Shown: positions 1 through 64,000 of the stretch, in pieces
How positions within the stretch are numbered: the first letter of the stretch is position 1
Layout: every line of letters starts with the position of its first letter
Virus record (IMG/VR): IMGVR_UViG_3300033148_006102
Coordinates: 62,001-126,000 of that record
DNA from: a virus
DNA length: 64,000 bases
Reading direction: 5' to 3' (one strand)
Notes under the pieces: generated by a model
Told to the model about the DNA's origin: nothing
The model's database searches: none
The model's input: the letters and a program-made list of their open reading frames with translations, nothing else
Position numbers and translations under genes: made by a program

Positions 1-165
1 GATGCGAAGGCACATCTGTGTTTCAATGAGAAGCAGCAGATCGAACTGCATTACGCGCTATTTGAGCACCTTGGCTGGCTGGCACCGGAGATTGGTAACA
101 TCAATGAATTGACTGTTGACAGATTCATTGAGCTAATGCGCCAAGACGGATGTTTTGATGGCTAA
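1..165 (+). CDS. C-terminal end of an unknown protein (5' truncated)
   Basis: Frame 1 is open from the first base to a TAA at 163-165 and gives 54 residues rich in charged and aromatic residues. No start codon with a ribosome binding site is visible, so the gene begins outside the window. The next gene starts 21 bases downstream, which suggests one operon. No family was recognised. The tight spacing and same strand as the baseplate genes downstream suggest a virion or tail-related role, but this is only context. Confidence 0.5.
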   Translation, partial: DAKAHLCFNEKQQIELHYALFEHLGWLAPEIGNINELTVDRFIELMRQDGCFDG

Positions 166-186
166 ACTGATGAGTGGAGGATCGGC

Positions 187-351
187 GTGGTCCAGCTCGC
201 TGGTGAATGGAATAAGCTTATGGCTCGACGTAAGCGCTCTAAGCCACCACGGGAATGGCCGGACGATGTCGTTTTCCTGCTATTATTGCAGTTAGCCCTT
301 ATGGGCCTATTCGGATTGGTTTTATTGATCGTTCGTTGGTTTTATGGGTAG
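187..351 (+). CDS. Small single-pass membrane protein
   Basis: A GTG start at 187 lies six bases after a GGAGG Shine-Dalgarno (176-180). The 54-residue product has a basic, polar N-terminal third (MARRKRSKPP) and then one long hydrophobic stretch rich in Leu, Val and Phe that would span a membrane once, ending in RWFYG. Its stop overlaps the start region of the next ORF. The function is unknown; small phage membrane proteins of this shape include holin and spanin accessory proteins, but nothing here proves that. Confidence 0.5.
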   Translation: MVQLAGEWNKLMARRKRSKPPREWPDDVVFLLLLQLALMGLFGLVLLIVRWFYG

Positions 352-730
352 GCTCATGTACGAATTTCACGCGCTGAAAGCACTTCTGCCCAAGTTTGGC
401 GTTGCGAATGCGGTCCCGGCTACTGGTGAGCGTCAAGGTTATACGATTGATGCATCAGACATGGAAGCGGACGAAGGCACGAACGAGCCGAGCATGCGGA
501 CAGACGACTATATGCGTGATCCGTACATGACTCATGCGATGGAGCTACTGCAAACTGATGATCCATCAGATCCAGAAGTCCACGAATTAAGCAAAGTGTT
601 GGCGCGACAATTCAACAAGGTACGACGTGCCGTACCTTCGTTGGATGATGTGTTTGATCGCCAGCGTACAATGAAGCCAGGCGGGGAGGTCCTCGATAAA
701 GGAGATCTGCCGGTCGACGCCAATATGTAG
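344..730 (+). CDS. Hypothetical protein, probably virion associated
   Basis: A 128-residue ORF. The ATG at 344 overlaps the preceding stop; an alternative ATG at 356 has a weak GGTAGG just upstream and would give a 124-residue protein starting MYEFHALK. The product is acidic in the middle, then has a helical segment (ELSKVLARQFNKVRRAV) and a polar tail. No known domain was recognised. It sits in a run of closely spaced plus-strand genes leading to the baseplate J gene, so a structural or assembly role is the most likely guess. Confidence 0.6.
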   Translation: MGRLMYEFHALKALLPKFGVANAVPATGERQGYTIDASDMEADEGTNEPSMRTDDYMRDPYMTHAMELLQTDDPSDPEVHELSKVLARQFNKVRRAVPSLDDVFDRQRTMKPGGEVLDKGDLPVDANM

Positions 731-767
731 CTACATTGGTATCAGTGGCTGCAGGAGGAAAGGTTAT

Positions 768-1193
768 ATGAACGCATATTTCATGCAGGGTTTGAGGAAC
801 ACGCTGACGAAACATGCAGAAGAACTCCCAGAGGGTATCTGCGAACAGCTGCGCAAGTTAGGCATGATCGGTGATGACGAAGCCGAAGGTGCCATGGCTG
901 AGGACGGCATGGGCGAAGGTGGAATGCCTATGGATACGTCTCCAGGCGCCCCAGATGGCGACGAAGGCGACGCACAGCAGATTCTGCAGTTGATTGAACA
1001 ACTGCCGGAAGAGGCGCGTGTCATGTTGCTTCAGCAGCTGATGGCGCAACTGCAATCAGCAGCACCGCCAGAAGCACCATCACCAGATGGCCTTGACTAT
1101 CTCAATGAGGATGAGGGCGAAGAGGGCGCAGGCGAAGAAGAGCCCAAAGAGCCCGCCGAAGAGAAAGAAAAGGCTGCGCACCTGTACACCTAA
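768..1193 (+). CDS. Acidic Met/Gly/Glu-rich hypothetical protein
   Basis: The ATG at 768 follows a strong AGGAGGAAAGG site. The 141-residue product starts with a short basic helix (MNAYFMQGLRNTLTKHAEELP), runs into a low-complexity Gly/Met/Glu/Asp region, then a predicted helix rich in Gln and Leu (about residues 66-92), and ends in a Glu/Lys-rich tail. Such compositions are common in phage scaffolding and tail-assembly proteins. It lies 10 bases before the baseplate J gene and is probably co-translated with it. No family was recognised. Confidence 0.6.
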   Translation: MNAYFMQGLRNTLTKHAEELPEGICEQLRKLGMIGDDEAEGAMAEDGMGEGGMPMDTSPGAPDGDEGDAQQILQLIEQLPEEARVMLLQQLMAQLQSAAPPEAPSPDGLDYLNEDEGEEGAGEEEPKEPAEEKEKAAHLYT

Positions 1194-1203
1194 GGGGTAA
1201 CGC

Positions 1204-3198
1204 ATGGCGTTCACGTTACTGGCGGACCAGTTCAATCTGCCGGCTGAGGATTTTATCCGGACGATTGTGCAAGAGCGGTTCCCTACGCTTGATGTGCGTA
1301 AGGGTACGGCGCTATATCGTTTGGTGATTAAGCCGGCTGCATTGCTCATTGAGCCGTACAGGCGCATGCAGAATGTCTTGCGGCGTAACCAGACCATTCT
1401 CGCATTCGAAGATATGCTCGAGTACGAGTTGGATCAGTTGATGGCGAACTATTTTATAGATCGCCGCACATCCAGCACAGCCACAGGCATTGTACGTGTA
1501 TACGTTTCGGAAGCTGTGGAATTGGCTATTCCTCTTTCAGCACGTTTCTCAACCAATACAGGCTTGATCTTTCAGCCGTCATCACCTGTTGTAGCTACAG
1601 CGGCTGAACTGTTACTCAATGAATCTGGTGGATATTACTACGCGGATGTGCCAGTAATTGCGGAAGCACCTGGCGCGGATTACGTAATTGAATCAGGGAC
1701 GATTGTTAACTTCGAAGGCGTGAGCGCTGATTTCGTTGACAATCCTTCGGCTACTGCAGGCGGTCAGAACATTGAGTCAAACAGCGAACTTGTGGAGCGC
1801 AGTCGCGGCACGATTGCGACGCGCACACTTACATCCGAGAACGGCATTCGCGCCACGTTGCTCGATAACTTTGATTCGGTAACGGGCGTAGATGTTATCG
1901 GTTATCTGGATGCAGAGATGGAGCGGGATGTCATCCAAGCGGTGACCAGTTTCCGGGAACTGTTCGGCGTCCGGTTTGCGCGAAAAGTCAACGTATGGGT
2001 TGATCCGACTACGAATTTACCCACATCAAGCCCAACCGGTGTATACAAGGCTGCCATTATTGATGTGCAGAATACGTATGCAGATTCGTTGCAGGTAGGC
2101 GACCCGTATTTCTTCCACAAACTTGAAGTGGATGCGGACACTGTTGAGTCATACGAGTACAGTGTTCAGCGTGGTGATATGGTAGTTATCAGCACAAACG
2201 GCGGCTCGGTTGATGACGGCCGATACACGGTGCTGAATGTAATCTTTGGTGTGTGGAAGTCCGGTGAGGCAAATACACATTTCTTGCTGCTTGACGGTGT
2301 GTTCGCAGATACGGCTTTTGATGCAGTCACACCGAACAACGCGGATTTCACCAAACACGAATATACGATTGAGTCATCTGTGCGAGTGGATGAGTTTCAT
2401 GTGGGTGGCAAGGCCGACATCTACGTAAATTCTACGAATATTTCAGAGCAGGTGATTCAGATCCCACAGGTGACTACTGTGACAGGTTCGTCGCCGGCGC
2501 GGATGATTGATATACCGATATCTGCTATCCCTGTGACGTATTCAGATGTGGGCGCCACTACGTTGGGCAGCACGTCGCTGTATGAGGACTCACAGACATT
2601 CCTGTTACCGTTTCTGGACATCGTGTCGATCGAGGTTATTGACTTTTCGAATGCAGCTTTGGTATTGCGTACGCTGGATCGCGGAGCAGACTATACGTTC
2701 ATTACTCGCAATCCGGATACTCGATTCACTGAGCAGGAAGATTCGTTCATTCGTTTACTGGACGATTCATTGGCGACCAGTGGTGCACGACTCAAGATTA
2801 CGTATCAGACGAACTCAGATATTCCGACGATTCAGGCTTTTGTGTCAGATCCGGAGAATCGTGACACGACCGCGGATCTGCTTGTGCGCAGCGTGAAACC
2901 TATCCAGGTTGATTTCCTCATGTCGTATGCGGGCACGCCGACTATTGATGAAGTGACAGGATTACTCGAGGCATACGTTGAATCACGGCCGCAAGGTGGA
3001 ACGATTCGTGCTAGTGATGTGGTAGCTTTCCTGCAAGTTTTTGGAGTCACGTCTGTTACGTTGCCGCTCACAATGACCGCGGTATCGTTCGCTGACGACG
3101 GTAGTATTGAAAGCCAGGTAAGTACAAATAGCATATCTATTGGCGTCCGCGAGATTTTCCAGTTGAGCGCGTCTCAGCAGATCACTAAGCTCGAATAG
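1204..3198 (+). CDS. Baseplate J-like wedge protein
   Basis: This 664-residue protein has the layout of the gpJ/Mu gp47 (baseplate J, COG3299) family: an N-terminal helical region that ends in a long arm (PAALLIEPYRRMQNVLRRNQ), a beta-rich central part, and a segment near residues 180-230 (NSELVERSRGTIATRTLTSENGIRATL) that matches the family's typical E-L-x-x-R-x-R block. In contractile-tail phages such proteins form the wedges of the baseplate. Start: ATG at 1204 after TAAGGGGTAACGC. It is longer than P2 gpJ and closer in size to T4 gp6-type proteins. An operon of small genes precedes it and a terminator lies 184 bases downstream. Confidence 0.75.
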   Translation: MAFTLLADQFNLPAEDFIRTIVQERFPTLDVRKGTALYRLVIKPAALLIEPYRRMQNVLRRNQTILAFEDMLEYELDQLMANYFIDRRTSSTATGIVRVYVSEAVELAIPLSARFSTNTGLIFQPSSPVVATAAELLLNESGGYYYADVPVIAEAPGADYVIESGTIVNFEGVSADFVDNPSATAGGQNIESNSELVERSRGTIATRTLTSENGIRATLLDNFDSVTGVDVIGYLDAEMERDVIQAVTSFRELFGVRFARKVNVWVDPTTNLPTSSPTGVYKAAIIDVQNTYADSLQVGDPYFFHKLEVDADTVESYEYSVQRGDMVVISTNGGSVDDGRYTVLNVIFGVWKSGEANTHFLLLDGVFADTAFDAVTPNNADFTKHEYTIESSVRVDEFHVGGKADIYVNSTNISEQVIQIPQVTTVTGSSPARMIDIPISAIPVTYSDVGATTLGSTSLYEDSQTFLLPFLDIVSIEVIDFSNAALVLRTLDRGADYTFITRNPDTRFTEQEDSFIRLLDDSLATSGARLKITYQTNSDIPTIQAFVSDPENRDTTADLLVRSVKPIQVDFLMSYAGTPTIDEVTGLLEAYVESRPQGGTIRASDVVAFLQVFGVTSVTLPLTMTAVSFADDGSIESQVSTNSISIGVREIFQLSASQQITKLE

Positions 3199-3266
3199 CG
3201 GCCGGCGCGCATTCTCGTCAATCGCTCGCAGCTTCTGGCAGGATCCGCCGGTCGCAGCCTTTCATC

Positions 3267-3287
3267 TGGGATGATGCCAAAATCCCA
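3267..3287. repeat. Intergenic palindrome, copy 1 (divergent)
   Basis: TGGGAT at the left end and ATCCCA at the right end pair perfectly around a 9-base centre. It matches the consensus of four other intergenic palindromes in this window at about 16 of 20 positions. It lies downstream of the baseplate J gene and before the terminator at 3382. It is the most diverged copy. Confidence 0.45.
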
Positions 3288-3381
3288 TTGATATGCGGCA
3301 TAAGACTATGAGAATTTGGTTTCTATGTCCAACTATCCTGTTGATGTGAAACCGAGAGTAAAAACTTTACTGCAATGGGGG

Positions 3382-3400
3382 AGCCGCACCGCGGCTTTTT
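3382..3400 (+). terminator. Rho-independent terminator
   Basis: AGCCGC and GCGGCT form a perfect six-base-pair stem with a three-base loop, followed directly by a run of five T. It lies 184 bases after the baseplate J stop and probably ends that operon. Confidence 0.75.
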
Positions 3401-3454
3401 GACACAACGGAGCCGCGAGTACTGGCGAACGCTGTATTAGTCGGCTTCCTGGGC

Positions 3455-3904
3455 ATGGTGGTCTGCCGCAATTGGCTCAGTTTGCTCAACGCACAGACTC
3501 ATAAACCCGTGTACCCGTTTGTCCGTGACGTCTTAATGGCCTCGGACGGTTTGCCACAAGAAATTATTGATGACTGGGTTGAGGCCATTTCCTTTGAAGA
3601 GTTGTATTGTCCGGATGCACAGGCCTCGGGACATCTAATCGATAATCTTGGTGAGATTCCAGTCGATACACCATTGCGTAAATTCGAAGAGGCGCTGCAG
3701 CACCGACTACACACCGCTCGTCATAGCTTGGAATACGCAATGACGCATCTCACGTCCGAGGATGTTCGCAAGCTTACATGCGGTCTGTATGTTGAGCTCC
3801 GCAAGGACTACGACATTCATCAGTATTACATGCGACCACCGGAAGAAATAAACCCGGAAGAGGGGATGCCGTTGCCGCTTGGAACGTTGCCACCAGACTG
3901 GTAA
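3455..3904 (+). CDS. Hypothetical protein, possible N-terminal membrane anchor
   Basis: ATG at 3455 gives 149 residues. The same frame is open upstream and encodes more hydrophobic residues back to about 3422, but no ATG, GTG or TTG occurs there, so the annotated ATG (weak GGGC upstream) is used. The protein has a possible N-terminal hydrophobic helix (VVCRNWLSLL), then a soluble helical part and a Pro/Glu-rich C-terminus (RPPEEINPEEGMPLPLG). No known family. It stands alone between a terminator and the RNA island. Confidence 0.55.
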   Translation: MVVCRNWLSLLNAQTHKPVYPFVRDVLMASDGLPQEIIDDWVEAISFEELYCPDAQASGHLIDNLGEIPVDTPLRKFEEALQHRLHTARHSLEYAMTHLTSEDVRKLTCGLYVELRKDYDIHQYYMRPPEEINPEEGMPLPLGTLPPDW

Positions 3905-4094
3905 AAGTTTTTCACAAAATCTCTTGATTCTTGATGCTATCACAGATACCTTTACGTCTTACTGTAATGGATAGCTTTTGCTACATGTTGCGGATGAGAC
4001 CAATGCGTTTGATAAGACAAGCCGAACCGAAAACGACACCAGTCACCCATAATATGGGTCGACAGGTGATTGATTTCGCGTGGAAGGATCCCGG

Positions 4095-4136
4095 CCGGTT
4101 TGCTTAAAAGACGCTGAACATAGTAGCGCAAACCGG
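4095..4136 (+). promoter_or_regulatory. Possible antiterminator stem of an attenuator
   Basis: CCGGTTTGC (4095-4103) can pair perfectly with GCAAACCGG (4128-4136). The right arm overlaps the left arm of the terminator at 4130-4167, so the two hairpins exclude each other, as in transcription attenuators. The region upstream (3960-4090) can form further hairpins such as CCCATA/TATGGG near 4050. No known riboswitch class was recognised. Confidence 0.4.
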
Positions 4137-4167
4137 CGGGAACTCAAAAGCCCGCCGGTTTCTTTTT
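4130..4167 (+). terminator. Rho-independent terminator before the tRNA cluster
   Basis: AAACCGGCGGG (4130-4140) and CCCGCCGGTTT (4151-4161) form an eleven-base-pair perfect stem with a ten-base loop, followed by CTTTTT. It lies directly before the first tRNA gene. Apart from this element, the 438-base space between the genes ending at 3904 and starting at 4343 holds only the first tRNA and a promoter-hairpin. Confidence 0.85.
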
Positions 4168-4200
4168 GACAACTTTGTGATCACCGGGAGCAGCATTAGA

Positions 4201-4283
4201 TCAGGGCAACCTTCGGGGTGAAGGAGCGGGCTGTTAACCCGTCGTGAGAAATCACATGCTGGGTTCGACACCCAGGCCCTGAG
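4201..4283 (+). tRNA. tRNA-Asn(GTT)-like with long variable arm
   Basis: Acceptor TCAGGGC/GCCCTGA pairs fully. The D arm is CCTT/AAGG with GG in the loop, the anticodon loop CTGTTAA gives GTT, and the T arm is CTGGG/CCCAG around TTCGACA. The variable region of about 16 bases forms its own hairpin (GTGA/TCAC), a class II feature normally seen in Leu, Ser and bacterial Tyr tRNAs. The 3' end reads GCCC instead of NCCA, so CCA is not encoded, unlike almost all neighbours. Confidence 0.75.
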
Positions 4284-4286
4284 CCC

Positions 4287-4314
4287 TTGAACCCTCCTCG
4301 CAGAATGTTATAGT
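4287..4314 (+). promoter_or_regulatory. Sigma70-like promoter before HNH gene
   Basis: TTGAAC (4287-4292) and TATAGT (4309-4314) are separated by 16 bases. Transcription would start near 4321, inside the loop of the hairpin that covers the ribosome binding site of the HNH gene, so this transcript would lack the left arm of that hairpin. Confidence 0.5.
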
Positions 4315-4340
4315 GTAGTTAACTTTTGTAAGGAGGGTTC
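4289..4340 (+). promoter_or_regulatory. Inverted repeat hiding the ribosome binding site of the HNH gene
   Basis: GAACCCTCCT (4289-4298) is exactly complementary to AGGAGGGTTC (4331-4340), and the right arm contains the Shine-Dalgarno two bases before ATG 4343. Read-through transcripts from upstream would fold and block translation. Phage T4 controls its homing endonucleases in this way. Confidence 0.7.
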
Positions 4341-4342
4341 GA

Positions 4343-4888
4343 ATGGGAACATCGCAGCATGTTAAAGATTGGCGGGCGCGAACAAAGGCACGGATGGTCG
4401 CGGCAATGGGAGGCGCATGTGTTTGTTGTGGTTACGACACGTACGAGGGAGCGCTGCTTTTTCATCATCGAGATCCGAGCACGAAAGATTTTTCGTTGAG
4501 CGGAGTTCGAATGAATCCGAAGAAGTGGTCACGGATTGTCGAGGAACTGAGAAAATGTGTGCTCGTTTGTTGGAACTGCCATATCGAGTTACATGCGGGC
4601 TTACGAAACATACCTGTAGGTGCGGCGGGCTTTGATGAATCGTTTGCCGATTATCGGGCAGAACAACGGGCGAAACTTTTTGATACGTGTCCTGTTTGTG
4701 GGGATAGAAAACGTAAACGACGGAAGTACTGTTCCATCGCATGTAGCCATGAAAATAAAAAGCGTGTATCTGATGAACAATTACGCGCAATGGCAGAACA
4801 AGGAGCAAACTATTCGCAGATAGGACGCGAGTACGGGATTTCTGGAAATGCTGTGAAGAAACGACTGGAGAAATTAAACGGGGTGTAG
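4343..4888 (+). CDS. HNH homing endonuclease with zinc finger and helix-turn-helix
   Basis: The 181-residue protein has an HNH nuclease core: CVCCGY near residue 28, LLFHHRDP about 15 residues later, and CVLVCWNCHIELH near residue 75. A second Cys pair motif (CPVCGDRKRKRRKYCSIAC, residues about 117-135) forms a zinc finger. The C-terminus (QLRAMAEQGANYSQIGREYGISGNAVKKRLEK) is a helix-turn-helix for DNA recognition. Such free-standing endonucleases cut DNA and spread their own gene. The 3' end overlaps tRNA-Pro by ten bases. Expression is probably limited by the hairpin just upstream. Confidence 0.85.
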   Translation: MGTSQHVKDWRARTKARMVAAMGGACVCCGYDTYEGALLFHHRDPSTKDFSLSGVRMNPKKWSRIVEELRKCVLVCWNCHIELHAGLRNIPVGAAGFDESFADYRAEQRAKLFDTCPVCGDRKRKRRKYCSIACSHENKKRVSDEQLRAMAEQGANYSQIGREYGISGNAVKKRLEKLNGV

Positions 4889-4953
4889 TTCAGAGGAAGA
4901 ACGCCGTGTTTGGGACGCGGAGGCCGGGATTTCAAAATTCCCCACCCCGACCA
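4879..4953 (+). tRNA. tRNA-Pro(TGG)
   Basis: Acceptor CGGGGTG/CACCCCG, D stem GTTC/GAAC, anticodon loop TTTGGGA giving TGG, T loop TTCAAAA, and encoded CCA. One T-stem pair is mismatched. The stop codon of the HNH gene (4886-4888) lies inside its 5' end. Confidence 0.85.
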
Positions 4954-4962
4954 CTTGAGGAT

Positions 4963-5040
4963 GCCTAGCGAGGCCGAAGTAGTCGAGGCACTTGGTTGTG
5001 GTCCAAGGGGAAGTGGGCGCAAGTCCCATCGCTAGGCCCA
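4963..5040 (+). tRNA. tRNA-His(GTG)
   Basis: An eight-base acceptor stem GCCTAGCG/CGCTAGGC includes the extra G at -1 opposite C73, the identity mark of tRNA-His. Anticodon loop TTGTGGT gives GTG. CCA is encoded. Confidence 0.9.
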
Positions 5041-5050
5041 GATTGAAAGA

Positions 5051-5124
5051 GCGCCTGTAGTTCAATGGAAGAATGACAGCCTTCCAAGCTGTAGACGAGG
5101 GATCGATACCCTCCAGGCGCTCCA
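5051..5124 (+). tRNA. tRNA-Gly(TCC)
   Basis: Acceptor GCGCCTG/CAGGCGC, anticodon loop CTTCCAA giving TCC, T arm AGGG around ATCGATA, encoded TCCA end. It is followed immediately by a boxA-like sequence. Confidence 0.9.
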
Positions 5125-5135
5125 GCTCTTTGACA
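5124..5135 (+). promoter_or_regulatory. boxA-like sequence
   Basis: AGCTCTTTGACA resembles the bacterial rRNA boxA antitermination site TGCTCTTTAACA at 10 of 12 positions. The same 12 bases recur at 20405-20416, again in front of structured RNA genes. It also contains a TTGACA that could serve as a -35 box. Confidence 0.3.
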
Positions 5136-5158
5136 TCTGAAACGGCCAAACAAAAAAC

Positions 5159-5228
5159 GGGCGTAGATACAGGCTCGATGCCTGTCCTTTCCCGGTTGGG
5201 TAAGGTAGCTTAACGCAAAGCGACGCCC
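5159..5228 (+). ncRNA. Permuted tRNA-like cloverleaf RNA
   Basis: An outer stem GGGCGT/ACGCCC encloses three hairpins in this order: a T-arm-like hairpin ACAGG/CCTGT with loop CTCGATG (5169-5185), an acceptor-like stem CCTTTCCC/GGGTAAGG with a GGTT loop and one T-T mismatch (5186-5205), then TA and a D-arm-like hairpin GCTT/AAGC (5208-5221). Read as a circle, this is tRNA order with the ends moved to the anticodon stem. This permuted order is the architecture described for the tRNA-like module of bacterial YrlA-type Y RNAs. The D loop is short and lacks GG. It lies between tRNA-Gly and tRNA-Thr. Confidence 0.5.
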
Positions 5229-5233
5229 TTTTC

Positions 5234-5307
5234 GCCGCTCTAGCTCAAGGGCAGAGCGCCACTCTCGTAAAGTGGAGATCCCAGTTCGACTCTGGGGAGC
5301 GGCTCCA
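5234..5307 (+). tRNA. tRNA-Thr(CGT)
   Basis: Acceptor GCCGCTC/GAGCGGC, D arm GCTC/GAGC, anticodon stem CCACT/AGTGG with loop CTCGTAA (CGT), T loop TTCGACT, encoded TCCA. Confidence 0.9.
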
Positions 5308-5333
5308 AATTTCTTTTACATGAAAGGATAATT

Positions 5334-5522
5334 GTGGATTTGGTGACGAAAGAAGACGTAAACATCGACTTCGCAGAGGAAACAGAATTTCAGCTGCAGC
5401 TACTCGACCACCGCGTTGCGCCTACGTTGGTCGTCAAGCGCGGTGGTGACATCGTCCTGATCAAGATTTCGAAGGCCAAGGCCGAAGAGCTCTTGAAACT
5501 GGACATTACGGTAGAGGGATAG
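5334..5522 (+). CDS. Small hypothetical protein
   Basis: A GTG start at 5334 follows AAAGGA (5324-5329). The 62-residue product is acidic at the N-terminus and has alternating hydrophobic and charged residues (TLVVKRGGDIVLIKISKAKAEELLKL), which suggests a small alpha/beta fold. The stop codon shares its last base with the following tRNA-Thr. One of several tiny genes threaded between tRNAs; function unknown. Confidence 0.6.
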   Translation: MDLVTKEDVNIDFAEETEFQLQLLDHRVAPTLVVKRGGDIVLIKISKAKAEELLKLDITVEG

Positions 5523-5595
5523 CCACTATAGCTCAAGGGAAGAGCACTCGCTTGGTACGCGGGCGATCTCAGTTCGACTCTGAGTAGTGGCTCCA
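5522..5595 (+). tRNA. tRNA-Thr(GGT)
   Basis: Acceptor GCCACTA/TAGTGGC, D arm GCTC/GAGC, anticodon loop TTGGTAC (GGT), T loop TTCGACT, encoded TCCA. Confidence 0.88.
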
Positions 5596-5615
5596 CATCA
5601 TTATGAAAGGGATCG

Positions 5616-6152
5616 ATGATTGAACGTGAGCGGGAAATTGAAGAACGTTTCTTGTTAACACAAATGACCAGCGAAGTTGGCAAAACGATGGCGACGCACA
5701 TAACAGTAGGAGCCATTCAAACGGTCGAACAGCTGAAGGAACAGTTTTGCGAATACGTAGACTCGTGTTATGCAAATTTTCGCTCAAAGATAGGAGTACG
5801 CCAGCGTAGCTCAACGGCAGAGCTTTCGACTTGTAATCGGAAAGACGTCGGTTCGAATCCGACCGCTGGCTCCAAACTTGAAAAGGACGGAGTGGAATAC
5901 AAGGTTGGCGATCGCGTCATCATGGCCGGTCGCGGAATAAACGAGATAGTAGAACTTCCGAATCCGCCCGAAAAGACCACAATCACCCTGCTGTCACCGA
6001 GTGGTCAGGTATGGTGGGCCGGAGTTGAAGACATTGTGCGATTCCCTGAGAAAGAGTATTACGATCAGTTTATAGCAGATTCGGAAAGACTTGATCTTTG
6101 GGGTGTACCCGCTTTGTACAGATGGCGGGACGAAACATATCCGGAAACGTAG
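5616..6152 (+). CDS. Hypothetical ORF that stays open through a tRNA gene
   Basis: ATG at 5616 follows GAAAGGGATCG. The first about 60 residues (MIEREREIEERFLLTQM...) form a charged helical protein of unknown function, but no stop codon occurs before or inside the tRNA-Thr(TGT) gene at 5800-5874, and the frame runs on to 6152. A GTG at 5892 with AAAAGGA upstream is probably the start of a separate downstream gene in the same frame. The stop at 6150-6152 lies inside tRNA-Phe. Either a protein with a tRNA-encoded middle part is made, or translation of the first gene ends by another route. Confidence 0.45.
   Translation: MIEREREIEERFLLTQMTSEVGKTMATHITVGAIQTVEQLKEQFCEYVDSCYANFRSKIGVRQRSSTAELSTCNRKDVGSNPTAGSKLEKDGVEYKVGDRVIMAGRGINEIVELPNPPEKTTITLLSPSGQVWWAGVEDIVRFPEKEYYDQFIADSERLDLWGVPALYRWRDETYPET
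5800..5874 (+). tRNA. tRNA-Thr(TGT)
   Basis: Acceptor GCCAGCG/CGCTGGC, D arm GCTC/GAGC, anticodon stem TTCGA/TCGGA-type around CTTGTAA (TGT), T arm GTCGG/CCGAC with TTCGAAT, encoded TCCA. It lies inside an open reading frame. Confidence 0.9.
5892..6152 (+). CDS. Small hypothetical protein (internal start)
   Basis: The GTG at 5892 follows AAAAGGACGGA just after the tRNA-Thr CCA end. The 86-residue product starts VEYKVGDRVIMAGRG and has a pattern of short strands (VGDRVIM, TTITLLSPSGQVWWAG) that resembles small SH3-like or KOW-type barrel proteins, though this is only an impression. The C-terminal third is acidic and aromatic. It shares frame and stop with the longer ORF starting at 5616. Confidence 0.5.
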   Translation: MEYKVGDRVIMAGRGINEIVELPNPPEKTTITLLSPSGQVWWAGVEDIVRFPEKEYYDQFIADSERLDLWGVPALYRWRDETYPET

Positions 6153-6221
6153 CTCAGTTTTGGTAGAGCACCGGCCTGAAGAGTCGGGTTGTCGCCGGTT
6201 CGATTCCGACCGGTTCCACCA
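6143..6221 (+). tRNA. tRNA-Phe(GAA)
   Basis: Acceptor GGAAACG/CGGTTCC with one A-G mismatch, D arm GCTC/GAGC, anticodon loop CTGAAGA (GAA), T arm GCCGG/CCGAC-type with TTCGATT, encoded ACCA. The stop of the preceding ORF lies inside it. Confidence 0.85.
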
Positions 6222-6232
6222 ACTTCCGACAT

Positions 6233-6274
6233 GGACAGTTTTCCCGCTATATTGATGTAGAGGGAAAACTGTCC
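6233..6274 (+). terminator. Long hairpin, probable terminator of the tRNA cluster
   Basis: GGACAGTTTTCCC (6233-6245) and GGGAAAACTGTCC (6262-6274) form a 13-base-pair perfect stem with a 16-base loop, followed by TTTGTT. It separates the tRNA cluster from the structural gene at 6293. Confidence 0.6.
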
Positions 6275-6292
6275 TTTGTTCGGGAGAATAAC

Positions 6293-8821
6293 ATGCCTGA
6301 TGCTGATCTCAGCCTGATCCTGAAGGGAAGTCGTGAAGTACATACGGCTTACCAAATCCAGATCATTTACGACGGCTTGAATGCGACACAACAAACTGCT
6401 GCAGCCACGCTGTTGGCAGAATACGGCATAAATGCCACAAATATCACGGCGACGAGTGCGCCGTTGGATGATATCGAACGCGCTCTGCAAACTATGTTGG
6501 CGACATTTATGGGAACTGCAGCTACAGGCTCAGGACCAGGTGTCGCTGACTTGGCGGCCTTGAAAGCGATCATTGCAGGTGATCGTACAGACAAGGACGT
6601 GCGGCTAGTCGAATCAGTAGGGTTAACCTATCGTTTCGATGCTGACAGCATTGTGGATCCTACAACAGATCCTGACATTGAAATTCCGGATGACGTTACG
6701 CATCCAGCCCCAGGTCGCTGGTATCTGGTTGAACTGGATGAAGCTGACGAAATTCTGTACGTCAACACAGCGAGTTGGCTGACGGCCACGCATATGCAAG
6801 CGGCTGTCGACGAATTGGCACCGGTGATGCATTCGCCAGTTGCAGATATTGCTGGATTGACGGCGATTGTCGCAGCTTCGCGTGCAGACAGGATGCTGGC
6901 CTTTGTTGATGATCAGAATCGTTTGTATAGTTTTGATGCTGCGGATACGACAGATCCGACTACGCGCACAGACATGGAAATTCCTGATGACGTGACGCAC
7001 CCAGCGCCAGGTCGTTGGATTCGAATGGCGTATCATGCATCTGAGCATGAAAACGGCGGTGTTGATGAGATCAGTGTTGCCGGTCTTAGTGGCCTCTTAG
7101 CAGATGACCAGAATCCGGTTAATCACGCAACTGATCACCAGCATGGCGGCAGCGATGAAGTCGCAACTGCCACACCTGGCGCCAACGCTATTCCGAAGGC
7201 AGACGCATCTGGCTTGCTTGATGGCTGGATCACACAGGCTTGGGACGCGATCGTCGTGGGCACTAACACGGCGGCTACGGATAAGACCAATATTGATGCG
7301 GCTATCTCAGCTGTATCTGCTGGGTCAGGCGATCGTAAGACCATCCTGTTGATGGGACGGTTTGCACTCGGTGCTAATGTGTTCGCGGCAGCGGATTACA
7401 TTACTTTCAATGCTGAGCAAGCATATTTCCGCAAGACTGCAGACAACGCTGGTACGATTTACTTCACCGGTACTGAAATGGTTATGCTCGGCGGTTTTGT
7501 CGAGAACGCCGGTTCATCGTCTAGCGGTGGTTTCTTTGGTGGTCATAAGTGGGAAGGCGGCTTTGTTCTTAGCTGGCCAGCCGCAACACTTATTTCAACT
7601 TCGCAGACCTATGCGCAGTTATCATACCGCGCACAGAGCGGCCTGCCTGTTTCGATATCTGGGGCGGGTTCACAGATTACCGCGAATTATGTAAACGGCG
7701 CAACAGCACCAACCAATAGTTCTTGGGATGTCGCCGCTTCGTCTGGAACGATCACACTTTCTGGCGATAACGTTAATTATCGTAATGGTGGAGGCGGCCC
7801 AGCTGTTGTGGTTTCAGGCTCGGGATCATACTGGCGTGGTAGAGCAAGTGGCGGTATTACAGTAACAGGTACGTATTCGCATGTTGAGGTACCGAACGGT
7901 GCTGCGACATGTAGCGTTACGCAATCTGGCCAAGAAAGCTTTGTAGACGTTCGAGCATCAACTGGCGCAATAGCGCTGAGTGGTATCAATATCACAACGC
8001 GCATCCAATACACTGGTTCCACAGTGTCATCTTTCACGAATACCGCGTCGGATTCAGATATTTTGGTTCGCATGCGTTACCTCGGTAATGCAGTAAATAT
8101 CGCGTTGGGTACAAGAAACACGTACTCGCTGCTCGTGCGGGATACAGCTGGTGGTACAGCTGATACTCTAACGCTGTTATCAGGTACGGACTGTCCAGAA
8201 GCTAAGATTCAGACAGTTCAGCCGACAGTTGATATCGGTGGCGCATCTTTGACAGGCTGCTCCATGACGGTGATGGCTACTGCAGCAGGCGCAGCGGTAA
8301 CAGCCAAGAATGGCTCAGTCGGTAACACGATTGACATTTATTGCGATACGCAGCCGACAGTCGAGGCAGACGCGGCACTTGAGAACACAATTCGTTGGTA
8401 CGACACTTCTGCCCGCGGTATCCTTCGGATGGCGTGGGAGAAGGGTCGCCTGTACCAGACCAAGGAAGAGCTCATCGACTTTGGTGGTACCGGTGCGAAG
8501 AACACGACTATTCAGGTCGACGCGAACGAATGGTGCGAAGGTGTACCGTTGGTTATCGAAACCATTGTTGCGGGTACAAACCCAGGAGCACCGACACAGG
8601 TTGTACCGACTTGGAATGCTGGCGGTATGACAGATCCAACACCGATTGCAGGTGTTGCGGTCAATACGAAGAGTACAGCAGATCTCTTCGAACAGTCTGC
8701 AGCAGCAGCTACTTTGAATCTTGATCCACAGACCGGCGGTGCAGCCTCTGTGGTTGATGCGACCGGCAAGGTGCGGGTCCGTTTCACAACCATCAGGAAT
8801 CTGGCAATGCCGGACGAATAA
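6293..8821 (+). CDS. Large fibre-like virion protein with duplicated modules
   Basis: 842 residues, start ATG 6293 after TTCGGGAG. The N-terminal part holds two similar modules of about 70 residues, each with a LAALKAI/AGLTAIV helix, a V...G(L)TYRFDA or LYSFDA strand, and the shared block IPDDVTHPAPGRW. Next comes H..EHENGGVDEI and HQHGGSDEV, a motif common in phage tail and fibre proteins. The second half is Gly/Ser/Thr-rich with repeated short strands, typical of a right-handed beta-helix. Most likely a fibre or decoration protein on the virion. No catalytic residues were seen. Confidence 0.65.
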   Translation: MPDADLSLILKGSREVHTAYQIQIIYDGLNATQQTAAATLLAEYGINATNITATSAPLDDIERALQTMLATFMGTAATGSGPGVADLAALKAIIAGDRTDKDVRLVESVGLTYRFDADSIVDPTTDPDIEIPDDVTHPAPGRWYLVELDEADEILYVNTASWLTATHMQAAVDELAPVMHSPVADIAGLTAIVAASRADRMLAFVDDQNRLYSFDAADTTDPTTRTDMEIPDDVTHPAPGRWIRMAYHASEHENGGVDEISVAGLSGLLADDQNPVNHATDHQHGGSDEVATATPGANAIPKADASGLLDGWITQAWDAIVVGTNTAATDKTNIDAAISAVSAGSGDRKTILLMGRFALGANVFAAADYITFNAEQAYFRKTADNAGTIYFTGTEMVMLGGFVENAGSSSSGGFFGGHKWEGGFVLSWPAATLISTSQTYAQLSYRAQSGLPVSISGAGSQITANYVNGATAPTNSSWDVAASSGTITLSGDNVNYRNGGGGPAVVVSGSGSYWRGRASGGITVTGTYSHVEVPNGAATCSVTQSGQESFVDVRASTGAIALSGINITTRIQYTGSTVSSFTNTASDSDILVRMRYLGNAVNIALGTRNTYSLLVRDTAGGTADTLTLLSGTDCPEAKIQTVQPTVDIGGASLTGCSMTVMATAAGAAVTAKNGSVGNTIDIYCDTQPTVEADAALENTIRWYDTSARGILRMAWEKGRLYQTKEELIDFGGTGAKNTTIQVDANEWCEGVPLVIETIVAGTNPGAPTQVVPTWNAGGMTDPTPIAGVAVNTKSTADLFEQSAAAATLNLDPQTGGAASVVDATGKVRVRFTTIRNLAMPDE

Positions 8822-8834
8822 TAGAGGATGAACG

Positions 8835-9080
8835 ATGGCAGTAACAAGAGATGATGTGGTCACGAAGTTTGACGCACTTCCTGACACCGGTACCATTCGC
8901 GCCCTCGGTTCGGACTACAACATTGTCTGTACCAAGGACGAGGAAACGCCGGCGAACCCTCCGCTGATCGTGGCGGTACAACCACTTGATGGCAGCACGC
9001 ATGTCTTTCTTCAGCATCAGAATGATGATACGCCAGAACCATATGTCGAAGGACCTTGGGAGGCGTTAATTACAGCGTAA
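8835..9080 (+). CDS. Small hypothetical protein
   Basis: ATG 8835 after AGAGGATGAACG gives 81 residues (MAVTRDDVVTKFDALPDTGTI...). It is acidic, with short beta-like segments (PPLIVAVQPL, STHVFLQH). Its stop overlaps the start of the metallophosphoesterase (TAATG), so the two are translationally coupled, and it follows the fibre gene by 13 bases. Function unknown; a small virion accessory protein is possible. Confidence 0.6.
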   Translation: MAVTRDDVVTKFDALPDTGTIRALGSDYNIVCTKDEETPANPPLIVAVQPLDGSTHVFLQHQNDDTPEPYVEGPWEALITA

Positions 9081-9630
9081 TGAATTCATTCTTTACTGCG
9101 GATCTCCATTTGGATCACGCGAAGATACTACGGCCGGACTTTTGTGCCCGGCCGTATTCTTGTGTAGAGGAAATGAATGAGGCGTTGATCGCGAATTGGA
9201 ACGACCGCGTTACCAAACATGACCAGATATACATACTTGGCGACGTTTCATGGGAGAAACGCGCGATAGAGCATGTACAACGATTAAATGGTCAGAAGTT
9301 TTGATCATAGGTAATCATGATCGAAAGCTACTACCAAAGTACAAGAAGTCAGGCCTATTCCAGTGGGTAAAACCGCTGCACGAAATCAAGGTCGACGACC
9401 AGAAGATTGTGCTTTGTCATTACTCCATGCGCACATGGAATCGTATGCAGCACGGATCCTGGCATTTATTCGGCCATAGTCACGGAACGCTCCCGCCGCA
9501 TGGTAAGTCATTCGATGTAGGCGTGGACTGTTGGAACTATGCGCCGGTCTCATATGAAGAAGTAAAACAAAAGATGGACACACTCGAGATAATATCAGTT
9601 GATCACCACAGACCAAAAGAAGGAGAATAA
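9080..9630 (+). CDS. Calcineurin-like metallophosphoesterase, split by a -1 frameshift
   Basis: The first part (9080-9304) begins MNSFFTADLHLDHAKI, with the D-x-H metal motif, and has ILGDVSW (GD motif). It runs into a TGA at 9302 after the codons AAG TTT. The -1 frame, open to 9630, continues with LIIGNHDR (GNHD motif), HYSMR and LFGHSHG (GHxH motif). A single -1 shift in the TTTT run at 9299-9302 joins them to QKFLIIGNHD, exactly the expected family sequence. The full protein would have about 183 residues. Members hydrolyse phosphoesters; phage versions may act on nucleotides or RNA ends. Cause: sequencing indel, true mutation or programmed shift. Confidence 0.75.
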
Positions 9631-9631
9631 C

Positions 9632-10021
9632 TTGGCAATAAAACTGAACCAATTTCAAAACGGTCGACAGCGAGAGCATACTGTATCGATTCGCACTATC
9701 ATGGAACGTGCATTGGCGCGGACCGAAGATCAAACGCCTTTTCTAAGGGGTGTGCTGTTGTTAGATAAAGAATGGCGACAGATCTGTACAAAGCTGGACT
9801 ACATTGATGCTGCGCTAGCAGCGGCGGAACGCTACGAAGCTTCACTCAATGATAGCAGTCAAACGGCGGAAGATATGATGTTTGAAGCTTTGCGCGAACG
9901 TCTACCCAGCGATGTTGTCGACATGATGGAGTCGGTCACGCCATTCCGCAAGGATGGCAGTACACCGGCAGTTGAGGCAGTTGAGAAACTGGGAAAGTTT
10001 GTAGACAATGCGAAGCTTTAA
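9632..10021 (+). CDS. Hypothetical helical protein
   Basis: A TTG start at 9632 follows the AAGGAG site (9619-9624) and the previous stop by one base; the frame extends further upstream inside the metallophosphoesterase, but that part has no binding site. The 129-residue product is mainly helical and charged (HTVSIRTIMERALARTED, KLDYIDAALAAAERYEASL). No family recognised. Its 3' end overlaps the next gene by 14 bases. Confidence 0.6.
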   Translation: MAIKLNQFQNGRQREHTVSIRTIMERALARTEDQTPFLRGVLLLDKEWRQICTKLDYIDAALAAAERYEASLNDSSQTAEDMMFEALRERLPSDVVDMMESVTPFRKDGSTPAVEAVEKLGKFVDNAKL

Positions 10022-10208
10022 GCAATGTGTTGAAGAATACAAACAAAATCATGCCTGTTTTTGCCTATATTGCGGTCACGACGAGCTGATAGTTCAAGAG
10101 CGATCTGGTCCTAAGATCGAGATGAAACAGCTTGTGACGTGCCCCAAGTGCAAGAGGGCCTGGTGGGAATACTGGGGCTTGATCAGTGTTGAAGAAGCGC
10201 TAGCATGA
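10008..10208 (+). CDS. Small zinc-ribbon protein
   Basis: 66 residues, ATG at 10008 overlapping the previous gene. Two Cys pairs, CLYC near residue 19 and CPKC near residue 46, are spaced as in a zinc ribbon; the rest is a charged linker and an acidic C-terminal helix. Zinc ribbons of this kind bind nucleic acid or serve as structural adaptors. Its stop lies directly before tRNA-Arg(CCG). The role is unknown. Confidence 0.6.
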   Translation: MRSFKQCVEEYKQNHACFCLYCGHDELIVQERSGPKIEMKQLVTCPKCKRAWWEYWGLISVEEALA

Positions 10209-10283
10209 GGCCTCGTCGTCTAATGAACAGGACACTACCCTCCGAAGGTAGAGATCCAGGTTTGAGTCCTGGCGGGGCTACCA
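10209..10283 (+). tRNA. tRNA-Arg(CCG)
   Basis: Acceptor GGCCTCG/CGGGGCT with G-T pairs at both weak positions, anticodon stem CTACC/GGTAG with loop CTCCGAA (CCG), T arm CCAGG/CCTGG with TTTGAGT (T instead of C at 56), encoded ACCA. Confidence 0.85.
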
Positions 10284-10297
10284 ATTGAAAGGAACAG

Positions 10298-10783
10298 ATG
10301 AAGATTTTGCCCAAGCCATATGATTGGGATATATGCATGCTTGAGATGGCGGCCACACTCGCCAAGATGAGCAAAGATACGTCGACACAGGTTGGCGCAC
10401 TGCTTGTCAGCCCTGATAAGCGGCGCATGTCAGGAGGCTACAACGGCTTTCCGACGAACATTCCCGATTATGAGGACTGGTGGAATCGACGCGAAGACAC
10501 AGAAGGTGAATTTACCAAGTACGAGCTGGTGGTCCATGCTGAGGAAAACGCCATCTGCCAAGCGCGTACGGATCTCACGGGCTGGACGCTGTACTGCACG
10601 CATCAACCATGTCTTCGGTGTTCAAGGTTGATAGCTTCGCAAGGTATTCGACGTGTTGTATGGGATGCGGGTCATGAGGTGACGCGCATGGATCTACAAA
10701 CAGAGAAGGCGCTGAAGCTTTTCGAAGAAGCGGGAATCGAAGTACACACGATTCATTACCGGGATACATATAAGGGGGCGTAG
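10298..10783 (+). CDS. Deoxycytidylate (dCMP) deaminase family protein
   Basis: 161 residues, start ATG 10298 after GAAAGGAACAG. The zinc site is complete: HAEENAI at residues 80-86 (His and catalytic Glu) and PCLRC near residue 105. The upstream STQVGALLVSPDKRRMSGGYNGFP is the usual substrate-loop region of dCMP deaminases, which make dUMP for thymidylate synthesis. The usual size of the family is 150-190 residues. The 3' end overlaps tRNA-Arg(ACG). A tRNA- or RNA-editing deaminase is less likely because of the GYNGFP block. Confidence 0.88.
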   Translation: MKILPKPYDWDICMLEMAATLAKMSKDTSTQVGALLVSPDKRRMSGGYNGFPTNIPDYEDWWNRREDTEGEFTKYELVVHAEENAICQARTDLTGWTLYCTHQPCLRCSRLIASQGIRRVVWDAGHEVTRMDLQTEKALKLFEEAGIEVHTIHYRDTYKGA

Positions 10784-10851
10784 CTCAACGGAATTAGAGC
10801 GCTGGTCTACGGAACCAGAGGTTGAAGGTTCGAATCCTTCCGTCCCTACCA
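10774..10851 (+). tRNA. tRNA-Arg(ACG)
   Basis: Acceptor GGGGGCG/CGTCCCT with two G-T pairs, D arm GCTC/GAGC, anticodon stem CTGGT/ACCAG with loop CTACGGA (ACG), T arm GAAGG/CCTTC with TTCGAAT, encoded ACCA. A34 would need conversion to inosine by the host TadA. Confidence 0.88.
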
Positions 10852-10866
10852 TCTTGAAAGGAAACT

Positions 10867-11262
10867 GTGGAGAAGCAGGAAGTTGTAATCAAAGTAGTTG
10901 AAAAGGGTGGCAGCGGAATAAGTATCCTGTCGCTGCTTGGCATCGCCGGCGTACTGCCAAGCAGTATGGTTGGTATCAGTAATTGGCCACGTCGTCTAAT
11001 GGAAGGATACCAGGCTTTCAACCTGGAGACCGGGGATCGATACCCCGCGTGGCTACCAATTTCACAAGGAGAAGGAATGGCAGAAGAATATGTGACATCG
11101 TTGGTGGACAAACCATCGATTGATATTACTGCACCAAAGGCAGTACAGATCGATATTCGTGAGGATGGGAAGGTGCTCTGGATCAACGTGGACGGGATCT
11201 GTCGTTTACGTTGTTGTCAGATTGAGCTCCTTGAAGTTGAAGACAGGCGAACGAAGAAATGA
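10867..11262 (+). CDS. Hypothetical ORF that stays open through a tRNA gene
   Basis: GTG 10867 after GAAAGGAAACT. The first 39 residues (VEKQEVVIKVVEKGGSGISI...) include a short hydrophobic Gly/Ser/Leu-rich segment that could cross a membrane. The frame then passes without a stop through tRNA-Glu(TTC) (10985-11058) and joins the small gene starting at ATG 11077. As with the ORF at 5616, the part over the tRNA is probably not a real protein domain, but no stop codon ends the first gene. Confidence 0.4.
   Translation: MEKQEVVIKVVEKGGSGISILSLLGIAGVLPSSMVGISNWPRRLMEGYQAFNLETGDRYPAWLPISQGEGMAEEYVTSLVDKPSIDITAPKAVQIDIREDGKVLWINVDGICRLRCCQIELLEVEDRRTKK
10985..11058 (+). tRNA. tRNA-Glu(TTC)
   Basis: Acceptor GGCCACG/CGTGGCT, anticodon stem CCAGG/CCTGG with loop CTTTCAA (TTC), T arm CGGGG/CCCCG with ATCGATA, encoded ACCA. 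Confidence 0.9.
11077..11262 (+). CDS. Small hypothetical protein
   Basis: ATG 11077 after AAGGAGAAGGA, just behind tRNA-Glu. 61 residues with alternating strand-like segments (DITAPKAVQIDIREDGKVLW) and a Cys pair (CRLRCC). Stop and next start overlap as ATGA, so it is coupled to the Pth2-like gene. Function unknown. Confidence 0.6.
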   Translation: MAEEYVTSLVDKPSIDITAPKAVQIDIREDGKVLWINVDGICRLRCCQIELLEVEDRRTKK

Positions 11263-11567
11263 AGATGTATATTTTGGTCAAGGAGGATGTGCGCTTAGGC
11301 CTTGCCGCCGTAAGTATCGCGCACGCTGCCATGGCCGCCTATTTGGCATACAAAGACACGCCAGAAGTAAAAGAATGGCTCGCCGGTCCTTTCTACAAAG
11401 TTGTGTGTAAAGTGACTGCGCAAGAGATGGAGCAGGCTAAGGACGCCGGGGACTATGTCAGGATCACAGATTCAAACTATGCGGATGGGACTGTGATAAT
11501 TGCACTGGCATTCAAGCCGCGGGAAGAATACCCGAAGGCGTTCAAATACTTCAAGCTTTTCAAATAG
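11259..11567 (+). CDS. Pth2-like peptidyl-tRNA hydrolase
   Basis: 102 residues that align with the archaeal and eukaryotic-type peptidyl-tRNA hydrolase 2 fold: KMYILVKEDVRLG at the start (family KMVLVVRxDLxMG), a conserved His in the first helix (SIAHAAMAAY), a strand KVVCKV, and a late D-x-x-x-x-D-G-T segment. Pth2 frees tRNA from stalled peptides. In a tRNA-rich phage segment with a tmRNA it would fit a ribosome-rescue role. The gene follows its neighbour with a four-base overlap and ends at the first base of tRNA-Val(GAC). The typical QDAG catalytic loop is changed, so activity is uncertain. Confidence 0.7.
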   Translation: MKMYILVKEDVRLGLAAVSIAHAAMAAYLAYKDTPEVKEWLAGPFYKVVCKVTAQEMEQAKDAGDYVRITDSNYADGTVIIALAFKPREEYPKAFKYFKLFK

Positions 11568-11642
11568 GTCGCGTGGCGCAACAGGGAGCGCATCAGCATG
11601 ACACGCTGAAGGTTAGAGGTTCGATTCCTCTCGTGGCCACCA
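11567..11642 (+). tRNA. tRNA-Val(GAC)
   Basis: Acceptor GGTCGCG/CGTGGCC with G-T wobbles, anticodon stem TCAGC/GCTGA with loop ATGACAC (GAC), T arm GAGG/CCTC with TTCGATT, encoded ACCA. Confidence 0.88.
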
Positions 11643-11656
11643 AATTTGAGGAAAAC

Positions 11657-11905
11657 ATGCTAGAACCACAGAAGACAAAACACATCAAAGAATACCCAGT
11701 CACCATAGAAACCATATTTCCTTTGGATACGTTTGACGTGCGATGGACAGAAGGTCCGGCGACGCAGCGCGTAAAGATTCGACAGGTAGAAACAGGAATC
11801 TATTTGATGTGCGACAACGATGTGCGCCCGCTCGAGGTCACAATTCCTTGGGAACGATTCTTCAATAAAATTGAAGAGCTCGTATTATCGAGCAAGCCGA
11901 TATAA
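11657..11905 (+). CDS. Small hypothetical protein
   Basis: ATG 11657 after TTGAGGAAAAC. 82 residues with regular beta-like segments (YPVTIETIFPL, FDVRWTEG, ATQRVKIRQVETGIYLM), probably a small beta-barrel. The frame is also open upstream through tRNA-Val but without a usable start. It ends directly before tRNA-Val(TAC). Function unknown. Confidence 0.6.
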   Translation: MLEPQKTKHIKEYPVTIETIFPLDTFDVRWTEGPATQRVKIRQVETGIYLMCDNDVRPLEVTIPWERFFNKIEELVLSSKPI

Positions 11906-11981
11906 GCCCGCATAGCTCAACTGGGAGAGCGCCTGACTTACATTCAGGAGGTTGGGAGTTCGAAACTCTCTGTGGGCACCA
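11906..11981 (+). tRNA. tRNA-Val(TAC)
   Basis: Acceptor GCCCGCA/TGTGGGC, D arm GCTC/GAGC, anticodon stem CCTGA/TCAGG with loop CTTACAT (TAC), T arm with TTCGAAA, encoded ACCA. One base separates it from tRNA-Glu(CTC). Confidence 0.9.
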
Positions 11982-11982
11982 T

Positions 11983-12060
11983 GGCCGCATCGTCTAGTCT
12001 GGCTCAGGATACTGCCCTCTCAAGGCAGAGACGAGGGTTCAAATCCCTCTGCGGCTACCA
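11983..12060 (+). tRNA. tRNA-Glu(CTC)
   Basis: Acceptor GGCCGCA/TGCGGCT, anticodon stem CTGCC/GGCAG with loop CTCTCAA (CTC), T arm GAGGG/CCCTC with TTCAAAT, encoded ACCA. Confidence 0.9.
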
Positions 12061-12078
12061 CAATTTTGAGAAAGGAAA

Positions 12079-12154
12079 AGCCCCGTAGCTTAATTGGAAA
12101 AGCGTCCGCCTCCTAAGTGGTCAGATCTCGGTTCGACTCCGGGCGGGGCCGCCA
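12079..12154 (+). tRNA. tRNA-Arg(CCT)
   Basis: Acceptor GCCCCG/CGGGGC (six pairs; A-C at 1-72 if seven are counted), D arm GCTT/AAGC, anticodon loop CTCCTAA (CCT), T arm CTCGG/CCGGG with TTCGACT, encoded GCCA. Confidence 0.85.
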
Positions 12155-12159
12155 ATAAC

Positions 12160-12435
12160 ATGACACACAAATTCATCAAAGAAAAAATAGAACCAAAACT
12201 TGCGGAGCTTGAAGCGAAGTTTCCGCGACGTTCAAAAGTGAGAGTGCGGAGCGCGCCTTGGGAATACCCGCATTGGCAGCGCATAGGGCACGTAGTTGAC
12301 TATGACGTGCGACACAGCGCAAATGATAGTTTGCGTGGTGTGATCAAGATTGTCGCACAGGATGTAGATCCTTGGTATGCATGGGAAGAGGATGTTGAGA
12401 TTCTTTGGGATGCGCCATCTGGGACTTTACCATAA
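12160..12435 (+). CDS. Small hypothetical protein
   Basis: ATG 12160, five bases after the CCA end of tRNA-Arg(CCT), so the leader lies within the tRNA and no good Shine-Dalgarno is visible (GGCGGGGCC is part of the tRNA). 91 residues: a charged N-terminal helix (FIKEKIEPKLAELEAKF), then an aromatic beta-rich part ending in EDVEILWDAPSG. Family unknown. Confidence 0.55.
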   Translation: MTHKFIKEKIEPKLAELEAKFPRRSKVRVRSAPWEYPHWQRIGHVVDYDVRHSANDSLRGVIKIVAQDVDPWYAWEEDVEILWDAPSGTLP

Positions 12436-12444
12436 TCACAGAAT

Positions 12445-12520
12445 GCCGCTGTCGTTCAACGGAATAGGACATCCGCCTTCTAAGCGGAGAATCGGGGTTC
12501 GAATCCCTGCAGCGGTACCA
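12445..12520 (+). tRNA. tRNA-Arg(TCT)
   Basis: Acceptor GCCGCTG/CAGCGGT, anticodon stem TCCGC/GCGGA with loop CTTCTAA (TCT), T arm CGGGG/CCCTG-type with TTCGAAT, encoded ACCA. One base before the next tRNA. Confidence 0.9.
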
Positions 12521-12521
12521 G

Positions 12522-12593
12522 GGCACACCCGCATGGTGCGGACTTGCCTCTCATAAGGGCAAAGATTGAGTTCGATTCTCAGGTGTGCCACCA
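12522..12593 (+). tRNA. tRNA-Met/Ile2(CAT) with reduced D arm
   Basis: Acceptor GGCACAC/GTGTGCC is perfect, anticodon loop CTCATAA gives CAT, T arm with TTCGATT, encoded ACCA. The D arm is a short CCGC/GCGG hairpin with a five-base loop and there is no T8. Whether it reads AUG or, after lysidine modification, AUA cannot be told from the sequence. Confidence 0.75.
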
Positions 12594-12684
12594 AATTTCT
12601 CTTGCAACGGTGAATCGGCATAATAGGATTCACGCAGGACTTTATTTTGCCGGAACAGTCCGCCGGCTTACAAAGGAGATCGCA

Positions 12685-14082
12685 ATGATGCATCACAGTA
12701 ACTGTGTGGTCACGCTCTGTGACCAGGACAACCGCCCATTCAGAGAATACAGCCACCACCGCGAAGGCGACGCCTCTCGCGCTAAGGTTAGTATTTCGTA
12801 CGGAACTGAGTACAAGTTCATGTTCCGTATCAGGGACCATCTTCGCCGGCGCGTCGAGTTCACGATCGACGGGTCGCAGGTAGGCGAGCTCATCTTCGAG
12901 GGTAACTCGCAGACCTATCTCGAGCGCTTCATCGACAGCGCACGCAAGTTCAAGGTCGTACATCCGGAGAGTAGCGAGTGCCAGGATCCGGGTAATCCGA
13001 AGAACGGCCAAGTCGAATTGACGGTATGGACAGAGAAGGCGCCGCCTCCGCCACCACCAAGGCCTGCGCGGCGTGCATTCCGCAGCCGTGGTATCACGGG
13101 ACAGACCATAGGTTGTTCTGGTATGAACAGCCCCGTCTTTGGTTCTTCTGCAGGCTCACTGGGATCCGCAGGTCCTGAATATGAGATGTTGACCAACGGC
13201 GCGGCCGCAACAGGCGAGGGCGGTTACTCGAATCAGGAATTTGGGTCGACTACCTGGCGCGGCGACGCAGGTGAGCCGATTACCTTCCAGTTCAAGATTA
13301 TGGGGAAGGAAGATGAGCATGCGCCGAACAGTAAGTTCTTCTACTGTGCGAAGTGCGGTGATCAGGTTCCTGTAGGCTCTAATTATTGCGGCAGGTGTGG
13401 TGCGCATATAGCAAGCATGAATCCTGACGGGTGCACGATTCATCTCGGCATCGTGCTTGATGAGTCGTCATCTATGGAAGGCGACTGGGATATGACGATC
13501 GACGCGATCAACGAGTATCTCGATACGCTGCAGGGTGACGACCACCGATACAGGGTCTCGATCACAGCCTTCAATACGGTGAGTCGTCCGGTCTTTCATG
13601 CGACGGATCTGACGAAGGATGTCCGGATAAGTCGGCACAACTACCGGCCTAACGGTATGACGGCGTTGTACGACGCGATCGCGGATGGTATCGGTAGCCT
13701 CGAAGACAGCGTATGGGATTATGACGGCAAGGCCATGCTGGTGATCATGACAGATGGCCAAGAGAATAGCTCCAGGAACTTCAGCCTTGACCGGATCCGT
13801 AAGTTGATCTCGAGCAAAGAACGCGATGGCAACTGGACGTTTGTCTACATGGGATCGCACAACGATGCTTGGAAGCATGGCAGCGCGCTCGGAATTAGTA
13901 AGGCGAATGTCATGCAGTTTGATCAGGCACAGGCGCAGCCGTTGATGCGCGCGTTTGGTGCAAGTACGCAGGCATATGCCAGCAGCGCGGATGCAAACTC
14001 GCAGGCCATCTTCGCGTCGAATAAAGCGGATTACAAGAATATCGGCGCAACGGCGATAGACGATCATAAGGCGGATTGTTAA
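12685..14082 (+). CDS. Zinc-ribbon and von Willebrand A domain protein
   Basis: 465 residues from ATG 12685 (AAAGGAGATCGC upstream; the open frame reaches back into tRNA-Met without a start). Domains: an N-terminal beta-rich part (about 1-115), a poly-Pro linker near 120, a Ser/Gly-rich linker, a zinc ribbon CAKCG...CGRCG (about 221-242) and a VWA domain whose MIDAS site reads DESSS (259-263), followed by the expected later Thr (GMTALYDA) and Asp (MTDGQE). VWA domains bind partners through a metal ion. It lies 3.4 kb upstream of the Ro60 gene, which carries its own VWA domain, so a link to RNA or virion assembly is possible but unproven. Confidence 0.8.
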   Translation: MMHHSNCVVTLCDQDNRPFREYSHHREGDASRAKVSISYGTEYKFMFRIRDHLRRRVEFTIDGSQVGELIFEGNSQTYLERFIDSARKFKVVHPESSECQDPGNPKNGQVELTVWTEKAPPPPPPRPARRAFRSRGITGQTIGCSGMNSPVFGSSAGSLGSAGPEYEMLTNGAAATGEGGYSNQEFGSTTWRGDAGEPITFQFKIMGKEDEHAPNSKFFYCAKCGDQVPVGSNYCGRCGAHIASMNPDGCTIHLGIVLDESSSMEGDWDMTIDAINEYLDTLQGDDHRYRVSITAFNTVSRPVFHATDLTKDVRISRHNYRPNGMTALYDAIADGIGSLEDSVWDYDGKAMLVIMTDGQENSSRNFSLDRIRKLISSKERDGNWTFVYMGSHNDAWKHGSALGISKANVMQFDQAQAQPLMRAFGASTQAYASSADANSQAIFASNKADYKNIGATAIDDHKADC

Positions 14083-14113
14083 CGTTTTCCGGCCCCAAAG
14101 CATAAGTAGTGAC

Positions 14114-19999: not shown

Positions 20000-20176
20000 G
20001 TTCGCGGAGCTTAGCAGGCTTGCACTGCGATTTCGGTTTCTCTGTTCCGACCTGGCACGCTATGCGTGATTAAAAACAGAGTGGTGGACTGGGACAGTGG
20101 ATGGAGGACACCAAATCCGCCGGAAGCCTGTCACGCCCTCGTCTTGATCCGGGACGCTAACTTGGATCAGCTTTTT
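20000..20176 (+). ncRNA. Possible small RNA of about 170 bases
   Basis: Between the candidate promoter at 19967 and the terminator at 20145 lies a region without a convincing gene. It can form CTCTGTT/AACAGAG (around 20040-20085) with CACGC/GCGTG inside, and GACAG/CTGTC (around 20095-20135). No known RNA family was recognised. Confidence 0.3.
20145..20176 (+). terminator. Rho-independent terminator
   Basis: TGATCC (20145-20150) and GGATCA (20164-20169) pair, followed by GCTTTTT. The stem is short. Confidence 0.5.
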
Positions 20177-20184
20177 GAATTTGT

Positions 20185-20262
20185 TGCGGGGTGGAGCAGT
20201 CTAGTCAGCTCGCAAGGCTCATAACCTTGAGGTCGTCAGTTCAAATCCTTCCCCCGCCACCA
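20185..20262 (+). tRNA. Initiator-like tRNA-fMet(CAT) with damaged T stem
   Basis: Sequence and layout follow bacterial tRNA-fMet (GCGGGGTGGAGCAG at the start, TTCAAATCC in the T loop region). The 1-72 pair is a T-C mismatch, as required for initiators, and the anticodon loop CTCATAA gives CAT. The T stem GTCAG/CCTTC pairs poorly, and the three G-C pairs of the initiator anticodon stem are absent (CAAGG/CCTTG). CCA is encoded. It may be decaying or specialised. Confidence 0.75.
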
Positions 20263-20275
20263 ATTTGGAGAAAAG

Positions 20276-20341
20276 ATGAAGACGTTACTGAGTTACTCGT
20301 CCTTGTATCTGTGCCTCTCAGGCGCGGAGGTTGGCGTGTAA
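20276..20341 (+). CDS. Possible 21-residue peptide
   Basis: ATG 20276 follows TTGGAGAAAAG, a good Shine-Dalgarno at proper distance, and the peptide MKTLLSYSSLYLCLSGAEVG with a final Val ends at TAA 20339-20341. It is hydrophobic in the middle. A terminator follows 29 bases later, so it would be a complete tiny gene. Chance occurrence cannot be excluded. Confidence 0.3.
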   Translation: MKTLLSYSSLYLCLSGAEVGV

Positions 20342-20369
20342 CTGGATCTTCATCACCTACCGGTCCCAG

Positions 20370-20398
20370 AAACCCGCCAGCACAACCTGGCGGGTTTT
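20370..20398 (+). terminator. Rho-independent terminator
   Basis: AAACCCGCCAG (20370-20380) and CTGGCGGGTTT (20387-20397) form a perfect stem with a six-base loop, ending in TTTT. Confidence 0.85.
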
Positions 20399-20404
20399 CT
20401 GTTG

Positions 20405-20416
20405 AGCTCTTTGACA
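20405..20416 (+). promoter_or_regulatory. boxA-like sequence, second copy
   Basis: AGCTCTTTGACA is identical to the site at 5124-5135, 18 bases before tRNA-Tyr. It may be an antitermination signal or part of a promoter. Confidence 0.3.
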
Positions 20417-20433
20417 TTTGTGACGGAACTAAT

Positions 20434-20523
20434 GGTCGGTGTTCCCCATGGCGGTCTGTAAAACCGTTGTCGTTAAATATTTGGGGTAGTAGACGAATGG
20501 TCCAATTCCATTACCGACCACCA
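20434..20523 (+). tRNA. tRNA-Tyr(GTA) with a vestigial D arm
   Basis: Acceptor GGTCGGT/ACCGACC is perfect, anticodon loop CTGTAAA gives GTA, T stem AATGG/C CATT pairs with loop TCCAATT, and ACCA is encoded. Only ten bases (GTTCCCCATG) stand where a D arm of about 19 is normal, while the variable region is about 28 bases. CCCCA in the D region could pair with TGGGG in the variable region. Confidence 0.7.
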
Positions 20524-20540
20524 TTTCTTGAAAGGAAAAC

Positions 20541-21029
20541 ATGGGAAGAGAAGTACGAATGGTTCCACCCAACTGGAAGCATCCAATAGGCGATCGTGGA
20601 TACCTACAACCAATGCACGATGAGAACTTCGAAGAAGCACTTGCGGAGTGGAAGAACGGTCAGGCTGCATGGGAAGCTGGCACGCACGAAGATTTCGCAG
20701 AATATGGTGAAGACACCTCCTGGGAAGATTGGGCCGGCGAAGAGCCAGAGCCTGAATACTATCGGCCATGGAAAGCCGAAGAAGCCACGTGGTATCAGCT
20801 CTGGGAGACGGTTAGCGAAGGTACGCCGGTAACACCACCTTTTGCAACAAAGGAAGAGCTCGCGGACTACCTAGTCAATGTCGGCGAAGACTTCGGCCGG
20901 CGACAGACATGGCCGCGCGAGGCCGCTGATAACATGATGCGAGAAGAATGGGCGCCTTCGTTCATTGCTCGAGACGGCGTGATAATGGAGCCTAAGGATC
21001 CTGCTTTCTTTTCGGGAATGAAGAAATAA
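20541..21029 (+). CDS. Conserved-looking phage protein of unknown function
   Basis: 162 residues from ATG 20541 after GAAAGGAAAAC. The start (MGREVRMVPPNWKHPIGDRGYLQPM) resembles a group of small phage proteins that open with R-x-V-P-x-x-W-x-H-P and are of unknown function. The rest is rich in Trp, Glu and Pro, with several PPFATKEELADYL-like helices. It follows tRNA-Tyr and precedes tRNA-Leu. A DNA- or protein-binding adaptor is possible. Confidence 0.65.
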   Translation: MGREVRMVPPNWKHPIGDRGYLQPMHDENFEEALAEWKNGQAAWEAGTHEDFAEYGEDTSWEDWAGEEPEPEYYRPWKAEEATWYQLWETVSEGTPVTPPFATKEELADYLVNVGEDFGRRQTWPREAADNMMREEWAPSFIARDGVIMEPKDPAFFSGMKK

Positions 21030-21032
21030 TAA

Positions 21033-21109
21033 GCCTCCGTAGGCGAATTGGGATAGCCGCTTGACTTAGGATCAAGTGTTTGTGAGTTCGACTTTCACCG
21101 GAGGTACCA
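21033..21109 (+). tRNA. tRNA-Leu(TAG) with short variable arm
   Basis: Acceptor GCCTCCG/CGGAGGT, D stem GGC/GCC, anticodon stem CTTGA/TCAAG with loop CTTAGGA (TAG), variable loop TGTTT of only five bases, T arm GTGAG/TTCAC with TTCGACT, encoded ACCA. Bacterial tRNA-Leu normally has a long variable arm. Confidence 0.85.
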
Positions 21110-21114
21110 ATATT

Positions 21115-21236
21115 GAAGAGTACGGCGACGCAGCGAACTGCGGACGGGGTAGGCGGGTTGCTAGCACTTGGCCTGCACGGGCGGAATAAATCGAAAGACG
21201 CCGTGAGCAGAGGTAATTGAACTGCCCGTACTCTTC
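21115..21236 (+). ncRNA. Unknown structured RNA
   Basis: GAAGAGTACGG (21115-21125) and CCGTACTCTTC (21226-21236) form an eleven-pair stem enclosing further hairpins: CGCAG/CTGCG with a CGAA loop, GGCG/CGCC around 21180-21203, and GCAG/CTGC near 21207-21225. TTCATTTTGG follows. A stretch near 21150 (GTAGGCGGGTTGCTAGC) resembles the D arm of the neighbouring tRNA-Leu genes. It lies between two tRNA-Leu genes. No known family. Confidence 0.5.
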
Positions 21237-21244
21237 TTCATTTT

Positions 21245-21321
21245 GGCAGCGTAGGCGAATTGGGATAGCCGCCGTACTCAAAATGCGGTGTTTGTGGGTT
21301 CGACTCCCACCGCTGCTACCA
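21245..21321 (+). tRNA. tRNA-Leu(CAA) with short variable arm
   Basis: Acceptor GGCAGCG/CGCTGCT, D arm nearly identical to that of tRNA-Leu(TAG), anticodon stem CCGTA/TGCGG with loop CTCAAAA (CAA), variable loop TGTTT, T arm GTGGG/CCCAC with TTCGACT, encoded ACCA. Confidence 0.85.
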
Positions 21322-21330
21322 CATTCAACT

Positions 21331-21413
21331 GGCTGGATGGCGGAACTGGTAGACGCGCACGGTTGAGGGCCGTGTTCCCAGGAGTGAGGGTTCGAATCCC
21401 TCTCCAGCCACCA
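21331..21413 (+). tRNA. tRNA-Leu(GAG)
   Basis: Acceptor GGCTGGA/TCCAGCC, D loop with GG, anticodon stem CACGG/CCGTG with loop TTGAGGG (GAG), long class II variable arm as expected, T arm GAGGG/CCCTC with TTCGAAT, encoded ACCA. Confidence 0.92.
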
Positions 21414-21423
21414 GTTTGACGGA

Positions 21424-21500
21424 GCCTCCGTAGCCCAACTGGGAGAGGCACTTGGTTTAAGCCCAAGTCAGTGTCGGTTCGAATCCGACCGGAGGTACCA
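21424..21500 (+). tRNA. tRNA-Leu(TAA) with short variable arm
   Basis: Acceptor GCCTCCG/CGGAGGT, anticodon stem CTTGG/CCAAG with loop TTTAAGC (TAA), variable loop TCAGT of five bases, T arm GTCGG/CCGAC with TTCGAAT, encoded ACCA. Its acceptor is identical to that of tRNA-Leu(TAG). Confidence 0.85.
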
Positions 21501-21501
21501 A

Positions 21502-21589
21502 GGAGGTATGGCTGAGTGGAAAAGCTCCCGGTTGCTAACCGGTGGACAGGGTAACACCTGCGCAGGTTCGAATCCTGCTACCTCCGCCA
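21502..21589 (+). tRNA. tRNA-Ser(GCT)
   Basis: Acceptor GGAGGTA/TACCTCC, anticodon stem CCCGG/CCGG-type with loop TTGCTAA (GCT), long variable arm with paired ends, T arm GCAGG/CCTGC with TTCGAAT, encoded GCCA. Confidence 0.92.
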
Positions 21590-21608
21590 ATTTTCTTAAA
21601 GGAGAAAA

Positions 21609-21980
21609 GTGAAACGATATAAGCTGAACCTATCAACAAGATTAGTCGGCACGCTAAATATAGAAGCCGAATCAAAAGAAGAGGCCCTGGAAAAGGCAAA
21701 CGTACGAAGTGATAACAGTAATATCGAATGGTTGAATCACGACCAGGCAGCTGAGATCACCGGTGTTGACTGTCTGGGCGAGGCCACCATCCGCGAATAC
21801 ACCTTCACGGTTAAGCGACAGCTTCAAGGTCAATGTGAAGTAGAGGCGGCTAATGAAGACGAGGCCCGCCGAAAGCTCGACAGTATCATGGAGCATAGTG
21901 ATGGTGACATCGAATGGGATGATGATGGCTATGACATCGAAGATGTTGAAATTGAGGAATGGGAAGCTGACGAGGAGTAA
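21609..21980 (+). CDS. Protein with two copies of a small repeat domain
   Basis: GTG 21609 after AAAGGAGAAAA. 123 residues. Two similar units, YKLNLSTRLVGTLNIEAESKEEA and YTFTVKRQLQGQCEVEAANEDEA, each a pair of strands followed by a helix, resemble small phage and plasmid domains of the DpnD/PcfM kind; this is a guess from the pattern. The C-terminus is extremely acidic. It stands two bases before the next gene. Confidence 0.6.
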   Translation: MKRYKLNLSTRLVGTLNIEAESKEEALEKANVRSDNSNIEWLNHDQAAEITGVDCLGEATIREYTFTVKRQLQGQCEVEAANEDEARRKLDSIMEHSDGDIEWDDDGYDIEDVEIEEWEADEE

Positions 21981-21981
21981 A

Positions 21982-22479
21982 ATGTCGGCAAAATGTAAAA
22001 CACCAAACAAAATAGATCTCAAGAAGCTCGATCTTTATCGAGTCAAATTTGAATGGAATGGTGAGACAGTTTACGGTCTTGTCGATTTGTACGATAGAGA
22101 CTCTGATGAATACGCCGAACGTGGCTTAGTACTTGTGGATCATTGTGTGCTGAGGACACGATATGCGCTACCGCCAAGTAAACTGACACCAATGAAATGT
22201 TCTTTTGAACCTGATGATGAATTTGACCAATATGTTGAGCAGCAGGCCAAAGAGGCGCAAGAGCTCCATAAATCGCTGCCGAAGGACAAGCTCTGTGTTG
22301 GCCATATGTTTTCAATCGGTGTGGGCGATGGTTATGCGTCTTATGTGGTAACAAAGGTATTCAAGAAGAATTGCGATATTGAATGGCGCGGCTTCTGTGT
22401 GGATCGTTGGACGGACCATCACTTCGGATGGGGCGGCCGCTTCCCGATCGATGAGATCATGCGGTACGTGGGACCATAG
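21982..22479 (+). CDS. Hypothetical protein
   Basis: ATG 21982 directly after the previous stop, with GAGGAGTAA as binding site. 165 residues: a basic N-terminus (MSAKCKTPNKIDLKKLDLYR), strand-like segments (YGLVDLYDRD, GLVLVDHCV), and aromatic C-terminal part (RWTDHHFGWGGRFPIDEIMRYVGP). No domain recognised. It forms a small operon with its neighbours. Confidence 0.6.
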   Translation: MSAKCKTPNKIDLKKLDLYRVKFEWNGETVYGLVDLYDRDSDEYAERGLVLVDHCVLRTRYALPPSKLTPMKCSFEPDDEFDQYVEQQAKEAQELHKSLPKDKLCVGHMFSIGVGDGYASYVVTKVFKKNCDIEWRGFCVDRWTDHHFGWGGRFPIDEIMRYVGP

Positions 22480-22487
22480 CTTTGACG

Positions 22488-22703
22488 ATGTACATACGCG
22501 AGTCCGCGGATGAATATAGGCCGATCTCAGATGAGGAATTCGATGAGATCAACCGCAAGTGTGATACTGTTTCAGGTGATGCAATTTGTGAAGTATGTGG
22601 AAAACCATATCGTGATCACCCTACGTTGAAGATATACCAGGATCGACACACAGCGTGGTGGTTTCCGAAGATCCTTTGCAACGGGCGCTATGGTCATACG
22701 TAG
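22488..22703 (+). CDS. Small protein with a Cys motif
   Basis: ATG 22488 (an in-frame TTG at 22482 is possible). 71 residues: an acidic helix at the start, then CEVCGKPYRDH, which looks like half a zinc finger completed by a later Cys and His (ILCNGRYGH). The stop shares a base with the following tRNA-Ser. Function unknown. Confidence 0.55.
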   Translation: MYIRESADEYRPISDEEFDEINRKCDTVSGDAICEVCGKPYRDHPTLKIYQDRHTAWWFPKILCNGRYGHT

Positions 22704-22789
22704 GAGGGTACCGCTGAAGTGGTCGGCAACCGGTCTTGAAAATCGGGGTGGTGTAACAGCCAGGGGTTCGAACCCTCTACCCTCCGCCA
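22703..22789 (+). tRNA. tRNA-Ser(TGA)
   Basis: Acceptor GGAGGGT/ACCCTCC, anticodon stem CCGGT/ATCGG with loop CTTGAAA (TGA), long variable arm, T arm AGGGG/CCCTC-type with TTCGAAC, encoded GCCA. Confidence 0.9.
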
Positions 22790-22794
22790 AATTA

Positions 22795-22833
22795 CTACGC
22801 CCTCGGTGGCTAAATAGACCTCCGAGGGCGTAG
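22795..22833. other. Perfect 12-base-pair hairpin
   Basis: CTACGCCCTCGG (22795-22806) and CCGAGGGCGTAG (22822-22833) pair perfectly. No T run follows on either strand, so it is not a normal terminator. It may be a processing site between tRNA-Ser and tRNA-Cys. Confidence 0.45.
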
Positions 22834-22896
22834 CGAAAAGGCTCGACGCATTCTGGGAAGGTTTTTCAGATCTGTCAATTGCAATCTTTTGTACGG

Positions 22897-22969
22897 GGCC
22901 GCGATCCGCTGGGAGTGGGGTGCGTCTGCAAAACGCACAGATCAGGTTCGACTCCTGACGCGGCCTCCA
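22897..22969 (+). tRNA. tRNA-Cys(GCA)
   Basis: Acceptor GGCCGCG/CGCGGCC, anticodon stem TGCGT/ACGCA with loop CTGCAAA (GCA), T arm TCAGG/CCTGA with TTCGACT, encoded TCCA. It is the last tRNA of the island. Confidence 0.9.
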
Positions 22970-22980
22970 TAATTTTTTAC

Positions 22981-23004
22981 CTGCCTCCGCGTTTGTGGAG
23001 GCAG
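22981..23004. other. Eight-base-pair hairpin after the tRNA island
   Basis: CTGCCTCC (22981-22988) and GGAGGCAG (22997-23004) pair perfectly. A TTTTTT run lies before, not after, the hairpin on the plus strand. Confidence 0.35.
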
Positions 23005-23046
23005 CTGTCGTTGCTGGTTATACTGATAAAGAGAGGCTGTCTAATT

Positions 23047-23067
23047 TGGGACTATCGCATAGTCCCA
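23047..23067. repeat. Intergenic palindrome, copy 2 (best copy)
   Basis: TGGGACTAT and ATAGTCCCA form nine perfect pairs around CGC. It lies 23 bases before the start of the structural gene at 23090, and a TATACT hexamer lies upstream near 23020. Confidence 0.7.
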
Positions 23068-23089
23068 GGTCGGTTCGTGGAGCTAGCTC

Positions 23090-24595
23090 ATGACCATTCC
23101 CGCCAGACAACGAGATACGGTTTCACGTGAAAACCGGCTTGTAGATTTGCTCCAAAAGTACATCGCTACTCTGTCAACTTCAGACCAGACACTGGCGCGC
23201 GCAGATCTAGCGTCAATGGGTATTGAGATTGACAATTATGCTAAGGCCGGTGCGGCTTCTTTGGAAGCGTTGCGCAGTGGGCTTGGCTACGTCCAATCGC
23301 AATATGGTGCCGGGGAAGGCGAGTATGTCCCGCAGGTCAAATTGACCATTGAGTCATTTGTCGCGGATTTTGCTGCAGCCTTAGCGGAGCTGAACACTGC
23401 TATTGAGGAAGCACGGGCGATCAATCAATTTTCGATCGAGCTCATCCTGGAGCGTACAGATCCTTCAACCAGCACATGGTTCTATATGAAAGAAGCTGTA
23501 GCGGGTGATACGACGCTGAGCTTAGCTGGTTTTGAGAATGTGTTCATTTCATCCTACGACACGTTACGTGTTGCGTGCATGGAAATGAAGCTACATTTGA
23601 GCAAGAATATCCGACGACTCGTTATCACGGATGCCTATGTGGGCGCGTACGAGATTGAGCCGGTCGAAGATGATGGGACTGTATCAACCTGGGCGTATCC
23701 ACTAACGTTGGATCTCATAGGTGGTGCGCTATACGAGCGAGGCACAGCAGCGCCATTTACAGCCACACGTCTTCCGGTTGGTGCAGTTTATTCCCGGCGT
23801 GCACAGCTGTTTGCGCCGTTGTTAGGCTATCCGTTGGAATCTAGCGCGTTAACGTACAACACGCTTTATATGTTCGATGAGCTGAGTTGGGTTCTTGGAT
23901 CCACTCCGCAGAATGGACTCATCAAGCTTTTAGATGGCTATGATACAGAAGTAACTATTCGTCGGCCGTACATGCAAGGTAGCAGTGCAAACGCGGCGTT
24001 ATTTACGGTGGCACCAGGCGAAATTGGCTTCTTCCGGATGCTGTACGTGTACGACCACATATATCCACGAGGTGGTTTGCGGCCGCGCTATGTGCTGTTC
24101 GCCAGCGTAGATGGCGCTACGTACAACATTAATGAGGCGTTGTTTGCCGATACGCCAGACGTTTATAATCGTTCACTTGATGATCAGGTAAACGGTTGGT
24201 TCCCGCTTGATTCTACGAAGGCACCGCTAGCACATTATGGCCGTTGCACCTTGCGGAATATCGCGATCCAGACAGCAGATTGGAGTTACCTAAATGATTC
24301 GATCTATGTGGATGTGACAGAGTCGTTTGTGTTGGATAACGTGCGTCTTCATAAAGACGGGGATACTAATCCCATGTTCTCGATGCACAGCGATTGTACA
24401 GTGCATTTGACGAACTGCCATTTTGACGGCGCTATGGCATGGCCTATCATCGAAGAGAATGGTGGTACACCAACAGTAAATGTATTGGTTAATTCAAGCT
24501 TTATGGGAACTGGTTTCACCGAGTGGCTGAAGGGCCAAGGTGTGACAGCGAATGGCGCTGTCGGTCGTAACATTGAAAACGGGGCAGTAGTCTAA
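23090..24595 (+). CDS. Large structural protein, probably tail or fibre
   Basis: 501 residues from ATG 23090 (GTGGAGCTAGCTC upstream). The N-terminal about 120 residues are helical (MTIPARQRDTVSRENRLVDLLQKYI...). The rest is beta-rich, with many aromatic and Thr/Asn residues, and ends in short repeated strands (TNCHFDGAMAW, VNVLVNSSFMG) that look like a beta-helix. It is the first gene after the tRNA island and begins the virion gene block. No catalytic motif was seen. Confidence 0.6.
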   Translation: MTIPARQRDTVSRENRLVDLLQKYIATLSTSDQTLARADLASMGIEIDNYAKAGAASLEALRSGLGYVQSQYGAGEGEYVPQVKLTIESFVADFAAALAELNTAIEEARAINQFSIELILERTDPSTSTWFYMKEAVAGDTTLSLAGFENVFISSYDTLRVACMEMKLHLSKNIRRLVITDAYVGAYEIEPVEDDGTVSTWAYPLTLDLIGGALYERGTAAPFTATRLPVGAVYSRRAQLFAPLLGYPLESSALTYNTLYMFDELSWVLGSTPQNGLIKLLDGYDTEVTIRRPYMQGSSANAALFTVAPGEIGFFRMLYVYDHIYPRGGLRPRYVLFASVDGATYNINEALFADTPDVYNRSLDDQVNGWFPLDSTKAPLAHYGRCTLRNIAIQTADWSYLNDSIYVDVTESFVLDNVRLHKDGDTNPMFSMHSDCTVHLTNCHFDGAMAWPIIEENGGTPTVNVLVNSSFMGTGFTEWLKGQGVTANGAVGRNIENGAVV

Positions 24596-24777
24596 TGTTT
24601 GTAGAAAATCTGGAAGCAATCAACGCGACCACGGTTAGAGCTACGTTTGATGATGCTTCAACCGTCGATGTCACCGTATCATATGCAAATCGCCAATTTA
24701 CTGTATCATCAGAGGGACTCACTGCTCCGCAGGAAGCTGCAATCAGAGCGTGGGTAGATGAATTCGGACCGCCGTAA
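24595..24777 (+). CDS. Small hypothetical protein
   Basis: ATG 24595 overlaps the previous stop (TAATG) and its own stop overlaps the helicase start, so all three are coupled. 60 residues with a two-sheet pattern (TTVRATFDDASTVDVTVSYANRQF) ending in an Ala-rich helix. It may be a small head or tail accessory protein; function unknown. Confidence 0.6.
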   Translation: MFVENLEAINATTVRATFDDASTVDVTVSYANRQFTVSSEGLTAPQEAAIRAWVDEFGPP

Positions 24778-26270
24778 TGGTACAAGTGCCGGTACATCTG
24801 GAAGGCTCAGTAAAAGCTGCTAAGGTTAAGGCCGAGCTGCAGCCGTTGCAACGTAACGTTGTTGAGGCACTACGGCGTTCTCCAGGTTTGGTTGCGGCGT
24901 ACGGTACCGGTACAGGCAAGACGTTGGCCAGCATAGCAGCGGCGCATGAACTCGGTATGCCTATCGAAGCAATCGTGCCTGCTGCTCTTCAAGAGAACTA
25001 CGCCAAAGAAATCGCAAAGCATGTCGAAGGCGAGCAGCCGGCACGCATCCGATCGTATGAAAAGGCGACGAAAGATCAGACGATTGATCCGAATGCGTTA
25101 ATGGTGCTGGATGAGGCACATCGAATTCGAAACGCGATGTCTAGTCGTAGTGCGACGCTTCAGGGTCTTGCACCGCATGCACAGAAACGATTGGCATTGA
25201 CTGGTTCGCCAATTTACAACCGCCCAGCCGACATTGCTTCGCTGGTGAACTTTGCAGCCGGCAAAGAAGTTTTGCCATCGAATCCGAAGCAGTTCAAGAA
25301 GATGTTTATCGGCGAGCGGAAGCTGATGCCGAGTTTGTATGCGCAGCTACGCGGTGTACAGCCCGGTGTTGAAGAGTACGTGAAGGGTGATCCGTATCTT
25401 TACGAGCAGCTCAAGAAGTACGTGCTTTACAAGAAGGATCAAGGGAACGAGCACTTTCCGAAGCAGGATGACGAGGTCGTCAATGTTCCCATGTCGAAGG
25501 TACAGAATCGCGTATACCGTGGTTTGCTCAGACGGCTTCCTTTCTGGGCGCAATACAAGTTCAAGCGTGGATTGCCGCCGTCAAAACGTGAAGCACGTGA
25601 GCTCAATGCCTTCATGGGCGGTGTGCGGCAAGTATCGAATACGCCATCGGGTTTTTTACGTAAGCTTACGCCGGAGAAAGAGCGTGAGCATACACCGAAG
25701 ATCAACAAGGCGGTCGAGACGATTAGGAAGAATCTCAAGAAGAACCCGCGGCACCGGGCTGTGATCTTCACGAATTATTTACAGAGTGGTGTGGATCCGA
25801 TCGAGCGTCGTTTGCGTGAGGCTGGGATTCCTCATGCGGTATTCAAGGGTGGATTGAAGCCGGAAGAGCGTAAGCAGATCGTGCACGATTACAACACGGG
25901 CAAAACACCAGTATTAGCGATCACTTCGTCTGGGGCTGAGGGTTTGGATCTCAAAGGCACGCGAGCAGTTCACCTCATAGAGCCACACTTCAATGATGAA
26001 AAGATCCAGCAGGTAATTGGCCGCGCTCGCCGATACAAATCGCATGAGCACCTCCCGGAGGATGAACGGAAGGTTAAGGTTCTGCATTACGCAGCGCAGC
26101 CACGTGCTGGCCTGTTGAAACGCCTGTTTACCAAGCAGAAGCACGTGCCGGGTGTTGACGAGTACTTGATGGGCCTATCGCACAGAAAAGCACAACTGGG
26201 TAAGCAGTTGGAGCGAATGATGCAAATCGCGACGAAAGAACGACTTAGGGCGCCACACATGGCAGCCTGA
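24777..26270 (+). CDS. SNF2-family DNA helicase/ATPase
   Basis: 497 residues from ATG 24777. Superfamily 2 motifs in order: Q-type start LQPLQRNVVEAL, Walker A GTGTGKT (43-49), DEAH (112-115), LTGSP (motif III), and in the second RecA domain RAVIFTNY, SSGAEGLDL and QVIGRARR (412-419). This is the SNF2/Rad54-like build found in many large phages. It moves along DNA using ATP and may aid replication, recombination or transcription. It lies among structural genes. Confidence 0.88.
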   Translation: MVQVPVHLEGSVKAAKVKAELQPLQRNVVEALRRSPGLVAAYGTGTGKTLASIAAAHELGMPIEAIVPAALQENYAKEIAKHVEGEQPARIRSYEKATKDQTIDPNALMVLDEAHRIRNAMSSRSATLQGLAPHAQKRLALTGSPIYNRPADIASLVNFAAGKEVLPSNPKQFKKMFIGERKLMPSLYAQLRGVQPGVEEYVKGDPYLYEQLKKYVLYKKDQGNEHFPKQDDEVVNVPMSKVQNRVYRGLLRRLPFWAQYKFKRGLPPSKREARELNAFMGGVRQVSNTPSGFLRKLTPEKEREHTPKINKAVETIRKNLKKNPRHRAVIFTNYLQSGVDPIERRLREAGIPHAVFKGGLKPEERKQIVHDYNTGKTPVLAITSSGAEGLDLKGTRAVHLIEPHFNDEKIQQVIGRARRYKSHEHLPEDERKVKVLHYAAQPRAGLLKRLFTKQKHVPGVDEYLMGLSHRKAQLGKQLERMMQIATKERLRAPHMAA

Positions 26271-26288
26271 CATATCGTCATCTACATA

Positions 26289-26316
26289 TTGACATTGCTA
26301 TATTGACAGGTATCCT
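26289..26316 (+). promoter_or_regulatory. Sigma70-like promoter
   Basis: TTGACA (26289-26294), 16-base spacer, TATCCT (26311-26316). A second TTGACA sits at 26303. It lies in the 66-base gap between the helicase gene and the next operon, which starts at 26337. Confidence 0.5.
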
Positions 26317-26336
26317 TTTGCGATGCGGAGACCCTG

Positions 26337-26936
26337 ATGGCAAAGATATATGTAGACACCGACGATGGCGGCCGGTCTGTTTACTACGTACGAGAAGACG
26401 ACTTAGTTTTTTGTCTGCGAACAATTGGGAAATTTGCTACGAGAGCGCCAGTAGAGACGATTCCCGCATCGTCGAAAGAAGTGCGATTTGCTGAGGCGCT
26501 CAGTCGTGTACGTAAACACTGGGACGAATTGACCCAGGAACTGCGGCCGGACGTATGTAGGCGCATCCAGGATACCTGGGGCCGCCAACCTGCGTGGTTT
26601 TTTGAGCAGGGAAATTCGCATTACCGGGCCGACATCAATAACGCCAACCAAGCTATTGACAGCATTCTCGCACGTCGGGATAAACAGTCCAGCCACCTCT
26701 TAGCAATTCAAGATACCGGTGCAAGAGCGCTCACCTTGGTCAGTAACTGGGCTAGGTTAACACAAAACGAAAAGAGCTCGCTTGCACGCCTCCATATTTT
26801 GTTGGAGGCCGCGGAAGAAAGATTAGGCAATCCCGTGGAAGGCGAGGATGCTGAGAAGTATATTGGCGAAGCTCTATTTGGGACACGTTTCAGAGATCTA
26901 CGTGAGATCGTAGATGAAGTATATGCGCGCTTGTAA
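26337..26936 (+). CDS. Hypothetical helical protein
   Basis: ATG 26337, without an obvious binding site (GCGGAGACCCTG upstream). 199 residues: a short strand-rich start (KIYVDTDDGGRSVYYVREDDLVF), then long charged helices, including QAIDSILARRDKQSSHLLAIQ and RLHILLEAAEERLGN. No family recognised. Probably heads a small operon with the next two genes, read from the promoter at 26289. Confidence 0.6.
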   Translation: MAKIYVDTDDGGRSVYYVREDDLVFCLRTIGKFATRAPVETIPASSKEVRFAEALSRVRKHWDELTQELRPDVCRRIQDTWGRQPAWFFEQGNSHYRADINNANQAIDSILARRDKQSSHLLAIQDTGARALTLVSNWARLTQNEKSSLARLHILLEAAEERLGNPVEGEDAEKYIGEALFGTRFRDLREIVDEVYARL

Positions 26937-27277
26937 TGGCTATGATGCTATTGCAAGGACGACGTATGCATTACCTCACGTGGGAACAAATTTCTGAGAA
27001 TGAATTCCTGGGAAAATGCCAGGAAGGCACTATTCAAGCGCGTCTGATCCGTCGTCGAAAGGGTTGGATGCTGGAGCTTCGCATACTAACAAATCACTGG
27101 TTGCAGGACCCCAGTGTATCGGCGAAACCCACGGACCTGCAAGACAGAGCGGATCGAATTATCCGCAATGGCGTGGCCCGATGGCTTCGGGTCTCGGAAG
27201 GAGTAGAAAATGCCAGAAGATGCAATTGCAGTAGAAATGCTAAGTACGCCCGCGCAGTTTGCAGCGAGGCCGAGTGA
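26936..27277 (+). CDS. Hypothetical protein
   Basis: ATG 26936 overlaps the previous stop; ATG 26942 is also possible. 113 residues, basic in the middle (ARLIRRRKGWMLELRIL) with a Cys-containing C-terminus (RRCNCSRNAKYARAVC). It overlaps the next gene by 68 bases in another frame, so its last 22 residues may be an artefact, but both frames are well formed. Function unknown. Confidence 0.5.
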   Translation: MAMMLLQGRRMHYLTWEQISENEFLGKCQEGTIQARLIRRRKGWMLELRILTNHWLQDPSVSAKPTDLQDRADRIIRNGVARWLRVSEGVENARRCNCSRNAKYARAVCSEAE

Positions 27278-27827
27278 GAACCCGCATTACAAGTTTGGGT
27301 ACAACCAGCAGAAGGATATTCTCGCGTTACGCCAGAGGATCCTTGACAACATTGAGGAAGATCATGGGTCAGAGCCGCTGGTCTATTTGGACGGTATGCC
27401 GCCGCGGGAGTTCTGTGCAGCGAACTTTCAAATATTCCGCAAAGAGAATGTGGTGGTCACTCGCCCACGCGTCGATCGAAAGCCTAAACTGTTATATGGT
27501 TTCGGCTATCAGGAAACCGGGCGTAGTATTTACGGTCGCTTCGGACTGCCGAACAAAGACGATATCTTGGAGCTTGGCGGCAAGATCCAGGACATCATGG
27601 ATAAAATGGTAGAACCCGATAGTGAGTTGATCAGAAAGCTTGAGCTGAAGAGCGCCGTCGCAGGCACCACGCCTATGCTCGAGAAAGCTGATCCTGCACA
27701 GGTAGTACCAAATACAGGTGGAGTCATCCGAAAAGATTTTAGCGGTACCCAGATCTACCAACGTGTTGTGATTATACAGCGGGATCAAGAAGCGTCGCAC
27801 AATGAATGGTTCGCGGTACTTGTGTAG
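27210..27827 (+). CDS. Hypothetical protein
   Basis: ATG 27210 after GGAAGGAGTAGAAA. 205 residues: a mixed alpha/beta protein with NPHYKFGYNQQKDILALRQRILDNIEEDHG near the N-terminus and LLYGFGYQETGRSIYGRFGLP in the middle. It ends 13 bases before the large structural gene and is probably part of the virion operon. No family recognised. Confidence 0.6.
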   Translation: MPEDAIAVEMLSTPAQFAARPSENPHYKFGYNQQKDILALRQRILDNIEEDHGSEPLVYLDGMPPREFCAANFQIFRKENVVVTRPRVDRKPKLLYGFGYQETGRSIYGRFGLPNKDDILELGGKIQDIMDKMVEPDSELIRKLELKSAVAGTTPMLEKADPAQVVPNTGGVIRKDFSGTQIYQRVVIIQRDQEASHNEWFAVLV

Positions 27828-27839
27828 GGATGATTACCT

Positions 27840-30596
27840 GTGGCCGGTGGTATTACATCTGACCTGTTCGGAGGCTTTGAAGACGTAGATCCAAGGCCGG
27901 ATCCGAACCCAAATCTACTTGATTACGACACACTCTTCAGGGCGGTCGGCAATACGTTCCGTACGTTCCGGGCTGTTGACCGGGACTTGGTGCGGTCGAT
28001 TTGGGAAGGCATTACGCGCGTCTTTGATAACGAGTATCGTCAGCTCGAGCAGATTAATGCGTCGAAGAACATCAACACGGTACCGACGTATATTCGAAAG
28101 GATTGGCTGCAGTACGAACTGGAGTACGATTACCTTGGCACCCCGCATGCACATGTACTCCAACAGGTCGTAACCACCGGTGGCCTACCGACTGATCTCA
28201 ATGGGAAATATTATGTTGATCTCCTGCACTTCTATCAAGAGGACGCATTCCAGCTGTGGATAGATGGTAAGGAAGTACTACCGAACCTCGATCCATTCAG
28301 CCTGACGAATGTGCCAGCGCTTGGTGGAAGTACGCTGACTGGTTCTCGCTTGTGGTTTGATTCAGACTTGTCAATAGGCACTGTGCTTGTCATCCATGGT
28401 CTACGGCAGCAGGAACGGCTGTCATTTACTGGCGACGGAACAACAGCTACATTCTCATTCGGGAATGCAGTTGATATTAACAGCGCCACAGTTTATCTGA
28501 ATGATGTGCAGATCGGCGAAGGCACTGTCCGGTTTGTCGGGTCGAAGGTTATTCTAACTGGCGGTGTATCTGTTGGTGATACTTTCCGCATCACAGATGG
28601 CACCAACTCATATGGCGTGACGGCCACATCGCCGACGCAGACGTTCAATGTTGGGTTCATTCCGAATCGGGAAACGGCGAAGGTATACCTGAACGGTATC
28701 GAGATCCAACATGGCTTTACGCTGGAAAGTTCGCGGATTAGCTTCTTGGTGGCACCGCGAGTCGGCACGACTATTTCTGTTGTTGGAACCGTTATTCGGA
28801 CACATTCGCATGAAGAGATTTCATTCACGCTACCATCGCCAACAGATACGCTAACACTACCGGCAGATGTTGAGCCTTTTACATTGGATGCCGGTGGGGA
28901 CATGGATGGTTTCTTCCCCGTATTGGTATTTGTAGACGGTTTGCTTGTTCCGCCGAGTGCGCTCTCGTTCACAAGTAGTACTATTGTTGTGTTGCCAGGC
29001 GTTGTACCAGCAGGCACGCAGGTTGATATGTGGTGGGCGGTGGACGCCGGCCGTGTAGCGCATGTTCATGATTTGCAGACGATTCAGGTAACTGCACCGG
29101 AAACGACGTTTGTTCATGGTGGTCAATATGACGTCGGTGATCCCATTATGGTGACTGTCGACGGCGTACTTCAAGTGAACAACGATGACTATCGGCTTGT
29201 TGGTTTGCGTGGTCAGACGATCATCTTTACGAGCGCCGTACCAGCTAGTGCTATCGTGCACATCACAGGTCAGCGGTTCCAGCATACGTGGCGCGCAACA
29301 ACAGCGACGTTCCCGAAACGACTTGTGGCGGCCGAATCAATTCAAAACGGAATTGATTATCCGACTATCGTGATGGTGCCGCGCGTAGATGGGGAAGGCG
29401 ATTTCGAGATTCTTGACGGGGTACTTTACACGCCGCTCAAGATTGATGCTCCATGGTTTAAGAATGCCGATATTGACGAGGATACGGTTTACAACAACTT
29501 CGGTTCGTTGTTGGAATATCGTCAAGCTTCTAGTGAAACGTATACGCGCATTGTGCGGGCTTTATTTGCAGCTTACACGGCAGGTAGTCAGGTCTATACG
29601 TTAGAGAACTTCTCGCGATTGATCCTCAACACGCCTTTTGCGCAAGAATCAGGCAAAGTTTTATCTGTTGTAGCAGATAGCACAGGTGATCATGTTGTCA
29701 CTATCCGTGAATTGGATGGGACGGAAACGGCATACCGTGTACCAGCGATTATGACTGTAGATGTGATACCTGGGCAGGCGGTACGCCGATACCAAAGTCT
29801 AGCCGCGGGTGTACAGATCCATGACTCGGTGACGTCGCCAGATTGGTACGACGTTTTCCCCTTTTTGATCTACATTGGCGATCAGTTCAGTTCGACATTC
29901 GAAGCAGGGCGCGTACTCGATCGCGGTGTACCAGCGACTTATAAAGGGGATGGTTCGTACGTATCGGCCACGCACCGAATTTCAGATCCTTTGCTTGATG
30001 CGGACAAGTTGGAGGGTTTGCGCAAGGGTGACCGAATTGAGTACACCATTGGTGCAACCACGTATGTTGATTACATCGATCAGATTGATGAGATATCGAA
30101 GGAAATTCTGCTCGGTACGGATCCCACCACAGTAGTTGCAGTTGTTCCGCCAGGTAATGCGACGGTTGATTCCTATACTATTTCGTTCCGTCGTTTTCCA
30201 CGCTACGACGAAAACTTCTTTATGGATCAACCGGAGAAGCCGTACATCGACTATATAAATCAGCAGATGTATGAGCTGCTCAAGCAGTTTGTATTCCTTG
30301 TTGAGGTCACGGCCGAGTTGGTGACAGATCCAGAAGCAATGGAAACTTTGCGGCTACTGCTGAATACGGGCAAGCGAGCTGTCACGACATACGTGTTTTT
30401 CAGTTTCTTGGGCGGTGATGCGTTGTCTTCGCTCGATGGGCGTGACGGTATGCACGAAAATGTGTCTTTGAACATGCAGGATGACGTTACATTTACGACG
30501 ACGCCGGCATATCTGATTTTTGGTCAGACCACGCTTAGTACGGGCGGAGCACACCCGACGACAGGTGGTTACGTGGCGCCTAGCCCAGTACCGTAG
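27840..30596 (+). CDS. Large tail structural protein with tandem beta domains
   Basis: 918 residues, GTG start at 27840 after TAGGGATGATTACCT. An N-terminal helical region (LFRAVGNTFRTFRAVDRDLVRSIWEGIT) is followed by about four repeats of a 60-80-residue beta module with the pattern (V/A)xVYLN(D/G)xx(I/L)... (for example INSATVYLNDVQIGEG, ETAKVYLNGIEIQHG, FPVLVFVDGLLVPPS, PIMVTVDGVLQVNN). A second mixed part and a Thr/Gly-rich end follow. Such repeats form the shafts of fibres or baseplate-attached proteins. It heads the fibre cluster. Confidence 0.65.
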   Translation: MAGGITSDLFGGFEDVDPRPDPNPNLLDYDTLFRAVGNTFRTFRAVDRDLVRSIWEGITRVFDNEYRQLEQINASKNINTVPTYIRKDWLQYELEYDYLGTPHAHVLQQVVTTGGLPTDLNGKYYVDLLHFYQEDAFQLWIDGKEVLPNLDPFSLTNVPALGGSTLTGSRLWFDSDLSIGTVLVIHGLRQQERLSFTGDGTTATFSFGNAVDINSATVYLNDVQIGEGTVRFVGSKVILTGGVSVGDTFRITDGTNSYGVTATSPTQTFNVGFIPNRETAKVYLNGIEIQHGFTLESSRISFLVAPRVGTTISVVGTVIRTHSHEEISFTLPSPTDTLTLPADVEPFTLDAGGDMDGFFPVLVFVDGLLVPPSALSFTSSTIVVLPGVVPAGTQVDMWWAVDAGRVAHVHDLQTIQVTAPETTFVHGGQYDVGDPIMVTVDGVLQVNNDDYRLVGLRGQTIIFTSAVPASAIVHITGQRFQHTWRATTATFPKRLVAAESIQNGIDYPTIVMVPRVDGEGDFEILDGVLYTPLKIDAPWFKNADIDEDTVYNNFGSLLEYRQASSETYTRIVRALFAAYTAGSQVYTLENFSRLILNTPFAQESGKVLSVVADSTGDHVVTIRELDGTETAYRVPAIMTVDVIPGQAVRRYQSLAAGVQIHDSVTSPDWYDVFPFLIYIGDQFSSTFEAGRVLDRGVPATYKGDGSYVSATHRISDPLLDADKLEGLRKGDRIEYTIGATTYVDYIDQIDEISKEILLGTDPTTVVAVVPPGNATVDSYTISFRRFPRYDENFFMDQPEKPYIDYINQQMYELLKQFVFLVEVTAELVTDPEAMETLRLLLNTGKRAVTTYVFFSFLGGDALSSLDGRDGMHENVSLNMQDDVTFTTTPAYLIFGQTTLSTGGAHPTTGGYVAPSPVP

Positions 30597-30625
30597 GCGC
30601 TTATCCTGTTAGCAGGAAGACAATT

Positions 30626-32005
30626 ATGGACAAGGTTCGCTTTCAAGATAACGAAGTCGCCGAAAAAGACGACATGAACGCCATTACGGACCTGACTCAG
30701 GATTACCTGAAAGAGTTCGTACAGGCTTTTGGTAACGACGCATTGTCGTTCCTGTTCAACAATTCACCGCCGTCTATTGCAAGCGAAGTTGGCCAGACGC
30801 TTACGTATGACATTCCGACGCAGCGTTATTGTGCGAGCGGTTTGATTGAACTGATTCCTGATGATGGTGGCGGCGTACATCAGGAGAGCGTTGTCAATTC
30901 AAGTCCGACGGTGACGATGTGGCACTGGATCTTCTTTACCATTATCGAAACCGAGCTTACTGGTACACGTACGATTGTAAATCCGGCGACGGGCGTAGGT
31001 GCGGCGACGCCAGGAACAGTCGTACAAACACAGTTAAGCTACCAAGTTGAGTCGGTGGAAACGGCTGTCGGTGCAGGCATGCCGTCGTTACCTGCATGGG
31101 GTGGTGCTGGTACACGCGTCGGAGAGGTGTGTTACGGTTACTGGGTAATGGATCCTACGGGTGGCGCCAGTTCATGGCAGCAGCTTGTAGCGAATGTACT
31201 AGTGTTACCAGGTTCCGTGGCTATTGGTGATCACGCAGCAGCGCATGTAGTTAGTGGAGGCTCGAACGAAATTCCTTTGCCAACGGGTACGGCGCGCGGC
31301 TTGATGGATATCAACTCTGGCAGTTACTTGGCCAAGATGTTGACGCATGTGAAGCCCGGAACGAATGAACCATTCAGCACTGTGATGGGTGGCGCGAACA
31401 ACTATCCGGCCAGTCCATATCATGCGGTGTCTTCGCCGGGGCGATACGCCGAGTTAGCTCTGACAGTTGGTTCAGGACTCTCGAAGGCTGGCGGTGTATT
31501 GAATCACGATTGGGGTACGCCCGGCGTTGATGCAAACAAGCCAGCCCGTGCTATTGATGTTGTTGCAGCAGCAGTCCCGAAATTTGCCAGCGGATATATC
31601 AACGTGTCTTCTGCAGGATCCTACAACGACATCAATCTTGTTCACAACTGGGGTAACAATCCGGCCACAGGTCAGCCTTACGTGCCACGCATGATTTATG
31701 TGCATGGCGTCGTAGAGGCACCGGGCGGCGTTTTGCGCTATGGCTGGGGTGTGGCAAGCAGTAATGATGTTGGTAATCACGCAACAGAGTGGGCTAATTT
31801 GGTGGCAAGCCAAGTATGCCTGGGTGGTTCAAAGGCAAACACGTCGTCTACAGAAGGTGTGCCGCTGACCGGTAAGCTGGTTCACAACATGTTAAATGGA
31901 TCGGTTTCTTACGAAGGTAAACTGCAGGGCCGTTATTCCAACTACGTGACTTTACGGATAGGCTCGAATCGAGACTTCCCGTTGATTTGGTGGATGATTG
32001 CATAA
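30626..32005 (+). CDS. Fibre-like virion protein
   Basis: 459 residues from ATG 30626, with AGCAGGAAGACAATT upstream. The start (MDKVRFQDNEVAEKDDMNAITDL) resembles N-termini of proteins attached to the virion; the middle contains HAAAHVVSGGSNEIPLPTGTARGLM, related to the HxxEH..GGVDEI motif of the 842-residue protein at 6293. The C-terminal part is Gly/Asn-rich with repeats of WGNN and GVxxSNDVG. Start and stop of the next gene overlap. Likely a fibre or tip protein. Confidence 0.6.
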   Translation: MDKVRFQDNEVAEKDDMNAITDLTQDYLKEFVQAFGNDALSFLFNNSPPSIASEVGQTLTYDIPTQRYCASGLIELIPDDGGGVHQESVVNSSPTVTMWHWIFFTIIETELTGTRTIVNPATGVGAATPGTVVQTQLSYQVESVETAVGAGMPSLPAWGGAGTRVGEVCYGYWVMDPTGGASSWQQLVANVLVLPGSVAIGDHAAAHVVSGGSNEIPLPTGTARGLMDINSGSYLAKMLTHVKPGTNEPFSTVMGGANNYPASPYHAVSSPGRYAELALTVGSGLSKAGGVLNHDWGTPGVDANKPARAIDVVAAAVPKFASGYINVSSAGSYNDINLVHNWGNNPATGQPYVPRMIYVHGVVEAPGGVLRYGWGVASSNDVGNHATEWANLVASQVCLGGSKANTSSTEGVPLTGKLVHNMLNGSVSYEGKLQGRYSNYVTLRIGSNRDFPLIWWMIA

Positions 32006-32559
32006 TGAAGATACGAGAACCTATGTCCATTGCGGTTCGCGGGCGCATGTCCATGCAGTTGGGTCATTCACCAGATGATTCGATCGAAGCGTTCGTGCCG
32101 CAAGAACCGCAGGTGTTTCATTCCAACTTGTTTTTGACAGAGGGATACAACCTTCTAGCCGAGATTGTTGGTGGAAACTTCGTTGACGCCCAGGTCGCAT
32201 ACATCGACATAGGTAACTGGGGCGATTACCGAAACGGAATCGATGTGGGTGCGCGTGTAGCGGAAGATCTCACGGACACCGGTGTACGGAATTCGATCTT
32301 TCGAAAGGCCGTGTTGGACTTTAGCTATACGGCAAACTTAGCCGTGTTTCGTACGATCTTGCGGCCGTATGAAGGAAACACAGCTGGAGAGACTCCACCG
32401 TACATTAATGAATTCGCGCTGCTGTCTGCAGATCTGCGCGCTTTCAGTCATATTGTGCTACCGGAATCTGCAGGACTTGGTACGCCGGCTGTTCAAAAAA
32501 CAAAGACGGCCGGATTGCATGCTTTGTTGGTATACGAACTGGAATTCTTGCCGGCCTAA
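32005..32559 (+). CDS. Hypothetical virion protein
   Basis: ATG 32005 overlaps the previous stop (TAATG). 184 residues, mixed alpha/beta, with HSNLFLTEGYNLLAEIVGGNFVDAQVAYIDIGNWG and a C-terminal beta segment. Its position among fibre genes suggests that it is a connector or assembly protein. No family recognised. Confidence 0.55.
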   Translation: MKIREPMSIAVRGRMSMQLGHSPDDSIEAFVPQEPQVFHSNLFLTEGYNLLAEIVGGNFVDAQVAYIDIGNWGDYRNGIDVGARVAEDLTDTGVRNSIFRKAVLDFSYTANLAVFRTILRPYEGNTAGETPPYINEFALLSADLRAFSHIVLPESAGLGTPAVQKTKTAGLHALLVYELEFLPA

Positions 32560-32571
32560 TAGGTAACGACC

Positions 32572-34953
32572 ATGACACAGAGACGCGTCTTTTCATACCA
32601 CGATCTGGAAACATCCCGCCAGCATAACCGGCGTTTTGCGAAAGTTATCCAGAGCGGTGTTTATTCCGGTTTCATTCCATCCATGGCGGCCGGCAGCACC
32701 AGCAAGATTGATTTGAGCCCAGGCACCTTTGATGCTTCGCGCGCTTTGACAAAAGAAGGTGTGCTCATCATCGAAGATGCGACGATCTATGACGCTGTCG
32801 AAGTATCACAGCCGGACGCAGTGAATCCGCGGTGGGATTTATTGGTCATTGAATATCAGTACACGACTAATGCAGCTTTGGCCGCTACCTACACACTGAT
32901 ATCTGGCACACCAAGCGCGACACCAACACAGCCCACCGCGAATGATTATCAAGTACCGCTTGCGTATGTTTACGTGCGAGCAGATACATCCGGCTCTTCA
33001 CCGCGAGTACCAAACATACTTGACGACGATTTGTATCCTGTGCAGCGCGCAAATTTGGTAAACGGTAGCGCAGAGGTCGGTGATCTTAAACCGGTAATTG
33101 CGCCAGATACGCAGCACGTGTACATCAACTCTGGCTCGTTCCACAATGCCGATGGCACAGCCGTGCTGACTTTTGAAGGCGGTTACTCGCCAGACATTGA
33201 TATTAGTTCCACGTCGGTATGGTACTACGTATACGGCATAACAGATAACCTAACGATTGTTGAGATTGAGAAGGTTAGTAGCCTAGCAGATGTGTCGGCA
33301 TTTTCCAGCACCGTCATGCCTTTGGTCATCGCTCGTACTGTGGCTGCTACTGGACCAACTACTAATGACGCACAGATAGCAGAGTTAATTGACCTGCGTA
33401 CGATTTTCTATCGGGCGCCAGCGCTGAATCTGGAAAACGATAAGTGGACCGATCACTTCCAGAATTCGATGTTTCTCAATATGGTACCCGAATACTTCGA
33501 AGATGATTCGGGGTTGTTGAATCTTGGTGTGTATGATTCAGGATCAACTACATATAATACAACGGATGTGGCCGGTGGGGCGTCAACACCAGACTTTACG
33601 CTATCCATTGATGCGGTTACAACTGAGTTGGTGATTACATACAATGGTTCGGGGTTATCGCAGGAAGCGTATATCATTCTTGATGATTTGTTGACGAACC
33701 CGAGCGCAGGCTTTACGCAACCTACGCATTTGCAAGTAATCGGCGAATCCAATTTAACGAAGAATTTGCGGTATTCATATGCGACGGCGAGCCCGACATC
33801 GCCTGCTTCCTTTATTACGATAAGCCAGAAGGTAGAGCCGCCAGAGGAAGCGCTGCCCATACTGTTTGCGTCACCGGGACCAAGTAATCTTTACTTGCGA
33901 CTTGAGCTACAAGCAGGCGAGTTTAGCGCGGCCGGCGAGACGCGTAGAATTGGGGCCATCGTAAGCTTCTTTAACATCGATCCAGCTACTGGTGCGCAGA
34001 CATCATACGTACAGGATGCTATCGAAAATGCGATCTATGCACCGCAGAATCTGATCGCGAATCCGTTCATACTGTGGTCGCAAAATAATCCGAATACTGC
34101 AGGTACACAGGTTCCGCACGATTATCTCAACGATCTGGTATTAACTATCGAAGACGCCGGCGACATGGGACCAGATGGTTGGTATCTGCTGAATGATATT
34201 CCAGGAAGCGATATCGTTACCTTGAAGCGTCCGAAGATAACTGCTGTTCCGTACGAAGGTCGTGCGATTATGCAGATCACGGCTACGGACGCGGTTACTT
34301 TCACGTTGGAACATCGGATACCTTTTACCGCGAATTTGGTCGGAGCAGGACTGACCTTCAGCTGCGATGTGCTATCACCTGTGGCTTCTGTTGAGTTACA
34401 GTTGTTCAGATACGGGTTGGACGCAAGTCAAAACTTAGTAGCTACTGACTTTGGAGTGAGCGCTGTTCATGTGGGCAGTGAGGCGCGGATATTTGTGACA
34501 ACATCAGATACCGCCATTACGCCAGTAACAATTGAAGACCTGTATATTGGCGCTCGGTTTTTTATTACCATGCCGGCAGGGGCCACAGTAACTCTCTCAC
34601 GGCCGATGTTGGCAATCGGCGAATTTGACTCTGGTCTACCATTTGTGCCACCGGAAGACGTGGTTTCGAAAGCGCTTGGTTACTACGAACGTGTTCGTAT
34701 GGTGTATTCGGGTTATGCGGATCAGTCAACCCTTATCACCGTGTCGGCACCGATTCAGCGTAAGTGGACCGAGATGGGCTCATTGGTTGTACAAGAAGCA
34801 GCAAATGGACCGATAACAACCTTGTCAAATCTCGGTGCGCTGACACTGGCGTCATCGTATAAGCATATTCAGGCACAGGCCCGAACAAGTACAATCGGAC
34901 CATGGGCTATGGATGGAGACTTTGAAGTAATCTTGCAACCGGAGATTGTCTAA
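32572..34953 (+). CDS. Large fibre or baseplate-linked protein
   Basis: 793 residues from ATG 32572 after TAATAGGTAACGACC. The N-terminal part starts MTQRRVFSYHDLETSRQHNRRFAKVIQSGVYSG, and then resembles T4-like and Mu-like fibre anchors with INLSPG-like turns and IPLAYVYV strands. The centre and C-terminus are beta-rich and Thr/Asn/Ala-rich, with a typical modules-of-strands look (NLIANPFILWSQNN). Probably a long fibre or baseplate protein. Confidence 0.6.
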   Translation: MTQRRVFSYHDLETSRQHNRRFAKVIQSGVYSGFIPSMAAGSTSKIDLSPGTFDASRALTKEGVLIIEDATIYDAVEVSQPDAVNPRWDLLVIEYQYTTNAALAATYTLISGTPSATPTQPTANDYQVPLAYVYVRADTSGSSPRVPNILDDDLYPVQRANLVNGSAEVGDLKPVIAPDTQHVYINSGSFHNADGTAVLTFEGGYSPDIDISSTSVWYYVYGITDNLTIVEIEKVSSLADVSAFSSTVMPLVIARTVAATGPTTNDAQIAELIDLRTIFYRAPALNLENDKWTDHFQNSMFLNMVPEYFEDDSGLLNLGVYDSGSTTYNTTDVAGGASTPDFTLSIDAVTTELVITYNGSGLSQEAYIILDDLLTNPSAGFTQPTHLQVIGESNLTKNLRYSYATASPTSPASFITISQKVEPPEEALPILFASPGPSNLYLRLELQAGEFSAAGETRRIGAIVSFFNIDPATGAQTSYVQDAIENAIYAPQNLIANPFILWSQNNPNTAGTQVPHDYLNDLVLTIEDAGDMGPDGWYLLNDIPGSDIVTLKRPKITAVPYEGRAIMQITATDAVTFTLEHRIPFTANLVGAGLTFSCDVLSPVASVELQLFRYGLDASQNLVATDFGVSAVHVGSEARIFVTTSDTAITPVTIEDLYIGARFFITMPAGATVTLSRPMLAIGEFDSGLPFVPPEDVVSKALGYYERVRMVYSGYADQSTLITVSAPIQRKWTEMGSLVVQEAANGPITTLSNLGALTLASSYKHIQAQARTSTIGPWAMDGDFEVILQPEIV

Positions 34954-35540
34954 TGATCGTCAGGCAGAACCCTAACGCAGATCCGACTCGGCGTTCCTTC
35001 GAACGGCTGAACACTGCCGGCGACGCGCATCGTTTCGCCGCGGCTACGACAGGCTATCAAACGGTCATGCGGGCGAACGATATTGGTTATGGCCCGGTGG
35101 TGGATTTGGGTGGCGGATCGTACGAATTCACGTTGCCGTTTTCGTATCTGGTGGCAACTAACCAGCTCGAGGTTTACATCATTTCAGCAGGTACAGCGAA
35201 CAAGCTTATCAATACGTCAGTACTTGCAGCCGCAGATACCGCGAATTATATCGCGACGGCAGACAAGACCACAATTGAAGCCGGGCCGTATTTCGAAGAG
35301 AGTACCGGAGAAATGGTGATTGTGCACAATATTATACTGGATGATCTCATCTGGTTCTTAATCCCTCATACGAGTGTACCTGGAATCAGCCAAAACCGTG
35401 TTACGGTTGCGCCACAATCGGATCGTACTGCTCTGAAGTTCTTGGGGAGCGGCGATGGTTGGGAGTATGTGACGCCCGATGGTCAGCCAGGCCGGGTTTA
35501 TGTCACGAACAATCACCAACTCGTGGCCGAGAAACTCTAA
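34953..35540 (+). CDS. Small fibre-associated protein
   Basis: ATG 34953 overlaps the previous stop. 195 residues; Gly/Ala/Thr-rich with short strands (EFTLPFSYLVATNQLEVYII) and a polar C-terminal strand pair (GDGWEYVTPDG). It may form the end of a fibre or a connector with the neighbouring genes. The intergenic palindrome, copy 3, follows. Confidence 0.55.
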   Translation: MIVRQNPNADPTRRSFERLNTAGDAHRFAAATTGYQTVMRANDIGYGPVVDLGGGSYEFTLPFSYLVATNQLEVYIISAGTANKLINTSVLAAADTANYIATADKTTIEAGPYFEESTGEMVIVHNIILDDLIWFLIPHTSVPGISQNRVTVAPQSDRTALKFLGSGDGWEYVTPDGQPGRVYVTNNHQLVAEKL

Positions 35541-35543
35541 ACG

Positions 35544-35564
35544 TGGGATTATAGCAAAGTCCAA
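35544..35564. repeat. Intergenic palindrome, copy 3 (imperfect)
   Basis: TGGGATTATAGCAAAGTCCA matches the consensus but its arms pair poorly. It lies six bases before the start of the fibre gene at 35570. Confidence 0.45.
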
Positions 35565-35569
35565 GATTC

Positions 35570-36559
35570 ATGCTGACAGCTGGAACATATGATGCGGTAA
35601 ACCTTTGTGTTAATGGAGGTTTTGACGAAGTAACACCTTCTGGGCTTGTACCAGCAGGCTGGGGAATTGAGGGTGCTGCACCAAATCCTGCGACGTATCC
35701 GTTGTGTTGTGATGAAGATGCGGAAGCATGCGTACCAGCCGTGCCTGTTTCGGAAGCGGAGATAACAAACTTTTTTGCTCGCCTAAGTGAGCCGGTTGAC
35801 TATCCAGGTTATAGGCATAAGTTAAACGTGGTTGTGCGGTCTGAAGATCCGACGAAAGGTGTGACGCTCTCGCATTGGGCAAATATGCGAAAGCAAAATA
35901 CTCGAGCATGGTCACGCCATTGGAAAACTACAGGGTACGTGGATCGCTATCCGTTTACGGTTGAGTTCAGCTTACGTGTGCTTCAAGGCGCAGGTACGAT
36001 CGAATTTCAATCGTTTGATATTACGGGTGGAGCAGTAACCGAACGTACAATCAACGCAGAAGTAAGCGAATGGGCTCGCTACAATGTACAGTTTACCTGG
36101 GATGGGTCATCTGCCATACCAGAGTCGGCTTTCTTACTGAAAGCTGTGCGAACCAGTGAAACATCGCAGTTTGAGTTTGAGATAACTGCGTTTCAGTGGA
36201 TTGCTGGGTATCACGATGACGCACGCTTTACAGGCGATCCTAGCTATCAAGTAACACCGCGGAACACGATCATTATGGTGATGGGTCCTGTGTGTCCGAT
36301 AGGTACGCGACCGCTGCGTGAAGTATATCCGGATGCTGAACAGCGATTTCCGCTTGGAGCATTAAACGGTACGTTGGCGACAGGAGGATCGGAATCACAC
36401 ACGCATGAGACTGGTGAACCGGTAAGTGGTTCAAATCGTCGCTTTACACGCGATGGTGGCGAAGAAGCGATGTCGCGAAATCCCCCACATAAACATGGAA
36501 CGAGTGAGGCACCTAACCGGCCGTATTCGTATGCGTTCAATTACTGTATTAAGCTATGA
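35570..36559 (+). CDS. Tail fibre / receptor-binding protein, paralogue 1
   Basis: 329 residues from ATG 35570. It starts with NLCVNGGFDEV, an N-x-x-x-NGG-F block seen in carbohydrate-binding modules, then a beta-rich centre. The C-terminus has IIMVMGPVCPIGTRPL and a His motif (SESHTHETGEP...PPHKHGTSE) like the metal-binding HxH of collar/tip proteins (T4 gp12-like), and ends YAFNYCIKL. Two paralogues follow in order (36556, 38895). Its start overlaps no gene; the next start overlaps its stop. Confidence 0.65.
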   Translation: MLTAGTYDAVNLCVNGGFDEVTPSGLVPAGWGIEGAAPNPATYPLCCDEDAEACVPAVPVSEAEITNFFARLSEPVDYPGYRHKLNVVVRSEDPTKGVTLSHWANMRKQNTRAWSRHWKTTGYVDRYPFTVEFSLRVLQGAGTIEFQSFDITGGAVTERTINAEVSEWARYNVQFTWDGSSAIPESAFLLKAVRTSETSQFEFEITAFQWIAGYHDDARFTGDPSYQVTPRNTIIMVMGPVCPIGTRPLREVYPDAEQRFPLGALNGTLATGGSESHTHETGEPVSGSNRRFTRDGGEEAMSRNPPHKHGTSEAPNRPYSYAFNYCIKL

Positions 36560-38895
36560 CGAATAACAGAACAGAGTTTTTGCCTGTTGCGCATGCGCTA
36601 AACCGCGTACGAAATGGCGGCTTTCATCACGAGTACGCCTACTGGGAGGCTTCTAGTCTTGCAGGTCTACCGTCGCGGCAAGAGATTACGCCGTATGCAG
36701 AAAGCTATCCTAAGTGGACTGTGGGTGGGACTGAAGCAAAGGGTGTAAAGCAGATTCTGCTTGGTGTGCCTGGCTATCGACCAAGCTACGCACTCTGGTA
36801 CATCAGTGCTAAGTCGGTCAGCATACCCAATAATTACATGCAGATTACGGCCGTGCCGCGAGAAACGGAAGGTACGTTTCTTGCAAATGGCGGTGTAGTC
36901 GTTGGTTCGCGTGTGCGGCTGTACCAGATGGGTAATTCCGCACATGACGGTTATTGGCGCGTCATAGAGATCGTGAATGCCACGACAGTCAAAATTCGGC
37001 CTGAAGTAGGCGTTGTGGAACCAGCGGCTATTGCGCCAGCCGGAGTAGAGTATGTTGGTCGAGAAGTCGATCGTTATCGTTACCAGTTTGGGGCAGCGAT
37101 TACCTTCAAGGAAGAATACATTCCTGGTAAGTTTGACATAGCTGTCACTTTGTTCGCAGGAGACGACCCGACAGGTACAACGTATAAAATGGTTCACCGG
37201 CAAATGCCGTTTGAAGATCCGCTTTCTGTGCCAACGCCGGTTGTCGGCCTCAACGCAACTAAGACGGGCGGTAAGCACTTGCCGCCAACAGGTACGCCGG
37301 ACTGGGTACGTCATTATTTTGCTTTCGATTACGAATCAGAAGACTACTACGACCGCGCCGAATTCATGCTGGAAAGTTTGAATGCATCAGATTGGGAAGC
37401 CAGTGATATTGTAGTCGTACAGGGCGAGGTGCTGGCCTTACGAGTCAATGATACGGGCATAGCGACTAATAATGACTTACCCACGCCTACCGGTGTGGTC
37501 AACGTATGGACGCCGGATTTTGTTGAATATTCGACAGATCCATTAGACACGATGGCGCTCGGTGGAGAGGTCATACTGCATGTCGGTGACGTTTGTCCGC
37601 CAGGCTACAGTGAGGTGCTTTCGGCGCAGCGCATGTACAAACAGGATGGCAGCGGCGAAGCGATATATAATGTGCAGGCTGGTAATGCAAATGTGACGGT
37701 GGCGATGAAGTCGGGGTTTACTACGATTGCTGAAATCAAAATCGGTAATCCGGGTGGAACACCTTTTGACTACACCCAAAATGAGATTCAGCAAATGCTG
37801 CACGCTGGAATTCACCTTGAATTCGATACGGCGTTAACCACGGTGATGATGCTGCGGGTACAAGGAGCAACAGTATCCGCGCAGCGTGCTACATTTGAAG
37901 TAGGTATGCGGAAAGAACAAGCTGATGCGTTAACAGCGTATATTGCGGCAAATCCGGCAACAAACGTATATATTGCGCTATCCTCTTTCCAGCATTATGA
38001 CGATATGCGCACAATTACCCTCGAGATATTGGATTTGACTGGTGTAGTTCCCGCGGGTGTGGGTGTGGCCTCTGTCATGATTATGGATTCTCGTCGTGGC
38101 CAGCATTCTTTCACGATTTCCAATACTGGTGCAGGTCACACTAGCACGAGTATTGATAGTGCGCTAATTGCTTCGGAAGACGATTTGGCAGAAGCAATTG
38201 TGAAGTTGGTTAACCAAGAGTATTCGGGCGCATTCAATTTGCCGTACCTTAGCGCACAACAAGCGGATACTGTCGCAATTATCACAGTACCGGCAGATGC
38301 GGAAGTATCTGGTGAGGCGGTAGAAGGCGGAATAGCTATCGCGACGGATATCGTTTCTCCGAATTTACGTATTACGTCGACAGGCCACGGTATTCGCCCC
38401 GCGTTGATCAGCGAAGAGCCCGCGCATGTTGATGAAGAAAATGACGCGCCGGCGCCTTTTCCGGATAACAAGCTTCAGATAGAGGAACTACAACTGATTG
38501 TCGGGGACATTCTTGACTTTTTTGAGGTATACGATATTTCTACAGATCCGCCAACATTGGTTATTCCATCTCCCCGGCGTGTGAAGATCTCAAGCGTAGT
38601 ACGTAATTTGACTACCCGTGAGGAACACTATCTGGTTACGCAATTAAGCGGTGCAGCAGTGCCGGCTAATTGGGCGGAGTCAGTAGGCGGACCAGATCGG
38701 ACAAATCAGTTCCAGGTTTATCCTGTGCGTATTTTTGGACACGCACACCGAGCCAAAGGACTGATAGAAGGTTTTCAACACATACGTCTAGACGACGGGA
38801 GTATTACGTCATTTGGAGCAGGTCACTTCCACGATCTGGACCGGATTACGTCTTTACCACAATATTTACGTGTACGACTTTGTGAGAGGATCTGA
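36556..38895 (+). CDS. Tail fibre / receptor-binding protein, paralogue 2
   Basis: 779 residues; ATG 36556 overlaps the previous stop (ATGA). It repeats the family layout: N-terminal RNGGFHHEYAYWEAS, central beta part with a VILHVGDVCPPGYSEV block near residue 340, and a C-terminal GHAHRAKG...GHFHDLDR His motif ending in LRVRLCERI. A long insert separates the CPPGY block from the His motif. Like the paralogues it is probably a host-recognition fibre. Confidence 0.65.
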   Translation: MTNNRTEFLPVAHALNRVRNGGFHHEYAYWEASSLAGLPSRQEITPYAESYPKWTVGGTEAKGVKQILLGVPGYRPSYALWYISAKSVSIPNNYMQITAVPRETEGTFLANGGVVVGSRVRLYQMGNSAHDGYWRVIEIVNATTVKIRPEVGVVEPAAIAPAGVEYVGREVDRYRYQFGAAITFKEEYIPGKFDIAVTLFAGDDPTGTTYKMVHRQMPFEDPLSVPTPVVGLNATKTGGKHLPPTGTPDWVRHYFAFDYESEDYYDRAEFMLESLNASDWEASDIVVVQGEVLALRVNDTGIATNNDLPTPTGVVNVWTPDFVEYSTDPLDTMALGGEVILHVGDVCPPGYSEVLSAQRMYKQDGSGEAIYNVQAGNANVTVAMKSGFTTIAEIKIGNPGGTPFDYTQNEIQQMLHAGIHLEFDTALTTVMMLRVQGATVSAQRATFEVGMRKEQADALTAYIAANPATNVYIALSSFQHYDDMRTITLEILDLTGVVPAGVGVASVMIMDSRRGQHSFTISNTGAGHTSTSIDSALIASEDDLAEAIVKLVNQEYSGAFNLPYLSAQQADTVAIITVPADAEVSGEAVEGGIAIATDIVSPNLRITSTGHGIRPALISEEPAHVDEENDAPAPFPDNKLQIEELQLIVGDILDFFEVYDISTDPPTLVIPSPRRVKISSVVRNLTTREEHYLVTQLSGAAVPANWAESVGGPDRTNQFQVYPVRIFGHAHRAKGLIEGFQHIRLDDGSITSFGAGHFHDLDRITSLPQYLRVRLCERI

Positions 38896-39884
38896 TGGCC
38901 GACCAAGTCAATGTGTATTCGTCAACGCGCAACGGCATCAATCAGCTGCTAAACGGCAGTTTGCAGGCCATTGCTCGCGTGGTGGATTACGCCGATATGG
39001 CTTCGCCATTAACACCGTTTCGCGAAGGGGCCGTGCAAGATCCTGTATTGAATTCGGTGGTTAACATCGAAGAGGCCAAGCCGGCTTCCGAGACAATCGG
39101 CGGATGGAAATTCTGGGGTACTAAGGGACAAGCGTTTCATCGACGTACCCGTGGTGCCGGTGCCGTTCGTGATGGTGGCCATCGAGGGGGAGTATACGTC
39201 CAGGTTGACTTCTTGTTGGAAGGCACCATTTATATTGAGCAGCCGCTAGATCCTTTTGAGCATCTACTGTCACGGGTAATCACGTTTAGTGCAGGATTTG
39301 ATGCGGCAGAAGGTGCGGTTGACCTGCAACTACAACTCGTTGATGGTATAACTGTTGTAGCAGAATCCGACCCATTCTCGTCGGCTTTTCTGACTGGTTA
39401 TCAGCGGTTGAAGCTCGAAGCTACACTGGCAAATGATTTAAGCAGCTTGGCAGTACGGATTAAGGCCGTTGGTAAGCAAAATACAGCTTTTCGGTTTACT
39501 GATCTTTCGTTAAGTTTTGGTCAGCAGCGTTTGCTTGACACAGACTTGGCGCCAGATCTAGGTGAAATCGGCCGGCCAGGCGGCGCATTGATAATGGTGG
39601 TTGGCGATGCCTGTCCACCGGGATATCGCATCAATTGCGATCTTCTCAACCGGATCCCGTTCATGACGCACGGTGATATTTTAGCTGACGACGCGCAACG
39701 CGACACCGGCGAAGGTGGTGTATTTATTCACGATCATGGCGGAAGAAGTGGTCCTGCTATCGGGCATACGAAGGTGGCATACGGCGGAGGCACACATCTG
39801 TCGGGACACAGACATACTGTTGAAGCGTCGGATTTTACGCCACCTACGTTTCAGATCCTGTTCTGCGAGAAGATCGGTCCGTGA
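38895..39884 (+). CDS. Tail fibre / receptor-binding protein, paralogue 3
   Basis: 329 residues; start overlaps the previous stop (TGATG). It begins with INQLLNGSLQAIARV (same N-x-x-x-NG block), has a beta-rich middle, and LIMVVGDACPPGYRIN near residue 230, followed by Gly/His motifs (HDHGGRSGPAIGHTK, SGHRHTVEAS) and ends LFCEKIGP. The three paralogues may be alternative or combined receptor-binding fibres. Confidence 0.65.
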   Translation: MADQVNVYSSTRNGINQLLNGSLQAIARVVDYADMASPLTPFREGAVQDPVLNSVVNIEEAKPASETIGGWKFWGTKGQAFHRRTRGAGAVRDGGHRGGVYVQVDFLLEGTIYIEQPLDPFEHLLSRVITFSAGFDAAEGAVDLQLQLVDGITVVAESDPFSSAFLTGYQRLKLEATLANDLSSLAVRIKAVGKQNTAFRFTDLSLSFGQQRLLDTDLAPDLGEIGRPGGALIMVVGDACPPGYRINCDLLNRIPFMTHGDILADDAQRDTGEGGVFIHDHGGRSGPAIGHTKVAYGGGTHLSGHRHTVEASDFTPPTFQILFCEKIGP

Positions 39885-40183
39885 GGAAGCGCCTTATACT
39901 GATATACGTTGAAGGTTGCAGTTTCTGCAAGCGTGAGCTCTATGGAGCTGCGGAACAGCTTGCGCATGAGATCGGATACGAGTTTTCGAAGCGTAAGCCT
40001 ACGATGCAAGAGCTGCAGACACGACGTTGGTCGGCTGGTTTTCCTGCTTTCGTGCTTGAGTGGGGACCGCACCAGCTGATTATGGTAGGTAACAAGGTTG
40101 TGCCCACGCTGGCTCGGTATACGGACGTTCTTCGGGAAGCTAATCTTACCCCGGCCGAATTAGCGCAGCACATCCAAACATAG
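39881..40183 (+). CDS. Glutaredoxin-like thiol protein
   Basis: GTG 39881 overlaps the previous stop. 100 residues with the thioredoxin-fold start LILIYVEGCSFCKRE, where CSFC is the CxxC active site at residues 14-17, and GFPAFV matching the cis-Pro loop. This resembles small phage glutaredoxins that reduce proteins or ribonucleotide reductase. Its place inside the fibre cluster is unusual; it could help disulphide handling of virion proteins. Confidence 0.7.
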   Translation: MRKRLILIYVEGCSFCKRELYGAAEQLAHEIGYEFSKRKPTMQELQTRRWSAGFPAFVLEWGPHQLIMVGNKVVPTLARYTDVLREANLTPAELAQHIQT

Positions 40184-40193
40184 GTGATGCGCT

Positions 40194-43100
40194 ATGGCAT
40201 TCCAGATGGTAACCGCGGCTCTCAAGACCGCATTTGAGGGACAGGCCTACTCCGAACAAGTTCTCGCAATCGAACCTACTGGTGCTATTACGTACAGCAT
40301 CGTATCCGGCGCGTTACCGAGTGGTGTTACGCTAACACCGGCTACTGGTGTTGTTTCAGGTACACCAGCTGCAGGTACCGTTGGAACGTATACGGTCAAG
40401 TTTGACGCGGATGACGGTGCCACAACCGTCCAGACAGGCAACCTAACCTTTTCAGTGCTACCGGCGGCCTACAACCGGGCAGCCGAATTTCTGTTGCAGA
40501 ACAAGGTGCAAGTCGGCGCCGATCATGTTTATGGATCTGGCGTCGATCGCGTAGATCTTGAACGGCACTTCTTTGATCTGCCGTCAGACAAAACATATGT
40601 TCACGATGCGATTCGAATTCTGATGCAATCGGTGGCGGGCTATCCGGCAACGGATCGGTCAGTTGATCAAGTAGCGCGGGATCTGAATACGGCAATTACA
40701 GCGATCAGCGGCAAGGTTTTTGCCGAAACAACAGCTGCATTGGTTGACGGAAATACTGCGGCCTTAACAGATATCGGCGGTAATCAAGCAACTTTCCAGA
40801 TGACGGGTGCGATTTACTTCGGTAAGTCTGGAAGCGCAGACGCGGCGACGTCCCGATCATACGTACGAATTACAGACCCAACCACAGAAGACGAATACAC
40901 GGATGACGATGGAAACGAGCTCGTTATCGCATCGATCTATGACGATCAGGCAGTACCAGTTGAAATTAATCCAGATTTAAATGGCGCAACGCAAGTTGAT
41001 AGCGACGGTTTCTATGTGGGTACGACGGTAACGGTTACGGTCGGTTTCTCTGCCGGTTCCACCAATCCAAAGACATACATTGCAGCGCAACCGGATACAA
41101 ATCTTGTCGTTAATTATGGTCTGAAGAAGACGTTCCAGACTTTGACAGAGGCCGCGCTTTTCCGCAAAGCAAATATTACTGGTGAGGTCGATGCTGACAT
41201 CAAACAGTACATTGCGGAAATTAAAGGTGACGATTACTTTGCCACGCCCGCGATTGACTTAGTTACAGCAGCGGCAGCTATTGCGGCGTCAGCTAAATTC
41301 CTTGTGATTGGTCCGTCTGGTCATTATGCGGACTTTGATACGGCGCTTGCGGCGATTCTCGCGGACACCACAACATACCCAGCTGGTAGCTATATTTTCA
41401 TGACATTGCCGCCAGGTGTGACACAGTATTTGTCAGCTGATCGTACAATTGATCGTGATTTATCTATTACAGCTGTATCAGTTGCACCAATTACTGGATC
41501 AGCTAGTACGTACATAGCCAAGGATGGTACGGCCAACCCGTATCGGATTCTTGTAAGCGGCGGCAATTTGTATCTGGATTTACGGAATGTTGGTCTGCGT
41601 TGTCAGGATACTGCACCGGATGCAAATAAAGAATTGATCTATGTTTCAGGCGCCAATGACTGCTATGTGCATTTCCAGGATTTCAATGGCGGCGGTCAGT
41701 GTTTATGGTCCGAGCATAACGCGGCAACGGCAGTTATTCGACAGGATGTGGCAGGCACAGGAACCATCCGTTGTACTGTGACTGATGGCTGTTTAATGTC
41801 GATCGTTGCTCCTGCGACATATGTAATTGATGTCGCAGCCGGTGGGTTGGCGTTTATTGCTGTGTATGGTGATGGCGATTGGGAAGATGGCGCTTTGAAC
41901 GGCGCTCCAGGCGCTATCGGTAGTATCGCGCAGTACACAGTCATACCGACTAAAACAACGCCATCGGTTTCTGGTGGTATGACACGATTACCGACAAGAC
42001 CTCCACACATGTCTGTGCCAGCTCGATCTTCAGATCCGACACCTAGTGCGGTTCCTGCGGATGATAACGGTATGATGTGGTACAACACCGCATCACACCT
42101 TATTCGAGCATGCATCAATTCGGTCTTTGTCAGCATGATGTCAAACCCGATGACTACACAGGGCGACATCATTACTGGTGCAGCTAGCGGTGTGCCACAA
42201 CGGTTAGCGCTTGGGACACAAAATTATGTGCTGGCCGCTGGCGCAACAGACCCACAATGGATGAACCTTGTACCAATTACTACGCAGGGTGACATCATTT
42301 ATGGGAATGCGACGCCGGTACCTGCCCGCTTGCCGATCGGTTCCACAGATCAGGTACTAACGGTGTCAGGCGGTCAACCAGCGTGGGCGGCCGCGACACC
42401 TCTTACTACAGCCGGCGACATAATCCGTGGTGATACCGCTTCTGGTGATCCAGAACGTCTAGCATTAGGCGCGGCTGGTACTGTGTTGACATCTGTTGGT
42501 GGTCAGGCCGCATGGGCAGTACCTGGCTCTGGGACCTGGACCATCAATAACACGCAAGTCATTCATGTATCGGAGAATGGAAACGATGGTACTGGAGACG
42601 GAAGCCCATACAAGCCGTACTTAACGGTATCAAAGGCATTGACCGTGCTTGCGGCTTCTGGACCAACAGCCATCATGGTGCACGGCGATATTACCGAAAC
42701 CGCGGCACTGGATTTAAGTGGTTACAGTGATTTGGCAATCATCGGAGATGGCCAGGGTGTTAGCCGTATTCTCAACGCAACGACAAATACGACCATGATC
42801 GTGCTGCCAACGGCCGCCAAGTCGAATATCGCGATCATGAACATCATGCTTGAAAACACGGACGATGATCCGGCTAGTCAGGCACTTCGGGTCGGTACAT
42901 CGGGCGCGGCAGGATCCTTGACGAACCTGATTATTCACAATGTGCACTGCAAGGCACGTGGTGGACAAGACGGTATCGTGCGCCTTTGGGTGGACAACGC
43001 AAGTGGCTCTTGGGCTTCGTCTTCGATCACGAACTTGAGTATCGAATGGGGTACGATACCAACGGCGCCAGCGGTCACGACCGGATTGGACCTAACAGAT

Positions 43101-44126
43101 CTGCTTGACGCGTCTGCATCAATTCTTATCGATGGATTGCAATTTGTGAATCTGGGTTGGAGTGGTGCACACTCTGTCGATGCGTATGCAGTTGAAGTTA
43201 TGAATTCGACGGTTTATAGCAAAGTCATCATTAACAATATGCAGATGGATGTAGCGCCGATCGGTACAGGTCAGCGCGTAGGTGTAAAAGGCACCGGGGC
43301 TTCTACCGTCACCGTACAAAATTCAAAGATTCGAATTGACGCCGGTAACGACATCACGGGCAATGTCTACGGCATGCTTTACTGTTTAGCGCTTAATAAT
43401 GACGTTACTATCTATCGTGAGTTTGATGCAGCGCCGGGTTCATCTAGTACGACAGCCGGGATCGGTGCATTATTGAGCGGTTCTACTGGTAACGTCGGCC
43501 GGGTAATACTGCATACAACAGGTACTTGGACTCTAGCTGAGCTCACCGTAGGCTATTTTTGCAGCGCATTAAATCAGCATTACGGTGAAAACACGGGCAT
43601 ACTGCTGTTGGGTGGTGATGGTGGTGATACGCTAACGGCCAACGCGGATTACGGCATAGGTGGAGTATATGTACTCGGTAGTTCGCAACCAAGCTACCAC
43701 GCTACGCTTACTGGTGTGCTAGATACTGTGCGCAGTACTGGTGCAGGAATAGCCACATTTACCAATTTCCAAGCTACTCACATCCGCGCTATAAGCGGTG
43801 CAACACATATCGGCCATTTAGTTTCCGTGATGCTGGACACCGATGCGGCCAATACCGCGCTCACTACTTGTGCTGCGCTGGCTTTGGGGAAGGCTACCTT
43901 AGCGAACACCGTGATCATAGGTTCTGGGGTGTTAGCTTTTGTGGATCGGGGCGCTACCAGTGCTGCATATGCGGGTCCGGCTGTGGTGCATCGTCCTGAA
44001 ACAGGTTTTGGCGGTAATCCTTCACTTGTTAGGCCGGCTAATAATCTGGCTTATTCGAAATTTACGAGCGCCACAGACGCGACGGTTGCGGCAGGTCTTT
44101 CGACCACTAACATGGGTACTGTCTAA
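40194..44126 (+). CDS. Giant fibre or tailspike protein
   Basis: 1310 residues from ATG 40194. It starts with an Ig-like (He_PIG-type) domain (AFEGQAYSEQVLAIEPTGAITYSIVSGALPSGVTL), followed by a long beta-rich part, then three copies of a 35-40-residue unit with TTQGDII.G...P.RL..G...VL...GG.P.W (about residues 650-780), typical of phage fibres, then a beta-helix (VSENGNDGTGDGSPYKPYLTVSKALTVL...) like pectate-lyase-type tailspikes. It probably forms a trimeric fibre or spike for host recognition. Start and stop of the next gene overlap. Confidence 0.7.
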   Translation: MAFQMVTAALKTAFEGQAYSEQVLAIEPTGAITYSIVSGALPSGVTLTPATGVVSGTPAAGTVGTYTVKFDADDGATTVQTGNLTFSVLPAAYNRAAEFLLQNKVQVGADHVYGSGVDRVDLERHFFDLPSDKTYVHDAIRILMQSVAGYPATDRSVDQVARDLNTAITAISGKVFAETTAALVDGNTAALTDIGGNQATFQMTGAIYFGKSGSADAATSRSYVRITDPTTEDEYTDDDGNELVIASIYDDQAVPVEINPDLNGATQVDSDGFYVGTTVTVTVGFSAGSTNPKTYIAAQPDTNLVVNYGLKKTFQTLTEAALFRKANITGEVDADIKQYIAEIKGDDYFATPAIDLVTAAAAIAASAKFLVIGPSGHYADFDTALAAILADTTTYPAGSYIFMTLPPGVTQYLSADRTIDRDLSITAVSVAPITGSASTYIAKDGTANPYRILVSGGNLYLDLRNVGLRCQDTAPDANKELIYVSGANDCYVHFQDFNGGGQCLWSEHNAATAVIRQDVAGTGTIRCTVTDGCLMSIVAPATYVIDVAAGGLAFIAVYGDGDWEDGALNGAPGAIGSIAQYTVIPTKTTPSVSGGMTRLPTRPPHMSVPARSSDPTPSAVPADDNGMMWYNTASHLIRACINSVFVSMMSNPMTTQGDIITGAASGVPQRLALGTQNYVLAAGATDPQWMNLVPITTQGDIIYGNATPVPARLPIGSTDQVLTVSGGQPAWAAATPLTTAGDIIRGDTASGDPERLALGAAGTVLTSVGGQAAWAVPGSGTWTINNTQVIHVSENGNDGTGDGSPYKPYLTVSKALTVLAASGPTAIMVHGDITETAALDLSGYSDLAIIGDGQGVSRILNATTNTTMIVLPTAAKSNIAIMNIMLENTDDDPASQALRVGTSGAAGSLTNLIIHNVHCKARGGQDGIVRLWVDNASGSWASSSITNLSIEWGTIPTAPAVTTGLDLTDLLDASASILIDGLQFVNLGWSGAHSVDAYAVEVMNSTVYSKVIINNMQMDVAPIGTGQRVGVKGTGASTVTVQNSKIRIDAGNDITGNVYGMLYCLALNNDVTIYREFDAAPGSSSTTAGIGALLSGSTGNVGRVILHTTGTWTLAELTVGYFCSALNQHYGENTGILLLGGDGGDTLTANADYGIGGVYVLGSSQPSYHATLTGVLDTVRSTGAGIATFTNFQATHIRAISGATHIGHLVSVMLDTDAANTALTTCAALALGKATLANTVIIGSGVLAFVDRGATSAAYAGPAVVHRPETGFGGNPSLVRPANNLAYSKFTSATDATVAAGLSTTNMGTV

Positions 44127-44650
44127 TGAAGTATGCATACGAAAAAGCCACGGGCGAAATATACGAGCTTGATGATGCTGTTACAGATGAAAAATTCCCT
44201 GCGGAAGACTGGGAGTTTGATATCACTGTAGATTTCGAAGCATTGAGTGGTGTTCCGTATCACTATCGCGAAATTGTAGGCGGCGCTTTGGTGGAAATGG
44301 ATCAGGCCGGAAAAGATGCAGTAGATGCAGCAGCGTTGGCCGATTGGAAGGCGCAATGTAAAGCTAATCTGGCGCTGGAGTGCAAGGTTTACATCGAGAG
44401 CAAATGTCCGGCGCATAATCAGAACACGTTGAATGGGTTGTATGTTGAAGCCGCGACAAATCGCAAGGCACATATCAAGGAACTATGGGATTGGATCGAA
44501 ACAGTTATTGCATACAACCAAGGTAAGCAAGATGACATTGCCGAAGCTGCAGATGAGTCCGCAGCTTCGGCAATAACCCAGGATTTTGCCGCGTATGACG
44601 CAACCTGGCCAAATGTTACGATTGCGTCTGTCCGAGCAATTGAGGATTAG
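44126..44650 (+). CDS. Possible tail fibre assembly protein
   Basis: ATG 44126 overlaps the stop of the giant fibre gene. 174 residues: a YEKATGEIYELDD start and HYREIVGGALVEMDQAGKDAVDAAALADWKAQ in the middle, the kind of mix of strands and Ala-rich helix seen in fibre chaperones placed after fibre genes. The call rests mainly on position. One base separates its stop from the metalloprotease start. Confidence 0.45.
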   Translation: MKYAYEKATGEIYELDDAVTDEKFPAEDWEFDITVDFEALSGVPYHYREIVGGALVEMDQAGKDAVDAAALADWKAQCKANLALECKVYIESKCPAHNQNTLNGLYVEAATNRKAHIKELWDWIETVIAYNQGKQDDIAEAADESAASAITQDFAAYDATWPNVTIASVRAIED

Positions 44651-44651
44651 T

Positions 44652-45251
44652 ATGGGACTGCTATCGGTAAAAGCACGACCAGAATTAGCGCGTGAGCCTT
44701 TATGGGAATACACGCCGCGTACGTTGTGTATACCGATGGCGCGGACGCATCCTGAGTTTAATGAGCAGTTGACCGATAAGCATATGGCGATGCTGGAAGA
44801 GGTCATCGCTGATGTCTGTGAGTACTTATCTAGTCTCGGATGTTTGTTCTTTCGAGATCCGGAAGGCGTAGACTTGGAGATTCGTATTTACGCGCACTGG
44901 ATTGATCCGACGATCAATCATGGTGTGGCACGTACAAACACTGAACAGCGACTTGCAGAGATCGAACTTAATATCGGAAAAATTCAGTACGGGTTTTTGA
45001 CGAAGGGCTTCCTTCGCGGATTAGTACTGCATGAAATCGGCCATGCTTTGGGCTTGGTCGTAACACCATCGGAGAGTGCAGAGAAGGCCGGTTCGTCGGA
45101 TCGGTCATTAAATCACTGTAGACATCTTACCTGCGCCATGACGCACACTAGGTTGGCGGGATGGTTCAGGCTCTTCTTAGCGTGGTTAGTTAGTCGACAA
45201 CAAACCTTCTGTTCTTCGTGCAAGAACTTCCTCGTGAGACGGCTACCATAG
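44652..45251 (+). CDS. Archaemetzincin-like zinc metalloprotease
   Basis: 199 residues from ATG 44652 (TAGTATG at the junction). The motif HEIGHALGL starts at His127 (zinc ligands His127 and His131, catalytic Glu128). The archaemetzincin pattern follows after an insert: HCRHLTCAM (Cys156, Cys161, Met163) and FCSSC (Cys187, Cys190), that is C-x4-C-x-M and a later C-x2-C holding a second zinc. The usual third His ligand soon after the HExxHxxG motif is not visible, so activity is uncertain. It may process virion proteins or host peptides. Confidence 0.75.
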   Translation: MGLLSVKARPELAREPLWEYTPRTLCIPMARTHPEFNEQLTDKHMAMLEEVIADVCEYLSSLGCLFFRDPEGVDLEIRIYAHWIDPTINHGVARTNTEQRLAEIELNIGKIQYGFLTKGFLRGLVLHEIGHALGLVVTPSESAEKAGSSDRSLNHCRHLTCAMTHTRLAGWFRLFLAWLVSRQQTFCSSCKNFLVRRLP

Positions 45252-45263
45252 AAAAGGAACACG

Positions 45264-45824
45264 ATGGACGAGTCGACTGTTGCAATTGTTATGGCGGCTT
45301 TGGCGTGCGTAAGCGTACTGGCATATACGGTGCGCTATGCGGTGAAGGCCTTGATTAGCACCAAAAACGACAAGGAAAACAAGAGCACAAATACTGCGGC
45401 GGATGTACTTCCATCGCGGGCTACGATAAAGATTGCACCACTGGAGCGGCAGATTAACACAATGGCCGCACAGGTAAGCACCTTAGCGACACAAGTTCAG
45501 GCGTTAGTGGACCGCCCGAGCTTTTTGACAGAAGATCAACAGGATATTCTCCGCCAGTTGTACCGGATGCACGATCAACTGGATAATGACGGCACACCAA
45601 TGTGCTACACACCACGGTCTTGGCGAGAATTGTTGATTGAGATTGTGCAGAAGATGCGGGATCTCTCTGCGACAGATGACACGATGATGAAGCTTATTGA
45701 TACCATCAGTAAGCGGTTGGACGAGATCACGCGGCAGCAGAACGAGCATGATAAAGCCATGCAGCAGTCGTACAATGAACTCGTGTCACGTTTAGAACGG
45801 GCAATAAGAGACTCACGGGGATAA
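45264..45824 (+). CDS. Membrane-anchored coiled-coil protein
   Basis: ATG 45264 after AAAAGGAACACG. 186 residues: one transmembrane helix near residues 7-29 (VAIVMAALACVSVLAYTV), a polar linker, and heptad-patterned helices (MAAQVSTLATQVQALVD, KLIDTISKRLDEITRQQNEHDKAM). Such N-in membrane coiled-coil proteins of phages are often spanin- or lysis-related, but no lysis cassette is visible nearby. Four bases separate it from the next gene. Confidence 0.6.
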   Translation: MDESTVAIVMAALACVSVLAYTVRYAVKALISTKNDKENKSTNTAADVLPSRATIKIAPLERQINTMAAQVSTLATQVQALVDRPSFLTEDQQDILRQLYRMHDQLDNDGTPMCYTPRSWRELLIEIVQKMRDLSATDDTMMKLIDTISKRLDEITRQQNEHDKAMQQSYNELVSRLERAIRDSRG

Positions 45825-45827
45825 CCC

Positions 45828-46019
45828 ATGCCTAACACAGAAACTCTTTTTCCCGAAGCGCCGCCGGAGACTGAGCTTTTGGAAGAGCTCGACAAGATCG
45901 GTAAGGCTGCCAAGCGCCATCAGGCGACTGGTAAAAAGCTGCTAGAGCGCATTGCAAACGGCAATGGTCATAGTGAAGCAGCCGAAGAGGAAGTCGAGGA
46001 AGAGGACGAGGAAACATAG
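45828..46019 (+). CDS. Small acidic hypothetical protein
   Basis: ATG 45828, binding site GGGGATAACCC. 63 residues: helical start with basic centre (KIGKAAKRHQATGKKLLERI) and a Glu/Asp-only tail. Directly followed by the next gene, whose ATG starts right after its stop. Function unknown. Confidence 0.55.
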   Translation: MPNTETLFPEAPPETELLEELDKIGKAAKRHQATGKKLLERIANGNGHSEAAEEEVEEEDEET

Positions 46020-46868
46020 ATGGCGACTATAGTCACTGTGACGGACATCTCAGGTGGAGATGTCGTGTTCGATCTCGTCTCCAGCGCAACGTACGATAAC
46101 GTGCGCGTGGAGTTTGTGCGCTTGAGTGATGGTACCCAGTTACAGGCTACCAACGAGTCACCGGCCGCAGCTATTACGGTGACCTTCACATCAACTGTCG
46201 GTGTGGCAATGATTGTGACGTTGACGCAGGCGGGCGCATTCGTGGAGTCTGCGCCACCGGTACTACTCGAAGGATCTGATTTCGGTGAGCTGGCGACATA
46301 TATTTGTTTCGAGCAGTCATCGTACGCACAGTATTACAACGTTTATCGTACGACGGTTTCGGTGGGTGTGTCTTCGAAGACTCTGTTAGGAACAACAGAA
46401 GTACCGTTCTTCAAAGACACAACAGCATACGCCGATGACGCTGCAGCTGCAGATACCCAGTATGATCCAACACCTGTAGTAGATGGCGAAGAACAAGGAC
46501 CAACCGCGTTAACGGAGCAAACGCGCCATGCGATGCCGACCTGTTTGGTGTATGGCGATGTAACCGATCTTTTTGGCCAAGCGTTGTATGGCCAAGAAGT
46601 ATCATTCCGGCCGCAGGATCAATTACGCGGTCAGATCCGTGGCCAGCGGCGCCAGTCTGTACATAACCGACAGATGACGTTCCGCCAGATAATTATGTCA
46701 CCGAGCCGTAAAGGACGATTCGGTGCGTATCTTCTGCAGGATGCGCGGGTAACGCTAGAAATAGGTGGAGGACCGCATTTCACGGACTTTGTGGTACCGC
46801 GACAGGCGAGCGCCAATCTTGCAGACCTTACACTGGTACCGAGGTTCAAGAGCGATACCCACGGTTAA
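46020..46868 (+). CDS. Virion beta-domain protein, paralogue of the next gene
   Basis: ATG 46020 directly after the previous stop. 282 residues: a beta-sandwich-like first half and a C-terminal module with MPTCLVYGDVTDLFGQALYGQEVSFRP...FGAYLLQDARVTLEIGG, which has the same pattern as VILYGQVYGLDKQPLASKTVVFEY...FCAALMRKATIRMSIPC in the next gene. Such carboxypeptidase-regulatory-like beta modules are common in surface-exposed phage proteins. The palindrome, copy 4, follows. Confidence 0.6.
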   Translation: MATIVTVTDISGGDVVFDLVSSATYDNVRVEFVRLSDGTQLQATNESPAAAITVTFTSTVGVAMIVTLTQAGAFVESAPPVLLEGSDFGELATYICFEQSSYAQYYNVYRTTVSVGVSSKTLLGTTEVPFFKDTTAYADDAAAADTQYDPTPVVDGEEQGPTALTEQTRHAMPTCLVYGDVTDLFGQALYGQEVSFRPQDQLRGQIRGQRRQSVHNRQMTFRQIIMSPSRKGRFGAYLLQDARVTLEIGGGPHFTDFVVPRQASANLADLTLVPRFKSDTHG

Positions 46869-46870
46869 CC

Positions 46871-46891
46871 TGGGACTATAGGATAATCCCA
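46871..46891. repeat. Intergenic palindrome, copy 4
   Basis: TGGGACTAT and ATAATCCCA flank AGG; one C-A mismatch interrupts the stem. It fills most of the 25 bases between two paralogous virion genes and lies three bases before the next ATG. Confidence 0.65.
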
Positions 46892-46893
46892 AA

Positions 46894-48219
46894 ATGGCAG
46901 TACCCGAATCCACAATGACGTTGGTGACGAAGACGTACAATTCGATTGCGGTCGATATTACGCCTCCACCATCGTATCCCGCGTACGCATATACCCGAGT
47001 TACTTGGGTTGATGTAGCAACTGGTACGACGGGTTATCAAGACATCATAGGTACCGGGACTGTCACGTTGACAGGCCTGCGATCACGTGCGTATCACATG
47101 GTCATGGCGCAGACTGTCAATACGTCAGGTGATGCGTCGATCATAACGAATAACAGCGCGTTGTTGACCATTACGCAGTTTGAGAGTGATACGATCCTTC
47201 AATCAAGTGTTGAGATCGACACGGTCAGCGTACAGCCGAACGGCTTAGTAAAAATCGAATACCGCTGTATTGCCATTGATAACGCATCCGGTGACCTTGT
47301 CGGCGCACGCTATGATCCAAGTGGCGGTGGTTTTTTGCGGATGACGCCGGCTGAAACAGATCCAGCCCATAGTGGTATTGACGGCCTTGCCTTCAGCATT
47401 GCACCAGGCACATCGCATGTGTACATGTGGAATGCGCTTGCAGATCTGGGCGAGGATTTCTTTGGGACTGTGGATGTGTCTTTAGTCTTTTGGATCAATG
47501 GTATAGAGACCGCGCCAGCTTACTTCAACAGCCTCTCTGTGGATTTCCGGGAAGTAGAATATCCGCAGGCCTTCATTGCGCCAGGCGATACGTTGACGTT
47601 GACATTTACAGCGTTCCATAATGGTGTGCCAGCAGATTTCGATGTCGTTCAGGTAACTGAAGTACGTGACCCAACAGGCGCAGTTGTCGCTGGCGGACCA
47701 TATGCGGCAACGCCACAAACAGGAACTGGTAATTACTCGGTAGATATCCCGATCGCGGGTGGCGCCACGCTGGGACAGTACGTCGCGCAGATCGATACCA
47801 ATACACCGGCGGTCGCACCTTTCACTCAACAGGCCCAGCTGAACAAAGCATTCTTTGTTGTTGCGGCATCGACGTATGGTCAGATCTGTACGCGGGATGA
47901 CGATACCGTAATCTTGTACGGACAGGTGTATGGACTCGATAAACAGCCGTTGGCATCAAAGACCGTCGTTTTCGAATATGTTACGGACACTGAGCATCTA
48001 TCCCGCGTAGGTTCGGACAATGTTGTGATCGAGACAGACACATTAGGTCATTTCTGCGCGGCGCTGATGCGGAAGGCAACAATTCGTATGTCGATTCCGT
48101 GCTACGAAATCCATCGTCGTATCATTCTCCCAGATGCGCCATATGCCGACTTCATCGCTTACGGCGACACACAGCCATCCATAGTTGCGCGTGACGCGTT
48201 TGGTCATCCTATACCGTAG
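46894..48219 (+). CDS. Virion beta-domain protein
   Basis: 441 residues from ATG 46894. A fibronectin-like N-terminal part (ITPPPSYPAYAYTRVTWVDV), a central beta part with AFIAPGDTLTLTFTAFHNG, and the C-terminal module shared with the gene at 46020 (ILYGQVYGLDKQPL, HFCAALMRKATIRMSIP). It probably lies on the virion surface, as decoration or baseplate-attached protein. The stop at 48219 faces a minus-strand gene. Confidence 0.6.
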   Translation: MAVPESTMTLVTKTYNSIAVDITPPPSYPAYAYTRVTWVDVATGTTGYQDIIGTGTVTLTGLRSRAYHMVMAQTVNTSGDASIITNNSALLTITQFESDTILQSSVEIDTVSVQPNGLVKIEYRCIAIDNASGDLVGARYDPSGGGFLRMTPAETDPAHSGIDGLAFSIAPGTSHVYMWNALADLGEDFFGTVDVSLVFWINGIETAPAYFNSLSVDFREVEYPQAFIAPGDTLTLTFTAFHNGVPADFDVVQVTEVRDPTGAVVAGGPYAATPQTGTGNYSVDIPIAGGATLGQYVAQIDTNTPAVAPFTQQAQLNKAFFVVAASTYGQICTRDDDTVILYGQVYGLDKQPLASKTVVFEYVTDTEHLSRVGSDNVVIETDTLGHFCAALMRKATIRMSIPCYEIHRRIILPDAPYADFIAYGDTQPSIVARDAFGHPIP

Positions 48220-48282
48220 GTAAAAAATTTAGGCAACGGAAGACCGACGCATACGCGCCGGCCTCCGCTACCGCAGAGGTTG

Positions 48283-48588
48283 CTAACCTCGTGGCCCGTC
48301 GAGTAGTTGATTCAACTTCACGACGGCGGCTTTGCCGACAACTTCGCCGATCAGTGATGTAACGGCTGGAATGACCATAGATACTTTTTGACGTAGTTCT
48401 GGATCTAGCCGCAGAGCCTCAAGCACTAGCTCCGGTGTTGCTTGAAATGCCTTCAAAAGAGCTACGGAATCTACACTGATTCCACCTACCGATGAAAGTG
48501 GTTGTTGAACGCGACGTGCTACGACGCCATTTGTCATATTTACACCTCGGCAGGGCTCGAATACGTATTCGCCAGGTTTGAAATACAT
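48283..48588 (-). CDS. Hypothetical protein on the minus strand
   Basis: The only convincing minus-strand gene. ATG (48588) follows GGGGAAATAACG on the minus strand. 101 residues; a short N-terminal strand and long helices (SVALLKAFQATPELVLEALRL, IPAVTSLIGEVVGKAAVVKL). It ends 63 bases from the stop of the previous plus-strand gene; GAGGTT/AACCTC near 48275-48290 can form a hairpin at its end. Possibly a regulator or small virion protein. Confidence 0.55.
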   Translation of the reverse strand: MYFKPGEYVFEPCRGVNMTNGVVARRVQQPLSSVGGISVDSVALLKAFQATPELVLEALRLDPELRQKVSMVIPAVTSLIGEVVGKAAVVKLNQLLDGPRG

Positions 48589-48744
48589 CGTTATTTCCCC
48601 ATACTGATATTGTTGGCAGCATTACCAACAATGGAAGTGTCTGCTGATCTGTAACTCACCGCGGATAAAACACATCGGTGAGTGCAGCGTATCGGTCCTG
48701 CAAAGGGCTGAAGCACAAATGCAGGGTTGCCGATCGCAGAGCGT

Positions 48745-48763
48745 CTCATACAATGCGTATGAG
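48745..48763. other. Hairpin before the scaffold-like gene
   Basis: CTCATAC (48745-48751) and GTATGAG (48757-48763) form a seven-pair stem with a five-base loop just before the GGAGAG site of the gene at 48780. It may influence initiation; the region 48589-48744 otherwise holds divergent leader sequence without a gene. Confidence 0.4.
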
Positions 48764-48779
48764 CGCAGTAGGAGAGTCA

Positions 48780-49568
48780 ATGAGTATTCCTTCCGGTGGA
48801 CGTACATATGATCTCGCCCATCCTTCTGAGGGCGATATGACGCAAGGCGTCTCAAAAGGTGAACGAACTGGTCAACGCGGTGGTGACACTGGCGCTGACG
48901 GTTATACTGTTGGTGCAGAACCCCGTAAGATTATCCTCCGGGATGATGTCCAAGAGGGCTTCCACTATCCCGAACGTGGTCCTGCGTATAATGAAGCGCA
49001 AGGTGAACGTAAGGATTTGGGGTTGCTTCGAAAGATGTTAACAAAGAGAAGCGGAGATAGCGGCATGACCTGTCTAGAACGCGTAAAGCAAGCGATTGAT
49101 GCGATGGCACCAAAATCGGCCGTCGCCCGAGCTGTGCAAGGGACAGCTCTGACTGGTACTTCTGCCATTGGTCGTGTGAAGGCAGCTCTGGACTTAGGCC
49201 AGAATCCTGCTCTTCAAACTGCCGGGCAGTTATCAATGCAGCAGCCTTCGCCGGCGTTGCCACAGGTCAATGAGCTTATGACGCAACTTGCGATGAAGCA
49301 GTTGCAGGAAGAGCTCAACAAATCGACAGAGGTTAACGATCCTGTTGAGGCGGAAAACGAGAGTCTTCGCCGACAAGTTGAAAACCTTCGTCTGAAGAAG
49401 GAACTACTGGAAAAGCAGCAGGAAATGGGAGCTTTGGCGCCGCAACAGCAGGGTGCAGCACCGGCACCACCTCCTGCAGAGGGAGGAATGCCTCCAGACT
49501 CAGCAGAGGCACAGCAGGCACCTGCTCCGCCGTTTGAACAGGCGTTGAGTCCTGGCCAAACGATGTAA
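48780..49568 (+). CDS. Coiled-coil, Pro/Gln-rich protein (possible scaffold)
   Basis: ATG 48780 after AGGAGAGTCA. 262 residues: a polar N-terminus, a helical centre (ERVKQAIDAMAPKSAVARAVQG), a coiled coil (ELMTQLAMKQLQEELNKSTE, NESLRRQVENLRLKKELLEKQQEM) and an Ala/Pro/Gln-rich disordered tail. Size, composition and location just upstream of the portal suit a scaffolding or head-assembly protein, but sequence does not prove it. An earlier start at 48678 is in frame but lacks a binding site. Confidence 0.55.
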   Translation: MSIPSGGRTYDLAHPSEGDMTQGVSKGERTGQRGGDTGADGYTVGAEPRKIILRDDVQEGFHYPERGPAYNEAQGERKDLGLLRKMLTKRSGDSGMTCLERVKQAIDAMAPKSAVARAVQGTALTGTSAIGRVKAALDLGQNPALQTAGQLSMQQPSPALPQVNELMTQLAMKQLQEELNKSTEVNDPVEAENESLRRQVENLRLKKELLEKQQEMGALAPQQQGAAPAPPPAEGGMPPDSAEAQQAPAPPFEQALSPGQTM

Positions 49569-49627
49569 AACCTCGCTTCATAGTCTTATGCCATTGATTG
49601 GCTATTTCTTGGCAGGTAGGAAGATCC

Positions 49628-50701
49628 ATGTTCAAAGTCGCAGGAAAAGTCATCGACCAGTATGATGATCCCAAGTTCTTCGAAGATGAAGAGATGTTGA
49701 AAGTGGCAGCGCAGGCAGGTGTGTTGCCGGAAGAACTTGATAAACTGCCGGACAGCGACTTTGCGCTGAAGATCGCCGGCCGCACCAAACTTCATCGGTA
49801 TTACCCGATCCGAAACAAGATTGCCACCATGATTTCTTTATGGGGTTTCGAAAGAATATCCCCGAGCCTACCCGAGGATGTGGCCGTGAATGCTGCCACT
49901 CATCTAAAGGAGGCCTGCGAACGGTTCGACATCGATCACCCGATTCGTAAATTGGCGGCCGATTCTGTCGACCCAGTTCTCGACCACCGTCTCATCCGCA
50001 CAGATACCAAGCTTTCTCGGGAAGCGTTGGTTCTTGATCTGAATCATAAGGTTGCGGCATATCTTGAGGAATTCGATTCATACGAACCCAGGGATCGGGT
50101 CACTCTTGCCAGTGAGCTCAAACTACTTGCGGATACGCTTGGTGAGAAGCTCGCTGACGCACGTGTCTTGGATTACGTACCAACAGAGGGTGTTGGGCCG
50201 TTATTCCATTTGGCTGTTAACCAGCGCGAAACCAAATTGGCCGGCGATGGTAAAGCTGCGGAGATCACGGAACTACGTAATCTTTTCACTGAGGAAATGG
50301 ACCCACGCAGTTGTGCTGAAGCGCTAACTGCTTTTGATAAGACCGCAGGATTGAACACCGAGCGAGATCGGCTGATTGATCCGTTCAAGGCTGCTTTTGG
50401 TGGACAGGACAAGTACGCCTTGTGCAGCCCTTTTGCGACATATGATCCGTGGTACTACAAGTTGATGTCACTTGCTTATAATGTGGATCTTCTGCGGGAT
50501 CATTTCACGCAGGAGTTTATCGATCGTTTCCAACGTGCTCCCCAGCAAGAATATGAGCGCGCGGATTCGGCTATTCAAGCACGTATTCGAGATTTGGTAG
50601 ATCGAGTTGTGGAGGATCGAGTAGAAGGTCTGCGGCCAGGTAAGGAACATACTTTCGATAAGAAACGGTACGTAGACGTACCAAATCGAGCGGCTGAATA
50701 G
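49628..50701 (+). CDS. Hypothetical head-region protein
   Basis: ATG 49628 after TAGGAAGATCC (an in-frame ATG at 49598 is less likely). 357 residues: a mostly helical protein with a KIATMISLWGFERISPSLPEDVAVNAATHLKEAC block early and LIDPFKAAFGGQDKYALCSPFATYDPWYYKLMSLAYNV late. Similarity of style to the protein at 61965 (both have an ENAxKLA-like helical build) was not verifiable. It overlaps no gene and the next starts one base after its stop. Confidence 0.55.
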   Translation: MFKVAGKVIDQYDDPKFFEDEEMLKVAAQAGVLPEELDKLPDSDFALKIAGRTKLHRYYPIRNKIATMISLWGFERISPSLPEDVAVNAATHLKEACERFDIDHPIRKLAADSVDPVLDHRLIRTDTKLSREALVLDLNHKVAAYLEEFDSYEPRDRVTLASELKLLADTLGEKLADARVLDYVPTEGVGPLFHLAVNQRETKLAGDGKAAEITELRNLFTEEMDPRSCAEALTAFDKTAGLNTERDRLIDPFKAAFGGQDKYALCSPFATYDPWYYKLMSLAYNVDLLRDHFTQEFIDRFQRAPQQEYERADSAIQARIRDLVDRVVEDRVEGLRPGKEHTFDKKRYVDVPNRAAE

Positions 50702-50702
50702 T

Positions 50703-51299
50703 GTGCTGGACGTCAACGCGAGTGCTGTAAAGATCTACGAGGCGATCAAGGCAAAAGTCCCTGATTGGCCAGACCCGCATATACCAATCGAGATCATTCG
50801 GCATCATCTGTTTGGTGCCGACGAAGCTGATGACCGCTTGATCGCGAAAGTGCAGGCGGTCAACGCCATATGTGTGAATGATAACTGGGCATCAGATTGG
50901 TTGCCCTTTGTATCGGTTGTTCTGTCATTGAACGGCGTGGAAGTAGATCCGGAGATGCTCGAGCCTCCGCTCGTGGGGCATCTGGCGTGTGCATTTCACA
51001 TGCTGCGTGATCTGGCAAAACATCGCGGTATTACATTGCCGCGGTTAACGAACGATATAGGCAATGTGGTACGAGCAGCATGTCGTGCAGAAGGCCTACT
51101 GCGGTATCCCGAGTCATTACGAGAGTTCGAACCGGCGTACAGTGTTGAAGATCGGGCGAATATTGCTCTAATCGATAAGACGCTGGAGCTAGCAAAGTCT
51201 CGTGACGATATTGATTGGGACGTTTTTCCAGCAGATGTGGTCTCCTACAATGTTGCTAAGTTGATTGATATCGACGAGTACTGCGATTCTGGAAGGTAA
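50703..51299 (+). CDS. Hypothetical protein before the portal
   Basis: GTG 50703, two bases after the previous stop. 198 residues, helical, with PHIPIEIIRHHLFGADEADDRLIAKVQAV and a central LVGHLACAFHMLRDLAKHRGI. Four bases separate it from the portal gene, so it is probably co-translated with it and related to head assembly. No family recognised. Confidence 0.55.
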   Translation: MLDVNASAVKIYEAIKAKVPDWPDPHIPIEIIRHHLFGADEADDRLIAKVQAVNAICVNDNWASDWLPFVSVVLSLNGVEVDPEMLEPPLVGHLACAFHMLRDLAKHRGITLPRLTNDIGNVVRAACRAEGLLRYPESLREFEPAYSVEDRANIALIDKTLELAKSRDDIDWDVFPADVVSYNVAKLIDIDEYCDSGR

Positions 51300-51302
51300 A
51301 AC

Positions 51303-53222
51303 ATGGCAGGTGGTACTACATTAAGCTCGACACCCGCCGGCCGCTTTACTGCGGAACCATCAGGCTTAAATAGAAATCGATATCCGCACCAGTTCTTCTC
51401 GTTGTCGGATGGGTTTATTCCGTCGACGACGAAGGAAATGATGCGTTGGGCGCTGTATTTGTACAGCACCAACCCCATCATCAACCAGATCTTCCGGAAG
51501 ATTGCGGGGTTCATCACAACCAAGATCATGGTTAGTGGCGATGCGGACGAAGATAAGCAAGTAGTTGAAGAATTCATCCATGATACGCTCAAACTGCCGC
51601 GGCAAGAGCGGCGCATGATGATCGACTACTTGTTGTATGGCAATGCGTTTGCCAAGTTCATTCCGCCGGCCGACAAGTACATGGTCTGTGACAAGTGCAA
51701 GGCGAAAACGCGCTTGGACGAAGTTGATAAGTGGACGTTTAAGAACATGCGCTTCTCCGGCACTTGTCCGAAGTGCGGCGCAAAAGGTACCAAAGAGCTC
51801 GCTGAGGAACCGATCAAAAACCGGAAGCGGGCGCGTTTGGTGCGTATTAATCCGCGTTATATCGACATCCACTACAACCCGCTAACAGAACAACGGCTAT
51901 ACATTTTCAATGTGCCGGCTGCGATTGAGCAAAGTCTCAAGCAAAGCAAAGATTACGTCCAGCGATGGTTTGTTGAAACTACGCCGCTTGATGTGATCAT
52001 GGCGATCAAGAAAAAGAAGGTCATCAAGTGGAACGAGCAGGAAGTATTTCACTTCCTCTTTGATTCAGCCTCGCGTGATGACGATACGTTCGGCGAGATC
52101 CCGTTATTACCCGTCTTCAAGCAGACCTGGCTACTACATACGCATTGGCGCGCGCAGGAAGCAATCTCGATTGAGCATATCACACCGTGGTTGCTCGTTA
52201 GTCCGGCGTCCGGGGGATCATCAGATGTCATGCACAGTTATGACATGGGACGCTGGACGAATTTCATGCGTCAGGCGTTTCTCAACTGGCGACGGGATCC
52301 CAATTACATTGCGCTCAGTCCGTTCCCGGTTACACAGGTGCAACTCCGCGGTGATGCGAAGGCGTTGGATACCTTCAACCAGCAGGAATTTTTGGTCAAA
52401 ATCATATCCGGCGGCATGGGCGTGCCGGAAGGTTTCATCTTTGGTGGCATGACCTGGAGCAGCGCGAGCGTTGAACTGCGGGCGCTTGAAAATGAATGGA
52501 TCAACCTGACTGCCCGGTTGGAAGAGTTCATCAAATGGGTTAAAACCAAGGCTGAGGCCATGCTGGATCTTCCGAAGGTGGAGATCGAGCACCAAGAATT
52601 CAAGATGGCCGATGATGTGCAGCAACGGCAACAAAGCCTACAGTTAGCTGCGCAAGGCGTGATTTCTCAGCAGCAGCTATGTCGTGACCTGGGTTATGAT
52701 TATGACGAAATGCTGCGCGAGAAGAAGCGTGAGCACGAAACAGATCAGTCTGGTGTGGCCATGCAGCAGAAGCGTGAGGCACAGGCACAAGCTGAAGTTT
52801 TGAAGATTCAAGGGCGGGTCCAGCTCGAACTTGAATTACAGCGTTTGAAGGAAACGCATAAGTTGCAACAGCAATTGGAAGCTGGTACAGTACCGGATAC
52901 ACCAACGGACTTTGGGAATGCCGGCCAGTTATCAGCGGTGAATGCACCAGGTCGTACAGACACGGTTCAGATCGGGCCAATGACATATTCCGAGGAACTG
53001 CTGCGGAACATGGCATCAAACTTCATGCGCACACGGCCGACAAACGAAATGCGCGAACGTGAACTGCGTACTTTGGAACTCGGAGATCCCGGTGGACGCG
53101 TACTTGCGAGAACGATTCGTAGGTATATGAAAGAAATCGAGGCGGAGTCGCGGAAGGCGGTTATGAACCCGTTACCGCAACAGAAGCCTGGTAAACGTAG
53201 TCCTCAGAATATGGTGATCTGA
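51303..53222 (+). CDS. Portal protein with embedded zinc ribbon
   Basis: 639 residues from ATG 51303. Features of phage portal proteins: MMRWALYLYSTNPIINQIFRKIAGFIT near residues 46-72, a wing with DYLLYGNAFAKFI, and a late helix region with QEFLVKIISGGMGVPEGFIFGGMTWSSASVE, the family block before the long helix (LARL...ELQRLKE). A Cys4 zinc ribbon (CDKC at 129-132 and CPKC at 155-158) is inserted in the first half, an unusual addition. The C-terminal 120 residues are coiled coil and basic. The portal forms the DNA-packaging gate of the head. Confidence 0.8.
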   Translation: MAGGTTLSSTPAGRFTAEPSGLNRNRYPHQFFSLSDGFIPSTTKEMMRWALYLYSTNPIINQIFRKIAGFITTKIMVSGDADEDKQVVEEFIHDTLKLPRQERRMMIDYLLYGNAFAKFIPPADKYMVCDKCKAKTRLDEVDKWTFKNMRFSGTCPKCGAKGTKELAEEPIKNRKRARLVRINPRYIDIHYNPLTEQRLYIFNVPAAIEQSLKQSKDYVQRWFVETTPLDVIMAIKKKKVIKWNEQEVFHFLFDSASRDDDTFGEIPLLPVFKQTWLLHTHWRAQEAISIEHITPWLLVSPASGGSSDVMHSYDMGRWTNFMRQAFLNWRRDPNYIALSPFPVTQVQLRGDAKALDTFNQQEFLVKIISGGMGVPEGFIFGGMTWSSASVELRALENEWINLTARLEEFIKWVKTKAEAMLDLPKVEIEHQEFKMADDVQQRQQSLQLAAQGVISQQQLCRDLGYDYDEMLREKKREHETDQSGVAMQQKREAQAQAEVLKIQGRVQLELELQRLKETHKLQQQLEAGTVPDTPTDFGNAGQLSAVNAPGRTDTVQIGPMTYSEELLRNMASNFMRTRPTNEMRERELRTLELGDPGGRVLARTIRRYMKEIEAESRKAVMNPLPQQKPGKRSPQNMVI

Positions 53223-53557
53223 TGCTCCACAAAGGCGTGCCCCGTAACCTAACATCGATACAACATGATATTCAAGATCTCGACGGATGCGTCACCTTCG
53301 CTATCTTGGATATGATGATTATGTCAGAACGCTTGCGTTGCGAAGAAATCCTGAACAACACAACGTCGTTTCAAGTGCTGAATGCTGACGAGCTCAAGAA
53401 GCAGTCGTCGGAAGGCGAACTCCACTACCATGTCATTTTGACTTATGTCGATCGGACGATCACAGTGGACGAAAGCTATCTTGAGAATCTCCGAGCACGC
53501 CGCAAAGCATTCGAGCAAACTGAAGCGAGGTTGGCAGCAACCGTGGCAAGTCAATAA
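53222..53557 (+). CDS. Small hypothetical protein
   Basis: ATG 53222 overlaps the portal stop (TGATG). 111 residues: a mixed N-terminus (MLHKGVPRNLTSIQHDIQDL), then an acidic helix, a strand pair (HYHVILTYVDRTITV) and a helical end. It sits between the portal and the RNA polymerase. Function unknown. Confidence 0.55.
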   Translation: MLHKGVPRNLTSIQHDIQDLDGCVTFAILDMMIMSERLRCEEILNNTTSFQVLNADELKKQSSEGELHYHVILTYVDRTITVDESYLENLRARRKAFEQTEARLAATVASQ

Positions 53558-53581
53558 GACTAGAATGCTAGTGGATTGAGA

Positions 53582-56500
53582 ATGAAGACGTTCAACAAAT
53601 CCACAGAGCTCGCGTATAACCGTATGCGCGCGAACGTCGTCGATCGAATATCGGCGATGTTTCCTATTGATACTCGCAAATACACGGTCACGGCGAAGAA
53701 CTTTCGCTGGATTGATAGCGCTGTCAACGATCTCAAACCCTTTCTTACAGCGAAGTTACGTAAAAATACTCTCGCGACACCATTGCGGGCGCACATCACG
53801 GTGAAGGACAAAAAGGGGAAGGTAGTCTACGAAGATAAGGACTTCCTGGTTACCGCGGTACCGAAGATGACGCCGCTAGGATCTTATGTAGTAAACGGGT
53901 CTGACGTTCAAACCATTACACAAGCGCGTCGTAAGCCTGGTATTTATACGTCACGCATGCCTAACGATAACATCTTGACACGTTTCAGCACTGCCGGCGG
54001 GGAGATCGGCATTATGCTGGACCGGCTTACTCGAGTATTCAAGGTTCGGGTGAGGGCGAAGTTCTTCCCGCTGTATTCAATTGCAGCGGCTGCTGGTGTG
54101 ACAGATGAAGAGTTGCGCAAGGCGTGGGGTGACGAACTTTACCGGATCAACAAACAGAAGGCCAAACCACTCAAGGATCAACAACGTTTCTGGCAGGCTA
54201 CACGGCGCGTTGCCTTACCGACGGACGCATCAGAAATTTCAGCCGGAATCAAGGCGTTCTTGGAGTCAAAACCACTGGATCCCAAAGTTACGAAGTTGAC
54301 CGTTGGCGAGGGTTTCGACGCGATAAATGCTCGTGCGCTTGTGGCGGCCTCAGAAGCAGCTTTGAAGGTACAGCAGGGTAAGCGTGAAGTTGACGACATG
54401 GAGTCGTTGGCATACAAGAACTACTACGGTATCGAAGACTTCGTGAGTGAAGCACTAGACCAAGCTACAAACAAGATTCGAAATCATATCGCCTACCTTC
54501 TGGATCGGACTGATAACGCTAAGCGTGCGCTTAGTCCCGAACTCTTTACTCAGCCTATTATGGGCGAGTTTACGCAGTCAGAGTTTTCACGATTTTCGTC
54601 ACAAAACAATCCGCTGGACATACTGGCGACAGATAATCTGGTGACCATTACCGGTCGTGGCGGTATCCAGAATCATCATGCCATTACCGAAGGTCTGCGG
54701 GCGCCGCATAGTACGCATCTTGGGTTTTACGATCCAACGCATACGCCAGAAGGTTGCCATGATTCTGAGACTGAAGTATTTACGGATAAGGGCTGGGTAA
54801 AGTGGCCTGATGTAACTGAGAACACTAGCTTCGCTTGTTTGATGGATGGAGATGTACTTGAGTACCATAAGGCTGAAGAGCTGCAGGTATATGACTGGAA
54901 TCAGCCTCTTTATGGATTTAAATCCAAGACCATTGAATATCTCGTCACAGCTAATCATCGCATGTGGGTTCGCCCAGATGATAGTGATCGCGGGCAGGGG
55001 TTACCGAAGTACCGCTTTGAAGCTGCCGAAGCTGCGCATTTGAAGCCACGTAAGGTTCGGTGTGGTGGGCATCTGGCGTATTACGGTAAACTAGTTAATC
55101 GTAGCACAATACGCTTAGCTGAGGTCCAGGGTGGGAGCGCTACAAAACAAGCCGACGCTTTTGATATTGAGGATTGGGCGGAATTCTTGGGATGGTATAT
55201 TTCCGAGGGTAGTACTTGGTACAAACCTGAAATCGGTAAGTATGCTGTACAGATTACTCAACGATTAGACGCGAATCCCGAAAACGTAGCTCGTATCGCT
55301 GCATTGTTGGATCGCATGCGACTTCCGTTCTCATTCAGTAAGCCCAAAACTTTTTCAATTTCACGGAAGCAACTGGCTGCGTATACGAAACAGTTTGGAA
55401 AATGCGATGAGAAGTTTTTACCTGAAGAGGTTTTTGAATGGCCTGTAGTTGCACGTGAGCGCTTGCTTGAAAGTCTGATGCTAGGTGATGGTCGAAAAGG
55501 TAAAACAAAAATCGGGTGGTTATCTGGAAGTGGCTATTGCACGACAAGTTTACGGCTAGCTAAAGATGTGGAACGTCTTTGTTTTGGGTTGGGGATTTCA
55601 ACACGTACCGTATTTGAACCAGACGAACGTGCAGTACATTACAAAGGTTGCTGGATTATACACTTGCATGTGTGCCACGAACGGACGCTCCGTAAAAGTA
55701 TGACAGCACAAGATTCTGGCTATTTCATGCAGGCATATAATGGCAAAGTGTATTGTGCTACGGTACCAGGTCATCGTTTGTATTGCCGTAGAAATGGTAA
55801 AGGTGGCTTCTGGTCAGGTAACTCTGGCATCGGAATCACAACACACATGGCGTCGGGTGTTGTGCGACAGGGCCAGGAATTGAAAAGCCCTTTCTTCGAT
55901 GTGCGTAACAAGTGGCGAGTAGTGAACCTGACGCCGACGCAGTTGATCGGTAAGGTCATCGCGTTTCCTGACCAAATTGACGCGAAGACGCGGAAGTTCA
56001 AAACCGCTACGGTTAACGTTATTCAGGACGACAAACAGAATCGTGTGCGTACGGATAAAGTCGATTACGCCATGATCGATAGCGCGATGGTGTTTGACCC
56101 TATCACGGGTATGATGCCGTTCTTGCAGAACACAGATGCGAACCGTGTGTTGATGAGCGCACGCCATATGGAGCAGGCGGTACCGCTGATTACACGAGAA
56201 GCGCCGCTGGTTTCCGCACGCGTAGGCGATACCGATATTACTCAAGAACAACGGCTTCATTACACCGGTGTTGGCTCACGGGCACCGGTGGCCGGCGAAG
56301 TTACTCGAGTAACAGCACAGAAAATCACGATTACCGATAAGGACGGAAAGAAGCACGTTGTTCCGATGCTTCGTGATTATCCGTTGAACAGCGAGCAGTA
56401 CTTTACCGAGGTCCCCGCGGTTAAAGCTGGGGACAAGGTAAAAGAAGGCGAAATACTGGCGGATAATAATTTTACCCATAACGGTAGTCTGGCGCTGGGT

Positions 56501-64000: not shown

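Follow-up and report, generated by a model that had tools for sequence, protein, structure and literature searches.

A fused beta-beta' RNA polymerase gene in a phage genome that also encodes two sigma-70-family proteins

Can a phage carry both large subunits of a bacterial-type RNA polymerase as one polypeptide and, if so, how would such an enzyme find its promoters? These questions are raised by one gene in a 64,000-nucleotide stretch of viral DNA (the window), which covers positions 62001-126000 in a virus record of 195,108 bases (G000). A preliminary description, made from the sequence alone, read this gene as beta followed by beta' in one frame of about 2017 residues once an intein is removed, and that reading proved exact. 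The open reading frame (ORF) starts with an ATG at 53582, runs without interruption to a stop codon at 60701-60703, and encodes 2,017 aa after intein removal. An in-frame TTG lies two codons 5' of the ATG. The gene is present as a single copy in the 195-kb record, and we assigned the following features to it (window coordinates).

53582..60703, + strand: single-chain beta-beta' RNA polymerase gene, 2,373-aa precursor (single ORF; Pfam, NCBIfam and PDB matches)
53582..54754, + strand: beta N-terminal extein, residues 1-391, terminating ...DPTHTPEG (aligned with intein-free relatives)
54755..55822, + strand: intein, 356 aa, residues 392-747, C1...N356, Ser+1 (sequence reading; absent from relatives at the same point)
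55823..57583, + strand: beta C-terminal extein, residues 748-1334, flap and beta double-psi barrel (Rpb2_6; rpoB model)
56954..56980, + strand: beta catalytic lysines K1125 and K1133 (GDK...SKG), invariant in 20/20 and 49/49 members
57554..57646, + strand: beta/beta' fusion junction, residues 1325-1355 (alignment)
57590..60700, + strand: beta' part, residues 1337-2373 (alignment to T. aquaticus beta' beginning at its residue 2)
58169..58306, + strand: beta' clamp coiled coil (aligns with B. subtilis beta')
58754..58768, + strand: DFDGD metal-binding motif, residues 1725-1729 (Asp triad 1725/1727/1729 invariant in 49/49 aligned members)
59555..59647, + strand: bridge helix (ARKGLADKGLSTADTGAFTK...; aligns with bacterial beta')
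59810..59842, + strand: second beta' zinc site, CQSKDGICQLC with upstream HDCGT (aligned with bacterial beta')
59915..59971, + strand: trigger loop (SEPATQLTLKAFHTSGSAG; aligned with bacterial IGEPGTQLTMRTFHTGG)

Pfam domains follow one another along the chain in the order Rpb2_3 and Rpb2_6 (beta), then Rpb1_1, Rpb1_2, and Rpb1_5 (beta'), in agreement with the order of the NCBIfam matches, rpoB (266-300 bits) and then rpoC (477 bits). The Rpb2_6 match covers residues 902-1256 (165 bits), and the rpoB model reaches approximately residue 1323. NCBIfam models of the natural Helicobacter and Wolbachia fusions match the window chain as well. The DFDGD metal site that had been placed in beta' is confirmed by its invariant Asp triad, and the trigger-loop catalytic residue, His 2124, is a histidine in all 43 members that have a residue at this position. 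Thus, the features that mark a double-psi-barrel (multisubunit-type) RNA polymerase, namely the DxDGD triad, the two beta lysines, the bridge helix, and the trigger loop, are all present. Judging from these alignments, the catalytic residues are all retained in the window polymerase. The alignment columns for the N-terminal zinc ribbon of bacterial beta' are empty across the whole clade of relatives described below. The clamp coiled coil, on which sigma-2 docks in bacteria, is kept.

The beta part is interrupted by the intein, which is flanked by HTPEG before and SGIGI after, both within beta. It has the splice residues, the conserved blocks (a TxxH-type block, VTANH; LAGLIDADG-like LGWYISEG and LMLGDG; and C-terminal VYCATVPGHRLY and FWSGN), and the uninterrupted homologues at the same point by which an intein is recognized: insert-free relatives read straight through, e.g., HTPEG-EKIGI. 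An NCBIfam search returned no intein family above its curated cut-off, and intein-containing models matched weakly. We expect that the intein would excise itself from beta. Large intein-like inserts were also seen in the same polymerase of other phages, after window residue 976 in one (L020) and after window residue 1728, within the DFDGD motif, in five (L026, L030, L035, L036, and L070). With the beta site in the window, insert sites in the polymerase number three, each in a highly conserved motif.

The window protein alone, used as a query, found no close relatives in viral contigs; an alignment query did. The first such query aligned the window chain to gp206 of Salmonella phage Arash and to its Vibrio phage D69 counterpart (31% and 30% identical to the window chain, respectively) and yielded 62 viral loci. 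Of 135 relatives matched by a second query of this kind, 80 loci were kept. After duplicate contigs, bacterial contigs, and short fragments were dropped, the tree set comprised 124 members, a census that includes some contig fragments and a few near-identical contigs. First, a full beta-beta' fusion is found in 70 of the 124 members. Second, in 39 members the chain breaks after the catalytic domain of beta' or is cut by the contig end, and 13 have a further break early in beta'. Third, in two members beta is broken as well, close to a homing endonuclease gene. None of the 124 was seen to break cleanly at the beta/beta' boundary; all members that span the boundary are fused there. The single-chain polymerase of the preliminary description is supported, and what that description missed is that the fusion is a clade-wide trait, with beta' split again in a derived branch.

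Several members of the census deserve separate comment. We considered L179 (IMGVR_UViG_3300000172_000001, 7804-13782) as a clean break between beta and beta' and rejected it: the pieces share one frame with single TGA separators, one of them at a conserved Trp. Four in-frame TGA codons interrupt this polymerase; when they are read through, the ORF has 2,024 codons. In all likelihood the gene is fused and recoded, and the pattern suggests TGA recoding in this phage. A tmRNA gene lies near the L179 polymerase, at 17729-18100. In Vibrio phage D181 (L003, 4887-10455) and in L041 (8917-14432), beta is interrupted at an identical point, and the gap in D181 contains a homing endonuclease gene, hinting at an intron or at fission by endonuclease invasion.

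We rooted the tree with bacterial rpoB and rpoC, leaving out the Helicobacter and Wolbachia cellular fusions. H5-H7 and similar "phage" records with ordinary bacterial rpoB and rpoC were used as outgroup only. H5 and H6 (L004 and L005) and others of this kind from wastewater, which were deposited as phage clones (Enterococcus or Staphylococcus), look like bacterial contigs. In the rooted tree, the full-fusion forms are basal and paraphyletic. The members with a genuinely split beta' make up one nested group of 52 (support 0.99), into which Arash and D69 fall, and the double-split forms make up a single subgroup of 13 (support 1.00). Deep branches beside the window are weakly resolved (support 0.21-0.85). 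The tree also sets the clade apart from Cobetia phage Carin-5, Yersinia phage GN1, and L079. Because the fused junction is kept in every member, fusion is ancestral under any rooting within the clade. The simplest account of this tree is one ancient fusion, followed by a fission after the catalytic domain and then by a second fission near the beta' N terminus. The polymerase is probably an ancient, vertically inherited core gene, and it adjoins the portal gene.

How might the fused enzyme be directed to promoters? The preliminary description saw no alpha, omega, or sigma gene nearby and reasoned that promoter recognition must come from elsewhere or from the protein itself. Its observation held for alpha and omega, but the absence of sigma is true inside the window only, and the reasoning does not hold since the same record encodes two sigma-70-family proteins, S1 and S2, both outside the window. 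S1 (258 aa; record positions 148905-149681) passes the Pfam cut-offs for sigma regions 2 and 4. S2 (record positions 12454-13023) belongs to a divergent family without a Pfam match; over regions 2-4, its profile matches solved SigA/RpoS structures in the PDB (5e-15), and its match to the S1 profile has a probability of 97.7%. Regions 2 to 4, which define the sigma-70 family, are thus recognized in S1 via Pfam and in S2 via the PDB match. In Arash, the S2 and S1 counterparts (gp10 and gp196, respectively) are both deposited as sigma factors. An apparent absence of sigma from the full-fusion genomes was considered and discarded: the Pfam sigma region 2 model had missed S2, and a homologue search recovered it. 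S2 is present in every one of the ten clade records searched whose length is at least 117 kb, the window's record included, and the records without an S2 match are all 98 kb or smaller. A relative of S1 is found in 15/15 split-branch records tested.

Curated models found no alpha family member in the window's record, the only record searched for it, and Pfam and curated models found no omega in ten clade records; a very divergent alpha or omega could escape such models. A search for a shared motif upstream of genes, as a promoter might leave, returned only tRNA T-arm-like words and ribosome-site-like words of the GAAAGGA type.

We consider a sigma-dependent single-chain core polymerase, working without alpha or omega, to be the best model and a probable one. 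The gene would encode a complete bacterial-type RNA polymerase core as one chain. Folding would bring together the beta barrel with its two lysines and the beta' barrel with its three aspartates, as in the two-subunit enzyme, and the C terminus of beta would be tied to beta' through a short fixed linker. This linker and the shared fold might take over the assembly role of alpha and omega; a host alpha or omega could also join the single-chain enzyme. A phage sigma would then dock on the clamp coiled coil and lead the enzyme to phage promoters. The sigma used would be S2 in all of the large genomes tested; this phage and the re-split branch would add S1, which is closer to the canonical form.

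Two conserved genes flank the polymerase.

51303..53222, + strand: portal-protein gene, conserved 5' of the polymerase (homologue upstream in 53/65 loci; Arash annotation "portal protein")
61965..63773, + strand: downstream neighbour, 602 aa, function unassigned (homologue in 36 loci)

Elsewhere in the window, 28 tRNA genes of many specificities lie on one strand among small ORFs (4879-22969), and 40194-44126 encodes a protein of 1,310 aa in which an Ig-like domain (He_PIG) lies close to the N terminus. Adjacency to the portal gene makes late expression or virion packaging of the polymerase plausible. If it were packaged, the single chain would be a virion polymerase, injected with the DNA to transcribe early genes, with S2 as a packaged specificity factor, comparable to phiKZ-like phages. 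Such a role would agree with the position of the polymerase gene next to the portal gene throughout the clade, with the location of Arash gp10 (S2) between a "structural" cell wall hydrolase and several "structural" proteins, and with the one polymerase copy in the window's record. However, the Arash record gives gp206 no structural label, and late expression alone also explains proximity to structural genes. We regard packaging as possible, if doubtful.

Phage sigma factors often redirect the host polymerase, and S1 and S2 might likewise serve the host enzyme, leaving the single-chain polymerase to find promoters via another factor or by itself. There are precedents on both counts: polymerase-less jumbo phages commonly encode a sigma for the host core, and the factor used by described phage polymerases is not a sigma, e.g., AR9 gp226 (PMC7598289). 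Nevertheless, no large genome searched has the single-chain enzyme without S2, the clamp coiled coil to which sigma docks is retained, and the described jumbo phages that encode an RNA polymerase are without recognizable initiation-factor homologues (PMC7598289). We find it unlikely that both sigma proteins work for the host alone, and we favor a partnership of phage sigma with the single-chain polymerase.

The sigma-dependent single-chain model also presumes that the chain stays whole, and here the junction is informative. It comprises 31 residues, without gaps, in 49/49 members of the first alignment; the same boundary in three bacterial two-gene concatenations from the outgroup takes 48-108 residues. 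As in cellular rpoBC fusions, the C terminus of beta is joined in frame to the N terminus of beta'. The junction is under purifying selection, with pN of 0.011-0.033 versus pS of 0.29-0.49 in three close pairs and pN of 0.107 versus pS of 0.853 in a fourth, more distant pair. Whole-gene codon counts of split-type pairs were left out, as their index crosses separate genes. Phage structural-module proteins are often processed, and the sequence by itself is compatible with a protease that would cut the fused chain into beta and beta', the working enzyme then being an ordinary two-subunit core. Yet the junction is fixed in length and under purifying selection, the splits in this lineage occur elsewhere, inside beta', and no protease partner is implicated, all of which makes such cleavage improbable. 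A hidden stop or frameshift between beta and beta', which the preliminary description had named as a finding that would overturn it, did not appear, and because the fused frame occurs independently in ~70 viral contigs and close relatives show purifying selection at the junction, chance, frameshift, and assembly artefact are excluded. That an assembly or sequencing error joined two genes can be dismissed, with nothing found in its favor and the same frame in those ~70 contigs, including one (L124) binned in a bacterial metagenome assembly, and the same junction in the isolates Arash and D69.

Taking the clade as a whole, we lean, by a small measure, toward a broader proposal: that more than 120 tailed phages carry a minimal sigma-dependent machine, which in the full-fusion forms would consist of a beta-beta' chain of ~2,000 residues and a dedicated sigma, small and divergent, with neither alpha nor omega, and that part of the clade later re-split beta', giving a natural path from a fused to a fragmented polymerase. 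If neither alpha nor omega is needed for activity, the phage would offer a natural, very small polymerase of the cellular type that depends on sigma, and a practical single-gene core. The proposed order of fusion and then fission bears on how phage polymerases became fragmented, and the cultured relatives Arash and D69 allow direct testing.

The nearest known systems are in the clade itself. Arash gp206 and gp216 (OQ632216) and the polymerases of Vibrio phages D69, D148, and D181 share the portal neighbor and the gapless junction with the window, whereas their beta' is split after the double-psi beta-barrel (DPBB) domain, with a separate C-terminal gene of ~610 aa. Their polymerase genes are annotated merely as "subunit beta" or as hypothetical. 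A full-text search of a partial open library found no literature report of the fused clade, and its phages apparently form a large, undescribed family. The mReC phages (Weinheimer and Aylward 2020, PMC7481178) are likewise Caudovirales with bacterial-like beta and beta', and the paper on them mentions fusion for crAssphage only. Carin-5 (L007) and GN1 (L009) are probable cultured mReC members; unlike the fused clade, they have separate genes, with beta' before beta, and a Gp23 capsid. Carin-5 has a deposited sigma gene just upstream of its polymerase genes. The Gp23 family model (PF07068) found no match in the window's record or in any further fused-clade record tested, and the fused clade therefore differs from the mReC phages in this one criterion, the capsid.

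Other single-chain enzymes differ more. The crAss-like polymerase and YonO likewise combine the two catalytic barrels in a single polypeptide. The crAss enzyme is reported to be too divergent to match COG0085/COG0086 (PMC7481178), whereas the window chain matches cellular models, rpoC at 477 bits and rpoB at 266-300 bits. The Helicobacter and Wolbachia rpoB-rpoC fusions (PRK09603 and PRK14844) also place beta before beta' in one chain. Their models are ~2,840-2,890 aa long, compared to 2,017 aa for the phage chain, which has no zinc ribbon in beta' and falls in a clade of its own. Cellular fusions are accompanied by alpha and omega, but Pfam models found no alpha in the window's record and no omega in the ten clade records searched. 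Finally, the phiKZ and AR9 polymerases are, like this one, phage-encoded bacterial-type cores without alpha or omega. The preliminary description contrasted the fused chain with giant phages that often split these subunits, and the literature bears this out: jumbo-phage polymerases are split and come without alpha, omega, or recognizable initiation-factor homologues (PMC7598289), and those of phiKZ and AR9 consist of four or five polypeptides, in two sets per phage, with no recognizable sigma (PMC7598289). The window phage has one chain, in one copy, and two sigma-70 genes. Its clade is the reverse of the described jumbo-phage polymerases: instead of a fragmented enzyme with no sigma, one chain with a sigma co-encoded.
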